64,000 nucleotides of DNA from Candidatus Binatia bacterium. GTDB taxonomy: Bacteria; Eisenbacteria; RBG-16-71-46; SZUA-252. The position numbers and the translations under genes were made by a program. The stretch is from assembly GCA_035631035.1 (NCBI GenBank), contig DASQJL010000011.1:1-64000 (forward strand). Direction: 5' to 3'. Position 1 is the stretch's first letter. Every line of letters starts with the position of its first letter. This document shows positions 1 to 64,000 of the stretch, piece after piece. The notes under the pieces were generated by a model. It was not told the origin of the DNA. It was given only the letters and a program-made list of their open reading frames with translations, and ran no database searches.

Positions 1-459
1 ATCCCGATTGGCGCGAAGCGCTTCGGCCAGCCCCCGGGAACCCGAGCTGGCCGAGGGAGCCACGACGAACGCGATTCGCGTCCCCGAACCTGCCTGCGTT
101 CCGGCCGCGGCTTGGATCCCGGCCACGACTTCCGCGCCAGCCACGGCGGCTCCGAGCGCCAACCGCTCGGCCCCCTCGACGGCTGCCGGCTCCACCCCGG
201 CCGACTCCGCATGCCACGTCTGGAAGAGGGTCACAGCGGGCGGGATGCCGCCCCGAGAAAGGAGCAGGAACACGGGAGCAACTCCCGCCGATTCAATGTA
301 TTCCAGGCCGAGACGGTCCGCGGCGGCGCGCAGGTAGCGTCCCGCCTCGCGCGCCGTCAATCCCGGGAGGGTCTCCCGTGGCATCGTCAGAAGTGACTGC
401 AATAGCGTCAGTTGCGCCTTGACGTCCAGGGCACTTCGGGGCGTTTCGCTCGAATTCAC
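1..459 (-). CDS. Partial protein, possibly M20-peptidase-like (N-terminal 153 codons)
   Basis: The minus strand reads open from a GTG at 459-457 to the window edge without a stop, so the C-terminal part lies outside. A GGGAGG ribosome binding site sits just upstream of the GTG. The product begins VNSSETPRSALD, then has a helical stretch (LLQSLLTMPRETLPGLTARE) and a segment reading ...TLFQTWHAESAGVEP..VEGAERLALGAAVAGAEVVAGIQAAAG. The layout (N-terminal helix pair, extended strand, then a Gly/Ala-rich helix) recalls the start of M20/M28 zinc peptidases, where a metal-binding His-x-Asp follows the strand. Here the equivalent is WHAES, so the Asp is not evident. The family call is therefore an inference and the protein could be a catalytically dead relative. 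Codon use fits coding on this strand much better than the plus-strand ORFs over the same bases. Confidence 0.6.
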   Translation of the reverse strand, partial: MNSSETPRSALDVKAQLTLLQSLLTMPRETLPGLTAREAGRYLRAAADRLGLEYIESAGVAPVFLLLSRGGIPPAVTLFQTWHAESAGVEPAAVEGAERLALGAAVAGAEVVAGIQAAAGTQAGSGTRIAFVVAPSASSGSRGLAEALRANRD

Positions 460-626
460 CCAGCCTCCCTCGTTCCGTTCGGGGAAAGGGCATCATAGCG
501 GCTCCCCATTCCCTTGAAACAATGGGATTTGTACTTGACAGCCCCAGGGCCCGGCCGGAGGATCGTGGGCGGTCGGCGACTTGGCCCCCGCCAATGCCGT
601 CGTGTTACAACGTGGGGAGGGGAGGA

Positions 627-827
627 ATGCGGGAGATGGAAGTCAACTTTCCCGAGTGCCGCAAGTGTTCGACCGGAGTCCTGATCCCACTTTCGGACTA
701 CGGACGGGATGGCGCCCCGATCACCTACAAGGCTTGGGTCTGCACCAATCCCACCTGCGGCTTCAACGTCCGCATCGACAACGGTGAGATCAGCCTCGGC
801 CGAACCGTAGGTCCATCCACCAAGTAA
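627..827 (+). CDS. Small zinc-ribbon protein
   Basis: A 66-residue protein starting MREMEVNFPECRKC. It contains a Cys-x2-Cys pair (residues about 11-14) and a second Cys-x4-Cys pair (WVCTNPTCGF, about residue 45), which together form a plausible single zinc ribbon. The second pair is followed by a short strand-rich tail. The start at 627 is preceded by a strong GGGGAGGGGAGGA purine stretch; an upstream in-frame ATG at 522 would add a tail without ribbon character and lacks such a site. It lies 36 bases ahead of the HAD gene on the same strand, so the two are probably co-transcribed. Zinc ribbons of this size are often nucleic-acid or protein-binding adaptors. The specific role is not recognisable. 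Confidence 0.7.
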   Translation: MREMEVNFPECRKCSTGVLIPLSDYGRDGAPITYKAWVCTNPTCGFNVRIDNGEISLGRTVGPSTK

Positions 828-863
828 ACGCGCCGCTTCCCGGTTTCGCGACGGTCGAGGGCT

Positions 864-1550
864 ATGATCCAGGCCATCATCTTCGATCTGGACAACACCC
901 TGACCGACTTCATGAAGATGAAGCGCGCGGCGATCGACGCGGCCGTGGACGGGATGATCGACGCCGGGCTCAAGCTGACCCACGCCGAGATCTCCGAGAA
1001 GATCTACAACGTCTACGACCGCGAGGGGATCGAGTACCAGCAGGTCTTCGATCTCTTCCTCAAGGAAGAGCTGGACCGGATCGACTACAAGATCCTCACC
1101 AGCGCCATCGTCGCCTACCGCCGCGCCCGCGACTCCTACCTGGTCCTCTACCCGCACGTGAACCTGACCCTGATGGAGCTGGCCCGCCGCGGGCTCCGCC
1201 TCGCCGTCGTCTCCGACGCGCCGCGCTTCCAGGCCTGGCTGCGCCTGGCCCATCTCCAGCTCCAGCACGTCTTCGAGCCGGTGGTCGCGTTCGAGGACAC
1301 CGGCGAGCGGAAGCCCTCGCCCAAGCCGTTCCAGCGCGCGCTCGAGATCCTCGGCATCGGACCCGACGAGGCGATCATGATCGGGGACTGGCCCGAGCGC
1401 GACGTGGTCGGGGCCAAGAAGGCGGGGATCCGAACGGCCTTCGCCCGCTATGGGGACACCTTCGACACCCGCGAGTCGGGGGCCGACTACGACCTGAACG
1501 ACATCCACGAGCTGGTGGAGATCGTGGACCGCCTGAACGGAGCCGACTAG
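864..1550 (+). CDS. HAD-superfamily hydrolase
   Basis: A 228-residue haloacid-dehalogenase-fold hydrolase. Motif I FDLDNTLTDF (residues 7-16) supplies the nucleophilic and acid/base Asp. Motif II is the Ser of VVSDAP (about 115), motif III the Lys of GERKPSPKP (about 153), and motif IV GDWPERDVVGAKKAG (about 172) carries the magnesium-binding acids. The all-helical cap between motifs I and II makes it a C1-type enzyme, closest in feel to the TIGR02253 group found in archaea and some deep bacteria. Phosphatase activity on a small phosphorylated metabolite is likely, but the substrate cannot be read from sequence. acpS begins 7 bases downstream, so the genes form one transcription unit. Confidence 0.9.
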   Translation: MIQAIIFDLDNTLTDFMKMKRAAIDAAVDGMIDAGLKLTHAEISEKIYNVYDREGIEYQQVFDLFLKEELDRIDYKILTSAIVAYRRARDSYLVLYPHVNLTLMELARRGLRLAVVSDAPRFQAWLRLAHLQLQHVFEPVVAFEDTGERKPSPKPFQRALEILGIGPDEAIMIGDWPERDVVGAKKAGIRTAFARYGDTFDTRESGADYDLNDIHELVEIVDRLNGAD

Positions 1551-1557
1551 CCGCCGC

Positions 1558-1917
1558 ATGGTGAGCGTCGGGGTGGACATCGTGGAGGTGGAGCGGATCC
1601 GCCGGGCGATCGGACGGTGGGGCCCGCTGTTCCTGGAAAAGGTCTTCACCCCGGCCGAGATCGCCTACTGCCGCGGGAAGGCGCGCGAGGCCGAGTCGTT
1701 CGCCGTGCGCTTTGCCGCGAAGGAAGCCTTCGCCAAGGCGCTCAAGGTGGGGAAGGCGTCGGTCTGGCAGGAGGTGGAGGTGGTCCGGAGCGAATCGCCG
1801 CGCCCCGCGCTGGCCCTGGCCGGAACCGCGCTCGCCCTCGCCGGGTCCCGCCGCGTCGACGTCTCCCTCTCGCACATCCCGACCTATGCCGTCGCCGTGG
1901 TCCTGGTGGAGGACTGA
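1558..1917 (+). CDS. acpS: Holo-[acyl-carrier-protein] synthase
   Basis: A 119-residue group I phosphopantetheinyl transferase that moves the 4'-phosphopantetheine arm from CoA onto a Ser of acyl carrier protein, activating it for fatty-acid synthesis. The N-terminus GVDIVEVERI contains the magnesium-binding Asp, and FAVRFAAKEAFAKAL carries the conserved W/F-A-x-K-E-A signature with the second metal-binding Glu. The C-terminal VDVSLSHIPTYAVAVVLVE is the usual closing strand set. Length matches the family (about 120-126). The stop TGA overlaps the ATG of the next gene (ATGA-type overlap), so translation is coupled to the NAD(P)HX repair enzyme, a very common bacterial pairing. Confidence 0.96.
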   Translation: MVSVGVDIVEVERIRRAIGRWGPLFLEKVFTPAEIAYCRGKAREAESFAVRFAAKEAFAKALKVGKASVWQEVEVVRSESPRPALALAGTALALAGSRRVDVSLSHIPTYAVAVVLVED

Positions 1918-3629
1918 TGCGCCTTCCGCCGCTCGAGTCGCGCGCGGTCACGGCCGAGCAGATGGCGGCCCTCGACCGCGCCACGATCCAGGGCCGCGGG
2001 GTACCCTCGCTCGCGTTGATGGAGCGCGCGGGCCGCGAGGCGGCGAAACGGATCGCGTCGTGGTGGCGGAGCGACGGCGCAGCGCTCTACGGGACCGCCC
2101 CGGGCGCGGCAGGGGCGTCGCGGCCCGCCGGCGCTCCGGCACGCGGCAAAGCCGGAGCGCGGAAGCCCGCGGCGCGCCGGGCTCCGGCGGGCGGGAATGT
2201 CCTGATTCTCTGCGGGCGCGGCAACAACGGCGGCGACGGCTTCGTCGCGGCCCGGTATCTCAAGGGGCTCGGCTTCACCGTGCGCGCCGCGGTCGCGGCC
2301 GAAGAGGGCTCCCTCTCGCCCGACGCGCGGACCAACGCCGACGCCTGCGCGCGGGCGCGCATCCCGATCACCTTCCTTCCCGATCCCCGGGGATGGGGGC
2401 CCGGAAGCGAGGTGGCGCTCGCCGCCCGCAACACGGCCTTCCTCGTGGACGCCCTGCTCGGCACCGGGTCGACCGGCGCGCCGCGGGGAGCGATCGGGGC
2501 GGCGATCGAGATGGCCGACGGCTCGGGGCGGCCGGTCGCCTCGATCGACCTCCCCTCGGGGGTGGACGGCTCCACCGGCTACGCCGAGGAGCCCTCGATC
2601 CGGGCGGCGCTCACGGTCACGCTGGCCGTCGTGAAGACGGGGCTCATGCTGGAGCCGGGACGAAGCCACGCGGGCCGGGTCGAGACCGTGGACATCGGGA
2701 TCCCGCCCGACCTCGTCGCCGAGCAGCCCGCCTCGCTCCTCATGGCCGACGCGGGCTGGGCGCGGTCGCTCCTGCCGCGCCGCCCGGCCGACGCGCACAA
2801 GGGCTCCATGGGGCGCGTGCTCCTCATCGGCGGGAGCGGCGGGATGATGGGCGCGGTGGCGATGGCCTCCGAATCGGTGCTTCGCGCCGGCGCCGGGTAC
2901 GCCGTCGCGGCCGTGCCGCGCTCCTGCGTCGATGTGCTGGAGTCGCGGGTCCCGGCGGTCGTGAAGCGCGGGATGCCGGAGACGCCGGCCCGCGCGCTCG
3001 CGCTCGACGCGCTCGACCCCATCCTGAACGAGGCGCTCCACGCCGACGTGATGCTGATCGGACCTGGCGCCTCGCGCGATCCGGAGACCGCCGAGCTGGT
3101 GCGGGCCCTGGTGGAACGGGTCGAGTGCCCGATCCTGCTCGACGCCGACGGCCTGAACGCTTTCGAGGGGCGACCGCTCCGCCGCCTGCACGCACCGCTC
3201 CTGGTTTCGCCCCACTACGGCGAGGCGGCCCGGCTCACCGGGCGGCTCATCGCCGAGGTGGCGCGCGATCCCATGGGATGGGCGCGCCGCTTCTCGGCGC
3301 AGAGCAACGCCATCGTGTGCCTCAAGTCCACGCCGATGCTGACGGCGGCTCCGGCCGAGCCTTTGATCCTGAACGCGAGCGGCAACCCCGGCATGGCCAC
3401 GGCGGGGGCGGGGGACGCCCTCTCCGGCGTCATCTCGGGGCTCTTGGCACAGGGGATGGATCCGTCCGAAGCGGCCGCGGTGGGATGCTTCGTCCACGGG
3501 CTCGCCGGCGACGTGGCGGCCCGGCGGAAGGGCATGCGCGGGATGATCGCCACCGACATCGTCGAGGCGATCCCGGCGGCGCTGGTCGCGCTGGAAGTCG
3601 GCGCGATCGAGGAGTCGGAGGCGCGATGA
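1917..3629 (+). CDS. nnr: Bifunctional NAD(P)H-hydrate epimerase / ADP-dependent NAD(P)H-hydrate dehydratase
   Basis: A 570-residue metabolite-repair enzyme. The N-terminal YjeF-like half epimerises damaged R-NAD(P)HX to the S form (LMERAGREAAKRI near residue 35; GRGNNGGDGFVAARYL near 100; IDLPSGVDGSTG near 210). The C-terminal ribokinase-like half uses ADP to dehydrate S-NAD(P)HX (KGSMGRVLLIGGSGGMMGA near 297; DADGLNAF near 408; the GAGDALSGVISGLLAQG anion-hole motif near 497). The start ATG overlaps the acpS stop. An Ala/Gly/Arg/Pro-rich low-complexity stretch of about 35 residues (roughly 56-93) is inserted before GRGNNGGDG, at a place that is normally a short loop. It is probably a flexible surface insertion. 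Confidence 0.95.
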   Translation: MRLPPLESRAVTAEQMAALDRATIQGRGVPSLALMERAGREAAKRIASWWRSDGAALYGTAPGAAGASRPAGAPARGKAGARKPAARRAPAGGNVLILCGRGNNGGDGFVAARYLKGLGFTVRAAVAAEEGSLSPDARTNADACARARIPITFLPDPRGWGPGSEVALAARNTAFLVDALLGTGSTGAPRGAIGAAIEMADGSGRPVASIDLPSGVDGSTGYAEEPSIRAALTVTLAVVKTGLMLEPGRSHAGRVETVDIGIPPDLVAEQPASLLMADAGWARSLLPRRPADAHKGSMGRVLLIGGSGGMMGAVAMASESVLRAGAGYAVAAVPRSCVDVLESRVPAVVKRGMPETPARALALDALDPILNEALHADVMLIGPGASRDPETAELVRALVERVECPILLDADGLNAFEGRPLRRLHAPLLVSPHYGEAARLTGRLIAEVARDPMGWARRFSAQSNAIVCLKSTPMLTAAPAEPLILNASGNPGMATAGAGDALSGVISGLLAQGMDPSEAAAVGCFVHGLAGDVAARRKGMRGMIATDIVEAIPAALVALEVGAIEESEAR

Positions 3630-3663
3630 CCGCAGGCTTCCGGCCCGCTAGCGAGGCGGCGCC

Positions 3664-4344
3664 ATGAACCCCAAGGGTCCCGGGCGCGACGATCCCGACG
3701 GCCGCCGGCGCGGCGCCGGACCGAGCGCCGAGCGCTCCGCGGCCTCACGGAACCGCGCGGTGCGGATCGCGCTGGCCCACGACCTGGTGCGGGCCGGGCG
3801 GATTCTCGACCGCCGCGGGATGATCGCCGCCAGCGAAGGCAACCTGAGCGCGAGGATGTCCGTGGATCGCGTGCTGATCACGCGGCGCGGAAAGCGCAAG
3901 GGGGACCTCACCCCGCGCGACTTCGTGGAGCTCACGCTGATGGAGCCGCGCGATTCCGTAGCCCGCGGCGTCGCCTCGACCGAGCACCGCGTCCATCTCG
4001 TCGCCTATGCGGTGCGGCGCGACGTCGAGGCGATCGTGCACGCGCATCCGGTGGCCCTCACCGCGTTCGCGCTGCGCGGGCACGCTCCCGACTTCTCGCG
4101 CATCGACGAGGCGCGCGCCATCCTGGGGCAGGTCGGATTCGTGCGCTACCACGCCTCGGGAAGCGACGACCTGGCCGAGGCGGTCGGGCTCGCGCTCGAT
4201 CCGCCGGGGGTCCTCGCGCCGGCGGTGCTGGTGCTGCAGAACCACGGGGCGATCTCGGTGGGGTCGAACGTGGAGGAGGCGGTCTCGCGGATGGAGATCG
4301 CGGAGCATCTCGCGGCGGCGATGCTCCTGGCCGAGCGGCGCTGA
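3664..4344 (+). CDS. Class II aldolase/adducin-family protein
   Basis: A 226-residue zinc-dependent class II aldolase, the family of L-fuculose-1-phosphate aldolase, L-ribulose-5-phosphate 4-epimerase and methylthioribulose-phosphate dehydratase. After a charged N-terminal extension of about 30 residues come the substrate-binding segment SEGNLSARM and the zinc ligands HAHP (about residue 120) and LQNHGAISVG (about 195). The expected catalytic acid may be the Glu of IDEARAI. The fold is complete and the length is typical once the extension is discounted. Which sugar phosphate or aldehyde it uses cannot be decided. It follows the nnr gene by 34 bases on the same strand and converges with the YjbQ gene 31 bases downstream. 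Confidence 0.9.
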   Translation: MNPKGPGRDDPDGRRRGAGPSAERSAASRNRAVRIALAHDLVRAGRILDRRGMIAASEGNLSARMSVDRVLITRRGKRKGDLTPRDFVELTLMEPRDSVARGVASTEHRVHLVAYAVRRDVEAIVHAHPVALTAFALRGHAPDFSRIDEARAILGQVGFVRYHASGSDDLAEAVGLALDPPGVLAPAVLVLQNHGAISVGSNVEEAVSRMEIAEHLAAAMLLAERR

Positions 4345-4375
4345 GCCGGCGCGGCCCCGTCCGCGACCCGCCGCG

Positions 4376-4798
<423 letters not shown>

Positions 4799-4807
4799 GG
4801 CGGCATT

Positions 4808-6202
4808 CTACGCCAGAGGCAGATCCAGGCTGAAGGCCGAGCCCGCGCCCGCCCGGCTCGCGGCCGTCAGCGTCCCGTCCATCCGCTCGGCCAGCTGCTT
4901 CGCCATGGCAAGCCCCAGGCCCATGCCGCCGACGCGTCGCGTCGCGGACCCGTCCACCTGGCTGAACGACTCGAACAGCGTGCTCATGTGGTCGGGAGCG
5001 ATGCCGGGGCCGTCGTCCTTGACGGTGATCCGCGCCCAGCTCCGGCCGCCACGCTCCGCGCGGCTCACCTCGATCCCGATGCGGGAGCCCTCCGGCGTGA
5101 ACTTGACGGCGTTGTCCACCAGCGCGTCGACGATCTGGAGCAGGCGCTGGCGGTCGAAGCGGACCGGCGGCAGGTCGGGCTCGGCGAGGAAGGCGAGCTC
5201 CCGAAGGCCCTGCGTGACGCCGGGCAGCCGCTCCTCGTAGTAGCGCCGCAGCGGTTCGATGACGTCCGCGGACTCCAGATGCAGCTCGATCCCGTTCCGC
5301 CGCAGCTCGGAGAAATCGAGCAGCTTCTCCAGCGCGCCCTTGAGATTCTGCGCCTCGCCGAGCGCCGCGTTCAGGAACTCGGCGGACTCGGGGGCCGGCT
5401 TCTCGGTCTCGATCACGATCTGCAGCGAGGCGATCACGACGGTCAACGGGGTGCGCAGCTCATGATTCACGTTGCTCAGGAACTCCGATTTCAGGCGGTC
5501 CAGCTCCATCAGATTTTCGTTGGCGAGGCGAAGCTGCCGGTTGTTCTCCAGGAGCCGGTTGTAGAGCTTGGTGTTGTGGAGCGCGACGCCGACCATGCCG
5601 AGCGAGGTCTGCAGCCCCTGCAGCTCCACGGGACCGTAGCTCCCCGCGCCGAGGCGAGGCCCGATCGCCAGAAATCCGAGGACCTCGCCCCGCGTGAGGA
5701 TGGGCGCAAAAAGCTCGATCGACTCGCGTCGCGCCAGGAGTGCGGCGGCGCGCGCCGGCTCGTCCGTCATCTCCCCGGCCGGCACGATACGCGGCTCCCG
5801 CGTGAAGCGCTCGAGCAGCCAGCCTCCGCAGACGCTGCCCAGTGCGGCGGCGGTCCGCCGGTCCATGCCGTGACTGCGGAGCAGCACCGGCGCCGAGCGC
5901 CCGTGCTCGGAGATCAGCCAGAGCGCGGCACGCGCGGTTCCGAGCTGCCCCATGAGATTGAAGAGGACCAGGTCGGCGACCCCATAGAGGTCGAGCGAGA
6001 TCGTCAGCTCCTGGCTGAGCTCCGAGAGCGCGAGCAGCTCGTGCTCCCGGCGCGCGACCAGGCGCAGGGCGTGGCCCGTCGCGTCGGGCTCCGGCGGAGC
6101 CGTCACCGGGCGCCCCGGCGCTGCCGTCACCGGGGGCTCCGGCGCTTCCGGCAACGAGGTCTCGGTCGGACGCGGAACGAAGGGGTCAGGAGTCGAGGGC
6201 AT
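4808..6202 (-). CDS. GAF-domain sensor histidine kinase
   Basis: A 464-residue soluble histidine kinase with no membrane segment. A Pro/Ala-rich N-terminal tail (1-45) leads to a GAF domain (about 55-215), a coiled-coil linker (LLENNRQLRLANENLMELDRL), a HisKA dimerisation helix with the phosphoacceptor His in EFLSNVNHELRTPLT (near residue 245), and a HATPase_c domain with N box DALVDNAVKFT, G1 DDGPGIAP, F box LFESFSQVD and G2 GMGLGLAMAK. It has no receiver or output domain, and no response regulator is adjacent. Its start overlaps the STAS gene by 17 bases, making it part of the partner-switching operon. It may feed a phosphorylation signal into that switch, or act on an unlinked regulator. 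Confidence 0.93.
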   Translation of the reverse strand: MPSTPDPFVPRPTETSLPEAPEPPVTAAPGRPVTAPPEPDATGHALRLVARREHELLALSELSQELTISLDLYGVADLVLFNLMGQLGTARAALWLISEHGRSAPVLLRSHGMDRRTAAALGSVCGGWLLERFTREPRIVPAGEMTDEPARAAALLARRESIELFAPILTRGEVLGFLAIGPRLGAGSYGPVELQGLQTSLGMVGVALHNTKLYNRLLENNRQLRLANENLMELDRLKSEFLSNVNHELRTPLTVVIASLQIVIETEKPAPESAEFLNAALGEAQNLKGALEKLLDFSELRRNGIELHLESADVIEPLRRYYEERLPGVTQGLRELAFLAEPDLPPVRFDRQRLLQIVDALVDNAVKFTPEGSRIGIEVSRAERGGRSWARITVKDDGPGIAPDHMSTLFESFSQVDGSATRRVGGMGLGLAMAKQLAERMDGTLTAASRAGAGSAFSLDLPLA

Positions 6203-6533
6203 GAAGCGCTTCTTCTTCGGAGCCGTCGATCGGAAGGAAGGGCTCGAGGTTGAGCAGATGGATGACCGAGGTCACGGCCGCCGACGGCGAGGCGATCCGC
6301 ACCCGGGTGTCGCCCTGACGGAACTCCTCGGCCAGGCTGAGGAGCGATCCCAGCCCGCTCGAGGCCATGAAGGTGATCCCGGAGAGGTCCAGCACGAGGT
6401 TCAGGTTTCGCGCGCGGACCCGCGATCCCACTTCGAGCAGGTGGGTCGCGCTCCGCGCGTCGAGACGGCCGCGCACCCGCAGCAGCACCGCGCGCCCGCG
6501 CGTCTCCTCCTGGATCCCAAAGCTATCCGGCAT
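6186..6533 (-). CDS. STAS-domain anti-sigma-factor antagonist (RsbV/SpoIIAA-like)
   Basis: A 115-residue single STAS domain. The core strand-helix motif VLDLSGITFMASSGLGSLLSLAEEF (about 47-71) carries the Ser at the position phosphorylated by RsbW/SpoIIAB-type kinases. In the classical scheme the unphosphorylated protein binds the anti-sigma kinase and frees the sigma factor or other target. It overlaps the upstream phosphatase-kinase gene by 11 bases and the downstream histidine kinase by 17, so the three are translated together. The partner kinase is most likely the ATPase domain fused to the neighbouring phosphatase, although the RsbW-like protein at 23.5 kb is also a candidate. Confidence 0.93.
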   Translation of the reverse strand: MPDSFGIQEETRGRAVLLRVRGRLDARSATHLLEVGSRVRARNLNLVLDLSGITFMASSGLGSLLSLAEEFRQGDTRVRIASPSAAVTSVIHLLNLEPFLPIDGSEEEALHALDS

Positions 6534-8574
6534 GGGTCGCCTCCTCCGCTGCCCTGGCGCCGAAGCACATCCAGGTGATGTTGCCCGCGGCCGTGGATGG
6601 GGTGTAGACGACGCGGCGCATCGTCCGATGGATGATCTCGAGACCCAGACCGCGCCCGCGCCGCCGCACGCGCGGATCGTTGAAGTCCTGGGACTTCCAG
6701 TGGTTCGCGCTGAACGGCGTTCCCTGATCCCGGATCAGGAACCAGCCGTCCCGCAGGTGTCGCGCGGCCGTCTCCGGAGCCGGCCGCTCCATCGCCCCGC
6801 GCGCCCCATTCCCCTTGGGCGGCAGCCACCAGATCTCGTACTCGCGACGGGCATCGTGGCCATAGCCGTGCTCGGCCACGTTCGCGCACACCTCGTACAG
6901 CGTGCTCGTGAGCAGGTCGCGCTCCGGCGCGGGGAGGGCGTCGAGGGCCGGATTCGAACGGATCCAATCGCGGATCGGCTCGAGAGGATCGGAGCGGCCA
7001 TCCAGCACCAGGCTCGTCCCGCGGCCCCGGGCTTCCTCGTATTGCGCGAGCGCCGCGTGCTCGGGGTCGTGATGGAGCACCACGATCGTCTCGTCGTCCA
7101 GACGCGACCCGTCGCCCGACCAGCGGGTGAGTCGCTCGAAGAGGCCGTCGATCACCCCGCGCGGGCCGCCGGAAGCCGTCTCGCGCAGCGCGGTCATCAT
7201 CCGATCGTGCCCGAACTGCTCGCCCCCCTCGACGTCGAAGGCCTCGCTCACCCCGTCGGTGAACTGCAGGAGGGTGTCCCCGGGCTCGAGGACGAGGGTC
7301 TGATCCTCCAGGGTCGCGCGAATGGCGCCGCCCCGGATCGCGCCGAGCGGGATTCCACGGGTCCTCAGACTCTCGACGGTGCCGGTCGAGCGGCGGTACA
7401 CCAACGTGGGATTGTGGCCCGCCGAGGCGTACGTCAGCCCGCCCGTGCGCGGGTCGAGGATTCCGTAGAACATCGTGACGAAGCTTCCCCGTCGCAGCGT
7501 GGCACCGAGACGCTCGTCGAGCGCCGCGAGGAGTGCCGCGGGAGAACCCGCCACCCCGCGGTCGGCGCGGAGGAGGGCACAGAGCATCGACATGATCAGG
7601 CAACCGGCGAGCCCCTTGCCCGAAACGTCCGCCACGGCGAGGCCGATGCGGCCGTCGGGAAGCGGGAAATAGTCGTAGTAGTCGCCTCCCACCTCGGCGG
7701 CCGCCCGCTGGGAACCCTCGATGACAAAGGCCCCCTCGACGATGCGGTCCGAGGGCAGGATCGAGCCTTGGATCTCGCGCGCCAGCTCCATCTCGCGGGC
7801 CAGCCGCTCCCGCTCCACCATCTCCGCCTGGGCGCGCTTCAGCTCGGCGGCCATGTCGTTGATGGCGCGGGCCAGGAGCCCCAGCTCGGTCCCGTCCCGG
7901 ATCGAAACCGGGGTGTCGAGGTCGCCGCCGGCAATCCGTCGGATACCGTCCCGCAGGACCGACACCGGACGGAGCACGTGCGAAAGAATCAGGAAGGAGG
8001 CGGTGAGACCGACCAGGAGCGAGATCGCCAGGATCAGCGATTGCTGCCGTCGCGCCCGCTCGATCACGGCATCCACGTAGCTCGTGCGCATCGCGACGAC
8101 GACGTGCCCCAGCCGCTTGCCCGAGGGGTGCAGGATCGGCACCGACGCGACCAGCTCGCGATCGCTCCGGCGCAGCGTCTCGCCGGCTGCACGCGGCGGT
8201 CCGTCCAGGACGGGGCGCAGGCCCGAGGGCTCCGCGAAGCGCGTGCCCAGCCGGTGGGGATCGGCGTGCCCCTGGATGATCCCCGCATAGTCCACCACCA
8301 CGGCGTAGGACAGCTCCGGCTGCTTCGCGAGCTTCTCCTTGAGCAGCGGATGCAGCGTGAGCTCCGGGAAATCGCTGAGCAGGACTCCGGAGCTCGTGAG
8401 CGCCAGGTTCCGCGCCTCCAGGAGCAAGCGGCTCGTCAGCTCCGACGTGAGCGCCCGGCGCGCGTTCCGCTCCGCGACGGCGCCCACGCTGAGCACGACG
8501 GCCGCGGTCAGCCCGACGGCCACCAGCGTGACGATCCAGCGGATGCCGAGGACCCGCTCGCCGCGCCCCCTCAC
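6523..8574 (-). CDS. Membrane PP2C (SpoIIE/RsbU-type) phosphatase fused to an RsbW-like ATPase domain
   Basis: A 683-residue protein. A first membrane helix (WIVTLVAVGLTAAVVLSVGAV, about 13-33) and a second (LILAISLLVGLTASFLILSHVL, near 190) flank a periplasmic sensor loop of about 150 residues. A HAMP segment (RPVSVLRDGIRRIAGGDLD) and a coiled coil (MVERERLAREMELAREIQ) lead into a SpoIIE-type PP2C domain with EVGGDYYDYF, VADVSGKGLAG, SAGHNP, FTDGVSEAF and DDETIVVL metal-site motifs. The last 150 residues are a GHKL ATPase (N box LYEVCANVAEHGYG, G1 DQGTPFS, G2 GRGLGLEIIHRT). The protein thus holds both the phosphatase and the kinase of a partner switch. The GTG start overlaps the preceding stop (GTGA), the only start that gives the whole protein without running into the neighbour. 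Confidence 0.93.
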   Translation of the reverse strand: MRGRGERVLGIRWIVTLVAVGLTAAVVLSVGAVAERNARRALTSELTSRLLLEARNLALTSSGVLLSDFPELTLHPLLKEKLAKQPELSYAVVVDYAGIIQGHADPHRLGTRFAEPSGLRPVLDGPPRAAGETLRRSDRELVASVPILHPSGKRLGHVVVAMRTSYVDAVIERARRQQSLILAISLLVGLTASFLILSHVLRPVSVLRDGIRRIAGGDLDTPVSIRDGTELGLLARAINDMAAELKRAQAEMVERERLAREMELAREIQGSILPSDRIVEGAFVIEGSQRAAAEVGGDYYDYFPLPDGRIGLAVADVSGKGLAGCLIMSMLCALLRADRGVAGSPAALLAALDERLGATLRRGSFVTMFYGILDPRTGGLTYASAGHNPTLVYRRSTGTVESLRTRGIPLGAIRGGAIRATLEDQTLVLEPGDTLLQFTDGVSEAFDVEGGEQFGHDRMMTALRETASGGPRGVIDGLFERLTRWSGDGSRLDDETIVVLHHDPEHAALAQYEEARGRGTSLVLDGRSDPLEPIRDWIRSNPALDALPAPERDLLTSTLYEVCANVAEHGYGHDARREYEIWWLPPKGNGARGAMERPAPETAARHLRDGWFLIRDQGTPFSANHWKSQDFNDPRVRRRGRGLGLEIIHRTMRRVVYTPSTAAGNITWMCFGARAAEEATHAG

Positions 8575-10574
8575 GGCGCGTCTCCCGCCATCTCGCGCGA
8601 GCGTTCGAGCTGCTGCTGGGCGCGGGTCAGGTATCCCTTGGCGCGCGGGTCGTTCGGATCGACGGCCAGCGCCCGCTCCCAGTGCGCGATCGCATCGTCG
8701 AGCCGGCCGGCGGCGTAGGCGTCCAGGCCCTGGATCAGGTACTCCCGCTTCAGGTAGTCCCCGACGCGCTGGTAGCTCGGGTCGGCGGACCAGACGAGCT
8801 CGAAATAGCGGAGGGCGTCCGCGGAGCGCTTCTGCGCCAGGGCCGCGAGGCCGCGCCGGTACAGGTCGCGGAGGTCGCCCTGGCTGAGGCGGGACTCGGG
8901 GGCGGGCGCCGGCGCCGTGCGGGCCGGAGTCGGGCGCGGCGGGTCGGGTGTCCGGGCGGCGGCGACCTGGCGCGCGCGCTCCAGCGCCGCGTCGGCGGAG
9001 GCGAGCCCATCGGCGTCGGGATCCAGGTCGCGGGCTTCCTGGAGCTGCGACGCCGCGGCGTCCAGGCGACGGTCGGCCAGGCTGCGCCGCGCCTCGCGGA
9101 CCAGGGCCTGCGCGCGGCGCGACAGGGCGGCCTGCGTCCGGCGCAGCATCGCGCGCGCGTCCTCGTCGTTGGGCGTTTCCTCGAGGATCGCCGCGAAGCC
9201 GCTCCGCGCGGCGGCGAGGTGGTCCGACGCGAAGGCGTCCATCGCGTCGGCGAAGGCCTTCCGGATCTCCGCGGAGCGGGCGGCGCGGCGGTCGCTCTCG
9301 GCCCGGCAGCGCCCCTGGGCGACGCGCGCGTCGGGATCCTGCGGGCGCTTTTCGAGGATGCGTCCGTAGGCGACCGCGGCCTCCGCCAGGTTCCCCTCGC
9401 GCTCCAGCTTCGCTCCGTGCTCGCGAAGGCAGCGGATCTCCAGATCGCCCGCCTCGGCGTTGTCGGGATCGAGGGTATGGATGGTGGCGAGCGCCTCGAG
9501 CGCGTCCGGGTAGGCCGCCGCCGCGCGCGACTCCTCCGCTCGCGCCAGCAGCGCTTGGATCTTCTCTCCCTGCGCCCTCTGGAACGTCTCGGCCAGCCGC
9601 GCCTGGAGCTTCTCGTCTTCGGCGCGCAGCGCCGCGTCGCGGCGCTCGGCCGTCGTGGGGCCGAAGGCGTACGCCAGCCCCAGCCGGTGGATCGATTCGT
9701 AGGGCCGGTCCTCGAAAGCGTAGTCCAGCGCGATCCCACGCACGCGGAATCCCGCCCCGGCGGTGAGGGCGTCCCCGTTCATTCCGGCGCGCACGGACAG
9801 GTAGGGCCGCGGCGCGTACTCGGCGCCTGCGTGGACCTTCGCCCGCGCTCCGCCTCCGGTCTCGAGGTCCAGCGTGGCGAGGCCGAACGGGGTGCGGTAC
9901 GCGAAGCCCATCCGCCGGGTGCCGGGGTCGCGCACCGATTCCTGGTCCAGCCGGATCGAGGGCTGCACCAGGTTCCGAAGACCCAGTCCCCAGGTGATCT
10001 GGGACGCCCACCGCGAGGGCACGCGCAGCGCGAGCAAGGGGTAGACCGTGACTCCGAGATCCGCTCCCAGCCCGCTGCCGCTGCGCCCCGCGAGCGACTG
10101 CCGCTGCATCTTGACCGCGCCACCCACTCCGACCACCGCTCCGAACGTGCGTCCGTAGGCCACCGAGACCTCGCTCTCGGAGCTCGACAGATCGTTCCCG
10201 GTGGACACGTTCCGCTCGTCGCGTCCGTCGATCCCATCCGTCCCGAAGCGCCGGAACGAGACGCTGGCCGTCCCGAGACGCCAGCTGGGCAGCGCGAAGG
10301 CGACCCAGTCCTCCCGGAAGCCCAGGTCGTAGGAAACGGTGCTGACCGAGGCTTCGCCCCGGGGCACCCAGCCGAGCCCGCCCGGATTCCACGTCGCGAT
10401 CGCGGCGTCGCCGGGCACCGCGACGAAGGCTCCCCCGAGCGCCGTGCCGCGGCTTCCGGCCGGCGCGCTGAAGGGGGAGCGCGTCCCCGCGTCGTTTCCG
10501 TCGGCGCGGGCGTGCCCGGCAGGCACCGCCAGGAGCGCGCCGGAGATCAGCACGACCATCCCGCGCCGGGTCAT
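8571..10574 (-). CDS. PorV/UPF0164-like outer-membrane protein with C-terminal TPR repeats
   Basis: A 667-residue exported protein. A signal peptide (MTRRGMVVLISGALLAVPAGHARA) is followed by a beta-rich domain to about residue 300. Its opening motif SRGTALGGAFVAVPGDAAIATWNPGGLGW is the hallmark of PorV/UPF0164 barrels, in which one copy of each gene product forms a FadL-like channel associated with type IX secretion in Bacteroidetes. Residues 310-667 are helical TPR-like repeats (for example YPDALEALATIHTLDPDNAEA, LAEAAVAYGRILEKRPQDPDA, LDDAIAHWERALAVDPNDPRA), separated by a Pro/Ala-rich hinge near 555-575. TPRs of this kind serve as protein-docking surfaces. The ATG overlaps the stop of the giant upstream gene (ATGA) and its own stop overlaps the phosphatase start, so it is tightly coupled on both sides. 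Confidence 0.88.
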   Translation of the reverse strand: MTRRGMVVLISGALLAVPAGHARADGNDAGTRSPFSAPAGSRGTALGGAFVAVPGDAAIATWNPGGLGWVPRGEASVSTVSYDLGFREDWVAFALPSWRLGTASVSFRRFGTDGIDGRDERNVSTGNDLSSSESEVSVAYGRTFGAVVGVGGAVKMQRQSLAGRSGSGLGADLGVTVYPLLALRVPSRWASQITWGLGLRNLVQPSIRLDQESVRDPGTRRMGFAYRTPFGLATLDLETGGGARAKVHAGAEYAPRPYLSVRAGMNGDALTAGAGFRVRGIALDYAFEDRPYESIHRLGLAYAFGPTTAERRDAALRAEDEKLQARLAETFQRAQGEKIQALLARAEESRAAAAYPDALEALATIHTLDPDNAEAGDLEIRCLREHGAKLEREGNLAEAAVAYGRILEKRPQDPDARVAQGRCRAESDRRAARSAEIRKAFADAMDAFASDHLAAARSGFAAILEETPNDEDARAMLRRTQAALSRRAQALVREARRSLADRRLDAAASQLQEARDLDPDADGLASADAALERARQVAAARTPDPPRPTPARTAPAPAPESRLSQGDLRDLYRRGLAALAQKRSADALRYFELVWSADPSYQRVGDYLKREYLIQGLDAYAAGRLDDAIAHWERALAVDPNDPRAKGYLTRAQQQLERSREMAGDAP

Positions 10575-13500
10575 CGCAGCACCGCCACTTTGCGCCGGGC
10601 GCGGTCGGTCGACCCGTCGGCGTACTTCACGATCAGCTCGGCCACGTAGACGCCGTTCCGGACCACGTCGCCGCGCCCGTTCCGCCCGTCCCACCCGTCG
10701 GCCTGGTGCAGACCGGACCCGCGCGGCGCGCGATCGAGCAGCGTAGCGACTCCCTCTCCGGACGGCGTCCAGATGCGAAGGGTGACGTCGGCGGGCGCGG
10801 CCAGGTAGTAGACGAACGAGGTGGCTTCGCGGCCGGCCGCGAACGGATTCGGGAAGTTGCCCCAGCTGGCGGCCAGGCTCGCGGGCGTGAAGGAGCCCGA
10901 CTCGGTCCAGAAGGGGAACGCGGCGCCCGCTTCGGGCGAGACCTGCACGGTCAGGAGCGCGCTGCCCGGCTGGACGACGCCGATTCCCGTCGCATCGATG
11001 CCGATCCGGAAGGAAGCGGCCGTGGGAGCCGGCTGCGGCACGACCCGGATCTCGATCGAGACGTTCCGGCCGGCGTCGATGTCGAGCGGCGACGCGGCGG
11101 CGAGGGTGGCCTCGGTCGAGTCCGCGGCGAGGGAGTCGCTTTGCGCCCAGAGCGCCCCGTTCACGTAGGCCAGGACCGATCGCGCGGCCGCGCCGAGGGG
11201 GATCGCGCGGAACTTCGGATCGGCGGCGCGCAGGCGGAGGCGATCGACGCGAATCGATCCCGAGCCGGCCGATGCGCCGTTTCGGAGGGTGAGAACGCCC
11301 GTGACGACCTCCCGGCCGTCCGCCGCGAGCGCCGCCGGCATGCGGTCGAGGAGCCCGGCGAACAGGTCGCGCGCCGGCGAAGCGATGTGCGTGAGCCCCG
11401 ACACCAGCGGGAAATCGACTCCCGGCTCCGGCACCGCGCGCACCGGTTGTCCCGAGTTGGCGTCGTCCGCCACGATTCCCGAGCCGCCGATCGCGAGCTC
11501 GAGAAAGGAGGCCGGCGCCGAGGGGCTCAGGTCGGCCACCAGCGTGAAGGAGGCGCTGTCGCCCGGCTCGAGCCAAGCGCCGGCGACCGGCACCGGGATC
11601 GGAACGGACGTGACGGGCAGGCTCGTCACGTTCGCGACCTCCACGCCGTCGCGAAGGAGCCGGACGCGATCGAGGAAGAGGTCGGGGACCCGCGCGCCGC
11701 GCGTCTCGTCCCGGACCTGCACGAGCAGGGTGTCCAGCCGGATCGGTCCCGTCCCCGGGAGGCCCGGATGCCGAAGCACGAGGCGAAGCGCCGGAAGATC
11801 GCGCTCTCCGGCGACGGCGGCCGCCGGGAAGAGCGAGGAGCCGCCGGCGAGGACGTCCCGGGCCGGCGCCTCGACCCGAACGGGCGTGCCCCACGCCGTG
11901 CCGCCGGCGTAGGTGACCGCGACCGAATCGCGCGAGTTGGCGTCCTGAGCCGCGAAGGCCGCCGGCGGCTGGAGGACCAGCCGGAAGGCCCCCACGCGCG
12001 CGGTGTCGGCCACGTCGCCGGACGCCAGGAGGTCGACCGGAGTCCCCGCAGGGACGGCGAGCGGAGGGCTGAGCACCAGGGTCACGTGGGGACCCGAGCC
12101 GACCGGCACCGCCTGCGTCGCGAAGGTCTGGAAGCCGGCGCGCAGCACGACGCGCCTCAGGAATGACGCCGCCTGCGGGACGGGCACGCCGGCCGTGTCG
12201 GCGACCGTCACGCCGACCTGGGTCACCTGCACGTCCGACGTGATCCCGGGCACGCCGGCGTTGTCGAGGCGGAACGTCCCGAGCGGAACGTCGGCGCTCC
12301 CCACGGCGACCCGCGCGGCCGGGCCGCCGAGCGCCGCGACCTCGAGCCCGACGGCGTCGGCGACGATGCGGGCGAGCCCCGAGGCGACCGGGAAGGCGCC
12401 TCCCTCGCGCCGCACCGTGACCGGCGCTCCGCTGGTCGCGTCTTCCGCCAGGATCTCGGTGCTGTCGGCGACCACCACGCGGAACGCGGGCACGGTCGTC
12501 GAATCGGAGACGTCCACGCGCACGCTGATCGTCACCGGCTCCTGGGCCGTGACGCGAAGCGGGGACGCCAGCGTGAGATTCATCTCGGAGCCCGAGGTCT
12601 CGAGGGACGACCGGCTCAGGTACACGTTCGTCCCCTCGTTCACGCTCACGTGCGCGAGAAGCGCCGCCGGCACGACGCCCGCGCCGCTCTCATCCTGCAG
12701 GTGCAGTCGGAACGAGCGGATCCGGATGTCCGAGGCGCCCGCGCCGCCGCCGTTCGTGAGGGTGAGGCTGAAGGGCACGACGCCGGTCTGGCCGCGCGTG
12801 ACGTTGAAGGGCATCGACTGGACGGGGAACAGCGCGAGGTCCGCCGCCGCGAGGTAGACGCGATGCACGTTGGACGCGGTCTCCACCGCGCGCCGGGTGA
12901 GCCCGGTCTCGAGGCCGGTTCCCTGGGCGCCGCCCGCGAACTGGACCGAGCCCGCGCCCGTCGAGTGGTAGGTCCAGAGGAAGGTGTCCACGGCGGCCGG
13001 GGCCAGATCGGCCGCCGAGCCCGGCCCCGCGTCCAGGACGGTCGGCGCCGTCCCGGTGGTCTGGAGCGGGCCCGGCAGCACCCCCGTCACGGTTTCCGCC
13101 CCGACGTTGCGCACGATCATCCGCACCGTGATCGGCTGCCCCACGGTGCTCGCGGCGCTGGCGGTTTCGATCGTGGCCAGGAGCGGCGACGTGCTCACGA
13201 GAATCGGCTGCTCGTTGTCGACCGGCATGTCGAGCGGCCCGTCGTTCCCGGTGTCCATCTGGACCCCGCCGAACGGGATTCCCAGGCGGACCGTGACGGA
13301 ATCCCGCGCGCCGGCGCCGGTCCGGAGCGAAACGAAGAGACGCCGACCGGCTCCTCCGACCGGCTCGCTCAGGAAGGGACTCCGCCAGATCTGCGCGCTG
13401 GAATCGGGAACCATGAGCCCCAGGTCGGCGTCGTCGCCGCCGCCCGCCGAGAAGACTCCGTCGCCGCCGTCTCCCCACAGCCTCAGCTCGGCGATGTCGG

Positions 13501-16500
13501 AGCCGGGCGCCGCCGAACCCAGGTTCACGACGGCCAGGTTCCGCAGCGTGTCCGTCTCGTACCCGTTCCAGGGCACGACCACGTTCATCGCGAGCGTCGG
13601 CCCGTCCCCCGGGCCCACGGTGACCCCGGGCGCGCCGATGTTCGTGAGCTGTGCCGCCGTCAGCCCGTCCACGGTCGCGCGGGCGCGCGAGTCGATCGGC
13701 CAGGCGGCCGTGATGGTGGTCGCTTCCTTGAAGCCGAGATCCAGCGGGCCGGCCACCTTGGCCGAGAGCAGGTCGCCGTCCCTGGCGCCGCTTCGGGCGA
13801 CGTCGGCGACCAGGAAGAGGTGCACGGCGCGCCCCGGCGGGATGGCGGTCGAGAGGCCGCCGAACACCGCGCGTCCTCCCGTGAAGAATGAGGTGCCGAG
13901 CGGCGGATCCACGGCGGGGTCGCCCACCTGTCCGTCGCCGTCGCCGTCCAGCCGCAGCGTGGCCGACTCGATCTCCCCGTCGCGCTCGGCCACCCCTCCC
14001 GGTCCGATCGTGGCGTTCGTGAACGCGACGCTCGTCAGGGTCCGCGGGTCGGCGTAGCTGTTCGTGAGAACGAAGTGGTGGAGGAGAACGCGGCGGTCAC
14101 CCGGGTGCACCGACGTCGATTCCACGTCGGCCGCGGTCACCGTCACGCGGTCCACGGTGCTGACCGCGCGCTCCGCGAGGCTGCGTACGACCCGGTCGCG
14201 CGGCCCACTGTTGCCGCTCTGCACGCCGATGCCGGCGTCCAGCCCCGAGGGGATTCCGAGCTGGACGGTGCGGCCCTGGCGCGCGAGATCCGCGAGGTCG
14301 ACCGTGACGAACAGGCGCAGTCCCCCGAGCGGGATCGTCTCGGCGAGCCCCGTGCGCTGCCAGCGGTCGCCGGTGTTCACCAGATCGCCGAGGAGCCTGT
14401 CGCGCGTGGCGTCGAACGTGCTGTCGCCGTCGTCCGCCCACGCCCGCAGCCGGGTGATGTCGGTGGCTGTCTCGGCCGTGCCGAAGTTCACGACGGCGAG
14501 CTTCTGGAGCAGGTCGGCCCGATACCCGTTCGGCGGCACGATGAACTCGAGCGCCGGGTTGTTGGACGATCCCGCGAGAAGGTTCCCCGTGGGGCCGGGA
14601 AGGAGCCGGATCTGATCCGCCGCCATCCCGTCCACCACGAAGACTCCCGCCGGGCGGAGCGGCCAGCCCGTCCGGTAGAAGGGCACGCGCAGGAACGCCA
14701 CGGAGGTGGAATCGTCGAGCGAGACGTCCAGCGTGTCGCCGTCGCGCGCGTCGAGCGGAACGGAGCTGGTGACGAGAAGCCGCGTCGTGCTCCCCGGCGC
14801 GAGGGCCAGGGAGAGCGGCGCGAACGTCACCGAGCCGCTGAGGGCCGAGGTGGTGACGAGAAGGGTGTCGGCGCCGCTCTCCAGGGCGCCGTCGCCGTCG
14901 TCCTTGTAGAGCGCGGCGTCGCCGAGCTCCTCGTCCAGCTGATCCGCATCGCCGGCGCCCGCCGAGCGGTTGGTGAGGCGGATCGAGCGGACGGAACGGG
15001 TGTCGGGATAGTGGTTCGTCACGGTGACGTTCGCGAGCAGGACGTTGCGCGCGCCCGGCAATACCGTCGCCGGAACCTGCGACGCGGTCACGGAGATGCC
15101 CCCGGTGGAGATCAGCGCCGCCACCGGGGCGTCCGCGGCGTCGTCCCGCACCGGGATATCCGAAACGACCTCGGTCGCCGACACCGCGGCGTCGAGGGCG
15201 ACCGTTCCGGTGGTCGCGGAGGCGAGGACGTGGGCCAGTGCCGTCAGGACCACGGTTCCGCGGGGCCCGATACCGGCGGGGCTGCCGCCGGGGAGGCTCA
15301 CGGTGAAGTCACCGTCCGCGTCCCCCGGGATGAGACGCGTGAACCGCAGTGCGGGCGGGTCGAGGCGGATCGAATCGGCGCCGAGGTTCGTGAGGGTGAG
15401 ACGGACGGCGACCGAGTCCTGTCCCTGGTAGAGCGCCGAGGGAGCGCTCAGCCCCGCGATCCGGATGCCGCGCGTCGGGCGGACGGTGATCGGAGCGGTG
15501 GCGGAGAGCGCCCCCGTGGTCGCGATCACGAGTCCCGAGCCGACCGCGCCGGCGGTGAAGCGTCCGGAAGCGTCCACCGACCCCACGCCTCCCTGCGTGG
15601 ACCACGCGAAGGAGCGCGAAACCGGATGGCCGTAGGCGTCGAAGGCCGCGGCCGCGAACGTGCTGGCCTCGCCCACGAACAGCGAGGCGGAGTCGGGCGT
15701 CACCCGGACCGAGGCGACCGGTCCCGGCACCACGACCACGCGCCAGTCGTTCCGGTCGGCGACGCCGTTCGCGTTTCCCTCCGCCGCCACTTCGGGCGGA
15801 CGCGCCGTGGACGCGTCGTCGTACTGCACGACGAAATTGGACCCGGTCGAGTCGACATCCACGGGCGTGGCCACCTGGAACCCGATCTCGATCAGACGCG
15901 AGAAGAGGGAGTAGGCCACATGGCTCGCGAGCCGCGCTTCCATGATGCCCGTCTGGCTCGCGTCGGTGTAAGCCACCGCGCTGCCGCCTACCTTCACGCT
16001 CGTGATCGCCGGCACGCCATAGCCGTCCGGGATGCTGACCCGGATGCGGTCGATCCCGGTATCGAAGAGGGAGAAGGTCGGCAGGGCGTACGCCGTGAAG
16101 CCCTGGGCGCCGACACCGACCGCCACGGTGTCGGGGATCACCTCCGCGACGACCGACTGAGCGGCCTGTCCCGACGTCGTGATCGTCGCGGTCAAGGGAA
16201 TCGTCGGCTCGGTGGACCGGACACCCGAGGCCGCGAGGCGCACCTTCACCGCACCGCGATAGTCCTGCGCTGGCAGGGAAGAGGGGAGATCGATCCAGAG
16301 ATAGAGGTTCTCGGCCGTCGGCGTCTCGGAAGTCGCCGCGGCGCGCGCGGTCGCCAGGGCCACATAGGCGGTGTCCAGGCGGCCGCCCGCGGTGCGGCTG
16401 GAATTGAACGCCCACGAGACGGGCTGAGCGGGCGGCCCCGCGCGCAGGGTATCCGTCGGCGAAACCGTCCCGACCAGGTTCCGGACCGCCGCCTGCAGGT

Positions 16501-18520
16501 CGTACGCGGCGTTGGCCAGAACGTGAAGGTCGACCTTTCCGTCGGGCGGATCGCGCAGCGGAAGCAGCGACGCCCCCGGCGAGCCCGCGTTGAACGAGCC
16601 CGCCGAGTCGTCCCAGGCCACGGTCAGCAGGACCGCGGCGTTCACGCCCGTCTTGGAACGTGAGGCCGTCGAGTCCACGGGCGTCTTGCTGATCGTGTTC
16701 ACGCGCGCCGTCCACTCGCCGGTCGAGGAGGCCCTCGCGATCAGGCCGGGGCGGAACGCGAACCGGATCGTTTGGGAGCTCGTGCTGTTCGTCACCGTAT
16801 CCACGGAGCAGAGAGAGGGGAGGACGCTCCAGCTGGAGACGGCGGGATCGACCGTCGTGAACGGCATGGCGACCCCCCGGCGCCAGCGGTACGCCGCCCG
16901 GTAGGCCGGGGCGTTCACGTCACTCGCATGGCCGTTGAAGGAGAGCACCAGGTCGGCTCCGGTGATGTCCTTGAAGCCGTTGCCGTCGCTCAACACCACG
17001 TCAGCGAACATCGTGTCCTGGGGCACGAGGGTGTTGGTGGAGACGCCCGCACGGTTCCGCAGCGTCACCGACGTGATCGTGGGGAGCAGGGCGGGCTGGA
17101 TGTCGAGGAGCGCATAGGCGTAGCCGGGTCCGCTCGTGGCGTTCGCGTACCACGCGATCAGATAGAAGTTGCTCCCTGCCTTCTTCGCGCAGAAGAGCCC
17201 CGTGTCGTCCACGGTGCCGATCGACGGGTCGTACACGCCCCGGGTGGCGTCGTAAAGGTCGAAGCTGTCGGCCTGCACCGGGTAACGGTTCCCCGCCCCG
17301 TCGGTGGCGATCAAGGTGAACGGGCTGCACTGGCCGACGACCGTGTTGAGGGTGTCCGGCTCGAGCGCAACGGAAATGACGGAGAGGCTGGGATCGAGAA
17401 GCCAGGTATCGCCGTTCCCCGCCTTTCCGTCCGCGTTGCCCGGCCAGAGGACCTGCTGGAAGCAGCCCGGGGTGGTGGTGTCGTCCACGTAAACCGGGAT
17501 CTCGCTCTTCTGGGTCGCGAGCACGTCGACGTGGAACACCGCCTGGACCGTTCCCACGATCGCGACGCGAGGAAGGCGCACCGTGATCGACGAGCCGTTG
17601 TCGTACCAGGTCACCTGATCCAGCGGGACCGGCGCGCCGCCCACGAAGAGGCTGTCCAGGCTCCGGCCGCGAAGCGAGCCCTGGTGATCGATGGTGATCA
17701 GGTCGAACCCGGTCGCGGAACCGCTCGGGGTGGTCCCTTTGGCATCGACGTCGAGCCAGACGGTCCAGGGGACGTTCGCGATCCCCTTCACCACCCGGTA
17801 GGGCTGAATCTCGGCCGTTCCGCTCCGGATGGCGGGCGGCTCGTCCGTGTACTGGAGGATGAGCTGCGGCGTCTTCGTCGTGTCGGTCGCGAACTCGCTG
17901 GTCCGGAACTGCATCTCCAGATCCTGGCCGGTCTCGGCGGTGAGGAGAAACCCGTTGTTCGCGAGCGTGCCCAGGTTCCACGCGTTCACGATGGGCCCCA
18001 CCTGCCAGCTCGTGCGGGAGAGGTTGGTCTGGTCGGAGATCGTGCGCCGGGAGGTCCACGTGGAAAGGCGGGTCCCGCCCGCCGTCGTCCAGGGGCTGCC
18101 CGAAAACCGGTTGGTCCAGCTGGCGCCGGTTTCGGTCCAGGATTGCGTCAGCGCGTGGCTGGTGACCGACATCGACCCGGCATTGGCCGCCGACTGATAG
18201 AGGCTGAGCCAGGCCTGGAGGACGGTCTTTCCGGTCAGGTCGGGGAGGGGGATCGAGACGACGGCGTTCTTGGTCTTGCCTCCCGTGCTCCGCTTGACCC
18301 GCATGTCCGGATCGGAGCCGCGGTTCTCGGTGGTGTTTTCCTGCTTCAGGTAGGTGTCGGCGGTGATCGTCCGCGACTGGACGGTGATCGTGGTCGTGGC
18401 GCCCCGGGCCGGCAAGGCGGCGGCCAGGGCCCCTATCGCGATCAGGGCGCAGCAAAGACCCCGGACAGCGCAGGCCGCCGTCCGTGGCAGATCTCGACGA
18501 TCGAACGTGCGAATCGCCAC
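10571..18520 (-). CDS. Giant secreted multidomain surface protein with FlgD-like C-terminal tail
   Basis: A 2,649-residue exported protein. The signal peptide (AACAVRGLCCALIAIGALAAALPARGA) is followed by a DNRLRE-type domain (about 40-230: DTYLKQENTTENRGSDPDMRV, LSLYQSAANAG, ILQYTDEP). Then come many Ig-like beta-sandwich modules, including a Big2-like one (VTPDSASLFVGEASTFAAAAFDAYG) and two pairs of internal repeats built on V.V.NHYPD/TNSYADP..L.SV and NGYRADLLQKLAVVNFG/NGYETDTLRNLAVVNLG with Asp/Gly-rich, possibly calcium-binding loops. The last 90 residues (FPNPFAAGREATSFVYYL ... GWDGRNGRGDVVRNGVYVAEL) form the FlgD-Ig-like sorting or anchoring domain. The start chosen is the GTG at 18520, with AAGGA 13 bases upstream; a GTG at 18559 is possible but lacks a clear binding site. 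It is probably a surface or extracellular adhesin. No enzyme motif was seen. Confidence 0.85.
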   Translation of the reverse strand: MAIRTFDRRDLPRTAACAVRGLCCALIAIGALAAALPARGATTTITVQSRTITADTYLKQENTTENRGSDPDMRVKRSTGGKTKNAVVSIPLPDLTGKTVLQAWLSLYQSAANAGSMSVTSHALTQSWTETGASWTNRFSGSPWTTAGGTRLSTWTSRRTISDQTNLSRTSWQVGPIVNAWNLGTLANNGFLLTAETGQDLEMQFRTSEFATDTTKTPQLILQYTDEPPAIRSGTAEIQPYRVVKGIANVPWTVWLDVDAKGTTPSGSATGFDLITIDHQGSLRGRSLDSLFVGGAPVPLDQVTWYDNGSSITVRLPRVAIVGTVQAVFHVDVLATQKSEIPVYVDDTTTPGCFQQVLWPGNADGKAGNGDTWLLDPSLSVISVALEPDTLNTVVGQCSPFTLIATDGAGNRYPVQADSFDLYDATRGVYDPSIGTVDDTGLFCAKKAGSNFYLIAWYANATSGPGYAYALLDIQPALLPTITSVTLRNRAGVSTNTLVPQDTMFADVVLSDGNGFKDITGADLVLSFNGHASDVNAPAYRAAYRWRRGVAMPFTTVDPAVSSWSVLPSLCSVDTVTNSTSSQTIRFAFRPGLIARASSTGEWTARVNTISKTPVDSTASRSKTGVNAAVLLTVAWDDSAGSFNAGSPGASLLPLRDPPDGKVDLHVLANAAYDLQAAVRNLVGTVSPTDTLRAGPPAQPVSWAFNSSRTAGGRLDTAYVALATARAAATSETPTAENLYLWIDLPSSLPAQDYRGAVKVRLAASGVRSTEPTIPLTATITTSGQAAQSVVAEVIPDTVAVGVGAQGFTAYALPTFSLFDTGIDRIRVSIPDGYGVPAITSVKVGGSAVAYTDASQTGIMEARLASHVAYSLFSRLIEIGFQVATPVDVDSTGSNFVVQYDDASTARPPEVAAEGNANGVADRNDWRVVVVPGPVASVRVTPDSASLFVGEASTFAAAAFDAYGHPVSRSFAWSTQGGVGSVDASGRFTAGAVGSGLVIATTGALSATAPITVRPTRGIRIAGLSAPSALYQGQDSVAVRLTLTNLGADSIRLDPPALRFTRLIPGDADGDFTVSLPGGSPAGIGPRGTVVLTALAHVLASATTGTVALDAAVSATEVVSDIPVRDDAADAPVAALISTGGISVTASQVPATVLPGARNVLLANVTVTNHYPDTRSVRSIRLTNRSAGAGDADQLDEELGDAALYKDDGDGALESGADTLLVTTSALSGSVTFAPLSLALAPGSTTRLLVTSSVPLDARDGDTLDVSLDDSTSVAFLRVPFYRTGWPLRPAGVFVVDGMAADQIRLLPGPTGNLLAGSSNNPALEFIVPPNGYRADLLQKLAVVNFGTAETATDITRLRAWADDGDSTFDATRDRLLGDLVNTGDRWQRTGLAETIPLGGLRLFVTVDLADLARQGRTVQLGIPSGLDAGIGVQSGNSGPRDRVVRSLAERAVSTVDRVTVTAADVESTSVHPGDRRVLLHHFVLTNSYADPRTLTSVAFTNATIGPGGVAERDGEIESATLRLDGDGDGQVGDPAVDPPLGTSFFTGGRAVFGGLSTAIPPGRAVHLFLVADVARSGARDGDLLSAKVAGPLDLGFKEATTITAAWPIDSRARATVDGLTAAQLTNIGAPGVTVGPGDGPTLAMNVVVPWNGYETDTLRNLAVVNLGSAAPGSDIAELRLWGDGGDGVFSAGGGDDADLGLMVPDSSAQIWRSPFLSEPVGGAGRRLFVSLRTGAGARDSVTVRLGIPFGGVQMDTGNDGPLDMPVDNEQPILVSTSPLLATIETASAASTVGQPITVRMIVRNVGAETVTGVLPGPLQTTGTAPTVLDAGPGSAADLAPAAVDTFLWTYHSTGAGSVQFAGGAQGTGLETGLTRRAVETASNVHRVYLAAADLALFPVQSMPFNVTRGQTGVVPFSLTLTNGGGAGASDIRIRSFRLHLQDESGAGVVPAALLAHVSVNEGTNVYLSRSSLETSGSEMNLTLASPLRVTAQEPVTISVRVDVSDSTTVPAFRVVVADSTEILAEDATSGAPVTVRREGGAFPVASGLARIVADAVGLEVAALGGPAARVAVGSADVPLGTFRLDNAGVPGITSDVQVTQVGVTVADTAGVPVPQAASFLRRVVLRAGFQTFATQAVPVGSGPHVTLVLSPPLAVPAGTPVDLLASGDVADTARVGAFRLVLQPPAAFAAQDANSRDSVAVTYAGGTAWGTPVRVEAPARDVLAGGSSLFPAAAVAGERDLPALRLVLRHPGLPGTGPIRLDTLLVQVRDETRGARVPDLFLDRVRLLRDGVEVANVTSLPVTSVPIPVPVAGAWLEPGDSASFTLVADLSPSAPASFLELAIGGSGIVADDANSGQPVRAVPEPGVDFPLVSGLTHIASPARDLFAGLLDRMPAALAADGREVVTGVLTLRNGASAGSGSIRVDRLRLRAADPKFRAIPLGAAARSVLAYVNGALWAQSDSLAADSTEATLAAASPLDIDAGRNVSIEIRVVPQPAPTAASFRIGIDATGIGVVQPGSALLTVQVSPEAGAAFPFWTESGSFTPASLAASWGNFPNPFAAGREATSFVYYLAAPADVTLRIWTPSGEGVATLLDRAPRGSGLHQADGWDGRNGRGDVVRNGVYVAELIVKYADGSTDRARRKVAVLR

Positions 18521-18631
18521 GCCACCCCCATAGTCCTTGTTCCCGGAATCTATCGGCACGTAGGGGTCCGTACTGGAGCGGGTCGTGGATGGCGGCTTGA
18601 CGCGTTCGGCGACGCTCGGCTATGGTTCCGC

Positions 18632-19060
18632 ATGCCGCACGCAGTACCTCCGGCCGCGCACACGCCCATCGACATCACGGACGATCGCGCGCGCCTCGAC
18701 GTGACCCGGATTCTCGCGCTGTACGAAGACACGTGGTGGGCCAAGGGCCGCTCGGTGGATGCCGTTCGCCGCGCCCTCGAGCATTCCCACCCGGTGGTGA
18801 CGGCCTGGGAGGCCGGCCAGCTGGTCGGTTTCGCCCGCGTCATCTCCGACCTCACGTTCCGCGCGACGATCTGGGACGTGATCGTGCGGCCCTCGCACCG
18901 GCGACGTGGAATCGGCCTCTCGATGATGCGATTCGTGCTCGATCACCCCGATCTGCGATCGGTATCCCACTTTCTCCTGCTCACGGCGGACAAGCACGGT
19001 TTCTACGAGCGGCTGGGCTTCATGCCGGAGCGGGAGATGACGATGATGCTCCGCCGCTAG
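18632..19060 (+). CDS. GNAT-family N-acetyltransferase
   Basis: A 142-residue acetyl-CoA-dependent N-acetyltransferase. The central strands GQLVGFARVISD and ATIWDVIVRPSHRRRGIGLSMMRFVLDH (residues about 62-110) contain the R/Q-x-x-G-x-G/A pyrophosphate-binding loop (RRRGIG). The end, DKHGFYERLGFMPEREMTMMLRR, is the usual GNAT finish with the Tyr that often protonates CoA. The substrate is unknown. It lies divergently to the giant surface-protein gene and 58 bases before glnA on the same strand. The start at 18632 keeps the standard N-terminus; a nearby ATG at 18622 is in a different frame. Confidence 0.9.
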   Translation: MPHAVPPAAHTPIDITDDRARLDVTRILALYEDTWWAKGRSVDAVRRALEHSHPVVTAWEAGQLVGFARVISDLTFRATIWDVIVRPSHRRRGIGLSMMRFVLDHPDLRSVSHFLLLTADKHGFYERLGFMPEREMTMMLRR

Positions 19061-19118
19061 CGGCGGAGCCAACCGGGCCGCGCGCCCAAGGCCCCCCTGG
19101 GGAAAGGAAGGGTACGGA

Positions 19119-20450
19119 ATGGATGGGTTGAAGTCGGCGAAGGACGTGGTGAAGTTCTGCGAGGAGCAGGACGTCGAGATGATCCACCTGTGGTTCGTGG
19201 ACATCCTCGGTCAGCTGAAGAGCGTCGCGATCACGCGCCGCGAGCTGGCCACCGCCCTGGACGAGGGCGTGGGCGTCGACGGCTCCTCGGTCGAGGGCTT
19301 TGCGCGCATCTACGAAAGCGATCTCGTCGCGATGCCGGACCCCTCCACGTTCCAGCTCCTCCCCTGGAAGGTCAACAACGAGCACGCGGGACGGATGATC
19401 TGCGACATCTTGAACCCGGACGGCTCGGCATACGCCGGCGACACCCGCTACGTCCTGAAGCGCGCGCTGAAGAAGCTGGACAAGGAAGGCTACACGTTCT
19501 ACCTGGGCCCGGAGCTGGAGTACTTCTACTTCCGGTCGCTCAAAGATCGCTCGCTCCTGGACGCCGCCGGCTACTTCGACCAGACCCCCGACGATCTCGG
19601 CACCGAGCTCCGCTCCAAGACGGTGGAGGCGCTCCAGGCCATGGAGATCTCGGTCGAGGCGTCGCACCACGAGGTGGCGCACAGCCAGCACGAGATCGAT
19701 CTCCGCTACTCCGAAGCGCTCAAGATGGCCGACCAGACGATCACCTACCGCTACGTCGTGAAGGAGATCGCCCGCCAGAACGGGTGCTACGCCACGTTCA
19801 TGCCGAAGCCGGTGCACGGGCAGAACGGGAGCGGGATGCACGTCCACCAGTCGCTCTTCAAGGGCGGCAAGAACGTCTTCTTCGACTCCAAGGACAAGCA
19901 CCACCTGTCCAAGGCGGGGCGCGCCTACCTGGCGGGGATCCTTCAGCACATGCGGGAGATCGCCTCGGTCACCAACCAGTGGGTCAACTCGTACAAGCGT
20001 CTGGTGCCGGGATTCGAGGCGCCGGTCTACATCGCCTGGGGTCAGCGGAACCGTTCGGCCCTGGTCCGGGTACCCATGTACAAACCCGGTAAGGAGAAGG
20101 CCACCCGGATCGAGCTTCGCTGTCCGGATCCGGCCTGCAACCCCTACCTCGCGTTCTCGGTCATGCTCGCGGCGGGTCTCAAGGGGATGGACGCGGCGCT
20201 CACGCTCCGCCCCCCCATCGAGGAGGACATCTACGAGATGGACGCCGCCGAGCGGAAGAAGAACGGCATCGAGAGCCTTCCGGGGAGCCTGATCGAGGCG
20301 GTCGAGCTGACCGAGAAGTCGCGCCTGGTGAAGGACGCCCTGGGCGAGCACGTCTTCCAGAAATTCGTCGAGAACAAGCGGATCGAGTGGGACAATTACC
20401 GGACCTACGTCACCGATTACGAGCTCAATGAATACTATCCGATTCTCTAA
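19119..20450 (+). CDS. glnA: Glutamine synthetase, type I
   Basis: A 443-residue GSI enzyme making glutamine from glutamate, ammonia and ATP. The N-terminal beta-grasp domain (IHLWFVDILGQLKSVAI, GVGVDGSSVEGFARIYESD) is followed by the catalytic domain: the FYLGPELEYFYF metal site, SHHEVAHSQHEIDLRY (the E-V-A-x-x-Q-H-E-I signature), the ATP-binding KPVHGQNGSGMHVHQSL, the glutamate-binding NSYKRLVPGFEAP and the RIELRCPDPACNPYLAF motif. The length and the absence of the roughly 25-residue insert and of a clear NLYDLP adenylylation site place it in the GSI-alpha class, as in Bacillus and thermophiles, so feedback rather than GlnE adenylylation is expected. GGAAAGGAAGG precedes the ATG. The next gene starts inside its 3' end. 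Confidence 0.97.
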   Translation: MDGLKSAKDVVKFCEEQDVEMIHLWFVDILGQLKSVAITRRELATALDEGVGVDGSSVEGFARIYESDLVAMPDPSTFQLLPWKVNNEHAGRMICDILNPDGSAYAGDTRYVLKRALKKLDKEGYTFYLGPELEYFYFRSLKDRSLLDAAGYFDQTPDDLGTELRSKTVEALQAMEISVEASHHEVAHSQHEIDLRYSEALKMADQTITYRYVVKEIARQNGCYATFMPKPVHGQNGSGMHVHQSLFKGGKNVFFDSKDKHHLSKAGRAYLAGILQHMREIASVTNQWVNSYKRLVPGFEAPVYIAWGQRNRSALVRVPMYKPGKEKATRIELRCPDPACNPYLAFSVMLAAGLKGMDAALTLRPPIEEDIYEMDAAERKKNGIESLPGSLIEAVELTEKSRLVKDALGEHVFQKFVENKRIEWDNYRTYVTDYELNEYYPIL

Positions 20451-21054
20451 GAAGGCCCGCGTGGCGGGCTCGTCGTCTTCGGCCGGCCGCGCCCTTCGGG
20501 GCGCGGCACGGCTCGTTCTGGCCGGCATCCTGGGAGCGGCCATGGCCTCCTGCGGCGCCCCGTCGGGCAAGACGGGCGCGGGCAGCGGCCCGGCGGCCGT
20601 CTCGCATGGGGAAGTGGGCTCGCAGGCGCCCGAATTCACGCTCCCCGACATGGCCGGCAACCAGGTCGCCTCTTCCTCGCTCAAGGGGAAGGTCCTGATC
20701 CTGGACTTCTGGGCCACCTGGTGCGGTCCCTGCAAGATGGAAGTCCCCCACCTGGTGAACCTCCAGGCCAAGTACCGCGACCAGGGCCTCGCCATCGTCG
20801 GGGTGTCGCTGGACGCGGGCGGTGCGCGGGACGTGAAGCCGTTCGCCGACGAACACGACGTCAACTACACCATGCTGATCGGCAACGAAGAGATCGCGCG
20901 GACGTACGGCAACATCAACGCGATCCCCACCACGTTCGTCATCGATCGCGACGGCAAGATCGTGCAGCGCTTCATCGGCTACACCGCGCCGGAGATGTTC
21001 GAGCAGACGATCAAGCCGCTGCTCGCGGCGCAGCCGCTCCCCAAGGCGAGCTGA
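20428..21054 (+). CDS. TlpA/ResA-like thioredoxin-fold lipoprotein
   Basis: A 208-residue periplasmic disulfide reductase-like protein. A long basic N-terminus leads to a lipobox (LGAAMASC, Cys at about residue 42), so it is probably lipid-anchored on the periplasmic side. The thioredoxin domain has FTLPDMAGNQVASSSLKGKVLILDFWATWCGPCKMEVPHL with the active CGPC, the usual AhpC/TSA-Redoxin insertion, and the cis-Pro IPTTFVIDRDGKIV. It starts 23 bases inside the glnA reading frame and is followed after 15 bases by ccdA, the membrane donor of electrons to such proteins. The pair most likely keeps apocytochrome c haem-binding cysteines or other periplasmic thiols reduced. Confidence 0.93.
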   Translation: MNTIRFSKKARVAGSSSSAGRALRGAARLVLAGILGAAMASCGAPSGKTGAGSGPAAVSHGEVGSQAPEFTLPDMAGNQVASSSLKGKVLILDFWATWCGPCKMEVPHLVNLQAKYRDQGLAIVGVSLDAGGARDVKPFADEHDVNYTMLIGNEEIARTYGNINAIPTTFVIDRDGKIVQRFIGYTAPEMFEQTIKPLLAAQPLPKAS

Positions 21055-21069
21055 CCGGAAGCCCCCCGC

Positions 21070-21810
21070 ATGTTCGAGACCCAGCTCCCGCAGATCTCGC
21101 TGGTCGCCGCGTTTCTCGCCGGCGTGGTCTCGTTCGTCTCTCCCTGCGTGCTTCCGCTGGTGCCCTCGTACGTCACGTTCATCACCGGGGTCTCGTTCGA
21201 TGAGCTGACCGCGCAGAAGCAGAGCGCGCGCGTGCGGCGCCTCACCATTCTCCATTCGCTCGCCTTCATCGTGGGTTTCTCGATCGTGTTCATCTCCCTG
21301 GGGGCGACGGCCACGGCGACCGGGCAGTTCCTCCGGGAGCACCAGGACACCCTTCGGCGGGCGGGCGGCGTCCTCATCATCATCTTCGGGATCTACCTGA
21401 CCGGGATCCTTCCGATCCCGGCCCTCTCGCGGGAGCGGAAATTCCAGCTCACGCAGAAGCCGCTCGGGCTGTTGGGATCGGTGCTGGTCGGGGTCACCTT
21501 CGCGGCGGGATGGACCCCCTGTATCGGTCCGATCCTCGCCTCGATCCTTCTCTACGCCAGCACCGCCAAGACCGTGGGGACCGGCGTGCTCCTCCTGACG
21601 GTCTACTCGCTCGGCCTCGGCGTGCCGTTCTTCCTGGCGTCGCTCGGCCTCAATTCGTTCCTGGCTGCATCGAGCCGCCTGCGCCGTTCACTTCGCACGA
21701 TCGAGATCGTCTCGGGAGTCATCCTCATTGCATTCGGCATCGCGCTCGTCACCAATCTCTTCACCTATTTCGTCTCGTTCCTCTCGCGCTTCCTTCCCGC
21801 CCTCGGATAG
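21070..21810 (+). CDS. ccdA: CcdA-type cytochrome c biogenesis / thiol-disulfide transporter
   Basis: A 246-residue integral membrane protein with about six helices. The two functional cysteines lie in FVSPCVLPLVPSYVTF (helix 1, about residue 27) and TFAAGWTPCIGPILAS (helix 4, about 152), the standard CcdA/DsbD-beta arrangement that carries electrons from cytoplasmic thioredoxin across the membrane. Length is typical for the short CcdA form. It follows the TlpA-like lipoprotein by 15 bases, which is its expected acceptor, and precedes the HD-GYP gene by 16 bases. Confidence 0.95.
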   Translation: MFETQLPQISLVAAFLAGVVSFVSPCVLPLVPSYVTFITGVSFDELTAQKQSARVRRLTILHSLAFIVGFSIVFISLGATATATGQFLREHQDTLRRAGGVLIIIFGIYLTGILPIPALSRERKFQLTQKPLGLLGSVLVGVTFAAGWTPCIGPILASILLYASTAKTVGTGVLLLTVYSLGLGVPFFLASLGLNSFLAASSRLRRSLRTIEIVSGVILIAFGIALVTNLFTYFVSFLSRFLPALG

Positions 21811-21826
21811 CGCTCCCACGCTAAAC

Positions 21827-23110
21827 ATGCCGGAGGGGAACACCGATGCTCCCCTCGTGACGAACCCGACCCGACTTCCGAGCCGAAGCACCCCCGTCAC
21901 GCGCGCCGGCGCGGCGCGCGCCAGTACGCCGCGCCCTACGCCGCGGGCCAGTACGCCGCGGTCCGACGCGTCGGTCCCGCCGGGACTGCCCGGGGCCCTG
22001 GCGCTGATCGAGGGCGTGAACGAAGTCGCCCGCTCCCTCGTTCCCTTCCATTCCGACAGCCTGGCGCTGCACCAGGTGGCCGATGGAATGCGCCGCCTGC
22101 TCCAGCCCGACGGGATCGCGATCCTCACCCGCGAACGTCCCGGCGAGTGCCTCTTCCGCTACGCCGACGGGTCGCTGGCCGAATGGTCGGGCTACGTGCT
22201 CTCGGGCTCGAGCGCCGAGCTGATGGAGGCGCTCTTCCTCCTGGACTCGGTCACGCTGTTCCATCGGAAGCAGCGCTCTCCCTGGGCGCGCGAGTTCCTG
22301 TATGCCGAGGGGACGACCTGGGGCGCGATCGCGCCGATCCAGGCCCACGGCGAGAATCTGGGCGCGGTGCTGCTCAACCACGGTACGCCGCTGCGCTTCC
22401 GGGCCGAGCAGACCGCGGCGCTCCAGACCCTGGCGACGCTGGCGGGCGTGGCGATCCTCGAAGACCGCCACCGCGTGCACCTGGAAGACCTCTTCATGAG
22501 CGTGATCGTCTCGCTCACGATGGCGCTGGAAGCGAAGGACCCGTATACCGAGGGGCATTCCGTGCGCGTCGCGGCCTACTCCGAGGCGATCGGGAAGCAG
22601 CTGGGCCTTCCGCCGGCGCAGCTCGACATGATCCACCGCTCCTGCCTGGTCCACGACATCGGAAAGATCGCCGTCGACGAGAACATCCTGGGAAAGCGCG
22701 ACGCACTGGACGTGAGCGAGCGGGAGAAGATGGACATGCACACGCTGATCGGCGAGAGCATCCTCCGGCCGATCGCGCTGCTGCATCCCCTGCTGCCCGG
22801 CGTGCGGAGCCATCACGAGCATTTCGACGGCACCGGCTACCCCGACGGTCTCGTCGGGGAAGAGATCCCGATCGAGGCGCGGATCATGGCCGTCGCCGAC
22901 GCCTTCGACGCCATGACGTCGACACGCCCCTACCGCGAGGCGCTGCCCGAAGAGGACGCGCTGGCCGAGCTGAAGAAGCACGCGGGCAGCCATTTCGATC
23001 CGCGCGTCGTGGGTGCGTTCGAGGAGATCTATCCGGCGGTGAAGCGCACGCTGGAGCACATGCGGCCGAGGATCGAGGCGCGCGCCCCGAGGCAGGAGAT
23101 CGGGAAGTAG
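21827..23110 (+). CDS. GAF / HD-GYP cyclic-di-GMP phosphodiesterase
   Basis: A 427-residue cytoplasmic protein. A low-complexity Thr/Pro/Arg-rich N-terminus (1-45) precedes a GAF domain (about 55-215). The HD-GYP domain (about 225-415) has SLTMALEAKDPYTEGHSVRVA, the metal-binding VHDIGKIAV, HHEHFDGTGYPDGL with the GYP motif, and ADAFDAMTSTRPYR. This family hydrolyses c-di-GMP to GMP (some members cleave cGAMP), so it lowers second-messenger levels that control surface attachment and motility. The ATG at 21827 has a weak binding site; a GTG at 21857 after GGAGGGG is an alternative that only shortens the disordered tail. It is in line with ccdA and ends at the palindrome-rich intergenic region. 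Confidence 0.92.
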   Translation: MPEGNTDAPLVTNPTRLPSRSTPVTRAGAARASTPRPTPRASTPRSDASVPPGLPGALALIEGVNEVARSLVPFHSDSLALHQVADGMRRLLQPDGIAILTRERPGECLFRYADGSLAEWSGYVLSGSSAELMEALFLLDSVTLFHRKQRSPWAREFLYAEGTTWGAIAPIQAHGENLGAVLLNHGTPLRFRAEQTAALQTLATLAGVAILEDRHRVHLEDLFMSVIVSLTMALEAKDPYTEGHSVRVAAYSEAIGKQLGLPPAQLDMIHRSCLVHDIGKIAVDENILGKRDALDVSEREKMDMHTLIGESILRPIALLHPLLPGVRSHHEHFDGTGYPDGLVGEEIPIEARIMAVADAFDAMTSTRPYREALPEEDALAELKKHAGSHFDPRVVGAFEEIYPAVKRTLEHMRPRIEARAPRQEIGK

Positions 23111-23201
23111 CAGGCTGATGCCCGGTGCGCGGCCCCGGGCTGTCCCCCTCGACGCCGGACGGACTCGAACGTTCCAACCGGGCGCTATCCAGGGGTCGGA
23201 C

Positions 23202-23215
23202 TAATATTTATATTA
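23202..23215. repeat. AT-only palindrome
   Basis: TAATATTTATATTA has two 6-base arms separated by TT, in DNA that is otherwise about two-thirds or more G+C. It abuts the 20-base palindrome and could be a protein site, a promoter -10-like region or an easily melted element. Confidence 0.6.
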
Positions 23216-23234
23216 ACATGCTCCAGAGCATGTT
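23215..23234. repeat. 20-base palindrome, copy A
   Basis: AACATGCTCCAGAGCATGTT has 9-base arms around a central CA. An identical 20-mer lies at 37213-37232, and a degenerate copy at 23371-23390. All three are in intergenic DNA. Confidence 0.85.
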
Positions 23235-23270
23235 CCCGCCGCACAATCCACGCTGGCGACCACGACCGTT

Positions 23271-23362
23271 CATGATTTCACCCGCGCTGGCGCGTGTGAA
23301 TGTCGCGACAGTTGTCCATGATTTCACCGCCGCTAGCGAGTGTGAATGTGGCGACAAGTGTC
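23271..23362. repeat. Two tandem 46-base units with internal hairpins
   Basis: Unit 1 (23271-23316) and unit 2 (23317-23362) both begin CATGATTTCACC and end TGTGAATGT.GCGACA plus GTTGTC/AGTGTC, with no spacer between them. Each contains an inverted repeat TTCAC...GTGAA around a central CGCT(G/A)GCG. Unit 1 also has the perfect palindrome TGTCGCGACA. Where the units differ, the outer arms are kept, as expected if the fold or a dyad-binding protein is what matters. Confidence 0.75.
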
Positions 23363-23370
23363 AACCAATT

Positions 23371-23390
23371 CACATGCTCCAGCGCATGTC
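23371..23390. repeat. Degenerate copy of the 20-base palindrome
   Basis: CACATGCTCCAGCGCATGTC keeps the ACATGCTCCAG core and CATGT end of the exact palindrome, with three differences. It lies 8 bases after the tandem 46-base units. Confidence 0.7.
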
Positions 23391-23493
23391 GCAGCTCGCC
23401 GCGCATCTCATAGCGCCGCGCATCTCTGCGACCGGCGCTTCCGATCAGCCTTGATCTCTCGGGCTGACTTTCCAAGTAGGTCGCCCCTTCAGG

Positions 23494-23943
23494 CTACTTC
23501 GCCAGCGCCTTCCGCAACCGCACTGTCGTCCCGTGATCGGGGCGCACGTCGAAGGACACGTCGTCCACCAGCTGCTTCATGAGAAAGATCCCGCGTCCGT
23601 GGGTCTCGAGCAGCGAGGATTCGTCGGTGGGGTTGCCCACCTTGGTGGGGTCGAAGCCCTTCCCGCGATCGTCCACCTGCACGACCAGCGTTCCATCCTC
23701 CAGATGAAACTCGAACGTCACCGACTTGTCCTCGGCGAACACGTTTCCATGCTGGATGGCGTTGGTGCCGGCTTCGATGACGGCGTAGAGGAGGGCCTGG
23801 GTGGTGTCCTCGTCGATCTTGCGCTCGCGCGCGATTCCTTCGATCAGGGCATGCACCACCGCGAGGTTCTCGAAGCGGCTCCCGATCACCAGGCGGACGG
23901 CGTTTTCGTTGTTCAGGGAGGGTGACCCGTGGGGCGCGCCCAT
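23494..23943 (-). CDS. RsbW-like serine-protein kinase / anti-sigma regulatory ATPase
   Basis: A 149-residue stand-alone GHKL ATPase of the anti-sigma regulatory type. N box ALLYAVIEAGTNAIQHGN (about 56-73), G1 DDRGKGFDPTKV (about 98-109) and G2 ETHGRGIFLMKQLVDDV (about 120-136) are intact. Such proteins phosphorylate a STAS-domain antagonist and hold a sigma factor or other partner inactive. It follows the SpoIIE-type phosphatase gene by 87 bases on the same strand, so kinase and opposing phosphatase are made together. There is no STAS gene beside it; the nearest in the window is at 6186-6533. Confidence 0.92.
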   Translation of the reverse strand: MGAPHGSPSLNNENAVRLVIGSRFENLAVVHALIEGIARERKIDEDTTQALLYAVIEAGTNAIQHGNVFAEDKSVTFEFHLEDGTLVVQVDDRGKGFDPTKVGNPTDESSLLETHGRGIFLMKQLVDDVSFDVRPDHGTTVRLRKALAK

Positions 23944-24030
23944 ATCGCTACTGTAGCAAATCCCACGCCCGGTAGCGCCGGGGAGTAGCGTGGCCGTAAC
24001 GCCCTCTCCGCCGTGTCGACCGCGGCCGCC

Positions 24031-26247
24031 TCACCGGGTCTTCAGCGCCACGAGGGTGATGTCGTCCGCCTGGTCGGCTCCTCCCGTGAACCGGGAAACG
24101 TCCTCGGCGACGGCGTGGACGATCTGCGCGGCGGAGAAGTCGCGGGGCATTCCCGTCGCGAGCGCCTGGAGCCGCGCGTCGCCGTAATCTTCGCCGTCCC
24201 GGTTGCGGGCGTCGGTGATTCCGTCGGTGTAGAGCAGGAGGGAGTCGCCCGCCTGGAGGCTGGCGGACGCTTCGGGATACGCGAACTCGGACCACACGCC
24301 CAGCGGAATGCCGCCCTCTTCCAGGTAGCGCCATCCCCCCGCAGCCGGCATCACGATGGGAAAGTTGTGTCCCGCGTTCGAGAAGGAGAAGGCCGGCCCC
24401 ACGCCGCCGATCCGGGCAAGGAAACAGGTCGCGAAGCGGTCGTCGGGGGTCGCGTCGAAGACCAGGCGGTTGAGCCGCCCCAACAGCTCGCCCACCGGCT
24501 TCCGGTCCTGGGCCTGCGTTCGGATGGATGCCTGCACCATCGAGGCGAGAAGCGCCGCGGGCACGCCCTTTCCGGCGACGTCGGCGATCACCACCAGGTA
24601 CTCGCCGCCGCCGACGTCGACCAGGTCGTAGTAATCGCCTCCCACTTCCCGCGTCTGCAGATTCAGCGCGGCCATGTCGAGGCCGGCCATGCGCGGCAGC
24701 ACCTGGGGCAGGAACTGCTGCTGGATCCGCCGCGCCACGGCCAGCTCCTCCTCCAAGATCGACTTGGCGAGGCTCTCCCGGTAGAGGAAGCCGTTCTTGA
24801 TCGCGACACTCGACTGGTTGGCCAGGGTCTGCAACAGAGCGCTCTCCTCGGCGGTGTAGCGCATCTCCGTGATCTTCCGTCCCAGCGCGATCAGCCCGAG
24901 CAGCTCGCCGGCGTGCCGGAGCGGGAACAGGAGGTAGGGCTCGGTGCGGAGCAGGGGATCGAGCGCCTCGCTCACCCCGCGCTCGTCGCAGCGGGGGCGC
25001 ACCTCCTCGCGGCGCAGGAGCGGCACGCCGTCGAAGAGTGCGGCGAGCGCGGTGCGCGGGATGCCCGCGATCTCCCCCAGATCCACGCTGCCGCCGAACC
25101 CGCGCGCGATCGACGCTCCCCGGTCCGCCGCGATCAGGAGCACCGTGGTGCGCGCGGGCACGCCGTCGCGGAGCGTGGCGAGGATCTTCTCGGCCAGGGT
25201 GTCCAGCTCGAGCACCGTGAGCACCTCGGCGCTCATGCGCCGGAGCAGCGTGCGGTGATCGCCCCGGTCGCGCAGGAAGTAGCGGTCCAGCACGTCCTCC
25301 AGCCAGGAGAAGATCGGCTGGAAGAGGACGAGCGCCAGGAGGAGCATCGCGGTCTTGAACACCGTGGTGTCGTACCCGGGCGTGGTCACGAGCATCGCGT
25401 CCACCTGCCGGATGATCGTGATGTAGACGCCGATCAGGAAGCCCGACGTCACCGCATAGAGGATCGACTTCCGCGCGATCAGGTTCGCGTCCAGGAAGCG
25501 ATGGCGCACGATCGAGTAGGCGATGGAGCCCGAGCCCAGGATCAGCGCCGCCACGATCAGGGTCGAGCGGACCACGGGCGGCCAGGCGTGGTTCAGGAGC
25601 GTCGGGATCGGCACGGCGATGGCGTAGAGCCCCGCGCAGGAGGCGAGCCCCGAGAAGATGGTGCGCACCTGCGCGCGGATCAGCTTGTTCGTCGTCCGGC
25701 GGAAGCTCAGCCAGAGCAGCGTGAGCGCCGCGGCGATGTACACCAGATTGACCATCGAGAAGAGGAGCTGATGGAAGCGGAAGATCAGCTCGAACGGGAT
25801 GCGGAGGTAGAGGAAGACGCCGGAGGCGGCGCTCTTCGCCATCGCCGCCGAGACCCGTCCCCAGAGCGCGCCCTGCGAGGCGAGCACCATGAAGCAGAGG
25901 TGCGCCACGTGGGGCGCGAAGATCCATCCGGCGGCGAAGGGGACGCGCCGGATCAGGCGGTTTTCCGACGGAAAGACGCAGGCGAAGTAGAGGAGCGAGG
26001 GGAAGAAGAGCTCCCAGAGATAGTTGAAGGAGCGCAGCAGGTCGTTGGTGCCGGCGCGGGCCGCCGACAGCGATTCCAGGACGAATCCGATCGCGCCGAG
26101 CACCGAGCCCAGACCCGCGAAGAACAGCATGAGGGCGGTCGCGCGGTTCAGGCGCTCCCGAGGCGCCTCGCGCAGGATCACGAAGCCGAGGAGGAAGACG
26201 AGCCCCGCGACCAACAGGTAGATCGAGCCGATGGTGGCGTTGTACAT
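24031..26247 (-). CDS. Membrane SpoIIE-type PP2C phosphatase with GAF domain
   Basis: A 738-residue protein. The first 320 residues carry about eight membrane helices (for example SIYLLVAGLVFLLGFVIL, ATALMLFFAGLGSVLGAIGF, LLLALVLFQPIFSWL) resembling the 7TM-type sensor regions of some histidine kinases. A short helical linker and a GAF-like domain (about 345-500: LAEKILATLRDGVPARTTVLLI ... YTAEESALLQTLANQSSVAIKN) follow, then a coiled coil (EEELAVARRIQQQFLPQ) and a PP2C domain with EVGGDYYDL, IADVAGKGVPAAL, NAGHNFP, LYTDGITDARN and ADDITLVAL metal-site motifs. It should dephosphorylate a STAS protein in response to a membrane or GAF-sensed signal. The RsbW-like kinase gene is next downstream. 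Confidence 0.93.
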   Translation of the reverse strand: MYNATIGSIYLLVAGLVFLLGFVILREAPRERLNRATALMLFFAGLGSVLGAIGFVLESLSAARAGTNDLLRSFNYLWELFFPSLLYFACVFPSENRLIRRVPFAAGWIFAPHVAHLCFMVLASQGALWGRVSAAMAKSAASGVFLYLRIPFELIFRFHQLLFSMVNLVYIAAALTLLWLSFRRTTNKLIRAQVRTIFSGLASCAGLYAIAVPIPTLLNHAWPPVVRSTLIVAALILGSGSIAYSIVRHRFLDANLIARKSILYAVTSGFLIGVYITIIRQVDAMLVTTPGYDTTVFKTAMLLLALVLFQPIFSWLEDVLDRYFLRDRGDHRTLLRRMSAEVLTVLELDTLAEKILATLRDGVPARTTVLLIAADRGASIARGFGGSVDLGEIAGIPRTALAALFDGVPLLRREEVRPRCDERGVSEALDPLLRTEPYLLFPLRHAGELLGLIALGRKITEMRYTAEESALLQTLANQSSVAIKNGFLYRESLAKSILEEELAVARRIQQQFLPQVLPRMAGLDMAALNLQTREVGGDYYDLVDVGGGEYLVVIADVAGKGVPAALLASMVQASIRTQAQDRKPVGELLGRLNRLVFDATPDDRFATCFLARIGGVGPAFSFSNAGHNFPIVMPAAGGWRYLEEGGIPLGVWSEFAYPEASASLQAGDSLLLYTDGITDARNRDGEDYGDARLQALATGMPRDFSAAQIVHAVAEDVSRFTGGADQADDITLVALKTR

Positions 26248-26310
26248 GAGCGGCGCTTCGGACTCCGGTTGCGCGCCGTCCGGGCGCGCGCGGTCTCCGG
26301 ACCGGCCGGC

Positions 26311-28866
26311 CTAGCGGACCGGCTCGGGCTCGTCGGGAAGCAGCGGCCCCGGGGTGACGAGCAGCGGGCGGCCGGGCCGGTCGAGGATCGACTGGAGCGC
26401 TCGCGCCTCGAGCGAGAAGCCCGGGACCGGCGACTCGATGACCGGCGCCGCATCGCTCCCGGTCCCGATCCCCGGCGGCTTCAAGAATGAGGGAAGCCGG
26501 AGGAGCGGCCGCCCGGGATATTCCACCACGCGCACCGGCTCGCCCGCCCCGATGCCCGCGCGGCGCTTCGCCTCGGCGATCGCATCGTCCAACGTGCCCT
26601 CGCGGTCGGCCAGCCTCAACGAGATCGCGGCGGCGCCGTCGTAGACATGCCCCTCGGCGATCTGCCGCACCCGTTCGGTCGTCAGCCCCCGCGCCGACGC
26701 CACCTTGCCGGTGAAGTCGGTATAGAGCTCGTCGAACGATCTACGGATAAGACGGCGCTCTCCCTCGTTCAGGTTTCGTTCCGGCAACGTGGCGCCCAGG
26801 AAGGGGATGCGAAGTCCGCCGAGCAGGTCGGCGCTCGTTCCCTCCTGAACATGGTCCGACGTGAGGCCGGTCTTCTTCCCGAAGCCCTCGTTCCAGGCCC
26901 AGCCGCCGATCACCCCGATCGATCCCGTGAGGGTGAAGGGGGAGGTCAGGATCGCGTCGCCGTCCATGCTGATCCAGTAGCCGCCACTCGCCGCCACGCG
27001 CCCCTGGCTCACGACGGCGGGTTTCTTCGCCTGGCGGAGCTTCCGCGTCTGCTCGGCCACGACGTCGGAGGCGAGCGGGTCGCCTCCCGGCGAGTCCACG
27101 CGAAGCACGACCCCGCGGACGCGGCGATCCCTGCGATAGCCGCGGAGCGCCTCCGAGCTCGACCGGGCGCGGATCCCCTCGTCCATGGCGCAGTCGCCCA
27201 CGAGATAGACGACCGCAATCGCCGGATCGTTGCCCCACCGCTCCCGGGGCTCCCACCGAAGCTCACGCAGGGCGCGGTAGCCGACCGGCTTCGTCGCGGG
27301 CGCGCCGACCTCCGCCCGCTCGAGGTCCTCCCATCGCCCCAGCGCTTCCACCCAGTGCAGCTCCAGCAGGCGCGAGGCGGGGATGTAGGGCTCCTCGTTC
27401 ACGACGCGGTCGAACTCCGCGCGCGTGGCGCGGCCGCTCGACGTGAACGCCCGCGCCAGCTCGTCATAGGTGGCGCGGACGAGAGCCCCGTACTGCTCGC
27501 GGTCCGCTTCGGACATGCGGTCCCGCGAGAAGGTCTCCATCGCGGACTTGTAGGTGTAGAACCGCCACTCCTCGAAGCCGATGCCGAGCTTGCCCATGAG
27601 ATCGTGGACATAGGTGCGCGAGGCCGCCACGCCCGGAAGGATCATCGAGCCTCGCGGGTCCATGACGATCCGGTCGGCCGCGCTGGCGACGTACAGCGTC
27701 GTGGCGCCGAGGTTGTCGCAGACCGCGGTGACGCGCTTGCCGGCACGGCGCAGCGCCATCAGCTTCTCGCGGATCTCCCACGCCATCGAGAGGTTCCCCT
27801 CGAAGCCGGAGAGCTTGACCGCGACGCCGCCCACGGTGGGATCGTCCGCGGCGAACTGGATCTTCCCGGTCACCTCCCGCAGCGGGAGGGCGTCCTGGTC
27901 GAAGTAGCGGTAGGACTGGTAGACCATGCGGCCGCGCAGATCGAGAGCCAGGGTACGTCGCTTCGGAGCCAGGGCGCGGTCGAGGTCGAACCCGCGCTCG
28001 GGGGAGCTCAGCCGGACCGCGTACGCCGTCTGCGTTCGGTCGCCGCCGCGGTAGCGGGGCGCGGCCCGGAACGCCGCGCGTCCGACGGCCACGCCCAGCG
28101 TCACCTGGAGCCGATCGTCGCGCTCCCAGCGGGCGGAGGCGAAAAGCCCCGGAACGGGGCGGATGGCGATACCTCCCGCCAGGTCGCCGTCGTCCCAGCG
28201 CTGATCGCGCTGCAGCGCGTAGGCGCCGAACAGCTCCAGCCTCGGATCGGAGAGCGGGCGGATTCCCACGTCCATGACGCCGTCCATCTCCCGATCGTCG
28301 AGCGAGAGGCGGAACGTGCTGCCGGCGCTGAGCCAGCGCGTGGGCCGCCGGATGCTTCCGAACGTGAGGAAATCCGACCGTCCGAAGGCGCCCTTGCCGG
28401 GGCCGGAGAAGCCGAGCGCGATTCCGTTCGCGTGCGCCTGGGAACCGAACCCCAGGCCGATCTGATAATCGGTGACGTGGTTCCTTCCCGGCGCGAGCGG
28501 CCCCGGCCCCGCCAGCGCCGCGTCGTCATGGCGGTCGGTTCGACGCATCGATACGCCGAGGCCGCTGCCGGCCGCAAGGCCCCAGGAGCCGGGAGCCCGG
28601 AAGCCGCCCGGGGCGTCGCGGTCGTACCAGAAGCCGGAGAGCTCGGGCCGCTCCAACAGGCCCCACTGCGCGGGGTTGATCGTCGCGCCCAGGGCTCCGT
28701 CGTCGGTCGCGGGCGTGGTCGCGACGAGATCGGAGGCCTCCCGGTAGGGAAGGAGCGCGGCCGCTCCCGGCGCGGCGACGAGGGACATGAGGCAGAGAGC
28801 GCCGAGAGCGGACCGTAAACGGCGCCGCCGCCCGCCTTCCCACGCGCCTGACGGCGCGAGAATCAC
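26311..28866 (-). CDS. sppA: Signal peptide peptidase SppA (long form) with N-terminal barrel-like domain
   Basis: An 851-residue S49-family serine protease. After a signal sequence (RLRSALGALCLMSLVAAPGAAALL), residues about 40-280 form a beta-rich region resembling an outer-membrane barrel (GALGATINPAQWGLL, YQIGLGFGSQAHANGIALGFSG, FGAYALQRD, FASARWERDDRLQVTLGVAVG). Then follow two SppA repeats. The first contains the general-base Lys in YTYKSAMETF (near 437); the second has VLRVDSPGGDPLAS and the nucleophile Ser in VAASGGYWIS (near 625), plus TGSIGVIGGWA. SppA degrades cleaved signal peptides in the membrane. The GTG start overlaps the TerC stop (GTGA) and has AAGGAGG six bases upstream, which fixes it. 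Proteins with this added barrel-like part could act in the periplasm or at the outer membrane. Confidence 0.92.
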   Translation of the reverse strand: MILAPSGAWEGGRRRRLRSALGALCLMSLVAAPGAAALLPYREASDLVATTPATDDGALGATINPAQWGLLERPELSGFWYDRDAPGGFRAPGSWGLAAGSGLGVSMRRTDRHDDAALAGPGPLAPGRNHVTDYQIGLGFGSQAHANGIALGFSGPGKGAFGRSDFLTFGSIRRPTRWLSAGSTFRLSLDDREMDGVMDVGIRPLSDPRLELFGAYALQRDQRWDDGDLAGGIAIRPVPGLFASARWERDDRLQVTLGVAVGRAAFRAAPRYRGGDRTQTAYAVRLSSPERGFDLDRALAPKRRTLALDLRGRMVYQSYRYFDQDALPLREVTGKIQFAADDPTVGGVAVKLSGFEGNLSMAWEIREKLMALRRAGKRVTAVCDNLGATTLYVASAADRIVMDPRGSMILPGVAASRTYVHDLMGKLGIGFEEWRFYTYKSAMETFSRDRMSEADREQYGALVRATYDELARAFTSSGRATRAEFDRVVNEEPYIPASRLLELHWVEALGRWEDLERAEVGAPATKPVGYRALRELRWEPRERWGNDPAIAVVYLVGDCAMDEGIRARSSSEALRGYRRDRRVRGVVLRVDSPGGDPLASDVVAEQTRKLRQAKKPAVVSQGRVAASGGYWISMDGDAILTSPFTLTGSIGVIGGWAWNEGFGKKTGLTSDHVQEGTSADLLGGLRIPFLGATLPERNLNEGERRLIRRSFDELYTDFTGKVASARGLTTERVRQIAEGHVYDGAAAISLRLADREGTLDDAIAEAKRRAGIGAGEPVRVVEYPGRPLLRLPSFLKPPGIGTGSDAAPVIESPVPGFSLEARALQSILDRPGRPLLVTPGPLLPDEPEPVR

Positions 28867-29579
28867 TCCGCGCCTCCTTCCGGAGCCCGCTCCGCGGGGC
28901 GCTTCCGCTCCTTCCGCACCGCGTAGATCGCGCTCAGCACGAAGAGCACCAGGACCACCCCGATGGCGACGGCCCGCGGGAACTCGAACTGGATCCAGTG
29001 CATCGCGTGCGCGTATTCGACGAGGAGCTTCACTCCGACCCAGGCGACGATGACGTAGGCCCCGTCCACGATGGCGGGGTAGCGCCGCACCAGTCCCAGC
29101 ACCTGCCCGATCAGGACGCGCATCGCGAGGATGCCGAGGAGGCCGCCCGAGATCACGACCCAGAGCTTCCGCGACATGCCGACCGCGACCAGGATCGAGT
29201 CGATCGCGAACACCACGTCGGTCAGCTCCACCCGCACCACGGTGCTCCAGAACACCGAGAGCCCGAGGATGGCCGTGGCCGCTTTCGGCATGCTGCCCGA
29301 CTCGTGGTGGGAGAAGTGCTTCCAGGGCAGATAGAGGAGATAGAGACCGCCGATCAGCTTGATCCACGACCAGGCGATCAGGTGGACGGCGAAGAGCGTC
29401 GCGACGATCCGGAACGCGAAGGCCCCGATGATGCCGTAGCGCAGCGCGTGGGTCTGGTGCTCCCGGGGGAGCGGCAGGACCAGGACCGCCAGGACCAGCG
29501 CGTTGTCCGCGCTCAAGGCCGCTTCCAGGAGGACGAGGAGTCCGACGGTCAGGAAATCGGCCGCTTCGATACCATGCAT
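28863..29579 (-). CDS. TerC-family integral membrane protein
   Basis: A 238-residue membrane protein with seven or so helices. Diagnostic motifs are LLEAALSADNALVLAVLVLPLP (helix 1, with the conserved Asp-Asn) and VELTDVVFAIDSILVAVGMSRKLWVV, which supplies the second acidic pair of the TerC/Alx family. Relatives export manganese or contribute to tellurite resistance, and some help metal-load exported enzymes. Its stop is overlapped by the sppA GTG, so the two are translated together, and glgP ends 35 bases upstream on the same strand. Confidence 0.93.
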   Translation of the reverse strand: MHGIEAADFLTVGLLVLLEAALSADNALVLAVLVLPLPREHQTHALRYGIIGAFAFRIVATLFAVHLIAWSWIKLIGGLYLLYLPWKHFSHHESGSMPKAATAILGLSVFWSTVVRVELTDVVFAIDSILVAVGMSRKLWVVISGGLLGILAMRVLIGQVLGLVRRYPAIVDGAYVIVAWVGVKLLVEYAHAMHWIQFEFPRAVAIGVVLVLFVLSAIYAVRKERKRPAERAPEGGAE

Positions 29580-29614
29580 GGAGCGACGACTCTACCCCAA
29601 AACGGGAGGGGGCG

Positions 29615-31795
29615 TCAGGGCGCGGGAACGCCCTCGGGGCGACGCTGCTCTTCCTCGGGCGAGGTGACCGCGGGGAGGTACATCTTCTCCGCGTACTCCT
29701 TCATCATGCGGCGGGCCGAGAACGCCGGCGTGACGGTCTGCATCGCGCGGCGCACCACGCGCAGCCACCCGTGCGGCAGGCCGTCGCCGTTCCGCTCGTA
29801 GAACAGGGGCACGATCTTCTCCTCGAGCGCGCGATAGAGCGAATCGGCGTCGCGGGCGTCGGCCGCGCCGGGATCGGCGTCGTCCGCCGCCTCGGAGCCG
29901 GGCTTGGGGCCGAAGGCCCACCCGTTCCCCCCCTCGTAGCCCTCCACCCACCAGCCATCCAGGATGCTCGCGCTGGGAATGCCGTTCAGCCCCGCCTTCA
30001 TCCCGCTCGTTCCGCTCGCCTCCAGCGGCGCGCGCGGGTTGTTCAGCCAGAGGTCGACCCCCTGCGTGAGCCAGTGGGCCGCGTGCATGTCGTAGTCCTC
30101 GAGGAACGCCATGCGCCCCGCGATCTCCGGATCGCGCGCGGCCCGGTAGACCGACTGCAGCATCTGCTTGCCGTTTTCGTCGGCGGGGTGCGCCTTCCCG
30201 GCGAAGACGATCTGCACCGGACGCCGCGGGTCGGTGAGCAGCCGCTTCAGGCGCTCCATGTCGTGCAGGATGAGGTCCGCGCGCTTGTAGGTGGCGAAGC
30301 GGCGCGCGAAGCCGATCGTGAACGCCTCGGGATCCAGCATCGAGCCGAACGCCACCGTCTGCCCCGGCTCGACCCGGTCCTGCGACCAGCGCGACCGCAC
30401 GCGATCGCGCATGTACTCGAGCAGCGCCTGCTTCAGCGCGCATCGGCTTTGCCAGAGCGCCTCGTCGGGGAGCACTTCGGAGGCGGTCGCCCACAGCTTG
30501 GGATCGTCGTGCCGCGCCATCCAGTCCGCGCCGAGACGCTTCCGGAGCAGCCGGTTCGTCTCCGACCCGATCCAGGTGGGGACGTGCACGCCGTTCGTGA
30601 TGGCGGCGATCGGGATCTGCGACTCGGGCGTGCCGGGCCAGAGCGGGGCCCACATCCTGCGCGTCACCTCGCCGTGCCGCCGGCTCACCGCGTTCACGCG
30701 TCCCCCCAGCCGCATCGCCAGCACGGTCATGTTGAAGGCGCCGTGGTATTCGGCGAGCGCGAGGAGGCGGCCGCGCAGCGAATCCAGAGGACCGCCGAAA
30801 CCCTCGACCCGCGAGAGCTGCGCTTCGACCATGTCCATGGGGAACGCGTCATGCCCCGCCGGCACCGGCGTGTGCGTGGTGAAGAGCGACGCGGCGCGCA
30901 CGCCGGCGACGGCTTCGTCGAAGCCGCGGCCCTCGCCCAGCGCCTCGCGCGCGCGCTCGAGCATCATGAACGCGGTGTGCCCTTCGTTGGCGTGCCAGAT
31001 GGCGGGTTTCAACCCGAGCGCGCGGAGGAGCCGCACCCCTCCGACGCCGAGCACGATTTCCTGTAAAAGGCGCACGGTCTGATCGCCGCCGTAGAGGCGC
31101 GCCGTCAGCTCGCGATCCCAGGGGGCGTTCTCGTCGAGGTCGGTGTCGAGCAGGTAGAGCATCGTCCGGCCGACGCGCACGCGCCAGGCTTCGACCAGCA
31201 CGGTGCGGTCGGGCAGCGACAGGGGAATGGTGAGGCGGCTGCCGTCCGGCGCCAGCACGTGCTCCACCGGAACCTTGTTCCGGTCGATCTGCTCGTAGAT
31301 CTCCTCCTGGCGTCCCTCGGCGTTCACGCGTTGCCGGAAGTACCCCTGCGGATACATGAATCCGACGCCCACCATCGGGATGCCGAGGTCGCTCGCCTCC
31401 TTCGCGATGTCCCCCGCGAGCACGCCGAGGCCGCCCGCGTAGAAGGGGAGCGACTGATGCACGCCGTACTCCGCCGAGAAGAAGCCGACCAGCTTGTCGC
31501 TCAGCTCGGGATAGGCCTGCGAGCACCAGGAGGGCTTTCCGGCCAGCGCCTGGTCGAACGCCGCCACGACCTGATCGTAGAGCCGCGCGTTCTCGGGATC
31601 GGCGGCGGCCTGGGAGAGCCGCTCGGGAGTGATCTCCTGCAAGAGGCGGACGGGATTGTGATGGGTCTGACGCCAGAGCGGCGTGTCGATGCGGCGGAAC
31701 AGCTCGCGCGCCTCGGGATTCCAGCTCCACCAGAGGTTCTGCGCCAGCTCGGCCAGGCGGCCCAGACGCGCCGGAATGGGCGGCATCGGGGTCAC
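29615..31795 (-). CDS. glgP: Glycogen/alpha-glucan phosphorylase
   Basis: A 726-residue GT35 enzyme of the shorter TIGR02094 type. It phosphorolyses alpha-1,4-glucan to glucose-1-phosphate. The N-terminus AELAQNLWWSWNPEARELFRRID is typical of the type; later come ALGLKPAIWHANEGHTAFM (near 240), ITNGVHVPTWIG and FVFAGKAHPADENGK-like sequence (IVFAGKAHP). The pyridoxal-phosphate Lys lies in LEASGTSGMKAGLNG (near 600). It is divergent from malQ, its partner in glucan turnover, with 125 bases between the start codons, and appears to head a minus-strand run including TerC and sppA. Confidence 0.95.
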   Translation of the reverse strand: MTPMPPIPARLGRLAELAQNLWWSWNPEARELFRRIDTPLWRQTHHNPVRLLQEITPERLSQAAADPENARLYDQVVAAFDQALAGKPSWCSQAYPELSDKLVGFFSAEYGVHQSLPFYAGGLGVLAGDIAKEASDLGIPMVGVGFMYPQGYFRQRVNAEGRQEEIYEQIDRNKVPVEHVLAPDGSRLTIPLSLPDRTVLVEAWRVRVGRTMLYLLDTDLDENAPWDRELTARLYGGDQTVRLLQEIVLGVGGVRLLRALGLKPAIWHANEGHTAFMMLERAREALGEGRGFDEAVAGVRAASLFTTHTPVPAGHDAFPMDMVEAQLSRVEGFGGPLDSLRGRLLALAEYHGAFNMTVLAMRLGGRVNAVSRRHGEVTRRMWAPLWPGTPESQIPIAAITNGVHVPTWIGSETNRLLRKRLGADWMARHDDPKLWATASEVLPDEALWQSRCALKQALLEYMRDRVRSRWSQDRVEPGQTVAFGSMLDPEAFTIGFARRFATYKRADLILHDMERLKRLLTDPRRPVQIVFAGKAHPADENGKQMLQSVYRAARDPEIAGRMAFLEDYDMHAAHWLTQGVDLWLNNPRAPLEASGTSGMKAGLNGIPSASILDGWWVEGYEGGNGWAFGPKPGSEAADDADPGAADARDADSLYRALEEKIVPLFYERNGDGLPHGWLRVVRRAMQTVTPAFSARRMMKEYAEKMYLPAVTSPEEEQRRPEGVPAP

Positions 31796-31920
31796 GCGCG
31801 GGCTCCTCGAAAGATCGGCGTTCTCATGCTCGGAGTCGTCTCGTCATGGTGAAGGGTTCCCTTGTAGACTATCGCGATGATCGCGTCGATGACTTTCGGG
31901 CGTCGCATTCCGCCGCGCGC

Positions 31921-33381
31921 ATGACGCGCCGAGTGGCGGGGCTGGTCCTTCATCCGACGTCCCTTCCCGGCTCCGAACCGATCGGCGATCTCGGCGCAGC
32001 CGTGGACCGCTTCCTCGACTGGGCCTCCGACGCGGGCCAGTCGATCTGGCAGGTGCTTCCGCTCGGCCCGACGGGACCCGGCAACTCTCCGTACTCGGGC
32101 ATCTCGACGCGCGCCGGCAGTCCGCTGCTGCTCGCCGTCCCGGGCTCCGGTACGGCGCCCACCACCCCGAGCGGCCCGCGCGTCGACTACGCCGCCGCCG
32201 CGCGGCGAAAAGACACCCTGCTCCGTGCCTCGTGGGATTCCGCGCGCGGAGACCCGCGCGCGATGGACGAGCTGGCCGCCTTCCGCGCGGCTCCGTCCCA
32301 GGCCGAGTGGCTCGACGACTGGACGCTGTTTGCGTCCCTGAAGCGAACCCATGGCGGAGCACCCTGGACCCAATGGGAGCCCGCGCTCCGCGGCCGCCAT
32401 CCCGCCGCGCTCGAGGAGGCCCGCCGCGCGCTGCGAGACGAAATCGACTATCAAGCGTACCTTCAATGGCTCTTCTTCCGCCAGTGGGATCGGGTCCGTC
32501 AGGCGGCGGGCGCCCGGGGGATCGCGATTCTCGGCGACATTCCCATCTACGTCGCCCTCGACAGCGCCGACGTGTGGGCCGCGCCGGAGTGGTTCCGCCT
32601 GGACGCGGCGTTTCGGCCCACGGACGTCGCCGGCGTACCGCCCGACTACTTCAGCGCGACCGGGCAGCTCTGGGGGAATCCGCTGTATCGCTGGGACCGG
32701 CTGGAAGCGGACGGATTCGCGTGGTGGATCCGGAGGCTGCGCGCGGAGCTTCGGAAGTTCGATCTCGTGCGGCTCGATCACTTCCGGGGATTCGCGTCCT
32801 ACTGGGCGGTGCCCGCCGGGGCGAAGACGGCGATCGAGGGTCGGTGGGAGCCCGGGCCGGGCGAGCGATTCTTCGACGCCGCTCGCGCCGCGCTCGGAGG
32901 GCTGCCATTCATCGCCGAGGATCTCGGCATCGTCGGCGACGACGTGCGGGCGCTTCTGCATGCCACGGGGTTACCGGGCATGCGCGTGATGCAGTTCGGA
33001 TTCGATTCTCCGGACAGCCTGCATCATCCCGCGCGCTACCCCGAGCACTGCGTCGCCTACACGGGAACCCACGACAACGACACGACGCGCGGATGGTTCG
33101 AGAAGGCGCCGGCGTGGGAGCGCGCCCGCGCGCTCGAGACGGTTGGCGGCGACGGCGGCGATATCGCGTGGCGGATGATCCTCGCCCTCTACCGCTCCGC
33201 CGCCGAGCGGGCGATCGTCCCCGTTCAGGACGTCCTGGGCCTGGGAACCGAGGCGCGGATGAACACGCCGTCGGTGGCGGAAGGGAACTGGGAGTTCCGG
33301 CTCGGGGAGGGAGCGCTCACGCCGGAGCTGGCGGCCCGACTGCGCGCCGGGGCCCATGCCAGCGGGAGGACGGGATCATGA
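31921..33381 (+). CDS. malQ: 4-alpha-glucanotransferase (amylomaltase)
   Basis: A 486-residue GH77 enzyme that transfers 1,4-glucan segments between maltodextrins, feeding longer chains to GlgP. The start GLVLHPTSLPGSEPIGDLG, followed by IWQVLPLGPTGPGNSPYSG, is a family signature. FGSSDIRR-type catalytic elements appear as KFDLVRLDHFRGFASYW (nucleophile Asp near 284), FIAEDLGIVGDDV (acid/base Glu near 338) and YTGTHDNDTTRGW (third Asp near 385). The ATG at 31921 fits the family N-terminus; an in-frame ATG at 31846 would add 25 residues without homology-like character. Neither has a strong ribosome binding site. It lies divergent from glgP. Confidence 0.95.
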   Translation: MTRRVAGLVLHPTSLPGSEPIGDLGAAVDRFLDWASDAGQSIWQVLPLGPTGPGNSPYSGISTRAGSPLLLAVPGSGTAPTTPSGPRVDYAAAARRKDTLLRASWDSARGDPRAMDELAAFRAAPSQAEWLDDWTLFASLKRTHGGAPWTQWEPALRGRHPAALEEARRALRDEIDYQAYLQWLFFRQWDRVRQAAGARGIAILGDIPIYVALDSADVWAAPEWFRLDAAFRPTDVAGVPPDYFSATGQLWGNPLYRWDRLEADGFAWWIRRLRAELRKFDLVRLDHFRGFASYWAVPAGAKTAIEGRWEPGPGERFFDAARAALGGLPFIAEDLGIVGDDVRALLHATGLPGMRVMQFGFDSPDSLHHPARYPEHCVAYTGTHDNDTTRGWFEKAPAWERARALETVGGDGGDIAWRMILALYRSAAERAIVPVQDVLGLGTEARMNTPSVAEGNWEFRLGEGALTPELAARLRAGAHASGRTGS

Positions 33382-33458
33382 GATGGGTGCTCTTCGCCGC
33401 GCTGATGCTGCTGTTCATCGCTTCGCTGGTCTCGACGATCCGCCGTCGGAAAAAGTGA
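33378..33458 (+). CDS. Tiny single-span membrane protein (26 aa)
   Basis: The ATG overlaps the malQ stop (ATGA), with GGGAGG nine bases upstream. The product MRWVLFAALMLLFIASLV then ends in a basic tail STIRRRKK: a single hydrophobic helix with a positive C-terminus, as in many small membrane proteins. The exact overlap, the binding site and the helix argue that it is translated; its shortness leaves some doubt. The function is unknown. Confidence 0.55.
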   Translation: MRWVLFAALMLLFIASLVSTIRRRKK

Positions 33459-33484
33459 ATCGAAGACATCCCGGGGTGGCGCCT

Positions 33485-34660
33485 TCACTCGATCGGGGCC
33501 GACACGCTCTTGTCCAGCGCGACCCTCGCCGCCCGCGCGACGACCAGGTCTTCCCGGGCGCGGATCACGAGAATTCGAACGGGAGAGCGCTCCAAGGAGA
33601 CGTCGGCGTCGGGTGAAGCCGAGGCGTTCCGGTCCAGGTCGATCAGCGCGCCCAGGAATTCGAGACCGCGACAGACTTCGGCGCGAAGCGGGGCCGCATG
33701 CTCTCCGACGCCTGCCGTGAACACGAGCGCGTCGACTCCGCCCATGGCCGCCGCGAGGCTTCCGACAGCGCCCCTGATTCGCGCCGCGTAGATCGCAAGG
33801 GCGAGACGGGCCTGCTCGTGCCCCTGGTCCGCCGCGGCCGTGACCGCGCGGAAATCCCCGGAGACTCCCGAGACGCCGAGCAGCCCGGACTGGTGGTTCA
33901 ACGTCTCGTCCAGCTCGCGCGCCGTGAGCGCTCCCTGGCGCAGCGCGTAGACGAGGATCCCGGGATCCACGGAGCCCGAGCGCGTTCCCATCATCAGCCC
34001 TTCCATCGGCGTAAAGCCCATGGTCGTCGCGACCGGCTTCCCGCCGACGACGGCGCTGGCGGAGCAGCCGTTTCCCAGGTGCAGCGTCACGATCCGATGG
34101 CGCGCGGAGGGGCCGCCCAGCATCGAGGCCGCGCGCTCCGAGCCGTAGGAGTGGCTGAGCCCGTGGAACCCGAACCGCCGCACGCCCCAATGCTCGTACC
34201 AGGAGAAGGGAAGGGGATAGACGACCTGCTCCAAGGGCAGGTCGCGAAAGAACGCGGTGTCGAACGCGGCGACGTGAGGCACGCCGGGAAAGCGCTCTTC
34301 TGCGGCCTCCAGCGCCGCGAGCGCGGGCGGATTGTGGAGGGGGGCAAGAGCCGAGAGGCGCGCGATCGCGTCCTTCACGGCCGCCGTCACGCGCACCGCC
34401 TCGCGGAATTCGGTGCCGCCGTGCACGATCCGGTGGCCGACCGCGGCGATCGCATCGGTTTCCGGGGACACGCCCAGCGCGAGCAGCGCCTCATCCAACG
34501 ACTCCGCGCTCGGAATGCGATCGACCGTGACGGCGCGCCCTTCGATCTCCGCCACGCCGCCATCGGGGCGCGCCTCGAACAGCGAGGCCTTGAGCGTGCT
34601 CGATCCCGCGTTCAGGCAGAGGATGAACGGTCCGCCCGCGCTCGAGCTCCGAACCGTCAT
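33485..34660 (-). CDS. ackA: Acetate kinase
   Basis: A 391-residue ASKHA-fold kinase that interconverts acetyl-phosphate plus ADP with acetate plus ATP. N-terminal [18 protein letters not shown] carries the family NAGSSS/T-K motif; [24 protein letters not shown] (catalytic Asp), [51 protein letters not shown]-like sequence and [14 protein letters not shown] follow in the usual order. Length matches the family (about 400). It lies 27 bases downstream of the phosphoketolase gene on the same strand, the classical pairing that turns phosphoketolase-made acetyl-phosphate into ATP. Confidence 0.96.
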   Translation of the reverse strand: [391 protein letters not shown]

Positions 34661-34687
34661 AAGGCGCGCACACTCGGCCCCACGCGC

Positions 34688-37105
34688 CTAGAGCTTCACG
34701 TCCTGCCACTTCGTCGCCGCGATCTCGGGCGGGTCGACGCCATGTTCCTCGACGTAGGCGCGGTGCCGGGCGATCTTCATTTCGTAGCGGCGGATCAGCT
34801 CCTCGGCGCGGGCCGCCGCGGACGGTTTCCGCGCCGCGATCTTCTGCGCCGACTGGATCACCACGTGCCACCGGCTCGTTCGGTTGCGGATGTGCATGTC
34901 GAACGGCGTCGTGGTCGAGCCCTCCTCGCGGTAGCCGTTCACGTCGAAGCGCTCGTTCATCGGCCGCTCCCAGCAGAGCTGCTTGATCGCCGCGGTGTAG
35001 CCGTGGAAGTTGTAGATGACCGGCGCGGTGATCGGGAAGATCCGCTGGAAGCGCTCCTCGTCCAGCCCATGCGGATACTTCTGCGGGATGCCCAGCGCGA
35101 GCAGGTTCATCACGTTCACCACGCGCACGCGCCAGTCGGGCACTTCCTCGCGCAGGATCTGCGCGGCGGCCACGGCCTCCACCGTCAGGTTGTCGCCGCT
35201 CGCCGCCAGCACCACGTCGGGATCCTCCCCCTCGTTCGTGCTGGCCCATCGCCAGACGCTCGCGCCCACGCGGAACTCCTCGCGCGCTTCCTCCAGGCTC
35301 AGCCACTGCGGCATCGGCTGCTTCCCCGCGACCACCAGGTTGATGTGCTGCGTCGACTGGAAGCAGTGCTCCATGGTGACGAGCAGCGTGTTCGCGTCGG
35401 GCGGGAGGAAGATGTGGTAGGTCTCCCCCTTCTTCGTGAGCAGGTTGTTGATGAAACCGGGCCCCTGGTGCGAGAAGCCGTTGTGATCCTGGCGCCACGC
35501 CTCGGACGTGAGCAGGTAGTTGAGCGAGGCGACCGGCTTCCGCCACGGCACCTCGAGGGAGGCTTTCAGGAACTTGGCGTACTGATTCATCATCCCGTCC
35601 ACGATCGGGATGAAGGCCTCGTAGCAGGGGAAGAGCCCGTGGCGGCCCGTGAGGAGATAGCCCTCCAGCCACCCCTGGCAGTTGTGCTCGGAGAGCACTT
35701 CCATGACGCGGCCGTAGCGCGCGATGTGCTCGGAGCCGTCCGGCACCGGCCAGCAGTACTGGCGGTCGGTCACGCGCAGCACGGCGGAGAGCCGGTTCGA
35801 TTCCAGCTCGTCCGGGCAGACGATGCGGAAATTCCGCGCACTCTCGTTCCGGACGAGGACCTCGGCGAGATAGTCCCCGAACGGTCCCATGTGGCTGACC
35901 ATCGGCGCCCCGCGGCGCTCCACCTTGACCGCGAACTCCTCGAGCGGCGGCAGCGCGAGCGGCTGGCGGACGTCGCCGCCGAACGAGGCGCGGTTCATCG
36001 CGATGCGCCGCGACCCGACCGGGCAGAGCTCGAGGAGATCGGAATCGGGACGGCCCTCGGCGTCGAACAGCTCCTCCGGCCGGTACGAGCGCAGCCACCG
36101 CTCCAGCGCTTCCAGATGCTTCGGGTTGTTCTTGGGATCCTTCACCGGCACCTGGTGCGCTCGGAAGGTTCCCGCGATCCGCTCGCCGTCCAGCTCCGGA
36201 GGGCAGCCGCGCCCCTTGGGCATGCGATAGATCAGCATCGGCCAGCGCGGACGCGCCTCGGGCGTGCCCCCGCGCGCGAGCCGCTGGATCCGCGCGATCT
36301 CGTCGTGCGCCCAGTCCATCGCGGCGCCCATCGCCGGGTCCAGCTCCGGCCCATCGTCCACGTAGCGCGGCTCGTAGCCGTAGCCGCGGAAGAGCGCCGT
36401 CTCCTCCTCCTCGCTCATCGTCGCCACGATCGTGGGGTTCGAGATCTTGAAGCCGTTCTGGAGCAGGATCGGGAGCACCGCTCCGTCCGATTCCGGGTTG
36501 ATGAACTTGGCGCTGTGCCACGCGCCCGCGGTTGGACCCGTCTCCGCTTCGCCGTCGCCTACGATGCAGGCCACCGTGAGGGTCGGATTGTCGAGCGCCG
36601 CGCCGAAGGAGGTCGCGAGCGCGTACCCCAGCTCCCCTCCTTCATGGATCACGCCCGGGATGCTGGGGCTCAGGTGGCTCGGGAAACCGTACGGCCAGGA
36701 GAACTCGCGGAACAGCTCGCGGAGCCCCGCCTCGTCGCGCGAGAGCTTGGGGTAGAACTCGGCGAGCGTCCCCTCGAGCCAGAGGTTCGCCATGTTCGCG
36801 GCCGCGCCGTGTCCCGGACCGGTGACGAGCATGATATTGGCGTCACGCTCGAGGATCAGCCGGTTCAGGTGCGCGTAGATCGTGTTGATGCCGGGCGCGG
36901 TGCCCCAGTGGCCGAGCAGGCGATCCTTGATGTGCTCGGGGCGGAGCGGCTCTTTCAGCAGGGGGTTGTCGCGAAGATAGATCTGCGCCGCCGCGATGTA
37001 GTCCACGGCGCGGCGGTATCTCAGGAATCGTTCCTGCTCGAACTCGGGAAGGGCGGGCTTAGGCTCAGCTGGCGCTGCCGGGTACGGAGACGTCGATCGG
37101 CCCAT
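34688..37105 (-). CDS. xfp: Xylulose-5-phosphate/fructose-6-phosphate phosphoketolase
   Basis: An 805-residue thiamine-diphosphate enzyme splitting xylulose-5-P or fructose-6-P to acetyl-phosphate and an aldose phosphate. Motifs in order: YRRAVDYIAAAQIYLRDNPLL, LLGHWGTAPG, TGPGHGAAANMANLWLEGT, GELGYALATSFGAALDNP, the ThDP-binding VGDGEAETGPTAGAWHS (GDGEAETG), QNGFKISNPTI, RGYGYEPRYV, and the C-terminal ASLNYLLTSEAWRQDHNGFSHQGPGF. The ATG at 37105 has GAAAGGAG eight bases upstream; a more distal GTG or ATG would lack this. ackA is immediately downstream. The 180-base leader contains a 20-base palindrome shared with 23.2 kb. Confidence 0.96.
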   Translation of the reverse strand: MGRSTSPYPAAPAEPKPALPEFEQERFLRYRRAVDYIAAAQIYLRDNPLLKEPLRPEHIKDRLLGHWGTAPGINTIYAHLNRLILERDANIMLVTGPGHGAAANMANLWLEGTLAEFYPKLSRDEAGLRELFREFSWPYGFPSHLSPSIPGVIHEGGELGYALATSFGAALDNPTLTVACIVGDGEAETGPTAGAWHSAKFINPESDGAVLPILLQNGFKISNPTIVATMSEEEETALFRGYGYEPRYVDDGPELDPAMGAAMDWAHDEIARIQRLARGGTPEARPRWPMLIYRMPKGRGCPPELDGERIAGTFRAHQVPVKDPKNNPKHLEALERWLRSYRPEELFDAEGRPDSDLLELCPVGSRRIAMNRASFGGDVRQPLALPPLEEFAVKVERRGAPMVSHMGPFGDYLAEVLVRNESARNFRIVCPDELESNRLSAVLRVTDRQYCWPVPDGSEHIARYGRVMEVLSEHNCQGWLEGYLLTGRHGLFPCYEAFIPIVDGMMNQYAKFLKASLEVPWRKPVASLNYLLTSEAWRQDHNGFSHQGPGFINNLLTKKGETYHIFLPPDANTLLVTMEHCFQSTQHINLVVAGKQPMPQWLSLEEAREEFRVGASVWRWASTNEGEDPDVVLAASGDNLTVEAVAAAQILREEVPDWRVRVVNVMNLLALGIPQKYPHGLDEERFQRIFPITAPVIYNFHGYTAAIKQLCWERPMNERFDVNGYREEGSTTTPFDMHIRNRTSRWHVVIQSAQKIAARKPSAAARAEELIRRYEMKIARHRAYVEEHGVDPPEIAATKWQDVKL

Positions 37106-37212
37106 GGAGAGGCTCCTTTCGAATGCACTCCCATGCTGGGCGCTATACACCCGAAGATCAAGTCACGGCCGAGGAGTGGCCCTGCCGCGGGGACGTGCCG
37201 TAGTGACCCAAC

Positions 37213-37232
37213 AACATGCTCCAGAGCATGTT
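37213..37232. repeat. 20-base palindrome, copy B
   Basis: AACATGCTCCAGAGCATGTT is identical to the copy at 23215-23234. It lies in the leader region of the phosphoketolase gene, 108 bases upstream of that ATG, and behind the last gene of the ABC cluster. Confidence 0.85.
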
Positions 37233-37267
37233 GCGGACGTGGATTATGTCAACTCGGCCCTTGTCGG

Positions 37268-37285
37268 GTCGCGGGTAATCGCGAC
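37268..37285. repeat. Inverted repeat beside the permease stop codon
   Basis: GTCGCGGGTAATCGCGAC has two 6-base arms (GTCGCG/CGCGAC) around GGTAAT and directly abuts the TAA of the minus-strand permease gene. It echoes the TGTCGCGACA palindrome at 23.3 kb. It could be a hairpin closing the transcript, though there is no U-run. Confidence 0.55.
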
Positions 37286-38398
37286 TTACTCCCGCGCCTC
37301 CCGCGCCACCTGCCACGCATGCAGCACCAGCGCCACCGTAATCACCGCGTAGGCCACGAAGACCCGGAAGTACTCCCCGATCTGCGCGTCGCCGGCCAGC
37401 GCCTTCCCGGCCAGCGGTGAGACGATGAACAGCGTGTGGAACAGGATCGTGCCCAGGATCGCCTGCCCCACGGTGGCGCGCGTCACGGTCGCGCCCGACA
37501 CCAATAATGCGGCGATCGCGAACATGCCGACCTGCTCGTGGGAGCTGTAGGTGTTCATGGTGCCGATGTTTTGAAGAAAGAGGAGCTGTCCCCAGGCGGC
37601 GAACAGCGTGGACAGGACGGTCGCGATCAGGCGATTTCGGTCCACGGGGATGCCGGCGATCGAGGCGACGTGCGGGTCCTGGCCCATGGCGCGGAACTGC
37701 TGGCCCAGCTTGGTGCGGAAGAAGAACATCGTGAAGAGGCAGAAGGCGAGCACGACCGCGTACGACACCACGGGCACGCGCGTCTCCACGCCCTCGAGCG
37801 GCACCCGCAGCCGGATCAGATCGTCCACGGCGTACTGGATCGACGTGAGGTCCACGGTGTTGCGCAGCCCGTAGCCCTGCGGCAGCACCATGCCAGGATC
37901 GTGGAAGGGGATCAGCGATCCGAAGGCGAAGAGCACGAGGAGCTGATAGAGCCCGTTGGCGAAGAAGCCGGCGATGAGCCCGGTCACCATCTCGCGTCCC
38001 TTGGCCTTGTTGAAGAGCATCCCGGTCGCGATTCCGAACAGCAGGGCCAGGGGCGTCGCCAGGACCCAGGCCGCGCCGAACCCGCCGATCCCCTTGCCGC
38101 CCCAGTGCACGACGAGGATCGCCGCGAGCTGGCCGGCCATGGCGCCGATCACGATGCCGAAGTTCAGTCCCAGTCCCGCCAGGATCGGGATCAACAGCGC
38201 GAGCACGAGAACGCTGTTTCGCCCCACCCGCACGAGCAGCTCGCCGATCAGGAAGGGCGGCGTGATCTTGGCCACCCCGATTCCGAAGAGGCAGAGCACG
38301 GCGAAGAGGATCGGCACCGCCTGGTTCGTGATCCGCGTGCCCAGGCCGCGGCGCTTTCCCCGCGACGCCGGGCCGGCCGCCACCGGATCGGCGGTCAT
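37286..38398 (-). CDS. ABC transporter permease (BPD/nucleoside-type), subunit 2
   Basis: A 370-residue membrane protein with about eight to ten helices, starting MTADPVAAGPASRGKRRGLG. It belongs to the branched/nucleoside-type (BPD_transp_2-like) permeases: SVLVLALLIPILAGLGLNFGIVIGAMAGQLAAIL, GIATGMLFNKAKGREMVTGLIAGFFANGLYQLL, and FRTKLGQQFRAMGQDPHVASIAGIPVDR, whose helix is the usual EAA-like contact to the ATPase. Its ATG overlaps the stop of the preceding permease gene (ATGA), so it is the last member of a four-gene importer. The substrate is not known. Confidence 0.9.
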   Translation of the reverse strand: MTADPVAAGPASRGKRRGLGTRITNQAVPILFAVLCLFGIGVAKITPPFLIGELLVRVGRNSVLVLALLIPILAGLGLNFGIVIGAMAGQLAAILVVHWGGKGIGGFGAAWVLATPLALLFGIATGMLFNKAKGREMVTGLIAGFFANGLYQLLVLFAFGSLIPFHDPGMVLPQGYGLRNTVDLTSIQYAVDDLIRLRVPLEGVETRVPVVSYAVVLAFCLFTMFFFRTKLGQQFRAMGQDPHVASIAGIPVDRNRLIATVLSTLFAAWGQLLFLQNIGTMNTYSSHEQVGMFAIAALLVSGATVTRATVGQAILGTILFHTLFIVSPLAGKALAGDAQIGEYFRVFVAYAVITVALVLHAWQVAREARE

Positions 38399-39480
38399 TC
38401 GCGCGTGCCTCCCATGCGCGTCAGCGCATAGAGAATCATCCCGTTCTGGATGATCAGCCGCGCGGTCTCGGAGATGTCCCCCTCGATCACCTGGCTCGTC
38501 ACCGGCAGCGCGGTGGTCAGGATCGACTGGAACAGGATGGTCCCGATGATCACGTGCGCCACCGTCGCGCGGGTCACCGAGGCGCCGCCGATCAGGATGC
38601 AGGCGATCGCGGGGAAGGCCATGAGGAGCGGTGCGGTGTAGAGCTGCACGAACCCGTACGACTGGCTGTAGATCACGATGCCGATCGCGGCGAGCACGGT
38701 GCTGAGCACGGTGGCCTGCACCCGCGTGCGCTCGTCGGAGATCCCCGCGGCGCGCGCGAACCGGGGGTTGCTGCGCGCGGCGGCGATGGTGATCCCCATC
38801 TGCGTGCGGAAGAACCAGGAGACCAGCGCGCAGAGCCCCAGGAACGCAAGCATGGCGCCCGTCGGGAAGGTCACGCCGGCCACCGTGAACTGGAGCCAGC
38901 GGTCGAGCACCTTGGTGGAGTCGAGCGGCATCGCGAGCGTGGTGCGGAGCCCCTTCCCGCCGATCGCCCAGACCAGGGTGGGATTGGTGAAGGGGGCGAG
39001 CAGCCAGAAGATCGACATCCCCGAGACGGCGGCGAATCCCAGGTAGGTGCCGACCATCATCTCCTGGCCGCGCGTGCGGTTCAGAAGCCATCCGTAGCCG
39101 ATCCCCACCGGGATCGCGAGCGCGACGCCGATGCCGGTGGCGGCGGCCAATCCCGCCACGCCGCCGATCCCCGCGTTCAGCACGTAGACGCAGCCGATCA
39201 GGCCGCAGATGACGCCCAGGGGCAGCCCGAAGTTGAGCCCGACGCCTCCCTGGATGGCGGGAAGCAGCGCGAGCACCAGGATGCCGTTGCGCGCGACGCG
39301 CACGATGGAGTCGGTGACCAGCGAGCCGAGGTCCATGTGCGTGGCGACCGCCGTGGCGAAGAGCGCGACGACGAAGCCCGCGATCAAGAGCCGCGGCACG
39401 CCCATCTCGGCGACGAGCCCGCGCGCGCGCCCGCCGATGCCGCCGCCCCCTGCCGTGGTACCGCCCGAGACGGCGCTCAC
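38395..39480 (-). CDS. ABC transporter permease (BPD/nucleoside-type), subunit 1
   Basis: A 361-residue membrane protein, paralogous to the next permease (compare VRVARNGILVLALLPAIQGGVGLNFGLPLGVICG and FRTQMGITIAAARSNPRFARAAGISDERTR with the second subunit). A Gly-rich cytoplasmic N-terminus of about 25 residues precedes roughly eight helices. The GTG start at 39480 overlaps the ATPase stop (GTGA), which sets the start; a longer reading would run through the ATPase gene. Together the two permeases form the heterodimeric channel of the importer. Confidence 0.9.
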   Translation of the reverse strand: MSAVSGGTTAGGGGIGGRARGLVAEMGVPRLLIAGFVVALFATAVATHMDLGSLVTDSIVRVARNGILVLALLPAIQGGVGLNFGLPLGVICGLIGCVYVLNAGIGGVAGLAAATGIGVALAIPVGIGYGWLLNRTRGQEMMVGTYLGFAAVSGMSIFWLLAPFTNPTLVWAIGGKGLRTTLAMPLDSTKVLDRWLQFTVAGVTFPTGAMLAFLGLCALVSWFFRTQMGITIAAARSNPRFARAAGISDERTRVQATVLSTVLAAIGIVIYSQSYGFVQLYTAPLLMAFPAIACILIGGASVTRATVAHVIIGTILFQSILTTALPVTSQVIEGDISETARLIIQNGMILYALTRMGGTRE

Positions 39481-41120
39481 GCGGCCGCGGTCTCCCCGGC
39501 CATCGCCAGTCCGAACTGGGCATCGGGGGCATCCGGGCGAAGGATCGCGGCCACCCGGCCGTGATAGACGATCGCGATCCGGTCGCAGATCGCGCGCAGC
39601 TCGGCGAGCTCCGACGACGTGACCACCAGCGTCACCCCCTCGTCCCGGTTCAAGCCCGCCAGGATCTCGAGCACGCGCTCCTTGGCGCCCACGTCGATGC
39701 CGCGCGTCGGCTCGTTCACGAACAGGACCCGCGGCCGCAGCGTCATGGCGCGCGCGAGGCAGACCTTCTGCTGGTTGCCTCCCGAGAGACGGCGCACCTG
39801 CTGCGCCGCGCCCGTCGTGCGCACGTCGAGCCGCCGGATCATCTCCTGCGCGTGATCGCGCAGCGCCCTCCGGTCCAGCGGCCGAAGCGCCGGGATCGGG
39901 AAGCGGTGCAGGAAGCGCCCCTGCGCCTCCAGCGCCGAGAGCGCGATGTTCAGCTCGATCGATTCGTCGGGCAGGAGGCCGACCCCGCGGCGATCCTCCG
40001 AGACGAACGCGAGCCCGCGGCGCAGGGCTCCCCGCGGGTCGTTCAGCGGGAGCGGCTCGCCGCGAAGGAGGACGCGGCCCGTGGCGGGATAGAGTCCCAT
40101 GACCCCGTTGGCGATCCCCAGCTTCCCGTGGCCCGCGAGGCCGCCGATGCCGAAGATCTCTCCCTCCCGGATCGAGAGCGTCACCCCCTCGACCGGCTCT
40201 CCGGGCATCGCGACCCGCAGCCCTTCGCAAGCCAGCGTCACGGCCGCTCCCTCGGCCGGCCCGCTCCGGTGCGCCACCGCCATCGCGGGGCGGCCCACCA
40301 TCAGCTCCGCGATCCGCACGACCGACGTCGAGCGGGGATCGGGCGTCCCGACCACCTCGCCGTCGCGCAGCACCGTCATCCGGTCCGCCACCGCCTTCAC
40401 CTCGTCCAGGCGGTGGGTGATGAAGAGCACGGCGATCCCCGCGTCGGCGAAGGCGCGCATCGACTGGAGCAGCCGCGCCGCCTCGGTCTCGGTCAGGACG
40501 GCGGTCGGCTCGTCGAAGATCAGGAGCCGGAGCGCCTGCTTGTCCACCTCGCGCGCGATCTCGAGGAACTGCATGTGACCCACGGGAAGGCCGGCGACCG
40601 GCATCCACTCGTCGATCGAGAGGCCGACCCGGTCCAGCGCGCGCCGCGCGTCGGCGCGCATCGCCGCGATGTCGAGCCGCTCGAGGCCGCGGCCGGCGAT
40701 GCGCGAGAGGAGGTTCCGGCGCGTGGGCTCCCGGTTCAGCTTGATGTTCTCGGCGACGCGGAAGCCCGGGAGGAGCATGAACTCCTGGTGCACCATCCCG
40801 ATCCCCGCGGCCATCGCCTCGGCCGGCGCCATGAAGCGAACGGGGGCGCCGTCCAGAAGGACGTCGCCCCCGTAGCCGCCGGTCTCGTGGATGACCGGCA
40901 TGCCGAACAGGATGTTCATCAGCGTGGACTTGCCCGCGCCGTTTTCGCCGACCAGCGCGTGGATCTCCCCGACCCCGACCGACAGGGAGATCCCGTTCAG
41001 GACCCGGTGGCCCCCGTATTCCTTGGTGATCCCGCGAAGCTCGAGGACCGGCCCGCCCGGCGCGCCTCTCGGGCCGCCGGAGAAGCCGCCGCCGGGCCTA
41101 GTAGTAGATGTTGTCGACAA
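39477..41120 (-). CDS. ABC transporter ATP-binding protein with two ATPase domains
   Basis: A 547-residue RbsA/NupO-like protein. Domain 1 (about 25-270) has Walker A GENGAGKST, Walker B LLIFDEPTAVLT and an imperfect signature (LPVGHMQFLEIAREV, no LSGGQ). Domain 2 (about 285-545) has a degenerate Walker A (GIGGLAGHGKLGIANGV) but an intact signature RRLSGGNQQKVCLARAM and VLFVNEPTRGIDVGAKERV. This split of one good Walker site and one good signature is usual for the family. The start is a TTG at 41120 inside the 3' end of the substrate-binding gene (23-base overlap); no ATG or GTG keeps the first strand VLELRGITKEYGG. It energises the two permeases downstream. Confidence 0.9.
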   Translation of the reverse strand: MSTTSTTRPGGGFSGGPRGAPGGPVLELRGITKEYGGHRVLNGISLSVGVGEIHALVGENGAGKSTLMNILFGMPVIHETGGYGGDVLLDGAPVRFMAPAEAMAAGIGMVHQEFMLLPGFRVAENIKLNREPTRRNLLSRIAGRGLERLDIAAMRADARRALDRVGLSIDEWMPVAGLPVGHMQFLEIAREVDKQALRLLIFDEPTAVLTETEAARLLQSMRAFADAGIAVLFITHRLDEVKAVADRMTVLRDGEVVGTPDPRSTSVVRIAELMVGRPAMAVAHRSGPAEGAAVTLACEGLRVAMPGEPVEGVTLSIREGEIFGIGGLAGHGKLGIANGVMGLYPATGRVLLRGEPLPLNDPRGALRRGLAFVSEDRRGVGLLPDESIELNIALSALEAQGRFLHRFPIPALRPLDRRALRDHAQEMIRRLDVRTTGAAQQVRRLSGGNQQKVCLARAMTLRPRVLFVNEPTRGIDVGAKERVLEILAGLNRDEGVTLVVTSSELAELRAICDRIAIVYHGRVAAILRPDAPDAQFGLAMAGETAAA

Positions 41121-42276
41121 GGAAGAGGTAGGAGTTGCCCTTCTTCTCGTCGTACTTGGTGAGCGTGATCGCGTGTCCCGCCGCCAGGCTCTCCATGTAC
41201 TTCTTCACCGTCGCGGGGTCCTTGTAGTCGGCCTTGCCCATCTGGGCGTCGACCAGGAGATCGGTCATGGCTCGGATCGAGAGCATCACCTCGGGAACGG
41301 GCCACGTGGAGAAGTGCCCGGTCATGTGGTGCTCGGCGATCACCTTCCGGTTCTGCGCGCTGATGTACTCCATGTCCCCCGCCTTGTTCGGGGGGATCGC
41401 GATGCCGAGCGCGGTGGGATAGCCGTGGGTCGGGCTGGGGCAGCACTGCTCGGGGATGTAGCCGCCGTTCGTCACGACCGACTTGATCATCGGGTCCATC
41501 ATCCCGCAGTTCGTCGAGAAGAATGCCGTCTTCGCCCCGTACTGCTTGAGCTCGCGCGGCACGTCCTCCATCACGAACTGCTGGGTGGCGTTCAGCCCCC
41601 CCTCGCCCATGGGGTCGGGCGCGGTGACGAAGTGCATCCTGATGCCGTTCTGGGCGCAGGCGGTCTTCATGATGTCGAAGCGGCGCGCGATCAGCTCCTG
41701 CGACATGTGGCGGGGGAAGGAGTAGTGGACGAAGTCGGTCACGCCCATCTTCTTCGCAACGCCGACGATCGTCCGCCCGCGGGCCAGCTCGTCGGGCTGG
41801 ACGCAGATGTCGACCTCGTTGTTGACCAGGGCCGGATCGTCCTGCGGCGTGACGAACGCGACCTTGATGTCGGGCCGCTTCTCCCGGATCTTGCGCAGCC
41901 CCGGAATGGAGCCGGGAACGGCCTGCCCGATGATGATCACCTTCACGTCGGGATCGGAGGCCAGTCCCACGAGCTGCGCGATGACGGTCTCCTGCTCCTG
42001 CATGAAGTTGTCCGGGTAGGTCACGTGCTTCACGTGGTCGGCTCCGTACTTGGCCACGATCATCTGCCCCGCGCGGAACTCGTCCTCCCCCTGGGAGACG
42101 GTGCCCGTCATGACCCCGATCTTGAAGGGGATCGCGACCTGGGGCGTCGCGACGGCGGGTACGGCCGAGACGGCCGGCGTGGTCCCGCTCTTCTGACATC
42201 CGACAAGCCCGAAAAGAATGAGCCCGGAGGCCAACGAGAGCGCGGCCCTCAGGGGAAGGAACGATCGGTGCGGCAT
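41098..42276 (-). CDS. DUF3798 substrate-binding lipoprotein
   Basis: A 392-residue exported lipoprotein: signal peptide with lipobox LILFGLVGC (Cys near residue 27), then a periplasmic-binding-like fold. IPFKIGVMTGTVSQGEDEFRAGQMIVAKYG, VKVIIIGQAVPGSIPGLRKIREKRPDIKVAFVTPQDDP and AKTAFFSTNCGMMDPMIKSVVTNGGYIPEQCCPSPTHGYP match the DUF3798 family, whose ligand has not been defined. The two-lobe alternation of strands and helices resembles the Bmp/nucleoside-binding proteins that work with this type of permease and ATPase. TTGGAGG lies about nine bases before the ATG. It is the first gene of the four-gene importer and probably delivers its ligand to the two permeases. Confidence 0.9.
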   Translation of the reverse strand: MPHRSFLPLRAALSLASGLILFGLVGCQKSGTTPAVSAVPAVATPQVAIPFKIGVMTGTVSQGEDEFRAGQMIVAKYGADHVKHVTYPDNFMQEQETVIAQLVGLASDPDVKVIIIGQAVPGSIPGLRKIREKRPDIKVAFVTPQDDPALVNNEVDICVQPDELARGRTIVGVAKKMGVTDFVHYSFPRHMSQELIARRFDIMKTACAQNGIRMHFVTAPDPMGEGGLNATQQFVMEDVPRELKQYGAKTAFFSTNCGMMDPMIKSVVTNGGYIPEQCCPSPTHGYPTALGIAIPPNKAGDMEYISAQNRKVIAEHHMTGHFSTWPVPEVMLSIRAMTDLLVDAQMGKADYKDPATVKKYMESLAAGHAITLTKYDEKKGNSYLFLVDNIYY

Positions 42277-42299
42277 GATGGGTGCCTCCAAGGAATGGA

Positions 42300-43244
42300 C
42301 TACGCTTCGACCCGCGGCATCGTGAGCTCCGGGAGCCTGGATTCGATCTGCCCCCGGGCCTGCTCCAGCCAGGGGGGGAGTACGAGCGTCTCGCCGAGAT
42401 GGGCCGCGTCCTCGTCCACGGCGAACCCCGGACCGTCGGTGGCCAGCTCGAACAGCACCCCGCCCGGCTCGCGGAAGTAGACCGAACGGAACCAGAAGCG
42501 GTCGATGACCGGCGTCGCCTGCGCGCCGGCCTCTTCGACCTGCGCGCGCATGGCCATCTGCCGCTCGTCGTCGGGGACGCGCCACGCCAGGTGGTGCACG
42601 CTGCCGACGCCCCACATCCCGCGCTTCGCCTCGGGCGTCTCGCGCACGTCCACCGAGCCGGCCGCGTCGGGGAAGCCGTAGCGCGTCCAGCCGTTTTCGG
42701 TCGCGAGCGCCCGGAGTCCCATCGCTTCCGTGAGGAACGCGGCGGTCAGCGCCGCCTCGCGCTCCCAGAGCCGCGCGCCGTGGAGGCCGCGGATCTGCCG
42801 TTCGCCGGGGACCGGGCTCTCCGTCCACGCCTCGAAATCGCGCGGCGCGGGATCCTCGATGAGCGCGACGCGCAGGCCGTGCGGGTCGCTCAGGGGAAGC
42901 GCGCGCTGCCCGAAGCGAGCCTCGATCGGATCCGCCGCGATGCCGTAGCGCTGGAGGCGCTCCGCCCACCAGTCCAGGCTTCCGCGCGGCGCCTCCAGCG
43001 ACACCTCCACCGCCAGGCCGTGGCCCATGCGCGAGGGCGCCATCTCGGACCAGGGGAAGAAGGTGAGGTCGCTTCCCGGGTGCCCGGCGGCATCGGCATA
43101 GAAGAGGTGGTACGTGCCGGGATCGTCCTGGTTCACGCTCCGCTTCACCAGGCGCATCCCCAGCACGCCCGCGTAGAAGTCGAGGTTCTCCTGCGCCGGC
43201 CCAGCGATGGCCGTGATGTGGTGCAGCCCATGGACCCGCTCCAT
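42300..43244 (-). CDS. VOC-family ring-cleaving-dioxygenase-like protein
   Basis: A 314-residue protein with two tandem glyoxalase/VOC modules, as in MhqO/LinE-like ring-cleaving dioxygenases. Module 1 begins VHGLHHITAIAGPAQENLDFYAGVLGMRLVKRSVNQDDPGTYHLFYAD; module 2 contains VGSVHHLAWRVPDDERQMAMRA and FREPGGVLFELATDGPGF. These provide the two His (HHITAI, HHLAWRV) and one Glu (LFELAT) of the expected metal triad. Members open hydroquinone-type rings or defend against quinones. The ATG at 43244 places MERVHGLHHI at the start, normal for the family. It is divergent from the MFS gene and precedes the DUF3798 gene by 23 bases on the same strand. Confidence 0.92.
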   Translation of the reverse strand: MERVHGLHHITAIAGPAQENLDFYAGVLGMRLVKRSVNQDDPGTYHLFYADAAGHPGSDLTFFPWSEMAPSRMGHGLAVEVSLEAPRGSLDWWAERLQRYGIAADPIEARFGQRALPLSDPHGLRVALIEDPAPRDFEAWTESPVPGERQIRGLHGARLWEREAALTAAFLTEAMGLRALATENGWTRYGFPDAAGSVDVRETPEAKRGMWGVGSVHHLAWRVPDDERQMAMRAQVEEAGAQATPVIDRFWFRSVYFREPGGVLFELATDGPGFAVDEDAAHLGETLVLPPWLEQARGQIESRLPELTMPRVEA

Positions 43245-43320
43245 GCGCTGATGGTGAGGGCGCGCGCGGCGCGGCGCAAGCGTTTCGGAGGGGCGCGCCT
43301 CTTCGAGTAGTATCGGGCCG

Positions 43321-44493
43321 ATGCCCTTCTTCCTCCTGACCGCGGCGTTCCTCGAGGGCTTCGCGGTCACCCTGATCCAGGGCTTCCTCCCGCTCTACCT
43401 CCGCCAGTCCCTGGGGGAGCGAAGCTTCGCCGTGCTGAGCCTCGTGCTCGCGATCCCCGCGCTCGGCACCGCGGTCGCGAGCAACTTCTGGGGCGGTCTC
43501 TCCGACGTCACGGGACGCATGAAGCCGATCATCCTGGTCGGCGCGGCCGGCTACGTGCTCGCCCTGCTCGGAATCCCCGCGCTTCGCCATGGGCTGGGCG
43601 TCGTGGCGTGGATCGGCCTCGCGTCGCTTCTCTACGGGACGCTCGCCCCCACCGCCAAGGCGTACGCGACGCTCGTTCTCCCGGAGCGGCGGGAGCAGGG
43701 GATCACCTACGTGCTGCTCGCCTATTCGAGCGGCTGGCTCGCCGGCTCCCTGGGCGGCGGGGGCCTGGTCGAGGGCGGCCTCGCTCCGGGACTTCACGCG
43801 GCGATGTGGACCTGTGCCGGCCTCACCGCCCTGAACGCGCTCCTCGCGTCCCGCTTCCTCCCCGACATGCGCCGTCCTCCCGCGCCCGCGCCCGAGCGGC
43901 ACGGATGGGCCGCGGGCGTCGCCGCCGACCTCGCGGCGCTCTACGGCAATCCGCGCCTCTTCCGGCTCTGCGTCATTGCCTTCTTCTGCGTGGCGGGGAA
44001 CTACCTCATGTGGGGCTTCTTCACGGTCTTCCTGGTGGAGCGCCTGCACGCCTCGCTCGGCGTGGTGCGCTACGCGCTGGCCATCTCGAGCGTGCTGGGG
44101 GTGATCGGTCTCCCGTTCATTCCGCCCCTGGTGCGGCGCTTCGGCGGGGCGCGCATGCTGGCCGTCGGAATCACCCTCTACCTGCTCATGTACTCCGCGA
44201 TGGGCGTGACCCGGGATCCGATCGTGGCGGCGATCCTCTACGCGGCGCCGCTCTACGGCCTGGTGCACGTGAGCGCGAACACCCTGGCCGCCGAGGTCGC
44301 GAGCGTGTCGCAGCGGGGGGGCGGTCTGGGGGTGCTCCAGGGCGCCTACTCCGTCGCCACGATCGTGGGTCCGCTCACGGGAGGCCTGATCGCCGACCGG
44401 GCGGGGCTGGCCTCGGTTCCCTGGGTCGCGTTTTCGTTCATTCTGGTCGCCTGCCCGCTCGCATGGCTCGCAACCCGAAGAAATGCGCGTTGA
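43321..44493 (+). CDS. MFS transporter
   Basis: A 390-residue major-facilitator protein with about eleven or twelve helices. The loop after helix 2 reads NFWGGLSDVTGRMKPIILVG, the D-x-x-G-R-x-x MFS signature, and SSGWLAGSLGGGGLVEGG is the usual helix-5 Gly-rich stretch. The second half repeats the pattern (LPFIPPLVRRFGGARMLAVG). No substrate signature was recognised; the divergent neighbour (a VOC ring-cleaving-dioxygenase-like protein) suggests efflux of an aromatic or quinone compound, but only as inference. The 76-base divergent gap must contain both promoters. Confidence 0.92.
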   Translation: MPFFLLTAAFLEGFAVTLIQGFLPLYLRQSLGERSFAVLSLVLAIPALGTAVASNFWGGLSDVTGRMKPIILVGAAGYVLALLGIPALRHGLGVVAWIGLASLLYGTLAPTAKAYATLVLPERREQGITYVLLAYSSGWLAGSLGGGGLVEGGLAPGLHAAMWTCAGLTALNALLASRFLPDMRRPPAPAPERHGWAAGVAADLAALYGNPRLFRLCVIAFFCVAGNYLMWGFFTVFLVERLHASLGVVRYALAISSVLGVIGLPFIPPLVRRFGGARMLAVGITLYLLMYSAMGVTRDPIVAAILYAAPLYGLVHVSANTLAAEVASVSQRGGGLGVLQGAYSVATIVGPLTGGLIADRAGLASVPWVAFSFILVACPLAWLATRRNAR

Positions 44494-44598
44494 TCCGGTG
44501 TAAGAGCGGATGCTATGCTTTTCCTTCGGCTGGTCGGAGCGGCCCTGCCGAACCGGGCCGAACCGGCCAACACTCCAGGAGATAAGGACTTAGCATCG

Positions 44599-45171
44599 AT
44601 GGCTCTGCGTCGCGCGGTTCTAGCCGCGCTCACCCTGGCTCTCCTCGCGTTTCCCCTGGCGGGCTCCGCCCGTACCGATGCCGCCAAGCCTGAAAAAGCG
44701 CCCGTCGCCGGCAAGCCCGACGCGCCGAAGGCCTCCGCCAAGAAGCTCGAGTGGCTGGCGTTCGACGTCGCCGCCGACAAGGCCGCCCGCCAGAACAAGC
44801 ACCTGATCGTCGACGTCTACACCACCTGGTGCGGATGGTGCCGCGTGATGGAGCGGGAGACCTACGGGAACGCGGAGGTCGCGAACTACCTCACCGACAA
44901 TTTCGTGCTCGCCAAGGTCAACGGCGAATCTCCGAACAAGCTCCACTGGCACGGTGAGGAGCTCTCCGAGCGCCAGTTCGCGCGCAAGGTCGGCGTGACC
45001 GGCTATCCGGCCACCTACTTCATGAAGCCCGACGCCGAGATGCTCGGTGGCGTCCCCGGCTTCATCCGCCCTCCGGACTTCATGGTGTACTCCCGCTACG
45101 TCGCGACCCGCTGGTATCAGAAGGGCGGGATCAAGGACTACGTGGATTCGCTGCGCACCGCAGCGCAGTAG
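44599..45171 (+). CDS. Exported thioredoxin-fold protein
   Basis: A 190-residue protein with a signal peptide (RRAVLAALTLALLAFPLAGSARA-like, ending near residue 24) and a Lys/Ala/Pro-rich linker. The thioredoxin-like domain contains HLIVDVYTTWCGWCRVMERETYGNAEVANYL, giving the active CGWC of the DUF255/thioredoxin_7 type, and VTGYPATYFMKPDAEMLG with the cis-Pro. It probably acts on periplasmic disulfides. The ATG at 44599 follows AGGAGATAAGGA; an upstream in-frame ATG at 44515 would put a non-signal sequence first. It starts 105 bases after the MFS gene. Confidence 0.88.
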   Translation: MALRRAVLAALTLALLAFPLAGSARTDAAKPEKAPVAGKPDAPKASAKKLEWLAFDVAADKAARQNKHLIVDVYTTWCGWCRVMERETYGNAEVANYLTDNFVLAKVNGESPNKLHWHGEELSERQFARKVGVTGYPATYFMKPDAEMLGGVPGFIRPPDFMVYSRYVATRWYQKGGIKDYVDSLRTAAQ

Positions 45172-45332
45172 TACCGGCCCTCCGGCCGCCCCGCCGCCGA
45201 CTCCATCGCAAATTGCACGGCCGGCCCCCGGTCTGACGCGGCGCCGCCGCGGCTTCCGGCCCGGCACGTCGCTTGCCTCATCGAAGCGGGTTCCCACCGT
45301 TCATTCGGAGCGACAACGCAGGAGGTTCAACG

Positions 45333-46145
45333 ATGAGGTCCCATCCCTTCCGGACGCCGCTCGCCGCGGTCGCGTGCGCCGGCGTCCTGTTCCTCGCCGG
45401 CTGCTCGGGCGACAACCCCGTGAATCCGAACGGATTCACCCAGACCGACGCCGACGACATCGCCGCCCAGGCGGGCGTGGCCGCCGCGGCCGGGGTGGTG
45501 ACCAACATGAACGCGGCCGACGGCGCTGCGGGAGGCGTGTCGGGATCCACGGCGGCGCGGTTCACGCCGCTGCGCGCCGGATCGTTCGCGCAGGCGGAAA
45601 CGACGTTCACGGTTGGAGCCATCACGTACACGCTCGGCGTCACGTTCTATGACGCCGACGGGAACGTGCTCTCGGGCTACGGCCCCCTCGCGCACCGCAT
45701 GCTCGTCACCACGCGCGCGACGGGAGACGTCTCCAGCCAGCAGTTCAACGCTTCGGTGGGGCACGCGGGATCGCTGGACGTGAGCGGCCTCGAAGCGTCC
45801 CTCGACACGCTGATCTTCAACGGAGCCTGCAGCGACTCGGTGGACGCCTCGTTCACGTCGCTGGACGGGCTGAGGACGCGCTACTTCACGTGGCGGAGCG
45901 GGGCGGTGCTCACCGACGCCGCGCTGCTCAAGGACCGCCAGGCGAACCCCTATCCGCTGAGCGGCACCCTCTCCTACGTGGTCCACGCGGTGCGCTACCG
46001 GTCGAACCAGTTCGCCGAAGTCGAGAAGACCTGGGATGCCACGGTAGTCATCGTCTTCGACGGCACCGCCACGCCGGAGCTGACCGTGAACGGCCTCTTC
46101 CACTACCGGCTGAATCTCGTGTCCGGCGTGGTGGCCCGCTCCTAG
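45333..46145 (+). CDS. Secreted lipoprotein of unknown function
   Basis: A 270-residue lipoprotein. Signal peptide RSHPFRTPLAAVACAGVLFLAGC has a lipobox LAGC (Cys near 24), followed by a Ser/Gly/Asn/Pro-rich linker (SGDNPVNPNGFTQTDADDIAAQAG). The rest alternates beta strands (FTVGAITYTLGVTFYDADGNVLSGYG, WDATVVIVFDGTATPELTVNG) with no motif I can assign. GGAGG lies seven bases before the ATG. The gene is followed by a strong hairpin at 46169-46201. It resembles the many strand-rich lipoproteins of FCB-type genomes but cannot be placed in a named family. Confidence 0.85.
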   Translation: MRSHPFRTPLAAVACAGVLFLAGCSGDNPVNPNGFTQTDADDIAAQAGVAAAAGVVTNMNAADGAAGGVSGSTAARFTPLRAGSFAQAETTFTVGAITYTLGVTFYDADGNVLSGYGPLAHRMLVTTRATGDVSSQQFNASVGHAGSLDVSGLEASLDTLIFNGACSDSVDASFTSLDGLRTRYFTWRSGAVLTDAALLKDRQANPYPLSGTLSYVVHAVRYRSNQFAEVEKTWDATVVIVFDGTATPELTVNGLFHYRLNLVSGVVARS

Positions 46146-46168
46146 GACTCGAGAGCAACCCACGAAAA

Positions 46169-46201
46169 CGGCCGGCGGAGCTTGCGCTCCCGCCGGCCGT
46201 C
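46169..46201. terminator. Bidirectional hairpin terminator
   Basis: ACGGCCGGCGG-AGC and GCTCCCGCCGGCCGT form long, nearly perfect arms around a short loop, between the convergent lipoprotein (plus) and cold-shock (minus) genes. AAAA precedes it on the plus strand, giving a U-tract when read on the minus strand. Confidence 0.8.
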
Positions 46202-46219
46202 TCGTCGTGTCGTGCGGCG

Positions 46220-46417
46220 TCAGATCTTGCGAACGTTCGCGGCCGCCAGGCCCTTCTGGCCCTGCGTCACCTCGAACTCGACTCGATCACCGTCCGCGAG
46301 GGTCTTGAAGCCGTCGCCCGCAATCGCGGAGAAGTGGACGAACACGTCCTCCCCATTCTCCTGCGAAATGAAGCCGAAGCCCTTCGCCTCGTTGAACCAC
46401 TTCACGGTACCTGTCAC
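46220..46417 (-). CDS. Cold-shock protein (CspA family)
   Basis: A 65-residue single cold-shock domain. RNP1 is KGFGFISQ and RNP2 is DVFVHFSAI, with the flanking [11 protein letters not shown] and [20 protein letters not shown] of the CspA family. It binds single-stranded nucleic acid and is thought to melt RNA secondary structure. Length is standard (65-70). It ends at the hairpin at 46169-46201 and is preceded by a hairpin with a T-run at 46461-46498, which may end the upstream barrel gene or act in the cold-shock leader. Confidence 0.96.
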
Positions 46418-46460
46418 TGTGTTTCCTCACTCTCGGAACCAGACGGCGCACGACCCTACG

Positions 46461-46498
46461 AAAAAGGCCGCTCGGCTCGATGCCGGCGGCTTGTTTTT
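46461..46498 (-). terminator. Intrinsic terminator or leader hairpin
   Basis: Read on the minus strand, AGCCGC-CGGC-ATCGA-GCCG-AGCGGC folds into a stem of about nine pairs with one bulge and is followed by CTTTTT, the standard intrinsic terminator shape. It is about 145 bases past the stop of the barrel gene and about 45 bases before the cold-shock ATG, so it could close the former or attenuate the latter. Confidence 0.65.
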
Positions 46499-46643
46499 AC
46501 GTCCCGTGTACTTCCACCTGCTACCGAATCACACCCTTGGATGCCGCCTCCCCCGAGAGGATTCAGCGGACCGGAACCCCAACGGGGCGAGACGCCGGAC
46601 GCGCCCCGCCCCCTTCCGAGTCGGTACTCCCCGCACGACGGAA

Positions 46644-47210
46644 TCAGAAGTGATAGGCCAGTCCGCCTCCGACCACCAGGCTGTAGCGGCTCTTCGCGGT
46701 CTGATCGCCGCTGAAGCCGTTGAAGCGGGTCCAGTAGTCCCGCGCTTCCAGGCGGGCCGCGACGTTCGCATGCTGGAACTCCGCGCCCAGCGAGCCGTAG
46801 GCGGTGAAATCGGTGTGCATCTTGATGTCGCTGTGCTGGATGTCGTAGGTCCGCGCGCCCGCGCCAGCCCCAAGGAAGGGCCGGATCGACCAGTGGGCGT
46901 CCTGGGACGCCTGGAACCGGTGGAAGTATTCCGCTCCCGCGTCGTACTGATAGAGGTGCACGTCCTGCGCGTCGAGGCGGTCCTTCGTTCGCGGCGTCGC
47001 GTACGCGACCGTTCCGATGACGTGGAACCTCTGGTTCAGCTCCGCGCCGCCCTGCATACCGATCAGCATCGAGCTCTTCAGCATGTCGGCCTGGCTACCG
47101 GTCGGAATGTAGGCTCCCCCGAAGATCCGGTACTCGGGCGTCGTGGCGCCCCACGCCGCCCCCGCGGCAAGCGTCAGGAGCGCCGCGAGAATGATGGCCA
47201 TCGTTCGCAT
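46644..47210 (-). CDS. Small outer-membrane beta-barrel protein
   Basis: A 188-residue exported protein. Signal peptide MRTMAIILAALLTLAAGAAWG is followed by alternating aromatic strands (YRIFGGAYIPTGSQAD, FHVIGTVAYATPR, YQYDAGAEYFHRF, YSLVVGGGLAYHF). It ends in Phe, the usual recognition residue for the BAM complex, so an eight-stranded OmpA/OmpW-like barrel is plausible. No enzymatic motif is seen. The region upstream of its ATG on the minus strand has a GATAAT-like -10 near 47268-47263 but no clear -35. Confidence 0.85.
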   Translation of the reverse strand: MRTMAIILAALLTLAAGAAWGATTPEYRIFGGAYIPTGSQADMLKSSMLIGMQGGAELNQRFHVIGTVAYATPRTKDRLDAQDVHLYQYDAGAEYFHRFQASQDAHWSIRPFLGAGAGARTYDIQHSDIKMHTDFTAYGSLGAEFQHANVAARLEARDYWTRFNGFSGDQTAKSRYSLVVGGGLAYHF

Positions 47211-47372
47211 AACCCCCCCTTTCGGCAGCCGTTGGCTTCGGCTCCGTCGCCGGGGAGTTTTGCGATTATCGTGCCCGGGAGGAAGGGACGGACGAGGGAC
47301 CCGTAATTCGGCTGGCGAGCCGCAGTTCGGATGGGGAGCGGCGGCGCCGCGGGCGACCGGCCGCGTGCGGGC

Positions 47373-47400
47373 CTGACAGGAGCGCGGCGGGGGCTGTCAG
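47373..47400. repeat. Short inverted repeat (CTGACAG/CTGTCAG)
   Basis: CTGACAG and CTGTCAG are separated by 14 GC-rich bases, just beyond the stop of the minus-strand beta-helix gene. It is either a weak transcription-end hairpin or an operator-like dyad for the barrel gene; the sequence alone does not settle it. Confidence 0.35.
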
Positions 47401-47424
47401 AGTGTCAGCCGCCGAGGCCCGGCG

Positions 47425-48654
47425 TCAGCGCGGCGTCAGATCGAGGATCGCGTTCGGGGCCGTGACGTCGGCCACCTGGCCGCTGGAGTACTCGAAGCAG
47501 CCCAGATCGAGCGAGCCCGACGTCGTCCGCGCGCGCGACTGCGCGTCGTAGACGTATTCGCGCACCGGCGTGAGCGCATAGCCGGTGGAGGAGGCGCCGG
47601 GCGCGACGCCCGCGTTCACGATGGAAGCGGGGGACGCCGCCGTGAGATGGAAATCGTAGGTCGAGGGGGACGCGAACTTCGGTGCGTTGTCGTACGCCGT
47701 CGAGATGTAGTTGCTGCTCGAGGTGACGCTTCCGCCCGCCCAGGGCGTCCCCGGACCATAGAAGATGTTGTCGCGGATGACCGTGGGGGTGCTCCCCGCG
47801 ATCGAGAGGAAATTCCCGCCTCCGCTCCGGTCGTTCACGATCGTGTTGCCGACCACGTACAGGTCCTGCGTGTTCAGGGAGCTCTCGGCGCCGTAGGCGA
47901 TGATCGTGCTGTTGTCGGTGTTGGGCCCCTGCTCGATGACGTTGCCGATGATGTACGTCCGGCCGCAGTCGGGCACGTCGATGGAGTAGCTGGCCGTGCC
48001 GTCCGACTCGTCCATGATGCGGTTGTAGAGGATGTAGTTGTTCTGGCCCCGGGTCTTGATGTTGTGCCCGATCTTGGCGCGGTGGGTATAGGTGTAGCGG
48101 ACGGTCACCGACCGTCCCCAGATGTACATGTTGTGCGTGCGGCCGTCGCCGAGGCCGTTGTGGTCGAAGACGCTGTTCTCGATGAGCATCGAGTCGGCGC
48201 CGCCGAGGATGCCGTTCTCGTTGTCGTGGAAGTAGCAGTTGCGGACGACCAGGTATCCCGACGTGTCGTTCCGGATGCCGGCTCCATTGCCGTCGGGAAC
48301 CGACGCGCCGGTGAACTCGATGTTCTCCGCCGTGAAGTTGCTGCCGTAGACGACCCAGATCCCCTTGCCGCCTTCCTGCGCGCCGTTGGCCTGGAGCACG
48401 GCCCGGCCCCCGACCGCGCTCACGAAGACGTTGCTGGCGTTCCACGAGGTCACGTCGCCGGCGTACGTCCCCGCGTCGATGAGGACCGAATCCCCGGCGA
48501 CGGTGGCCGCGGCCGCGGCGCGGATGGTGGTGTAGGTCCGGGTCGGGCCCACGCGAAGAATGCGCGCGTCGGCCGAGCCGAAGAGCAGCGAGGCCGCGGC
48601 AAGGATCGACGCGGCGGGAAGGATGCGGAAGAAGGGGGTCGCGCGAGATGTCAT
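47425..48654 (-). CDS. Secreted right-handed parallel beta-helix protein
   Basis: A 409-residue exported protein with signal peptide ILPAASILAAASLLFGSADA. The body is a parallel beta-helix of pectate-lyase/PbH1 type: DSVLIDAGTYAGDVTSWNASNVFVSAVGG, FTAENIEFTGASV, GYLVVRNCYFHDNENGILGGADSMLIENSVFDHNG, NNYILYNRIMDESDG, TYIIGNVIEQG and LYVVGNTIVND are successive rungs. No catalytic set is conclusive, so it may be a polysaccharide-binding or lyase-like protein. It stops right after a linker-like DVTAPNAILDLTPR, where related proteins often continue into a FlgD-like tail; the tail is missing here. Confidence 0.85.
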   Translation of the reverse strand: MTSRATPFFRILPAASILAAASLLFGSADARILRVGPTRTYTTIRAAAAATVAGDSVLIDAGTYAGDVTSWNASNVFVSAVGGRAVLQANGAQEGGKGIWVVYGSNFTAENIEFTGASVPDGNGAGIRNDTSGYLVVRNCYFHDNENGILGGADSMLIENSVFDHNGLGDGRTHNMYIWGRSVTVRYTYTHRAKIGHNIKTRGQNNYILYNRIMDESDGTASYSIDVPDCGRTYIIGNVIEQGPNTDNSTIIAYGAESSLNTQDLYVVGNTIVNDRSGGGNFLSIAGSTPTVIRDNIFYGPGTPWAGGSVTSSSNYISTAYDNAPKFASPSTYDFHLTAASPASIVNAGVAPGASSTGYALTPVREYVYDAQSRARTTSGSLDLGCFEYSSGQVADVTAPNAILDLTPR

Positions 48655-48687
48655 GAACGAAGCGTTCCTCCAGAAAACGAAAATGAC

Positions 48688-48711
48688 CCCGCCGGCCCTT
48701 GGGCCGGGCGG
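48688..48711. terminator. Strong GC hairpin (possible terminator or leader hairpin)
   Basis: CCGCCGGCCC / GGGCCGGGCGG arms around TT make a very stable stem. There is no T-run. It sits 34 bases upstream of the beta-helix ATG on the minus strand, so it would be in that transcript's leader. Confidence 0.5.
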
Positions 48712-49023
48712 AATGCAATGCGCGGCTTGATCCTGGCCGCTACTTGAACGCCGCCGTTCGCTCCCTCGGCCCGATCGCGTACAGCGCGGACCCTTCCGTA
48801 GGGCGTGGCGCGGCGGCGTCCCATCCGCGGCGCGGCGTTCGTAACTCGTTATGGTTGCTTCTCGGAATGGCGGTGGTGGGGCTGGTCAGGCCGAACCGGG
48901 CCAACGGCGTCCCGATTCAGGAATCACCGACCGTACCGCCGCGATGAAAAAGAAGCATATCCCGTGCTCACATGCGCTCCACCTAGCGGCTCGCGGCATA
49001 AATGATGCGGGACGTCTGGCGTC

Positions 49024-49043
49024 TGGCCGACATCCTTCGGCCA
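49024..49043 (+). promoter_or_regulatory. Hairpin just upstream of the ribosome binding site
   Basis: TGGCCGA-CATCCT-TCGGCCA is a perfect 7-base-pair stem ending about 18 bases before the GGAAGGAGG of the triple-repeat gene. An alternative ATCC...GGAT pairing would use one side of this stem, a layout compatible with a switching leader. This is suggestive only. Confidence 0.4.
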
Positions 49044-49077
49044 TTGCTTCGGATACACCGGAAGGAGGTGCTTTCCC

Positions 49078-50178
49078 GTGAAGCGATGGACCAAGATTCT
49101 TGTAGCTTTGGGTATTGCCCTGTCATTCCAGACCGCCGCCGCTGCTCACGCGCAGTTCAGCGCCACCCTTAGTGTCGGGGATCCCTACCCCGGAACGCTG
49201 ACGTTCCGGACCGCCCCGGACATGATGCTGATCCCCAACACCGACGTGTATACCGTCCGCGGCGCTACGGACTACGACCTCTACCGCTACGACGGGGCGT
49301 TCTATCTCGTCGACGACGGGAACTGGTATCGAGCCGATTCGTGGCGCGGACCGTTCACCTACGTTCGGATGGAGAGCGTCCCACGCTCGGTCGTGACCAT
49401 TCCGGCGGGATACCGCCGGACCTGGTCGAGGACCACGACGAACGACACCTGGCGCGACAACGATAACGACAACGATTGGAACAGCGCGGACCGGAGCGGC
49501 GACGTGAGCACGACGCGACGCTACGTCGTCCGCGAGAGCCGCTCGTTCCGCCCGGGGACGCGCTACGGCGGAACCTATCTCTCGTTCCGGAGGCCTCCGC
49601 GGATGGCGCTGGTGCCGGGCACGCGCGTCTTCTACGTCCGCGACAACACGTTCGACCGCGACCTCTACCGCTACGCCGGCGACTGGTACTACGTCGAGAA
49701 CGGCGTCTGGTACGCGGCCGATTCCTGGCGCGGTCCCTACTTCACCGTGCGCTGGCGGGACGTGCCGGCGTCCGTGCGGCGGCTCCCTTCGGAGTACCGG
49801 CGGACGTGGACGTTCGCGGGCTCGAGCGACTACGACCGGGATCGGGTGTATCGGAGCGATGACAACTACTCCCGGGGCCGGGACTACAGCGGTCGGAGCA
49901 CGCGCATCGTCCGCTACGGCGAGCGCACCGACTTCGTCCTGGACAGCCCGCCGAGCATGTCGATCATCCCGGGGACCAGCGTTTACTTCATGCGGGACGA
50001 TGCGGACTACGACCTCTACCGCTACGGGAACTCCTGGTTCCTGGTGGACAGCGGCAACTGGTACCGCGCGCCCTCCTGGCGGGGGCCGTTCGTCCGGATC
50101 CGCACGAACGCCGTTCCGCGGACCGTGTTCACGATTCCTTCGGGATACCGGAAGACCTGGGTTCCGACCATGGATTGA
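49078..50178 (+). CDS. Secreted protein with three copies of an unrecognised aromatic-rich domain
   Basis: A 366-residue exported protein: signal peptide ILVALGIALSFQTAAAAHA, then three copies of a module of about 77 residues at roughly 40-116, 166-243 and 285-360. Each copy runs (T/S)(L/V)xFRxxPxM-LIPGTxVYxVR-DxDLYRYxGxWYxVDxGNWYRAxSWRGPFxxVRxxxVPxSVxxIPxxYRxTW. The Asp-Leu-Tyr-Arg-Tyr and Ser-Trp-Arg-Gly-Pro-(F/Y) cores are nearly invariant. Linkers are rich in Arg, Asp, Ser and Asn. The GTG start is preceded by GGAAGGAGG. I cannot name the domain; the Trp/Tyr density suggests a carbohydrate- or wall-facing surface. It ends before a clean terminator at 50212-50239. Confidence 0.88.
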   Translation: MKRWTKILVALGIALSFQTAAAAHAQFSATLSVGDPYPGTLTFRTAPDMMLIPNTDVYTVRGATDYDLYRYDGAFYLVDDGNWYRADSWRGPFTYVRMESVPRSVVTIPAGYRRTWSRTTTNDTWRDNDNDNDWNSADRSGDVSTTRRYVVRESRSFRPGTRYGGTYLSFRRPPRMALVPGTRVFYVRDNTFDRDLYRYAGDWYYVENGVWYAADSWRGPYFTVRWRDVPASVRRLPSEYRRTWTFAGSSDYDRDRVYRSDDNYSRGRDYSGRSTRIVRYGERTDFVLDSPPSMSIIPGTSVYFMRDDADYDLYRYGNSWFLVDSGNWYRAPSWRGPFVRIRTNAVPRTVFTIPSGYRKTWVPTMD

Positions 50179-50211
50179 CGGCGCGACCCGATCGCACGCC
50201 GTTCGCAACGA

Positions 50212-50239
50212 GAAGGGGCTCCCGTCCGGGAGCCCCTTC
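50212..50239. terminator. Bidirectional terminator hairpin
   Basis: GAAGGGGCTCCCG and CGGGAGCCCCTTC form a perfect 13-base-pair stem with a tiny loop, between the convergent triple-repeat gene (plus) and thyX (minus). Neither side has a long T-run. Confidence 0.85.
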
Positions 50240-50277
50240 GTGATTTCGGTTCGTAGCGCGCTCCGCGCGCCGGGCGC

Positions 50278-51216
50278 TCAGTGCCAGGGCGGCTCCAGAC
50301 CCAGGTCCCCGAGCTTCCGCTCCAGCTCGTGCCGCTCCCGGCTCCGCTTCAACCCCTCCGGCCCGCGAGCGAGAAGTCCCGCCGCTTCCGCCACCCTCTC
50401 GGCTTCCTTCCGGTCGCCGCGGCAGAGCGCGGCCACCACCTCCCGCTCGATCCGCGAGAGGACCAGCGAATGGAGCCGGTAGTCCTCGAAGGCTTCCCAC
50501 GCGATGGGACACCACCGCTTCACGATCTCGCGTCCGATCGTCTCGGAATAGGCGCGGATCTCCGCCTGCGCGTGGGGGTCCATACGGAGGGCCAGGAAGT
50601 GGAGCAGGTTGTGGAGGTCAACCTTCCAGTAGGCCTCGGTATACGTGGAGAGCGGCAGATCCTTGCGCGCCTGCTCCCGCGCGACCCCCTCCGCCAGCCG
50701 GTGCTCGTAGACCTCGCGCGCTTTCTCTTGGAGCGCGCGCTCCTCCGCCGAGAGCGCGGCGCCCTGCTCCGGGGCGAGGAACCGGTCGCTCCCCTGGCGG
50801 TTCTCGGAGGACTGGGTCCGCCACTCCTCCGGAGCCGTGGTCTGCGCCGAATCGATCGCCACCGAGTACCGTGTCGAGTACTCGTTGACGTTGGCGGTGC
50901 GATGCCGGATCCATTGCCGCCAGCAATCCATCGGGACCCGCACGTGCAGCTTGATCTCGCACATCTCGAACGGCGTCGTGTGCCGATGGCGCATCAGGTA
51001 GCGGATCAGGCCGCGGTCCTCGTGCACCATCTTCGTCCCCTCGCCGTAGGAAACGCGCGCGGCCTGGACGATCGACTCGTCGGATCCCATGTAGTCCACG
51101 ACGCGCACGAATCCGTCGTCGAGCACGCGGAAGCGCGTCCCGAGGACGAGATCGAGCTCGGGAGCGACGCCGCGAGCCAGCGCCTGGGAGCGCGCGGGAG
51201 TGTCGGCAAGGGCCAT
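50278..51216 (-). CDS. thyX: FAD-dependent thymidylate synthase ThyX
   Basis: A 312-residue flavoenzyme that methylates dUMP to dTMP using methylene-tetrahydrofolate and NADPH. The ThyX signature R-H-R-x7-S is present as RHRTANVNEYSTRYS (residues about 110-124), preceded by IRYLMRHRHTTPFEMCEIKLHVRVPMDCWRQW. The C-terminal LHNLLHFLALRMDPHAQAEIRAYSETIGREIVKRWCP holds the conserved FLxLRxxxxAQxEIR motif. The ATG at 51216 matches the family start, though the binding site GGTGG is poor. A helical tail of about 50 residues rich in Arg and Glu extends beyond the core. It is divergent from the giant protease gene. Use of ThyX implies thymidylate synthesis without ThyA-linked dihydrofolate production. 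Confidence 0.96.
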   Translation of the reverse strand: MALADTPARSQALARGVAPELDLVLGTRFRVLDDGFVRVVDYMGSDESIVQAARVSYGEGTKMVHEDRGLIRYLMRHRHTTPFEMCEIKLHVRVPMDCWRQWIRHRTANVNEYSTRYSVAIDSAQTTAPEEWRTQSSENRQGSDRFLAPEQGAALSAEERALQEKAREVYEHRLAEGVAREQARKDLPLSTYTEAYWKVDLHNLLHFLALRMDPHAQAEIRAYSETIGREIVKRWCPIAWEAFEDYRLHSLVLSRIEREVVAALCRGDRKEAERVAEAAGLLARGPEGLKRSRERHELERKLGDLGLEPPWH

Positions 51217-51280
51217 GGGCCCATTTTCCACCCGACCGAAGGGTCTGTCCACAGCGGCGGAAGGGCTGGCCTCAGGTCCC

Positions 51281-54200
51281 ATGCTCCTGTATCGTGAGAC
51301 GGGCTCGGAGAGGTCTTGGGGGTCATCTTTGCGTCGCAGCGCCTCACCTCGGTCCCGATTCCGCACATCCTTCGCCGCGCTCCTCACGATCCTCCTCGGC
51401 GCCGCGCCGCTTTCGCATGCCCGCCCGGCGCCTCCCGCGCCCGCCTCGGCGCCGTCGGCGACGCCGAAGGGCCCGCGTTACGTCGAGGGCGAAGTTCTTC
51501 TCGTCTTTCAGCCGGACGCCCGGCCCGAGCGGGTCCGCGCGATCCTCCGGGACCTCGGCGCCACGAAGATCCACACCTCGCGCCGGAGCCACGTGGAGCG
51601 TCATCGGATCCGGAAGCGGGTCGAGGACGCCGTCGCGCAATATCGGAACGACCCGGCCGTCCGGCTCATCGAGCCGAACTATCTCGTCCACGCAGATGCC
51701 GTCCCGAACGATCCCTCCTTTGCGATCCAGTGGGCGCTCCAGAACACGGGGCAGCAGGGCGGCACGCCGGGCGCGGACATCCACGCGGTCGCCGCGTGGG
51801 ACCAGACCACCGGATCGAACCAGGTCGTGGTCGCGATCGTGGATACCGGGATGGACCTGACGCACCCCGACCTCGTCTCCAACCTCTACACCAATCCCGC
51901 CGAGGTCCCGGGCAACGGTCTGGACGACGACGGCAACGGGCTGGTGGACGACGTGCACGGCTTCGACTTCGCCAACTTCGATGCCGACCCCAGCGACGAC
52001 AACGGCCACGGGACCCACGTCGCGGGCACGATCGGCGCGCACGGCGACAACGGTATCGGGGTGGCGGGCGTCGTCTGGCACCTGCGGCTCCTGCCGCTCA
52101 AGTTCCTCGACGCGGGCGGGACCGGCACGACGGCCGACGCGGTGGACTGCGTGGACTACGCGGTGCTCGCGGGCGCCTCGGTCATCAATGCCTCCTGGGG
52201 CAGTCCCGAGCGCTCCCAGGCGCTGGAGCTGGCCATCCAGGGAGCCAACGACGAAGGGGTGCTCTTCGTCGCCGCCGCGGGGAACACGGGCTCGAGCAAC
52301 GACACGTTCGGGAGCTACCCCGCGAGTTTTCCCGAGCCCAACGTGATCGCGGTGGGCGCCTCCTCCCGCACGGACGACCGCGCCTCCTTCTCGAACTTCG
52401 GCGTGAACGGCGTGGATCTCTTCGCCCCCGGCGTCCAGATCCTGAGCACGCTGCCGCACGGGCTGTACGGGCTGAACAGCGGGACCTCGATGGCCGCGCC
52501 GCACGTGACCGGCGCGCTCGCGCTCCTCAAGTCGCGTTTCCCCGGGATGGGAGCGCCGACCATGAAGAGCGTGCTGCTCGCGGCCACCGACCGCATCCCG
52601 GCGCTCTCGGGGCTTTGCGTGAGCGGAGGGCGGCTGAACGCGGCCCGCATGCTGGAGGGGGTGGATTCGACCTCGCCGGGACCGATCGACAACCTGGCCG
52701 CGAGCTTCGTCTCGTCCGACCGCGTGACCCTGGCCTGGACCGCGACGGGGGACGACGGCGGGGGCGGCACGGCCACCGATTATGAGATCCGCTATTCCCT
52801 GTCGCCCATCGACGCGGCCACGTTCGCCTCGGCGACGCGGGTCGCCGGCACGCCGGCACCCCGGATCGCGGGAACGCGCGAGCAAGCCTCGATCGGCGGG
52901 CTGGCGCCGCTCACCGATTACTACGTGGCGATGGTGGCCCACGACGAGTTCGGGAATCCCTCGCCGCTCTCCAACGTGATCACGGCCCGCACGACGGCGC
53001 CGCCGGTGGCCGCCGTGGATCCGCCGTCCCTGGACGCGACGCTCGTCACCGGCCAGCGCCGGACGTTCCCCGTGGACGTGCGCAACGACGGCGCGGGCGC
53101 GCTCGACTTCACGGCTCTGGCCCTGGGCGCCGCGGGCGTGCCCGCCCCCCGCTGGCTCTCCCTGCTTCCCGGCGGCGGCAGCGCTCTCGGAGGGCAGCAG
53201 GTCCCGATCACCGTCACGCTGAACGCCGACGGGCTGCCGGGGGGCGACAACGACGGGCTGGTGCGGCTCTCCACGAACGATCCCGCGCACCGGACGATCG
53301 ACGTTCCGGTCCACATGCACGTGATCTCCGCCCCCGATCTCGACGTGGATCCCGCGATGATCGCGTTCGGCCCGATCCCCGTCGGCAACTCGGATACCGA
53401 GGAGCTCTTCGTCACCAACTCCGGCTTCGCCGACCTTCACGTGGACTCGGTCCGGGTCGAGGGCGCCGATTTCGCGGCGGATCCGGGCGGATTCGATCTT
53501 CCGCCGGGACAATCGTGGGACCTCTTCGTCACCGCCACCCCCTCGCGCACCGGCACGGTCTCCGGCGCGGTGGTCATCAACAGCAACGATCCCGACCAGC
53601 CGGTCACGCGCGTCCCGCTGGCCGCGGCGGGGATCATTCCGCCGGTCGCCTCCTTCGCGCCGGTGCGCCAGGACGCGGCACTCCACACGGGCCAGACCGC
53701 GACGCGCACGTTCACGATCTCGAACGGGGGCGGGAGCGCTCTCTCCTGGTCGCTCCGGCCCCGGTCGGCCGCGTCGCTGGCCTTCGATTCGACCGGCACC
53801 CTCGCGCCGGCCCTCGACCCGGCGCCCGCATCCGATCCCGCGCCGCCCCGCCCTGCCGCGTTCGCCACGTCCGGGGCGTCGGGAGCCGTCGCGGAGATCT
53901 CCGACGTCCGCGTCGTCTTCGACGCGCGCCACGGCGCCTCCTCCGGCGCGTGGTCGGACATGGTCAGCTCGCTCACGTCGCGTGGCGCGGTCTTCACGCT
54001 GAACACGCGGCACCTCACGGCGGGCGTGCTCGCGGGGGTGGACGTCTACTGGATCTCGGACGACGCGGGGGCGTTCGCAGCCGACGAGCGCGCCGCGCTC
54101 GCCGCCTGGGTGCGCTCGGGCGGTTCGCTCCTGCTCGAGGGCGCGGCGGCGGCGGCGCTGCCGGAGTTCGACGCGCTGCTCGATTCGACGGGAGTCCCGC

Positions 54201-57200
54201 TGCGCTACGAGGCGGGCCAGGGGATCACCGGTCCGACCGTGAGGATCTACCCCTTCGAGATCACGCGCGACGTCGCCGCGGCGGACATGCCCAGCTCCAC
54301 GGCCCGCCTCCACCCCGAGGGGCCCGGAGCGACGGTGCTGATCGAGGACGCGCAGGGGTTCCCGACGCTCGCCGCGGCGTTCGTCGGGCGCGGCCGCGTC
54401 CTAGCCGCGGCGGGCCGGCTCTTCGCCGACGTCTCCTCGATCTTCGCCGACAACCGGAAGATCGCCTCGCAGGCCTTCGGCTGGCTGGGGGGCGCGGCCT
54501 GGCTCTCCGTCGAGCCGGGATCGGGATCCACGGCCGCGGGGCAGTCCACCACGGTGACGGTCGCGTTCGACGCCGCGCGGCTGGCCGGCGCCGACTATCG
54601 CGGCGCCCTCGCCGTCCGCACCAACGACCCCGACCGGAGCGACTTCCTGGTTCCCGTGGACCTGTCGGTGACCCCGGCCCCGGACGCGAAGGTGACGCCC
54701 GCCTCGCTCGATCTCGGCACGGTCTTCGTGGGCGCCTCGCGCCGCGATTCGGTCCGCGTGCAGAACGTCGGCGTTCTCCCGCTCCGCCTCTCCTCGGCCG
54801 CGACGGACCATCCCGATTTCACCGCCGCCTTCGACTCCCTCACGCTGACGCCGGGCGCCGCGGTCACGATCCCCGTGCGCTACCAGCCCGCCTCGGTCGG
54901 TCCGGCCTCGGCCACCCTCACCGTGACCACCGACGATCCCGATCAGCCCGAGATCCGGATCGGGGTCACGGCGGCGGGCGCCCCGCCGCCTGACGTGGAT
55001 CTCGTGGCGGGCCCGGTGGGCGCATCGCTCCCGACCGGCGGCACGGCGACGCGCACGATCACCGTCGCCAACCGCTCCGGGAGCGATCTCCAGTACGCCA
55101 TTCACTTCGAGGAGGAGGCGCCCGCGAGCGCCATCGCACCGCCCGGGACCGACGCCATGGCCGCGCTTCCGAGGACCTGGGCCGAGGCGCGCGAGAGCGC
55201 CCGTTCGTTCCAGGGGCGTGTCACGCCGCCCGCGGGCGGCGCGGCGGCGGTCGCCGCCGGGGACGATTCGCTTCCGCTCGTCATCCTCGATCCCCACGGC
55301 GACGGATCGGTCGAGGACCTGATCGCGGTCCGGGCCTGGGCGCGCGGCGGCGTCCTGAGCGTCCGGATCGAGACCGCGACCGACATCGCGCCGCTCAATC
55401 TCGGCGGATACCTCTCCCTGGACCTGGACCAGAACCGGAACACCGGACGGGAGCCCAGCTTCGGCACGCCGCGGCAGGACATCGGGGCCGAGTTCGAGGT
55501 GAGCCTCTTTTCGGTCGGCTACGGGATGGTCGACCTTCTCGACGCCTTGACCGGCAACTACGTCCAGAGCTTCCCGGTCCAGGTGGGTCCCCGCTCGATC
55601 TCGTTCGCGATCCCGCTCTCGTGGCTGCACGGAGACGACGGGCGCATCAACGCCACCGGCGTCATCGGGAACTTCGTCGGCGCCACCGACTGGTTCCCCG
55701 ACCGCGGCCATGGGACCGTCGGCGGACTCTGGCTCGCCGCCTCGCCGCACGAGGGAACGCTCGCGGCGGGCAGCGAGGCGCCGATCGAGCTGACTCTGGA
55801 CGCGCTCGCGCTTCCCGGCGGCGCCTACCACGGCTCGATCGTCGTCGAGAGCAACGATCCCGACGAGCCGGCGCTGGAAGTGCCCGCCTCGCTCGACGTG
55901 ACCGACGCCCCGGTGGCCGTGGCCACGGCGACCGCGATCCATTTCGGGACCGTCTATCTCGGGCGCACCTCGGCGGGAGAGGTCGCGGTGGGCAACGAGG
56001 GCAGGGCGCCGCTCCACGTCTCCTCGGTGGTGAGCGATCTCCCCGATTTCACCGCGTCTCCCACGTCGTTCACCATCCTGCCCGGCGCTGCGCAGACCAT
56101 CCGGCTCACGTTCACCCCTTCGGCCGACGGGCCGCGCGAGGGGACCCTCACGATCGCGCACGACGCGGCCGGCGGGCCGATCGCGGTCGCCGTGACGGGT
56201 GCCGGGCGCGTTCCGCCGGTGGCCCAGTTCGCGCCAGCGTCCCTGCAGGGGGCGATCGGGCTGGGGGAACGAGGGGGGACGTCGTTCGAGATTCGAAACG
56301 CCGGCGGCTCCGCGCTGGACTATGGCGTCGAGCCCCTGAACGGCGCGCCGGCGGTCGAGGTCCACGCCGGACTCCCGCTGGCCCGCGACGAGGAGGACCC
56401 GCGGGCGGGGATCGCCCCTCCGGCGGCCCTCGGACTCGGCGGCCCGGACGGCTTCGGCTACCGGTGGGTGGACAGCAACCAACCGGGCGGGCCGGTCTTC
56501 GACTGGCAGGACATCGCGGCGATCGGAACGCCGGTCCCGATCCAGAACCTGGATCAGAACTCGGGGCCGCTCCCGATCGGGTTTTCGTTCCCGTTCTATG
56601 GACGCGAGTTCACGACCTTCAACGTCTGCACGCACGGCTGGATCTCGTTCACCGATACGACCGTTCAGTTCGCCAACCAGCCGCTTCCGACCACCGCCGC
56701 GCCGAACAACCTGCTGGCGGTCTACTGGGACGACCTGAACTTCGGCGGCGTGCAGCGCGCCGTCTACTACAACGACGGCACGCGTCTCATCGTGCAGTTC
56801 ACGAACGCGCCCCGCCGCCAGCGGGGCGGGCCGTTCACCTTCCAGGCGATCCTCTATCCCACGGGCGCGATCGTGTACCAGTACCGGCTCATGGGCCCGC
56901 CGCTCGACAGCGGCACCATCGGCATCCAGAACCGGACCAAGACCGACGGCCTCACCGTCGTGTTCAACGCCGCCTACCTGCACGACGGCATGGCGGTGCG
57001 CTTCTCCGCGGCGCCCACCTGGCTGGGCGTGCCGCAGCGCTTCGGCAGCGTGGACGCCGGCGACAGCGCGAGCGTCGCGGTCGCGTTCGACTCGCGCGGG
57101 CTCTTTGCGGGCGACTATCACGGCACGCTGCGCGTCCAGACGAACGACCCGGCCCGCCCCGAGACGATTCTCCCCGTGCTCCTGCACGCCACCGGGGTCC

Positions 57201-58171
57201 CGCGGCTGGCCTTCAGCCCCGCGTCCTTCCGCTTCGATACGCTGGACGTCGGCCAGTCCGCGGCCGACACCCTGCGCCTGACGAACACGGGCACCGACCG
57301 GCTCGACGTGGCCCTCGCGTTCGACAGGCCGGACTACGCGGCGGATCCCGCGTCGCTGGCGCTCGCTCCGCTCCAGAGCGCGCCGGTGCTCGTGCGCTTC
57401 GCCCCGGCCGAGGCGGGAGACCGAAGCGGCTCGCTCACGCTGACCACCAACGACCCGGAGACGCCGACGGCGGCGATCCCGCTGGCCGGAGCCGGGCGGC
57501 GTTCCGTCCGCGAGCTTGCGGCGGAGATCGTCCCCGCGGTGATCCGGCGCGGCAGTCACGGCCGGGAGGTCCGCGCGCGGATCGTGTTCCCGGCGGACCT
57601 CGAGGCCCGGGCGGTGGACCTCCCCGGGGTGCGCCTGCAGGGCTCCATCGCGCCGTTGCCGGGCTCCACGCGCCTGCGCGACCTGGACGGGGACGGGCGC
57701 CTCGATCTCGACCTCGCGTTCGACCGGGGCGCGGTCGAGCGGGCGCTTCCGAACGGCGACGCTGTTCCGGTCTCGATCACCGGGCAGAGCGGCGGGACCC
57801 GCTTCGAGGCGCGCGGAACGGTCCGGGTGCAGGGGTCGGCGGTCGCCGCGGCCGGCGTCGAGTTCGACGAGGATCTGATCCCGGCGGCGAACGCGCTTCG
57901 CGCGAGCGCCCCCAACCCCTTCTCGGCCGCCACGGCGCTCCGCTTCGATCTGGCCGAGGGGGGAGTCGCCGCGCTCCGCGTCTACACCGCCGCCGGCCGG
58001 CTCGTCCGGACGGTCTTCCAGGCGCCCCTGCCGGCGGGGCGTTTCCGGGCCCTCTGGGACGGCCGCGACGATCGCGGCGCGCCGGCGCCCTCCGGCGTCT
58101 ACTTCACGCGGCTCGAGGTATCGGGCCCCGCTCCCTTCCGCGGGGTCGGGCGGATCGTCCGGATCCGATAG
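51281..58171 (+). CDS. Giant secreted subtilisin-like protease with repeated beta-sandwich modules and FlgD-like tail
   Basis: A 2,296-residue exported protein. A signal peptide ([18 protein letters not shown]) and a propeptide (to about 140) lead to an S8 catalytic domain: Asp in [14 protein letters not shown] (near 187), His in [13 protein letters not shown] (near 245), Ser in [13 protein letters not shown] (near 402). A fibronectin-III-like module follows (about 465-570), then several ASPM/SPD-2/Hydin-like (choice-of-anchor D) modules with the recurring phrase TNDPDxP. Interposed are a DUF4350-like stretch (about 875-1070: [21 protein letters not shown]), a domain near 1330-1485 ([13 protein letters not shown]) and a nidogen-like one near 1760-1900 ([18 protein letters not shown]). 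The end ([13 protein letters not shown] ... [21 protein letters not shown]) is the FlgD-like sorting tail. The ATG start at 51281 has only a weak site. Confidence 0.88.
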
Positions 58172-58325
58172 GGCGCGGCCGGCCGATAGCGGCGCCCTCC
58201 TGCAACAATCTGCTGGCGCACCCCCGCAGACCCCGGGGTAGACTTTAGTCCCATGGCCGGGCGAGGCAACCCGGCCGTGCCGCACGTCGCTTCTTGCGAA
58301 TAGATGGCCGTCCAGGAGTCCGCAC

Positions 58326-61300
58326 ATGAACCCACCGCGCAGTGAGTCCCCCGTGGCGGCACCGGTCAACGGCGACGCCCAGGCCGAATCCGCAGCACCG
58401 CCTCTCGATGCGGTCCTCCAGGCGCTCCAGGCCATGCGGGGCGGTGACTTCTCCGTCCGCCTGCCCGGGAACTGGACGGGCCTCGAAGGAAAGATCGCCG
58501 ACACGTTCAACGACATCGCCGCCTCGAACCAGCGCATGGCCGAGGAGCTGGAGCGCGTCGGGCAGGTCGTCGGGAAGAAGGGGCGCACGCGCGAGCGGAT
58601 GCGCTTCGCCCGTGGCGACGGCGCCTGGGGCGAGATGCAGGTCTCGGTCAACACCCTGATCGACGATCTGGTCTGGCCGACGCGGGAGGTGACCCGCGCG
58701 ATCGCCGCCGTGGCCCGCGGCGACCTGCTGCAGACCGTCGGCACCGAGGTGGACGGGCGCCCCCTGGAAGGGGAGTTCCTCCGCTCGGCCAACATCGTGA
58801 ACACGATGATCAAGCAGCTCGCCGTCTTCACCTCCGAGGTGACCCGCGTGGCGCGCGAGGTCGGCTCCGAAGGGAAGCTGGGCGGGCAGGCGCAGGTGCG
58901 CGAGGTGAGCGGCGTCTGGAAGGACCTCACCGAGAGCGTGAATTCGATGGCGTCGAACCTGACGGCGCAGGTGCGGAACATCGCGGAGGTCACGATCGCG
59001 GTGGCCGACGGCGACCTGTCGCGCAAGATCACGGTCGACGTGCGGGGCGAGATCCTCCAGCTGAAGGAGGCCATCAACACGATGGTGGACCAGCTCCGCT
59101 CCTTCGCCTCGGAAGTGACGCGCGTGGCGCGCGAGGTGGGGACCGACGGCAAGCTGGGCGGCCAGGCGCAGGTGCCGGGCGTCGGCGGCACCTGGAAGGA
59201 CCTCACCGACAACGTGAACTTCATGGCGTCGAACCTGACGGCGCAGGTGCGGAACATCGCCGAGGTGGCGACGGCCGTGGCGCGCGGGGACCTCTCGCGC
59301 AAGATCACGGTGGATGTGAAGGGGGAGATCCTCGAGCTCAAGGACACCCTGAACACCATGGTGGACCAGCTGAACGCGTTCGCGGCGGAGGTGACCCGCG
59401 TGGCGCGCGAGGTGGGGACCGACGGCAAGCTGGGCGGCCAGGCGGTGGTGCCCGGCGTGGCCGGCACCTGGAAGGACCTCACCGACTCGGTCAACTCGAT
59501 GGCCGACAACCTGACGACCCAGGTGCGCAACATCGCCGACGTGGCGACCGCCATCGCCGGCGGCGACCTCTCGCGCAAGATCACCGTGGACGTGCGCGGC
59601 GAGATCCTTCGCTTGAAGGAAACCCTGAATACGATGGTGGACCAGCTCAACGCCTTCGCCTCGGAAGTGACGCGCGTGGCGCGCGAGGTGGGGACCGAAG
59701 GGAAGCTGGGCGGGCAGGCGCAGGTGCCGGGCGTCGCGGGCACCTGGAAGGACCTGACCGACAACGTGAACTCGATGGCGTCGAACCTCACCGGGCAGGT
59801 GCGGAACATCGCCGAGGTCACGACGGCGGTCGCGCGCGGAGACCTCTCGCGCAAGATCACCGTGAACGTGAGCGGCGAGATCCTGGAGCTCAAGAACACG
59901 ATCAACACGATGGTGGACACGCTGAACGCGTTCGCCGGCGAGGTGACCCGCGTGGCGCGCGAGGTGGGGACCGAAGGGAAGCTGGGCGGCCAGGCGCAGG
60001 TGCCGGGCGTCGGCGGCACCTGGAAGGACCTCACGGACAACGTGAACTTCATGGCGTCGAACCTGACGGCGCAGGTTCGGAACATCGCCGAGGTCGCCAC
60101 CGCCATCGCGAGCGGCGACCTCTCCAAGAAGATCACCGTCGACGTCCGCGGCGAGATCCTCCTCCTCAAGGAAACGCTCAACACGATGGTCGAGCAGCTC
60201 CGCTCCTTCGCGGCCGAGGTGACCCGCGTGGCGCGCGAGGTCGGCTCGGAAGGGAAGCTGGGCGGGCAGGCGGTGGTGCCCGGCGTGGCCGGCACCTGGA
60301 AGGACCTCACCGACTCGGTGAACTCGATGGCCGACAACCTGACGACCCAGGTGCGGAACATCGCCGAGGTGACCACGGCCGTGGCGCGCGGGGACCTCTC
60401 GCGCAAGATCACGGTGGACGTGAAGGGGGAGATCCTCGAGCTCAAGAACACGATCAACACGATGGTGGACACGCTGAACGCGTTCGCGGCGGAGGTGACG
60501 CGCGTGGCGCGCGAGGTCGGGACCGAGGGGAAGCTGGGCGGCCAGGCTCAGGTGCCCGGCGTGGCCGGCACCTGGAAGGATCTCACCGACACGGTGAACG
60601 TCATGGCCGCGAACCTCACCGAACAGGTGCGCGGCATCGTGAAGGTCGTGACCGCCGTGGCCGAGGGGGACCTCAAGCAGAGCCTCACCGTGAAGTCGAA
60701 GGGAGAGGTCGCGGCGCTCGCCGACACCATCAACAACATGACCGGCACGCTCGCCACGTTCGCCGAGCAGGTGACCTCGGTCGCCCGCGAGGTCGGCGTG
60801 GAAGGGCGGCTGGGCGGCCAGGCCAACGTCCCCGGCGCGGCCGGCACGTGGAAGGACCTGACCGGCAACGTGAACCTGCTCGCGGCCAATCTCACGACGC
60901 AGGTGCGCGCCATCGCCGAGGTCGCCACGGCCGTGACCAAGGGGGACCTCACCCGCTCGATCCAGGTGGACGCGCGCGGCGAGGTGGCCGAGCTCAAGGA
61001 CAACATCAACACCATGATCGACAACCTGCGCCTGACCACCGACCGGAACACGGAGCAGGACTGGCTGAAGACCAACCTGGCCCGGTTCACGAACATGATC
61101 CAGGGGCAGCGCGACCTGGTGACCGTGGGGCGGATGCTCCTCTCCGAGCTGACGCCGCTCCTCGACGCCCACCAGGGGGTCATCTATTCGATGGAGCTGA
61201 ACGAGCCGCCGCGCCTGCGGCTGCTGGCGGCCTACGCGGACGACGCGCGGGACGGCCATCCCGCGGTGGTCACGGTGGGCGACGGCCTGGTGGGCCAGTG

Positions 61301-63776
61301 CGCCTTCGAGCGGCGGCGCATCCTGATCGGCGACGCGCGCGAGCGCCTGGTCTCGATCCGCTCCACGCTGATCGCGGCGGCGCCGCGCAGCGTCGTGGTG
61401 CTGCCGGTGCTCTTCGAGGGGCAGGTCAAGGCGGTGATCGAGCTGGCCACCCTGGGCACCTTCACCGAGCTCCAGATCGCGTTCTTGGAGCAGCTCACCG
61501 CGAACATCGGCATCGTGCTGAACTCGATCGAGGCGACGATGCAGACCGAGGCGCTCCTCGACCAGTCGCAGGCGCTGGCGCGCGAGCTGCAGACCCGCCA
61601 GAAGGAGCTGCAGCAGACCAACGAGGAGATCGCGCAGAAGGCGCAGCAGCTCGCCGAGCAGAACATCGAGATGGAGACGAAGAACCAGGAGATCGAGCAG
61701 GCGCGGCGCGCCCTGGAGGAGAAGGCGACCGAGCTGGCGCTGGCCTCCAAATACAAGTCGGAGTTCCTCGCGAACATGTCGCACGAGCTCCGGACGCCGC
61801 TGAACAGCATCCTGATCCTGGGGCAGCAGCTGGGGGACAACCCCGAGGGGAACCTGACCCCGAAGCAGGTCGAGTTCGCGCGCACCATCCACAGCGCCGG
61901 TGCCGACCTCCTGCAGCTGATCACCGACATCCTCGACCTCTCCAAGATCGAGTCGGGCACCGTCACCGTCGAGATCGAGGAGATCTACTTCGCCGCGCTG
62001 CTCGAGACCACGTCCCGGAACTTCCGCCATGAGGCGGAGAGCCGGAGCATCTCGTTCGACGTGCAGATCGACCCGCGCCTGGGGCGCACCCTCACCACCG
62101 ACTCCAAGCGCCTCCAGCAGGTCCTCAAGAACCTCCTTTCGAACGCCTTCAAGTTCACGACCGAGGGGGGCGTGCGGCTCAGCGTTTCCTCGGCGGCGGG
62201 CGGGTGGACCCCGGACCATCCGGTCCTCGCCGCGGCCGACACCGTGGTCGCGTTCGAGGTCTCGGACACCGGGATCGGGATCCCCGCCGAGAAGCAGCGG
62301 ATCATCTTCGAGGCGTTCCAGCAGGCCGACGCCAGCACCAGCCGGAAGTACGGCGGCACCGGGCTCGGGCTGGCGATCAGCCGCGAGCTGGCGACGCTCC
62401 TCGGCGGCGAGATCCTGCTCCGCTCCACGCCGGGCGTGGGAAGCGCGTTCACCCTCTACGTCCCGCTCCGCTACGCGGGGCCGGCTTCGGGGGGCCTGCT
62501 GCCCGAGAAGCTTCTTCCGGCGGCGGCCCAGGTCCTGGCCGCCCAGGTGTCCGAGCCCGCCCCGGAGCCGATTCCCGACGACCGCGAGACGATCGCGACG
62601 GGCGATCCCGTCCTGCTCGTCGTCGAGGACGATCCGAACTATGCCCGCGTGCTCCTGGACCTGGCGCGCGACAGCGGCTTCAAGGTCGTGGTCGCGATGC
62701 GCGGCGCCGACGTGATGGACCTGGCGCTCCAGTTCCGCCCCACCGCGATCTCGCTCGACGTCTTCCTCCCCGACATGCTCGGCTGGACGCTGCTCACCCA
62801 GCTGAAGCAGGATCCGGCCACGCGCCACATTCCGGTCCAGATGCTCACGCTGGACGAGGACCGGCAGCACGGGCTGGCGAGCGGAGCCTTCTCCTTCATG
62901 CGAAAGCCCACGCGCACGCAGGACCTGACCGAGGCGATCCACCGGATCCGCGATTTCGCGGCGCCGCGCCGGAAGCGGCTCCTGGTCGTGGAGGACAACG
63001 AGGCCGAGCGGATCGGCGTCGAGGCGCTCCTCGGGTTCGAGGACATCGAGATCGCGACGGTGTCCACGGGCCGGGAGGCGCTCGAGCGGCTCCGGAGCGA
63101 GCGGCACGACTGCATGGTGCTGGACCTCCGCCTGCCCGACGTCTCCGGGTTCGACATTCTCGAGACGATCCGGGACGACGCCGACCTCAAGGATCTTCCG
63201 GTCGTGGTCTTCACCGGCAAGGAGCTGACGGCGGACGAGGACGCCCGGCTGCACAACATGGCCCGGAGCGTCGTCGTGAAGGGGGTGGAGTCGCCCGAGC
63301 GGCTCCTGGACGAAACGGCGCTCTTCCTGCACCGGGTGGTGACCGACCTTCCGGCCGAGAAGCAGCAAATGCTCCACCGGCTCCACGCCTCGGACGAGGA
63401 TCTCCGCGGGAAATCGGTCCTGATCGTGGACGACGACGTGCGGAACATCTTCGCCCTGAGCAGCCTGCTCGAGCGGCGCGGGATGCGCGTCATCACGGCC
63501 TCCACCGGCAAGGAGGCGATCGAGATCCTGGCCCGCGTTCCCGAGGTCGCGATCGTGCTGATGGATATCATGATGCCCGAGATGGACGGCTACGAGACGA
63601 CGCGCGCGATCCGGCAGAACGCCTCGCTCCGGCGCATGCCGATCATCGCGCTCACCGCCAAGGCGATGAAGGGCGACCGGGAGAAGTGCCTCGAGGCCGG
63701 CGCGTCCGACTACCTCGCGAAGCCGGTCGACACGACCGAACTCCTGTCCGCGCTCCGCATGTGGCTCCACCGGTGA
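58326..63776 (+). CDS. Soluble poly-HAMP hybrid histidine kinase with GAF and three receiver domains
   Basis: A 1,816-residue cytoplasmic kinase without membrane helices. A HAMP-like N-terminus is followed by eight copies of a 92-residue HAMP-containing unit ([51 protein letters not shown]), as in fungal group III Nik1/Os-1 kinases. A GAF domain (about 920-1085) and coiled coil lead to HisKA (His in [16 protein letters not shown], near 1153), HATPase_c (N box [13 protein letters not shown]1 DTGIGIPA, G2 GTGLGLAIS), and three receiver domains with acceptor Asp in ISLDVFLPD (near 1477), MVLDLRLPD (near 1599) and [14 protein letters not shown] (near 1747). A response regulator begins 7 bases after its stop. 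In fungi such kinases read osmotic and oxidative stress; the bacterial signal is unknown. Confidence 0.95.
58836..61043 (+). repeat. Eight tandem 276-base coding repeats (poly-HAMP)
   Basis: Units start every 276 bases from 58836 (58836, 59112, 59388, 59664, 59940, 60216, 60492, 60768), each encoding [10 protein letters not shown] or a close variant. Some stretches, notably in units 3 and 6 (about 59441-59533 and 60269-60361), are almost identical at DNA level, including third positions. Unit 8 is the most diverged ([17 protein letters not shown]). The pattern suggests recent duplication or gene conversion. Confidence 0.92.
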
Positions 63777-63783
63777 GGCCCCG

Positions 63784-64000
63784 ATGAGCATGAGCTGGAA
63801 CGGCAAGGTGAACATCCTGCTGGTCGACGACCAGCCGGCGAAGCTGCTCACCTACGAGGCGATCCTGGGGGACCTGGGCGAGCGCCTCATCCAGGCGCGC
63901 TCCGCGCGCGAGGCGTTGGAATGGCTGCTCCGCGAGGAGATCGCGGTGGTGCTCACCGACGTGAGCATGCCCGACCTCGACGGCTTCGAGCTGGCGAAGA
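63784..64000 (+). CDS. Response regulator, partial (N-terminal receiver domain)
   Basis: Begins MSMSWNGKVNILLVDDQPAKLLTYEAILGDLG and runs off the window edge after 72 codons. The acidic pair VDDQ and the acceptor Asp in VVLTDVSMPDLDGFEL are intact. It starts 7 bases after the poly-HAMP kinase stop, with a weak GTGAGG site; a second ATG six bases later is equally possible. It is the likely next step of that phosphorelay, but its output domain is outside the window. Confidence 0.9.
   Translation, partial: MSMSWNGKVNILLVDDQPAKLLTYEAILGDLGERLIQARSAREALEWLLREEIAVVLTDVSMPDLDGFELAK

Follow-up and report, generated by a model that had tools for sequence, protein, structure and literature searches.

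Five consecutive genes, designated A to E, run along the minus strand from position 18520 to position 4808 of the window, the 64,000-nucleotide stretch of contig DASQJL010000011.1 that was analysed. The window belongs to a 3.35 Mb Eisenbacteria-phylum assembly (genome G000 below). Successive genes overlap by 4, 4, 11 and 17 bases, as the first-pass annotation had described and as the gene coordinates bear out. An independent codon-usage gene caller chose the same five consecutive genes, preferring slightly later starts for A and E.

Gene A, 10571..18520, minus strand: start GTG at 18520 (alternative GTG at 18559), stop at 10571; 2649 aa.
Gene B, 8571..10574, minus strand: PorV/PorQ-family outer-membrane beta-barrel with C-terminal TPR; 667 aa.
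Gene C, 6523..8574, minus strand: sCache-HAMP-PP2C-HATPase_c_2, combining a sensor phosphatase and an RsbW-type kinase domain in one protein; 683 aa.
Gene D, 6186..6533, minus strand: STAS protein of the anti-sigma-antagonist type; 115 aa.
Gene E, 4808..6202, minus strand: GAF-HisKA-HATPase_c histidine kinase, candidate effector; 464 aa.

A consensus scan, which is weak evidence in this phylum, found no promoter-like or terminator-like sites on the minus strand inside the run; the separate internal promoters that had been named as grounds against a single unit thus do not appear in it. Rfam and tRNA scans of the window gave no matches. A YjbQ/UPF0047 gene (4376-4798, minus strand) begins 9 bases past E and is probably co-transcribed with it in the window. 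It was not found at the other loci and was rejected as a sixth member.

Gene A encodes a predicted secreted surface protein with a signal-like segment, read off the sequence, at its N-terminus. Three regions can be delimited:

A, DNRLRE/CBM96 module, 17855..18361, minus strand: in the variable N-terminal part; NCBIfam NF033679 at 9e-20, Pfam CBM96 at 3.7e-08.
A, conserved core of ~1500 aa (residues 1140-2649), 10574..15103, minus strand: common to all 11 aligned A orthologues.
A, FlgD_ig-like C-terminal tail, 10574..10858, minus strand: best-conserved part of A; Ig-type model.

Across the 11 orthologues the core is 36-48% identical inside the phylum and 26% identical to Zixibacteria. The part N-terminal to it varies from nothing to ~1900 residues, and the DNRLRE/CBM96 module is unconserved; domain searching also returned a weak Big_2 match in A. 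This is the pattern of a putative constant stalk carrying a changeable tip. The tail of ~100 residues is the only part clearly common to A and to A', the giant protein of a paralogous cassette considered below. When a recognised type A or type B CTD was sought, the tail gave weak FlgD_ig and PorU-tail matches, both below cut-off. A fold search with the tail model recovered only generic Ig folds, PorU among them, and is not diagnostic. Elsewhere in the window, another giant of 2280 aa (51329-58171, plus strand) joins a subtilisin-like peptidase to numerous Ig domains of the HYDIN/ASH type and ends in a FlgD_ig tail scoring above the Pfam cut-off.

Gene B scores 85.7 bits against the PorV/PorQ family model NF033709, just below its cut-off of 90, and carries TPR repeats in addition. 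Its structure model (pLDDT 79) consists of a barrel followed by the TPR helices, and the best PDB match of this model is 6h3i_F, a chain of the Type 9 translocon.

B, beta-barrel (residues 73-304), 9663..10358, minus strand: from the structure model.
B, TPR helices (residues 308-662), 8589..9653, minus strand: from domain search and model; predicted periplasmic.

The presence of a PorV does not establish a full T9SS here; the protein is better regarded as a cargo shuttle or anchor of the type IX-like kind. Because the topology of the barrel would place the TPR in the periplasm, where the sCache domain of C is also predicted to lie, the TPR of B is the obvious candidate for a relay.

Gene C contains both enzymatic halves of a partner switch; its domains are given below, together with one feature each of D and E:

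C, sCache_3_2 (residues 38-175), 8050..8463, minus strand: from domain search; predicted periplasmic.
C, HAMP, 7837..7986, minus strand: from domain search.
C, SpoIIE-type PP2C, 7069..7659, minus strand: acidic motif D298, D316, D440, D493, D494 invariant.
C, HATPase_c_2 of the RsbW/SpoIIAB type, 6565..6984, minus strand: E561, N565, D616, G618, G642, G644 invariant.
D, Ser58 codon, 6360..6362, minus strand: conserved without exception across the D and D' sequences compared.
E, GAF region, 5576..5992, minus strand: also found ahead of GGDEF in the protein at the E position of locus L095 (FCPU426).

Alignment indicates that the metal-binding aspartates of the PP2C domain and the N and G boxes of the HATPase_c_2 domain of C are intact. 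The SiaA family model matches C over HAMP-PP2C (3e-18), with 65.6 bits against an equivalog cut-off of 700. sCache domains usually bind small ligands, and that of C could bind one of its own. Dicarboxylate sensing of the DcuS kind is disfavoured, as two DcuS arginines, which we take to be the dicarboxylate-binding pair, are both unconserved in C. About 5 kb upstream of A (23494-26247, minus strand) lies a second pair, a 738-aa PP2C protein with a C-terminal SpoIIE domain and a 149-aa HATPase_c_2 protein, which is a separate partner-switch candidate.

Gene D scores above the NCBIfam cut-off for anti-sigma-antagonists (TIGR00377), and its Ser58 presumably corresponds to the phosphorylated serine of SpoIIAA. 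Gene E contains HisKA and HATPase_c domains and a weak GAF match, making it a genuine two-component-type histidine kinase. E was rejected as an RsbW-like kinase, since the RsbW-type domain is the C-terminal domain of C. The HisKA phosphoacceptor histidine is present in E and, among five aligned sequences, is replaced (by glutamine) in G002 only. The gene is absent or replaced in G027, G041 and G042; taken with the G002 substitution, this makes the role of E less constant than that of A-B-C. At the far end of the window (58353-63776, plus strand) is an open reading frame for a 1807-aa hybrid histidine kinase with a long HAMP run, GAF and three receiver domains, followed downstream by a 652-aa receiver-containing protein.

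Orthologues of C were sought in a phylum set of 47 Eisenbacteria genomes, where the full-length, high-scoring ones adjoin B in all cases but one. The order A-B-C-D-E on one strand occurs in G000, G025, G012 and G002. In G041 and G042, genes for a PAS kinase and a receiver protein come after A-B-C-D. In G044, A-B-C is succeeded by a single open frame spanning E and D, within which D retains a start of its own and a good ribosome site, and then by the PAS kinase and receiver. In G034, B-C-D-E is kept and A is convergent; in G027, A-B and C-D lie at two contig ends, without E. The clearest exception is G004 (L083, G004:C77:44302-47238), where A and B are missing and C-D is accompanied by just a fragment of E. 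This locus is apparently a decaying or re-used remnant, and it indicates that C-D can persist alone.

A paralogous cassette, A'-B'-C'-D', is found in G000 itself (L084, G000:C12:7000-26900), in all members examined of the same family and in two f7 genomes. Here, the ATPase domain is N-terminal in C' and an HTH is C-terminal, and D' consists of STAS with a weak HTH_21-like extension, so the output of this primed form may be DNA binding. At L084, genes for a VWA-like membrane protein and a lamin-tail-type protein follow the primed genes. A ParA/MinD-like ATPase gene lies between C' and D' at L092, L200, L204, L212, L296 and L297.

Beyond Eisenbacteria, the cassette extends to other little-studied phyla, A-B-C being found also in Zixibacteria, the Latescibacterota group and KSB1/Calditrichota records. 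The contig scan with C as query responds to general PP2C motifs and undercounts close relatives; counts are supplied by the genome-set searches. Among the C-query matches listed, the unprimed set occurs in Zixibacteria L091 and in L106, the primed form in Latescibacterota L092, KSB1 L097 and L104 and Calditrichota L101, and B'-C'-D' in FCPU426 L095; within the same listing, none of 63 generic PP2C loci (L107-L169) has a B-type PorV neighbour. The full set with a separate STAS-HATPase gene is present in Zixibacteria L091, L203, L209 and L236-L238, and also in L106. The Calditrichota C' (L101 6088-10092) itself bears C-terminal TPR repeats, and the KSB1 C' (L097) has weak similarity to B'.

Trees of B and C are concordant in all 48 pairings and resolve two paralogous lineages. 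The unprimed clade comprises seven Eisenbacteria-phylum and ten Zixibacteria-type sequences, with support of 0.998 for B and 0.993 for C. As this clade unites two phyla, each monophyletic within it, the cassette probably predates their split. The trees indicate that the primed and unprimed cassettes are ancient paralogues, both present in the window genome. Chance adjacency of the five genes is rejected, because order and orientation recur across phyla. The five genes thus hold as a conserved unit far beyond one genome. The first-pass annotation had named related genomes with the surface protein and PorV set apart from the switch as contrary evidence, and this objection fails, since A-B-C recurs across phyla.

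An association between B and C can be measured by selecting loci on their match to B alone and then checking the neighbours, a locus being testable where the contig permits. Among 132 Zixibacteria-phylum genomes, C or C' lies directly downstream in 29/29 testable loci of the top 30 B matches, one of which (L196) has a weak partial C match only. A or A' lies upstream of B in 29 of these 30 top matches, the remaining one being at a contig start. For 20 weaker PorV-TPR matches, C or C' is next in 19, L210 being the exception without C. A C-type sensor also adjoins B in all 30 testable loci from 78 genomes of the phylum of the Latescibacterota record. Plain PorVs without TPR behave differently. 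Zixibacteria-phylum controls of ~300-330 aa have a PP2C neighbour in 0/15 cases, and a sample of 148 genomes of Bacteroidota, the group in which type IX secretion is studied, contained plain PorVs only (16 above threshold, C beside 0/16), the cassette being absent. In sum, a C-type sensor is adjacent to 78 of 79 testable TPR-bearing PorVs and to 0/31 plain ones, or, with the Eisenbacteria loci pooled, to 97/98 against 0/31 (Fisher p 5e-29, a value that overstates independence as the loci are related by descent, making recurrence between phyla the stronger argument). It is the TPR extension that distinguishes PorVs lying beside a sensor from the others.

What follows the sensor is far less fixed. 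In 8 of 30 Latescibacterota-group loci, an HD-GYP domain takes the place of PP2C behind A, B and sCache-HAMP. At the five of these that were fully read, the sCache domain is 37-42% identical to that of the window C, and no STAS or kinase gene directly follows; in one of them, L288, a hybrid histidine kinase is encoded two genes beyond. The B proteins of these five loci form one clade nested among unprimed B (enclosing-clade support 1.0). The first-pass annotation had described the five genes as including a complete partner-switching module. That description stands for the window, where the set of phosphatase, kinase and STAS is complete with intact catalytic motifs, but it does not stand for the cassette at large, as the HD-GYP loci, without D and E beside C, indicate that partner switching is not its essence.

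Further exchanges and fusions point the same way. L095 is the only locus with GGDEF, its E slot encoding GAF-GGDEF. In Eisenbacteria the kinase and PP2C domains share one protein, and in Zixibacteria the kinase domain is encoded by a separate STAS-HATPase gene; L294 has a HATPase-STAS fusion, and L092 a single 1468-aa HATPase-sCache-HAMP-PP2C-HTH-STAS-STAS-STAS protein. Output domains are therefore swapped behind an unchanged A-B-sCache-HAMP, which makes A-B-sensor the constant part and the partner switch one of several outputs. Because the input modules are constant and the outputs exchange, an inward signal would be expected, and the comparison of sequences favours surface-to-inside signalling over control of secretion.

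Parts of a type IX-like apparatus are present in these genomes. The SprA translocon (SprA_N, PF14349) is found in G000, in 39/47 phylum genomes and in 17 of 20 genomes checked elsewhere. Peptidase_C25 occurs in all 47 phylum genomes, PorU not being told from other C25 peptidases. The GldM/PorM motor (GldM_1st, PF12081) was detected in 0/47, a result of unproven sensitivity given a control set without a true positive. Together, these data suggest that A may take a route resembling type IX secretion, driven by a motor that is different or escaped detection, and we infer that it is exported by an SprA-type translocon.

Taken together, the most probable reading, to which we assign a probability of roughly 0.55, is a signalling cassette that spans the envelope, its genes arranged in the order in which the signal would travel, from A through B, C and D to E. 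A would be a long protein at the cell surface, its stalk conserved and its outer end variable, and the dedicated barrel B would display it through the FlgD-like tail. The periplasmic TPR of B would convey the condition of A and B, whether export, anchoring or contact with a ligand, to the periplasmic sCache domain of inner-membrane C. Through HAMP, C would then set the balance between its PP2C and RsbW-type kinase activities, and with it the phosphorylation of D at Ser58. Unphosphorylated D would then bind its effector, for which E is the likeliest candidate, contacted at the GAF region and altered in its histidine kinase activity. In this chain we infer the B-C contact, the signal direction, the phosphorylation of D and the role of E as target.

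The same parts could be connected in the opposite direction, with a small molecule bound at sCache acting through the switch on the synthesis or export of A (via B or the translocon), A and B then being targets. The handling of cargo export by PorV-type proteins in the literature, the usual preference of sCache domains for small ligands and the co-orientation and overlap of all genes would suit such an arrangement, which we nevertheless regard as unlikely. With D and E predicted to be cytosolic and the TPR of B periplasmic, one sees no direct way for the signal to return to B; HD-GYP in the C slot, without STAS or kinase and with A and B unchanged, is more readily explained by a common input than by a common target; and the loss of the presumed dicarboxylate-binding arginines of DcuS also counts against it. 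A classic sigma switch, with the HATPase domain of C holding an unlinked sigma factor, D releasing it and E as an accessory kinase, appears quite unlikely. It would agree with the anti-sigma-antagonist score of D and the RsbW/SpoIIAB family membership of HATPase_c_2, and the genome does encode four full- or near-full-length SigBFG-like sigma factors. However, none of the four passes the SigBFG cut-off or lies near the window locus, no mapped locus has a sigma-factor gene in the cassette, in agreement with the earlier proposal that the switch has no conventional sigma factor as target, and the kinase is tethered to the membrane through its fusion to C.

It is highly improbable that an ordinary cargo/shuttle pair, A-B, merely shares a promoter with an unrelated signalling set, C-D-E. 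Two observations would fit such an operon: most of the 15 plain-PorV control loci still have a FlgD-tailed protein upstream of PorV, and C-D occurs without A-B in G004. Against this, A-B-C adjacency is kept between phyla and in two paralogous lineages with concordant trees, and it is confined to TPR-bearing PorVs.

Each component of the proposed signalling chain has relatives in described systems. The RsbU-RsbW-RsbV and SpoIIE-SpoIIAB-SpoIIAA switches likewise combine a PP2C phosphatase, a GHKL kinase and a STAS protein with the serine conserved here as Ser58; in contrast to them, the cassette lacks a linked sigma factor and joins phosphatase and kinase in one membrane sensor. DcuS/CitA-type sensors share the sCache fold and its position before HAMP, but the cassette output is PP2C or HD-GYP, and the two arginines that we take to bind ligand in DcuS are not kept.

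SiaABCD (PMC8457831, PMC7647112) is similar in that a SiaA-kind sensor phosphatase and a kinase go together with a STAS-like protein whose target is an enzyme, not a sigma factor. In Pseudomonas aeruginosa, SiaC activates the enzyme SiaD unless phosphorylated by SiaB (PMC8457831), and this diguanylate cyclase output is matched by GAF-GGDEF of L095. The cassette differs in that kinase and phosphatase are fused, the STAS protein is of the Ser type as opposed to the DUF1987 protein SiaC, the linked candidate effector in the window is a GAF histidine kinase instead of a diguanylate cyclase, and a giant surface protein and PorV-TPR belong to it.

In Porphyromonas gingivalis, the CTD protein PorA interacts with PorV, and it is through PorA that a signal from the surface is proposed to reach PorXY-SigP (PMC7712824). 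A tail-bearing surface protein, PorV and a proposed relay to an inner-membrane sensor are common to both, although the PorA pathway uses the PorXY two-component system and an ECF sigma factor, PorA has 23 kDa, and TPR-PorV, PP2C, STAS and a single gene cluster are absent. Cargo-specific shuttles encoded beside their cargo are also described (PMC12618676, PMC9143113). SprB-SprF and type B CTD-PorP pairs (PMC9143113, PMC12618676) resemble A-B in placing a surface protein beside its own anchoring or targeting outer-membrane barrel; in the cassette, by contrast, the barrel is PorV-like with TPR, the tail is FlgD-like, a sensor is linked and the hosts lie outside Bacteroidota. Among open-access papers, none was found that links PorV or type IX secretion to partner switching, SpoIIE or STAS, and that literature likewise yields no description of a system with this gene order, as had been supposed at the outset. 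All parts belong to known families; their combination, with exchangeable outputs, is new as far as tested against the open-access literature.

More broadly, the cassette may represent a new class of outer-membrane sensor in several FCB-related phyla, in which A and PorV-TPR would form a constant receptor that makes use of type IX-like parts; we hold this as a tentative proposal, at somewhat less than even odds. Equally tentative is the corollary that its inner-membrane outputs would be interchangeable among a partner switch, a two-component kinase, a diguanylate cyclase and a c-di-GMP phosphodiesterase. T9SS has been said to be confined to Bacteroidota (PMC12618676), and the present survey places PorV and SprA homologues outside that phylum. 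The TPR extension is suggested as a mark of those PorVs that signal. Outside the usual model bacteria, little has been learnt of how a surface protein signals through both membranes, and the cassette offers a complete candidate chain laid out in gene order. It gives a clear prediction, that the TPR of B touches the sCache domain of C, and its natural output swaps could be used to test the direction of signalling. There is a real chance that it constitutes a distinct class of surface sensor.
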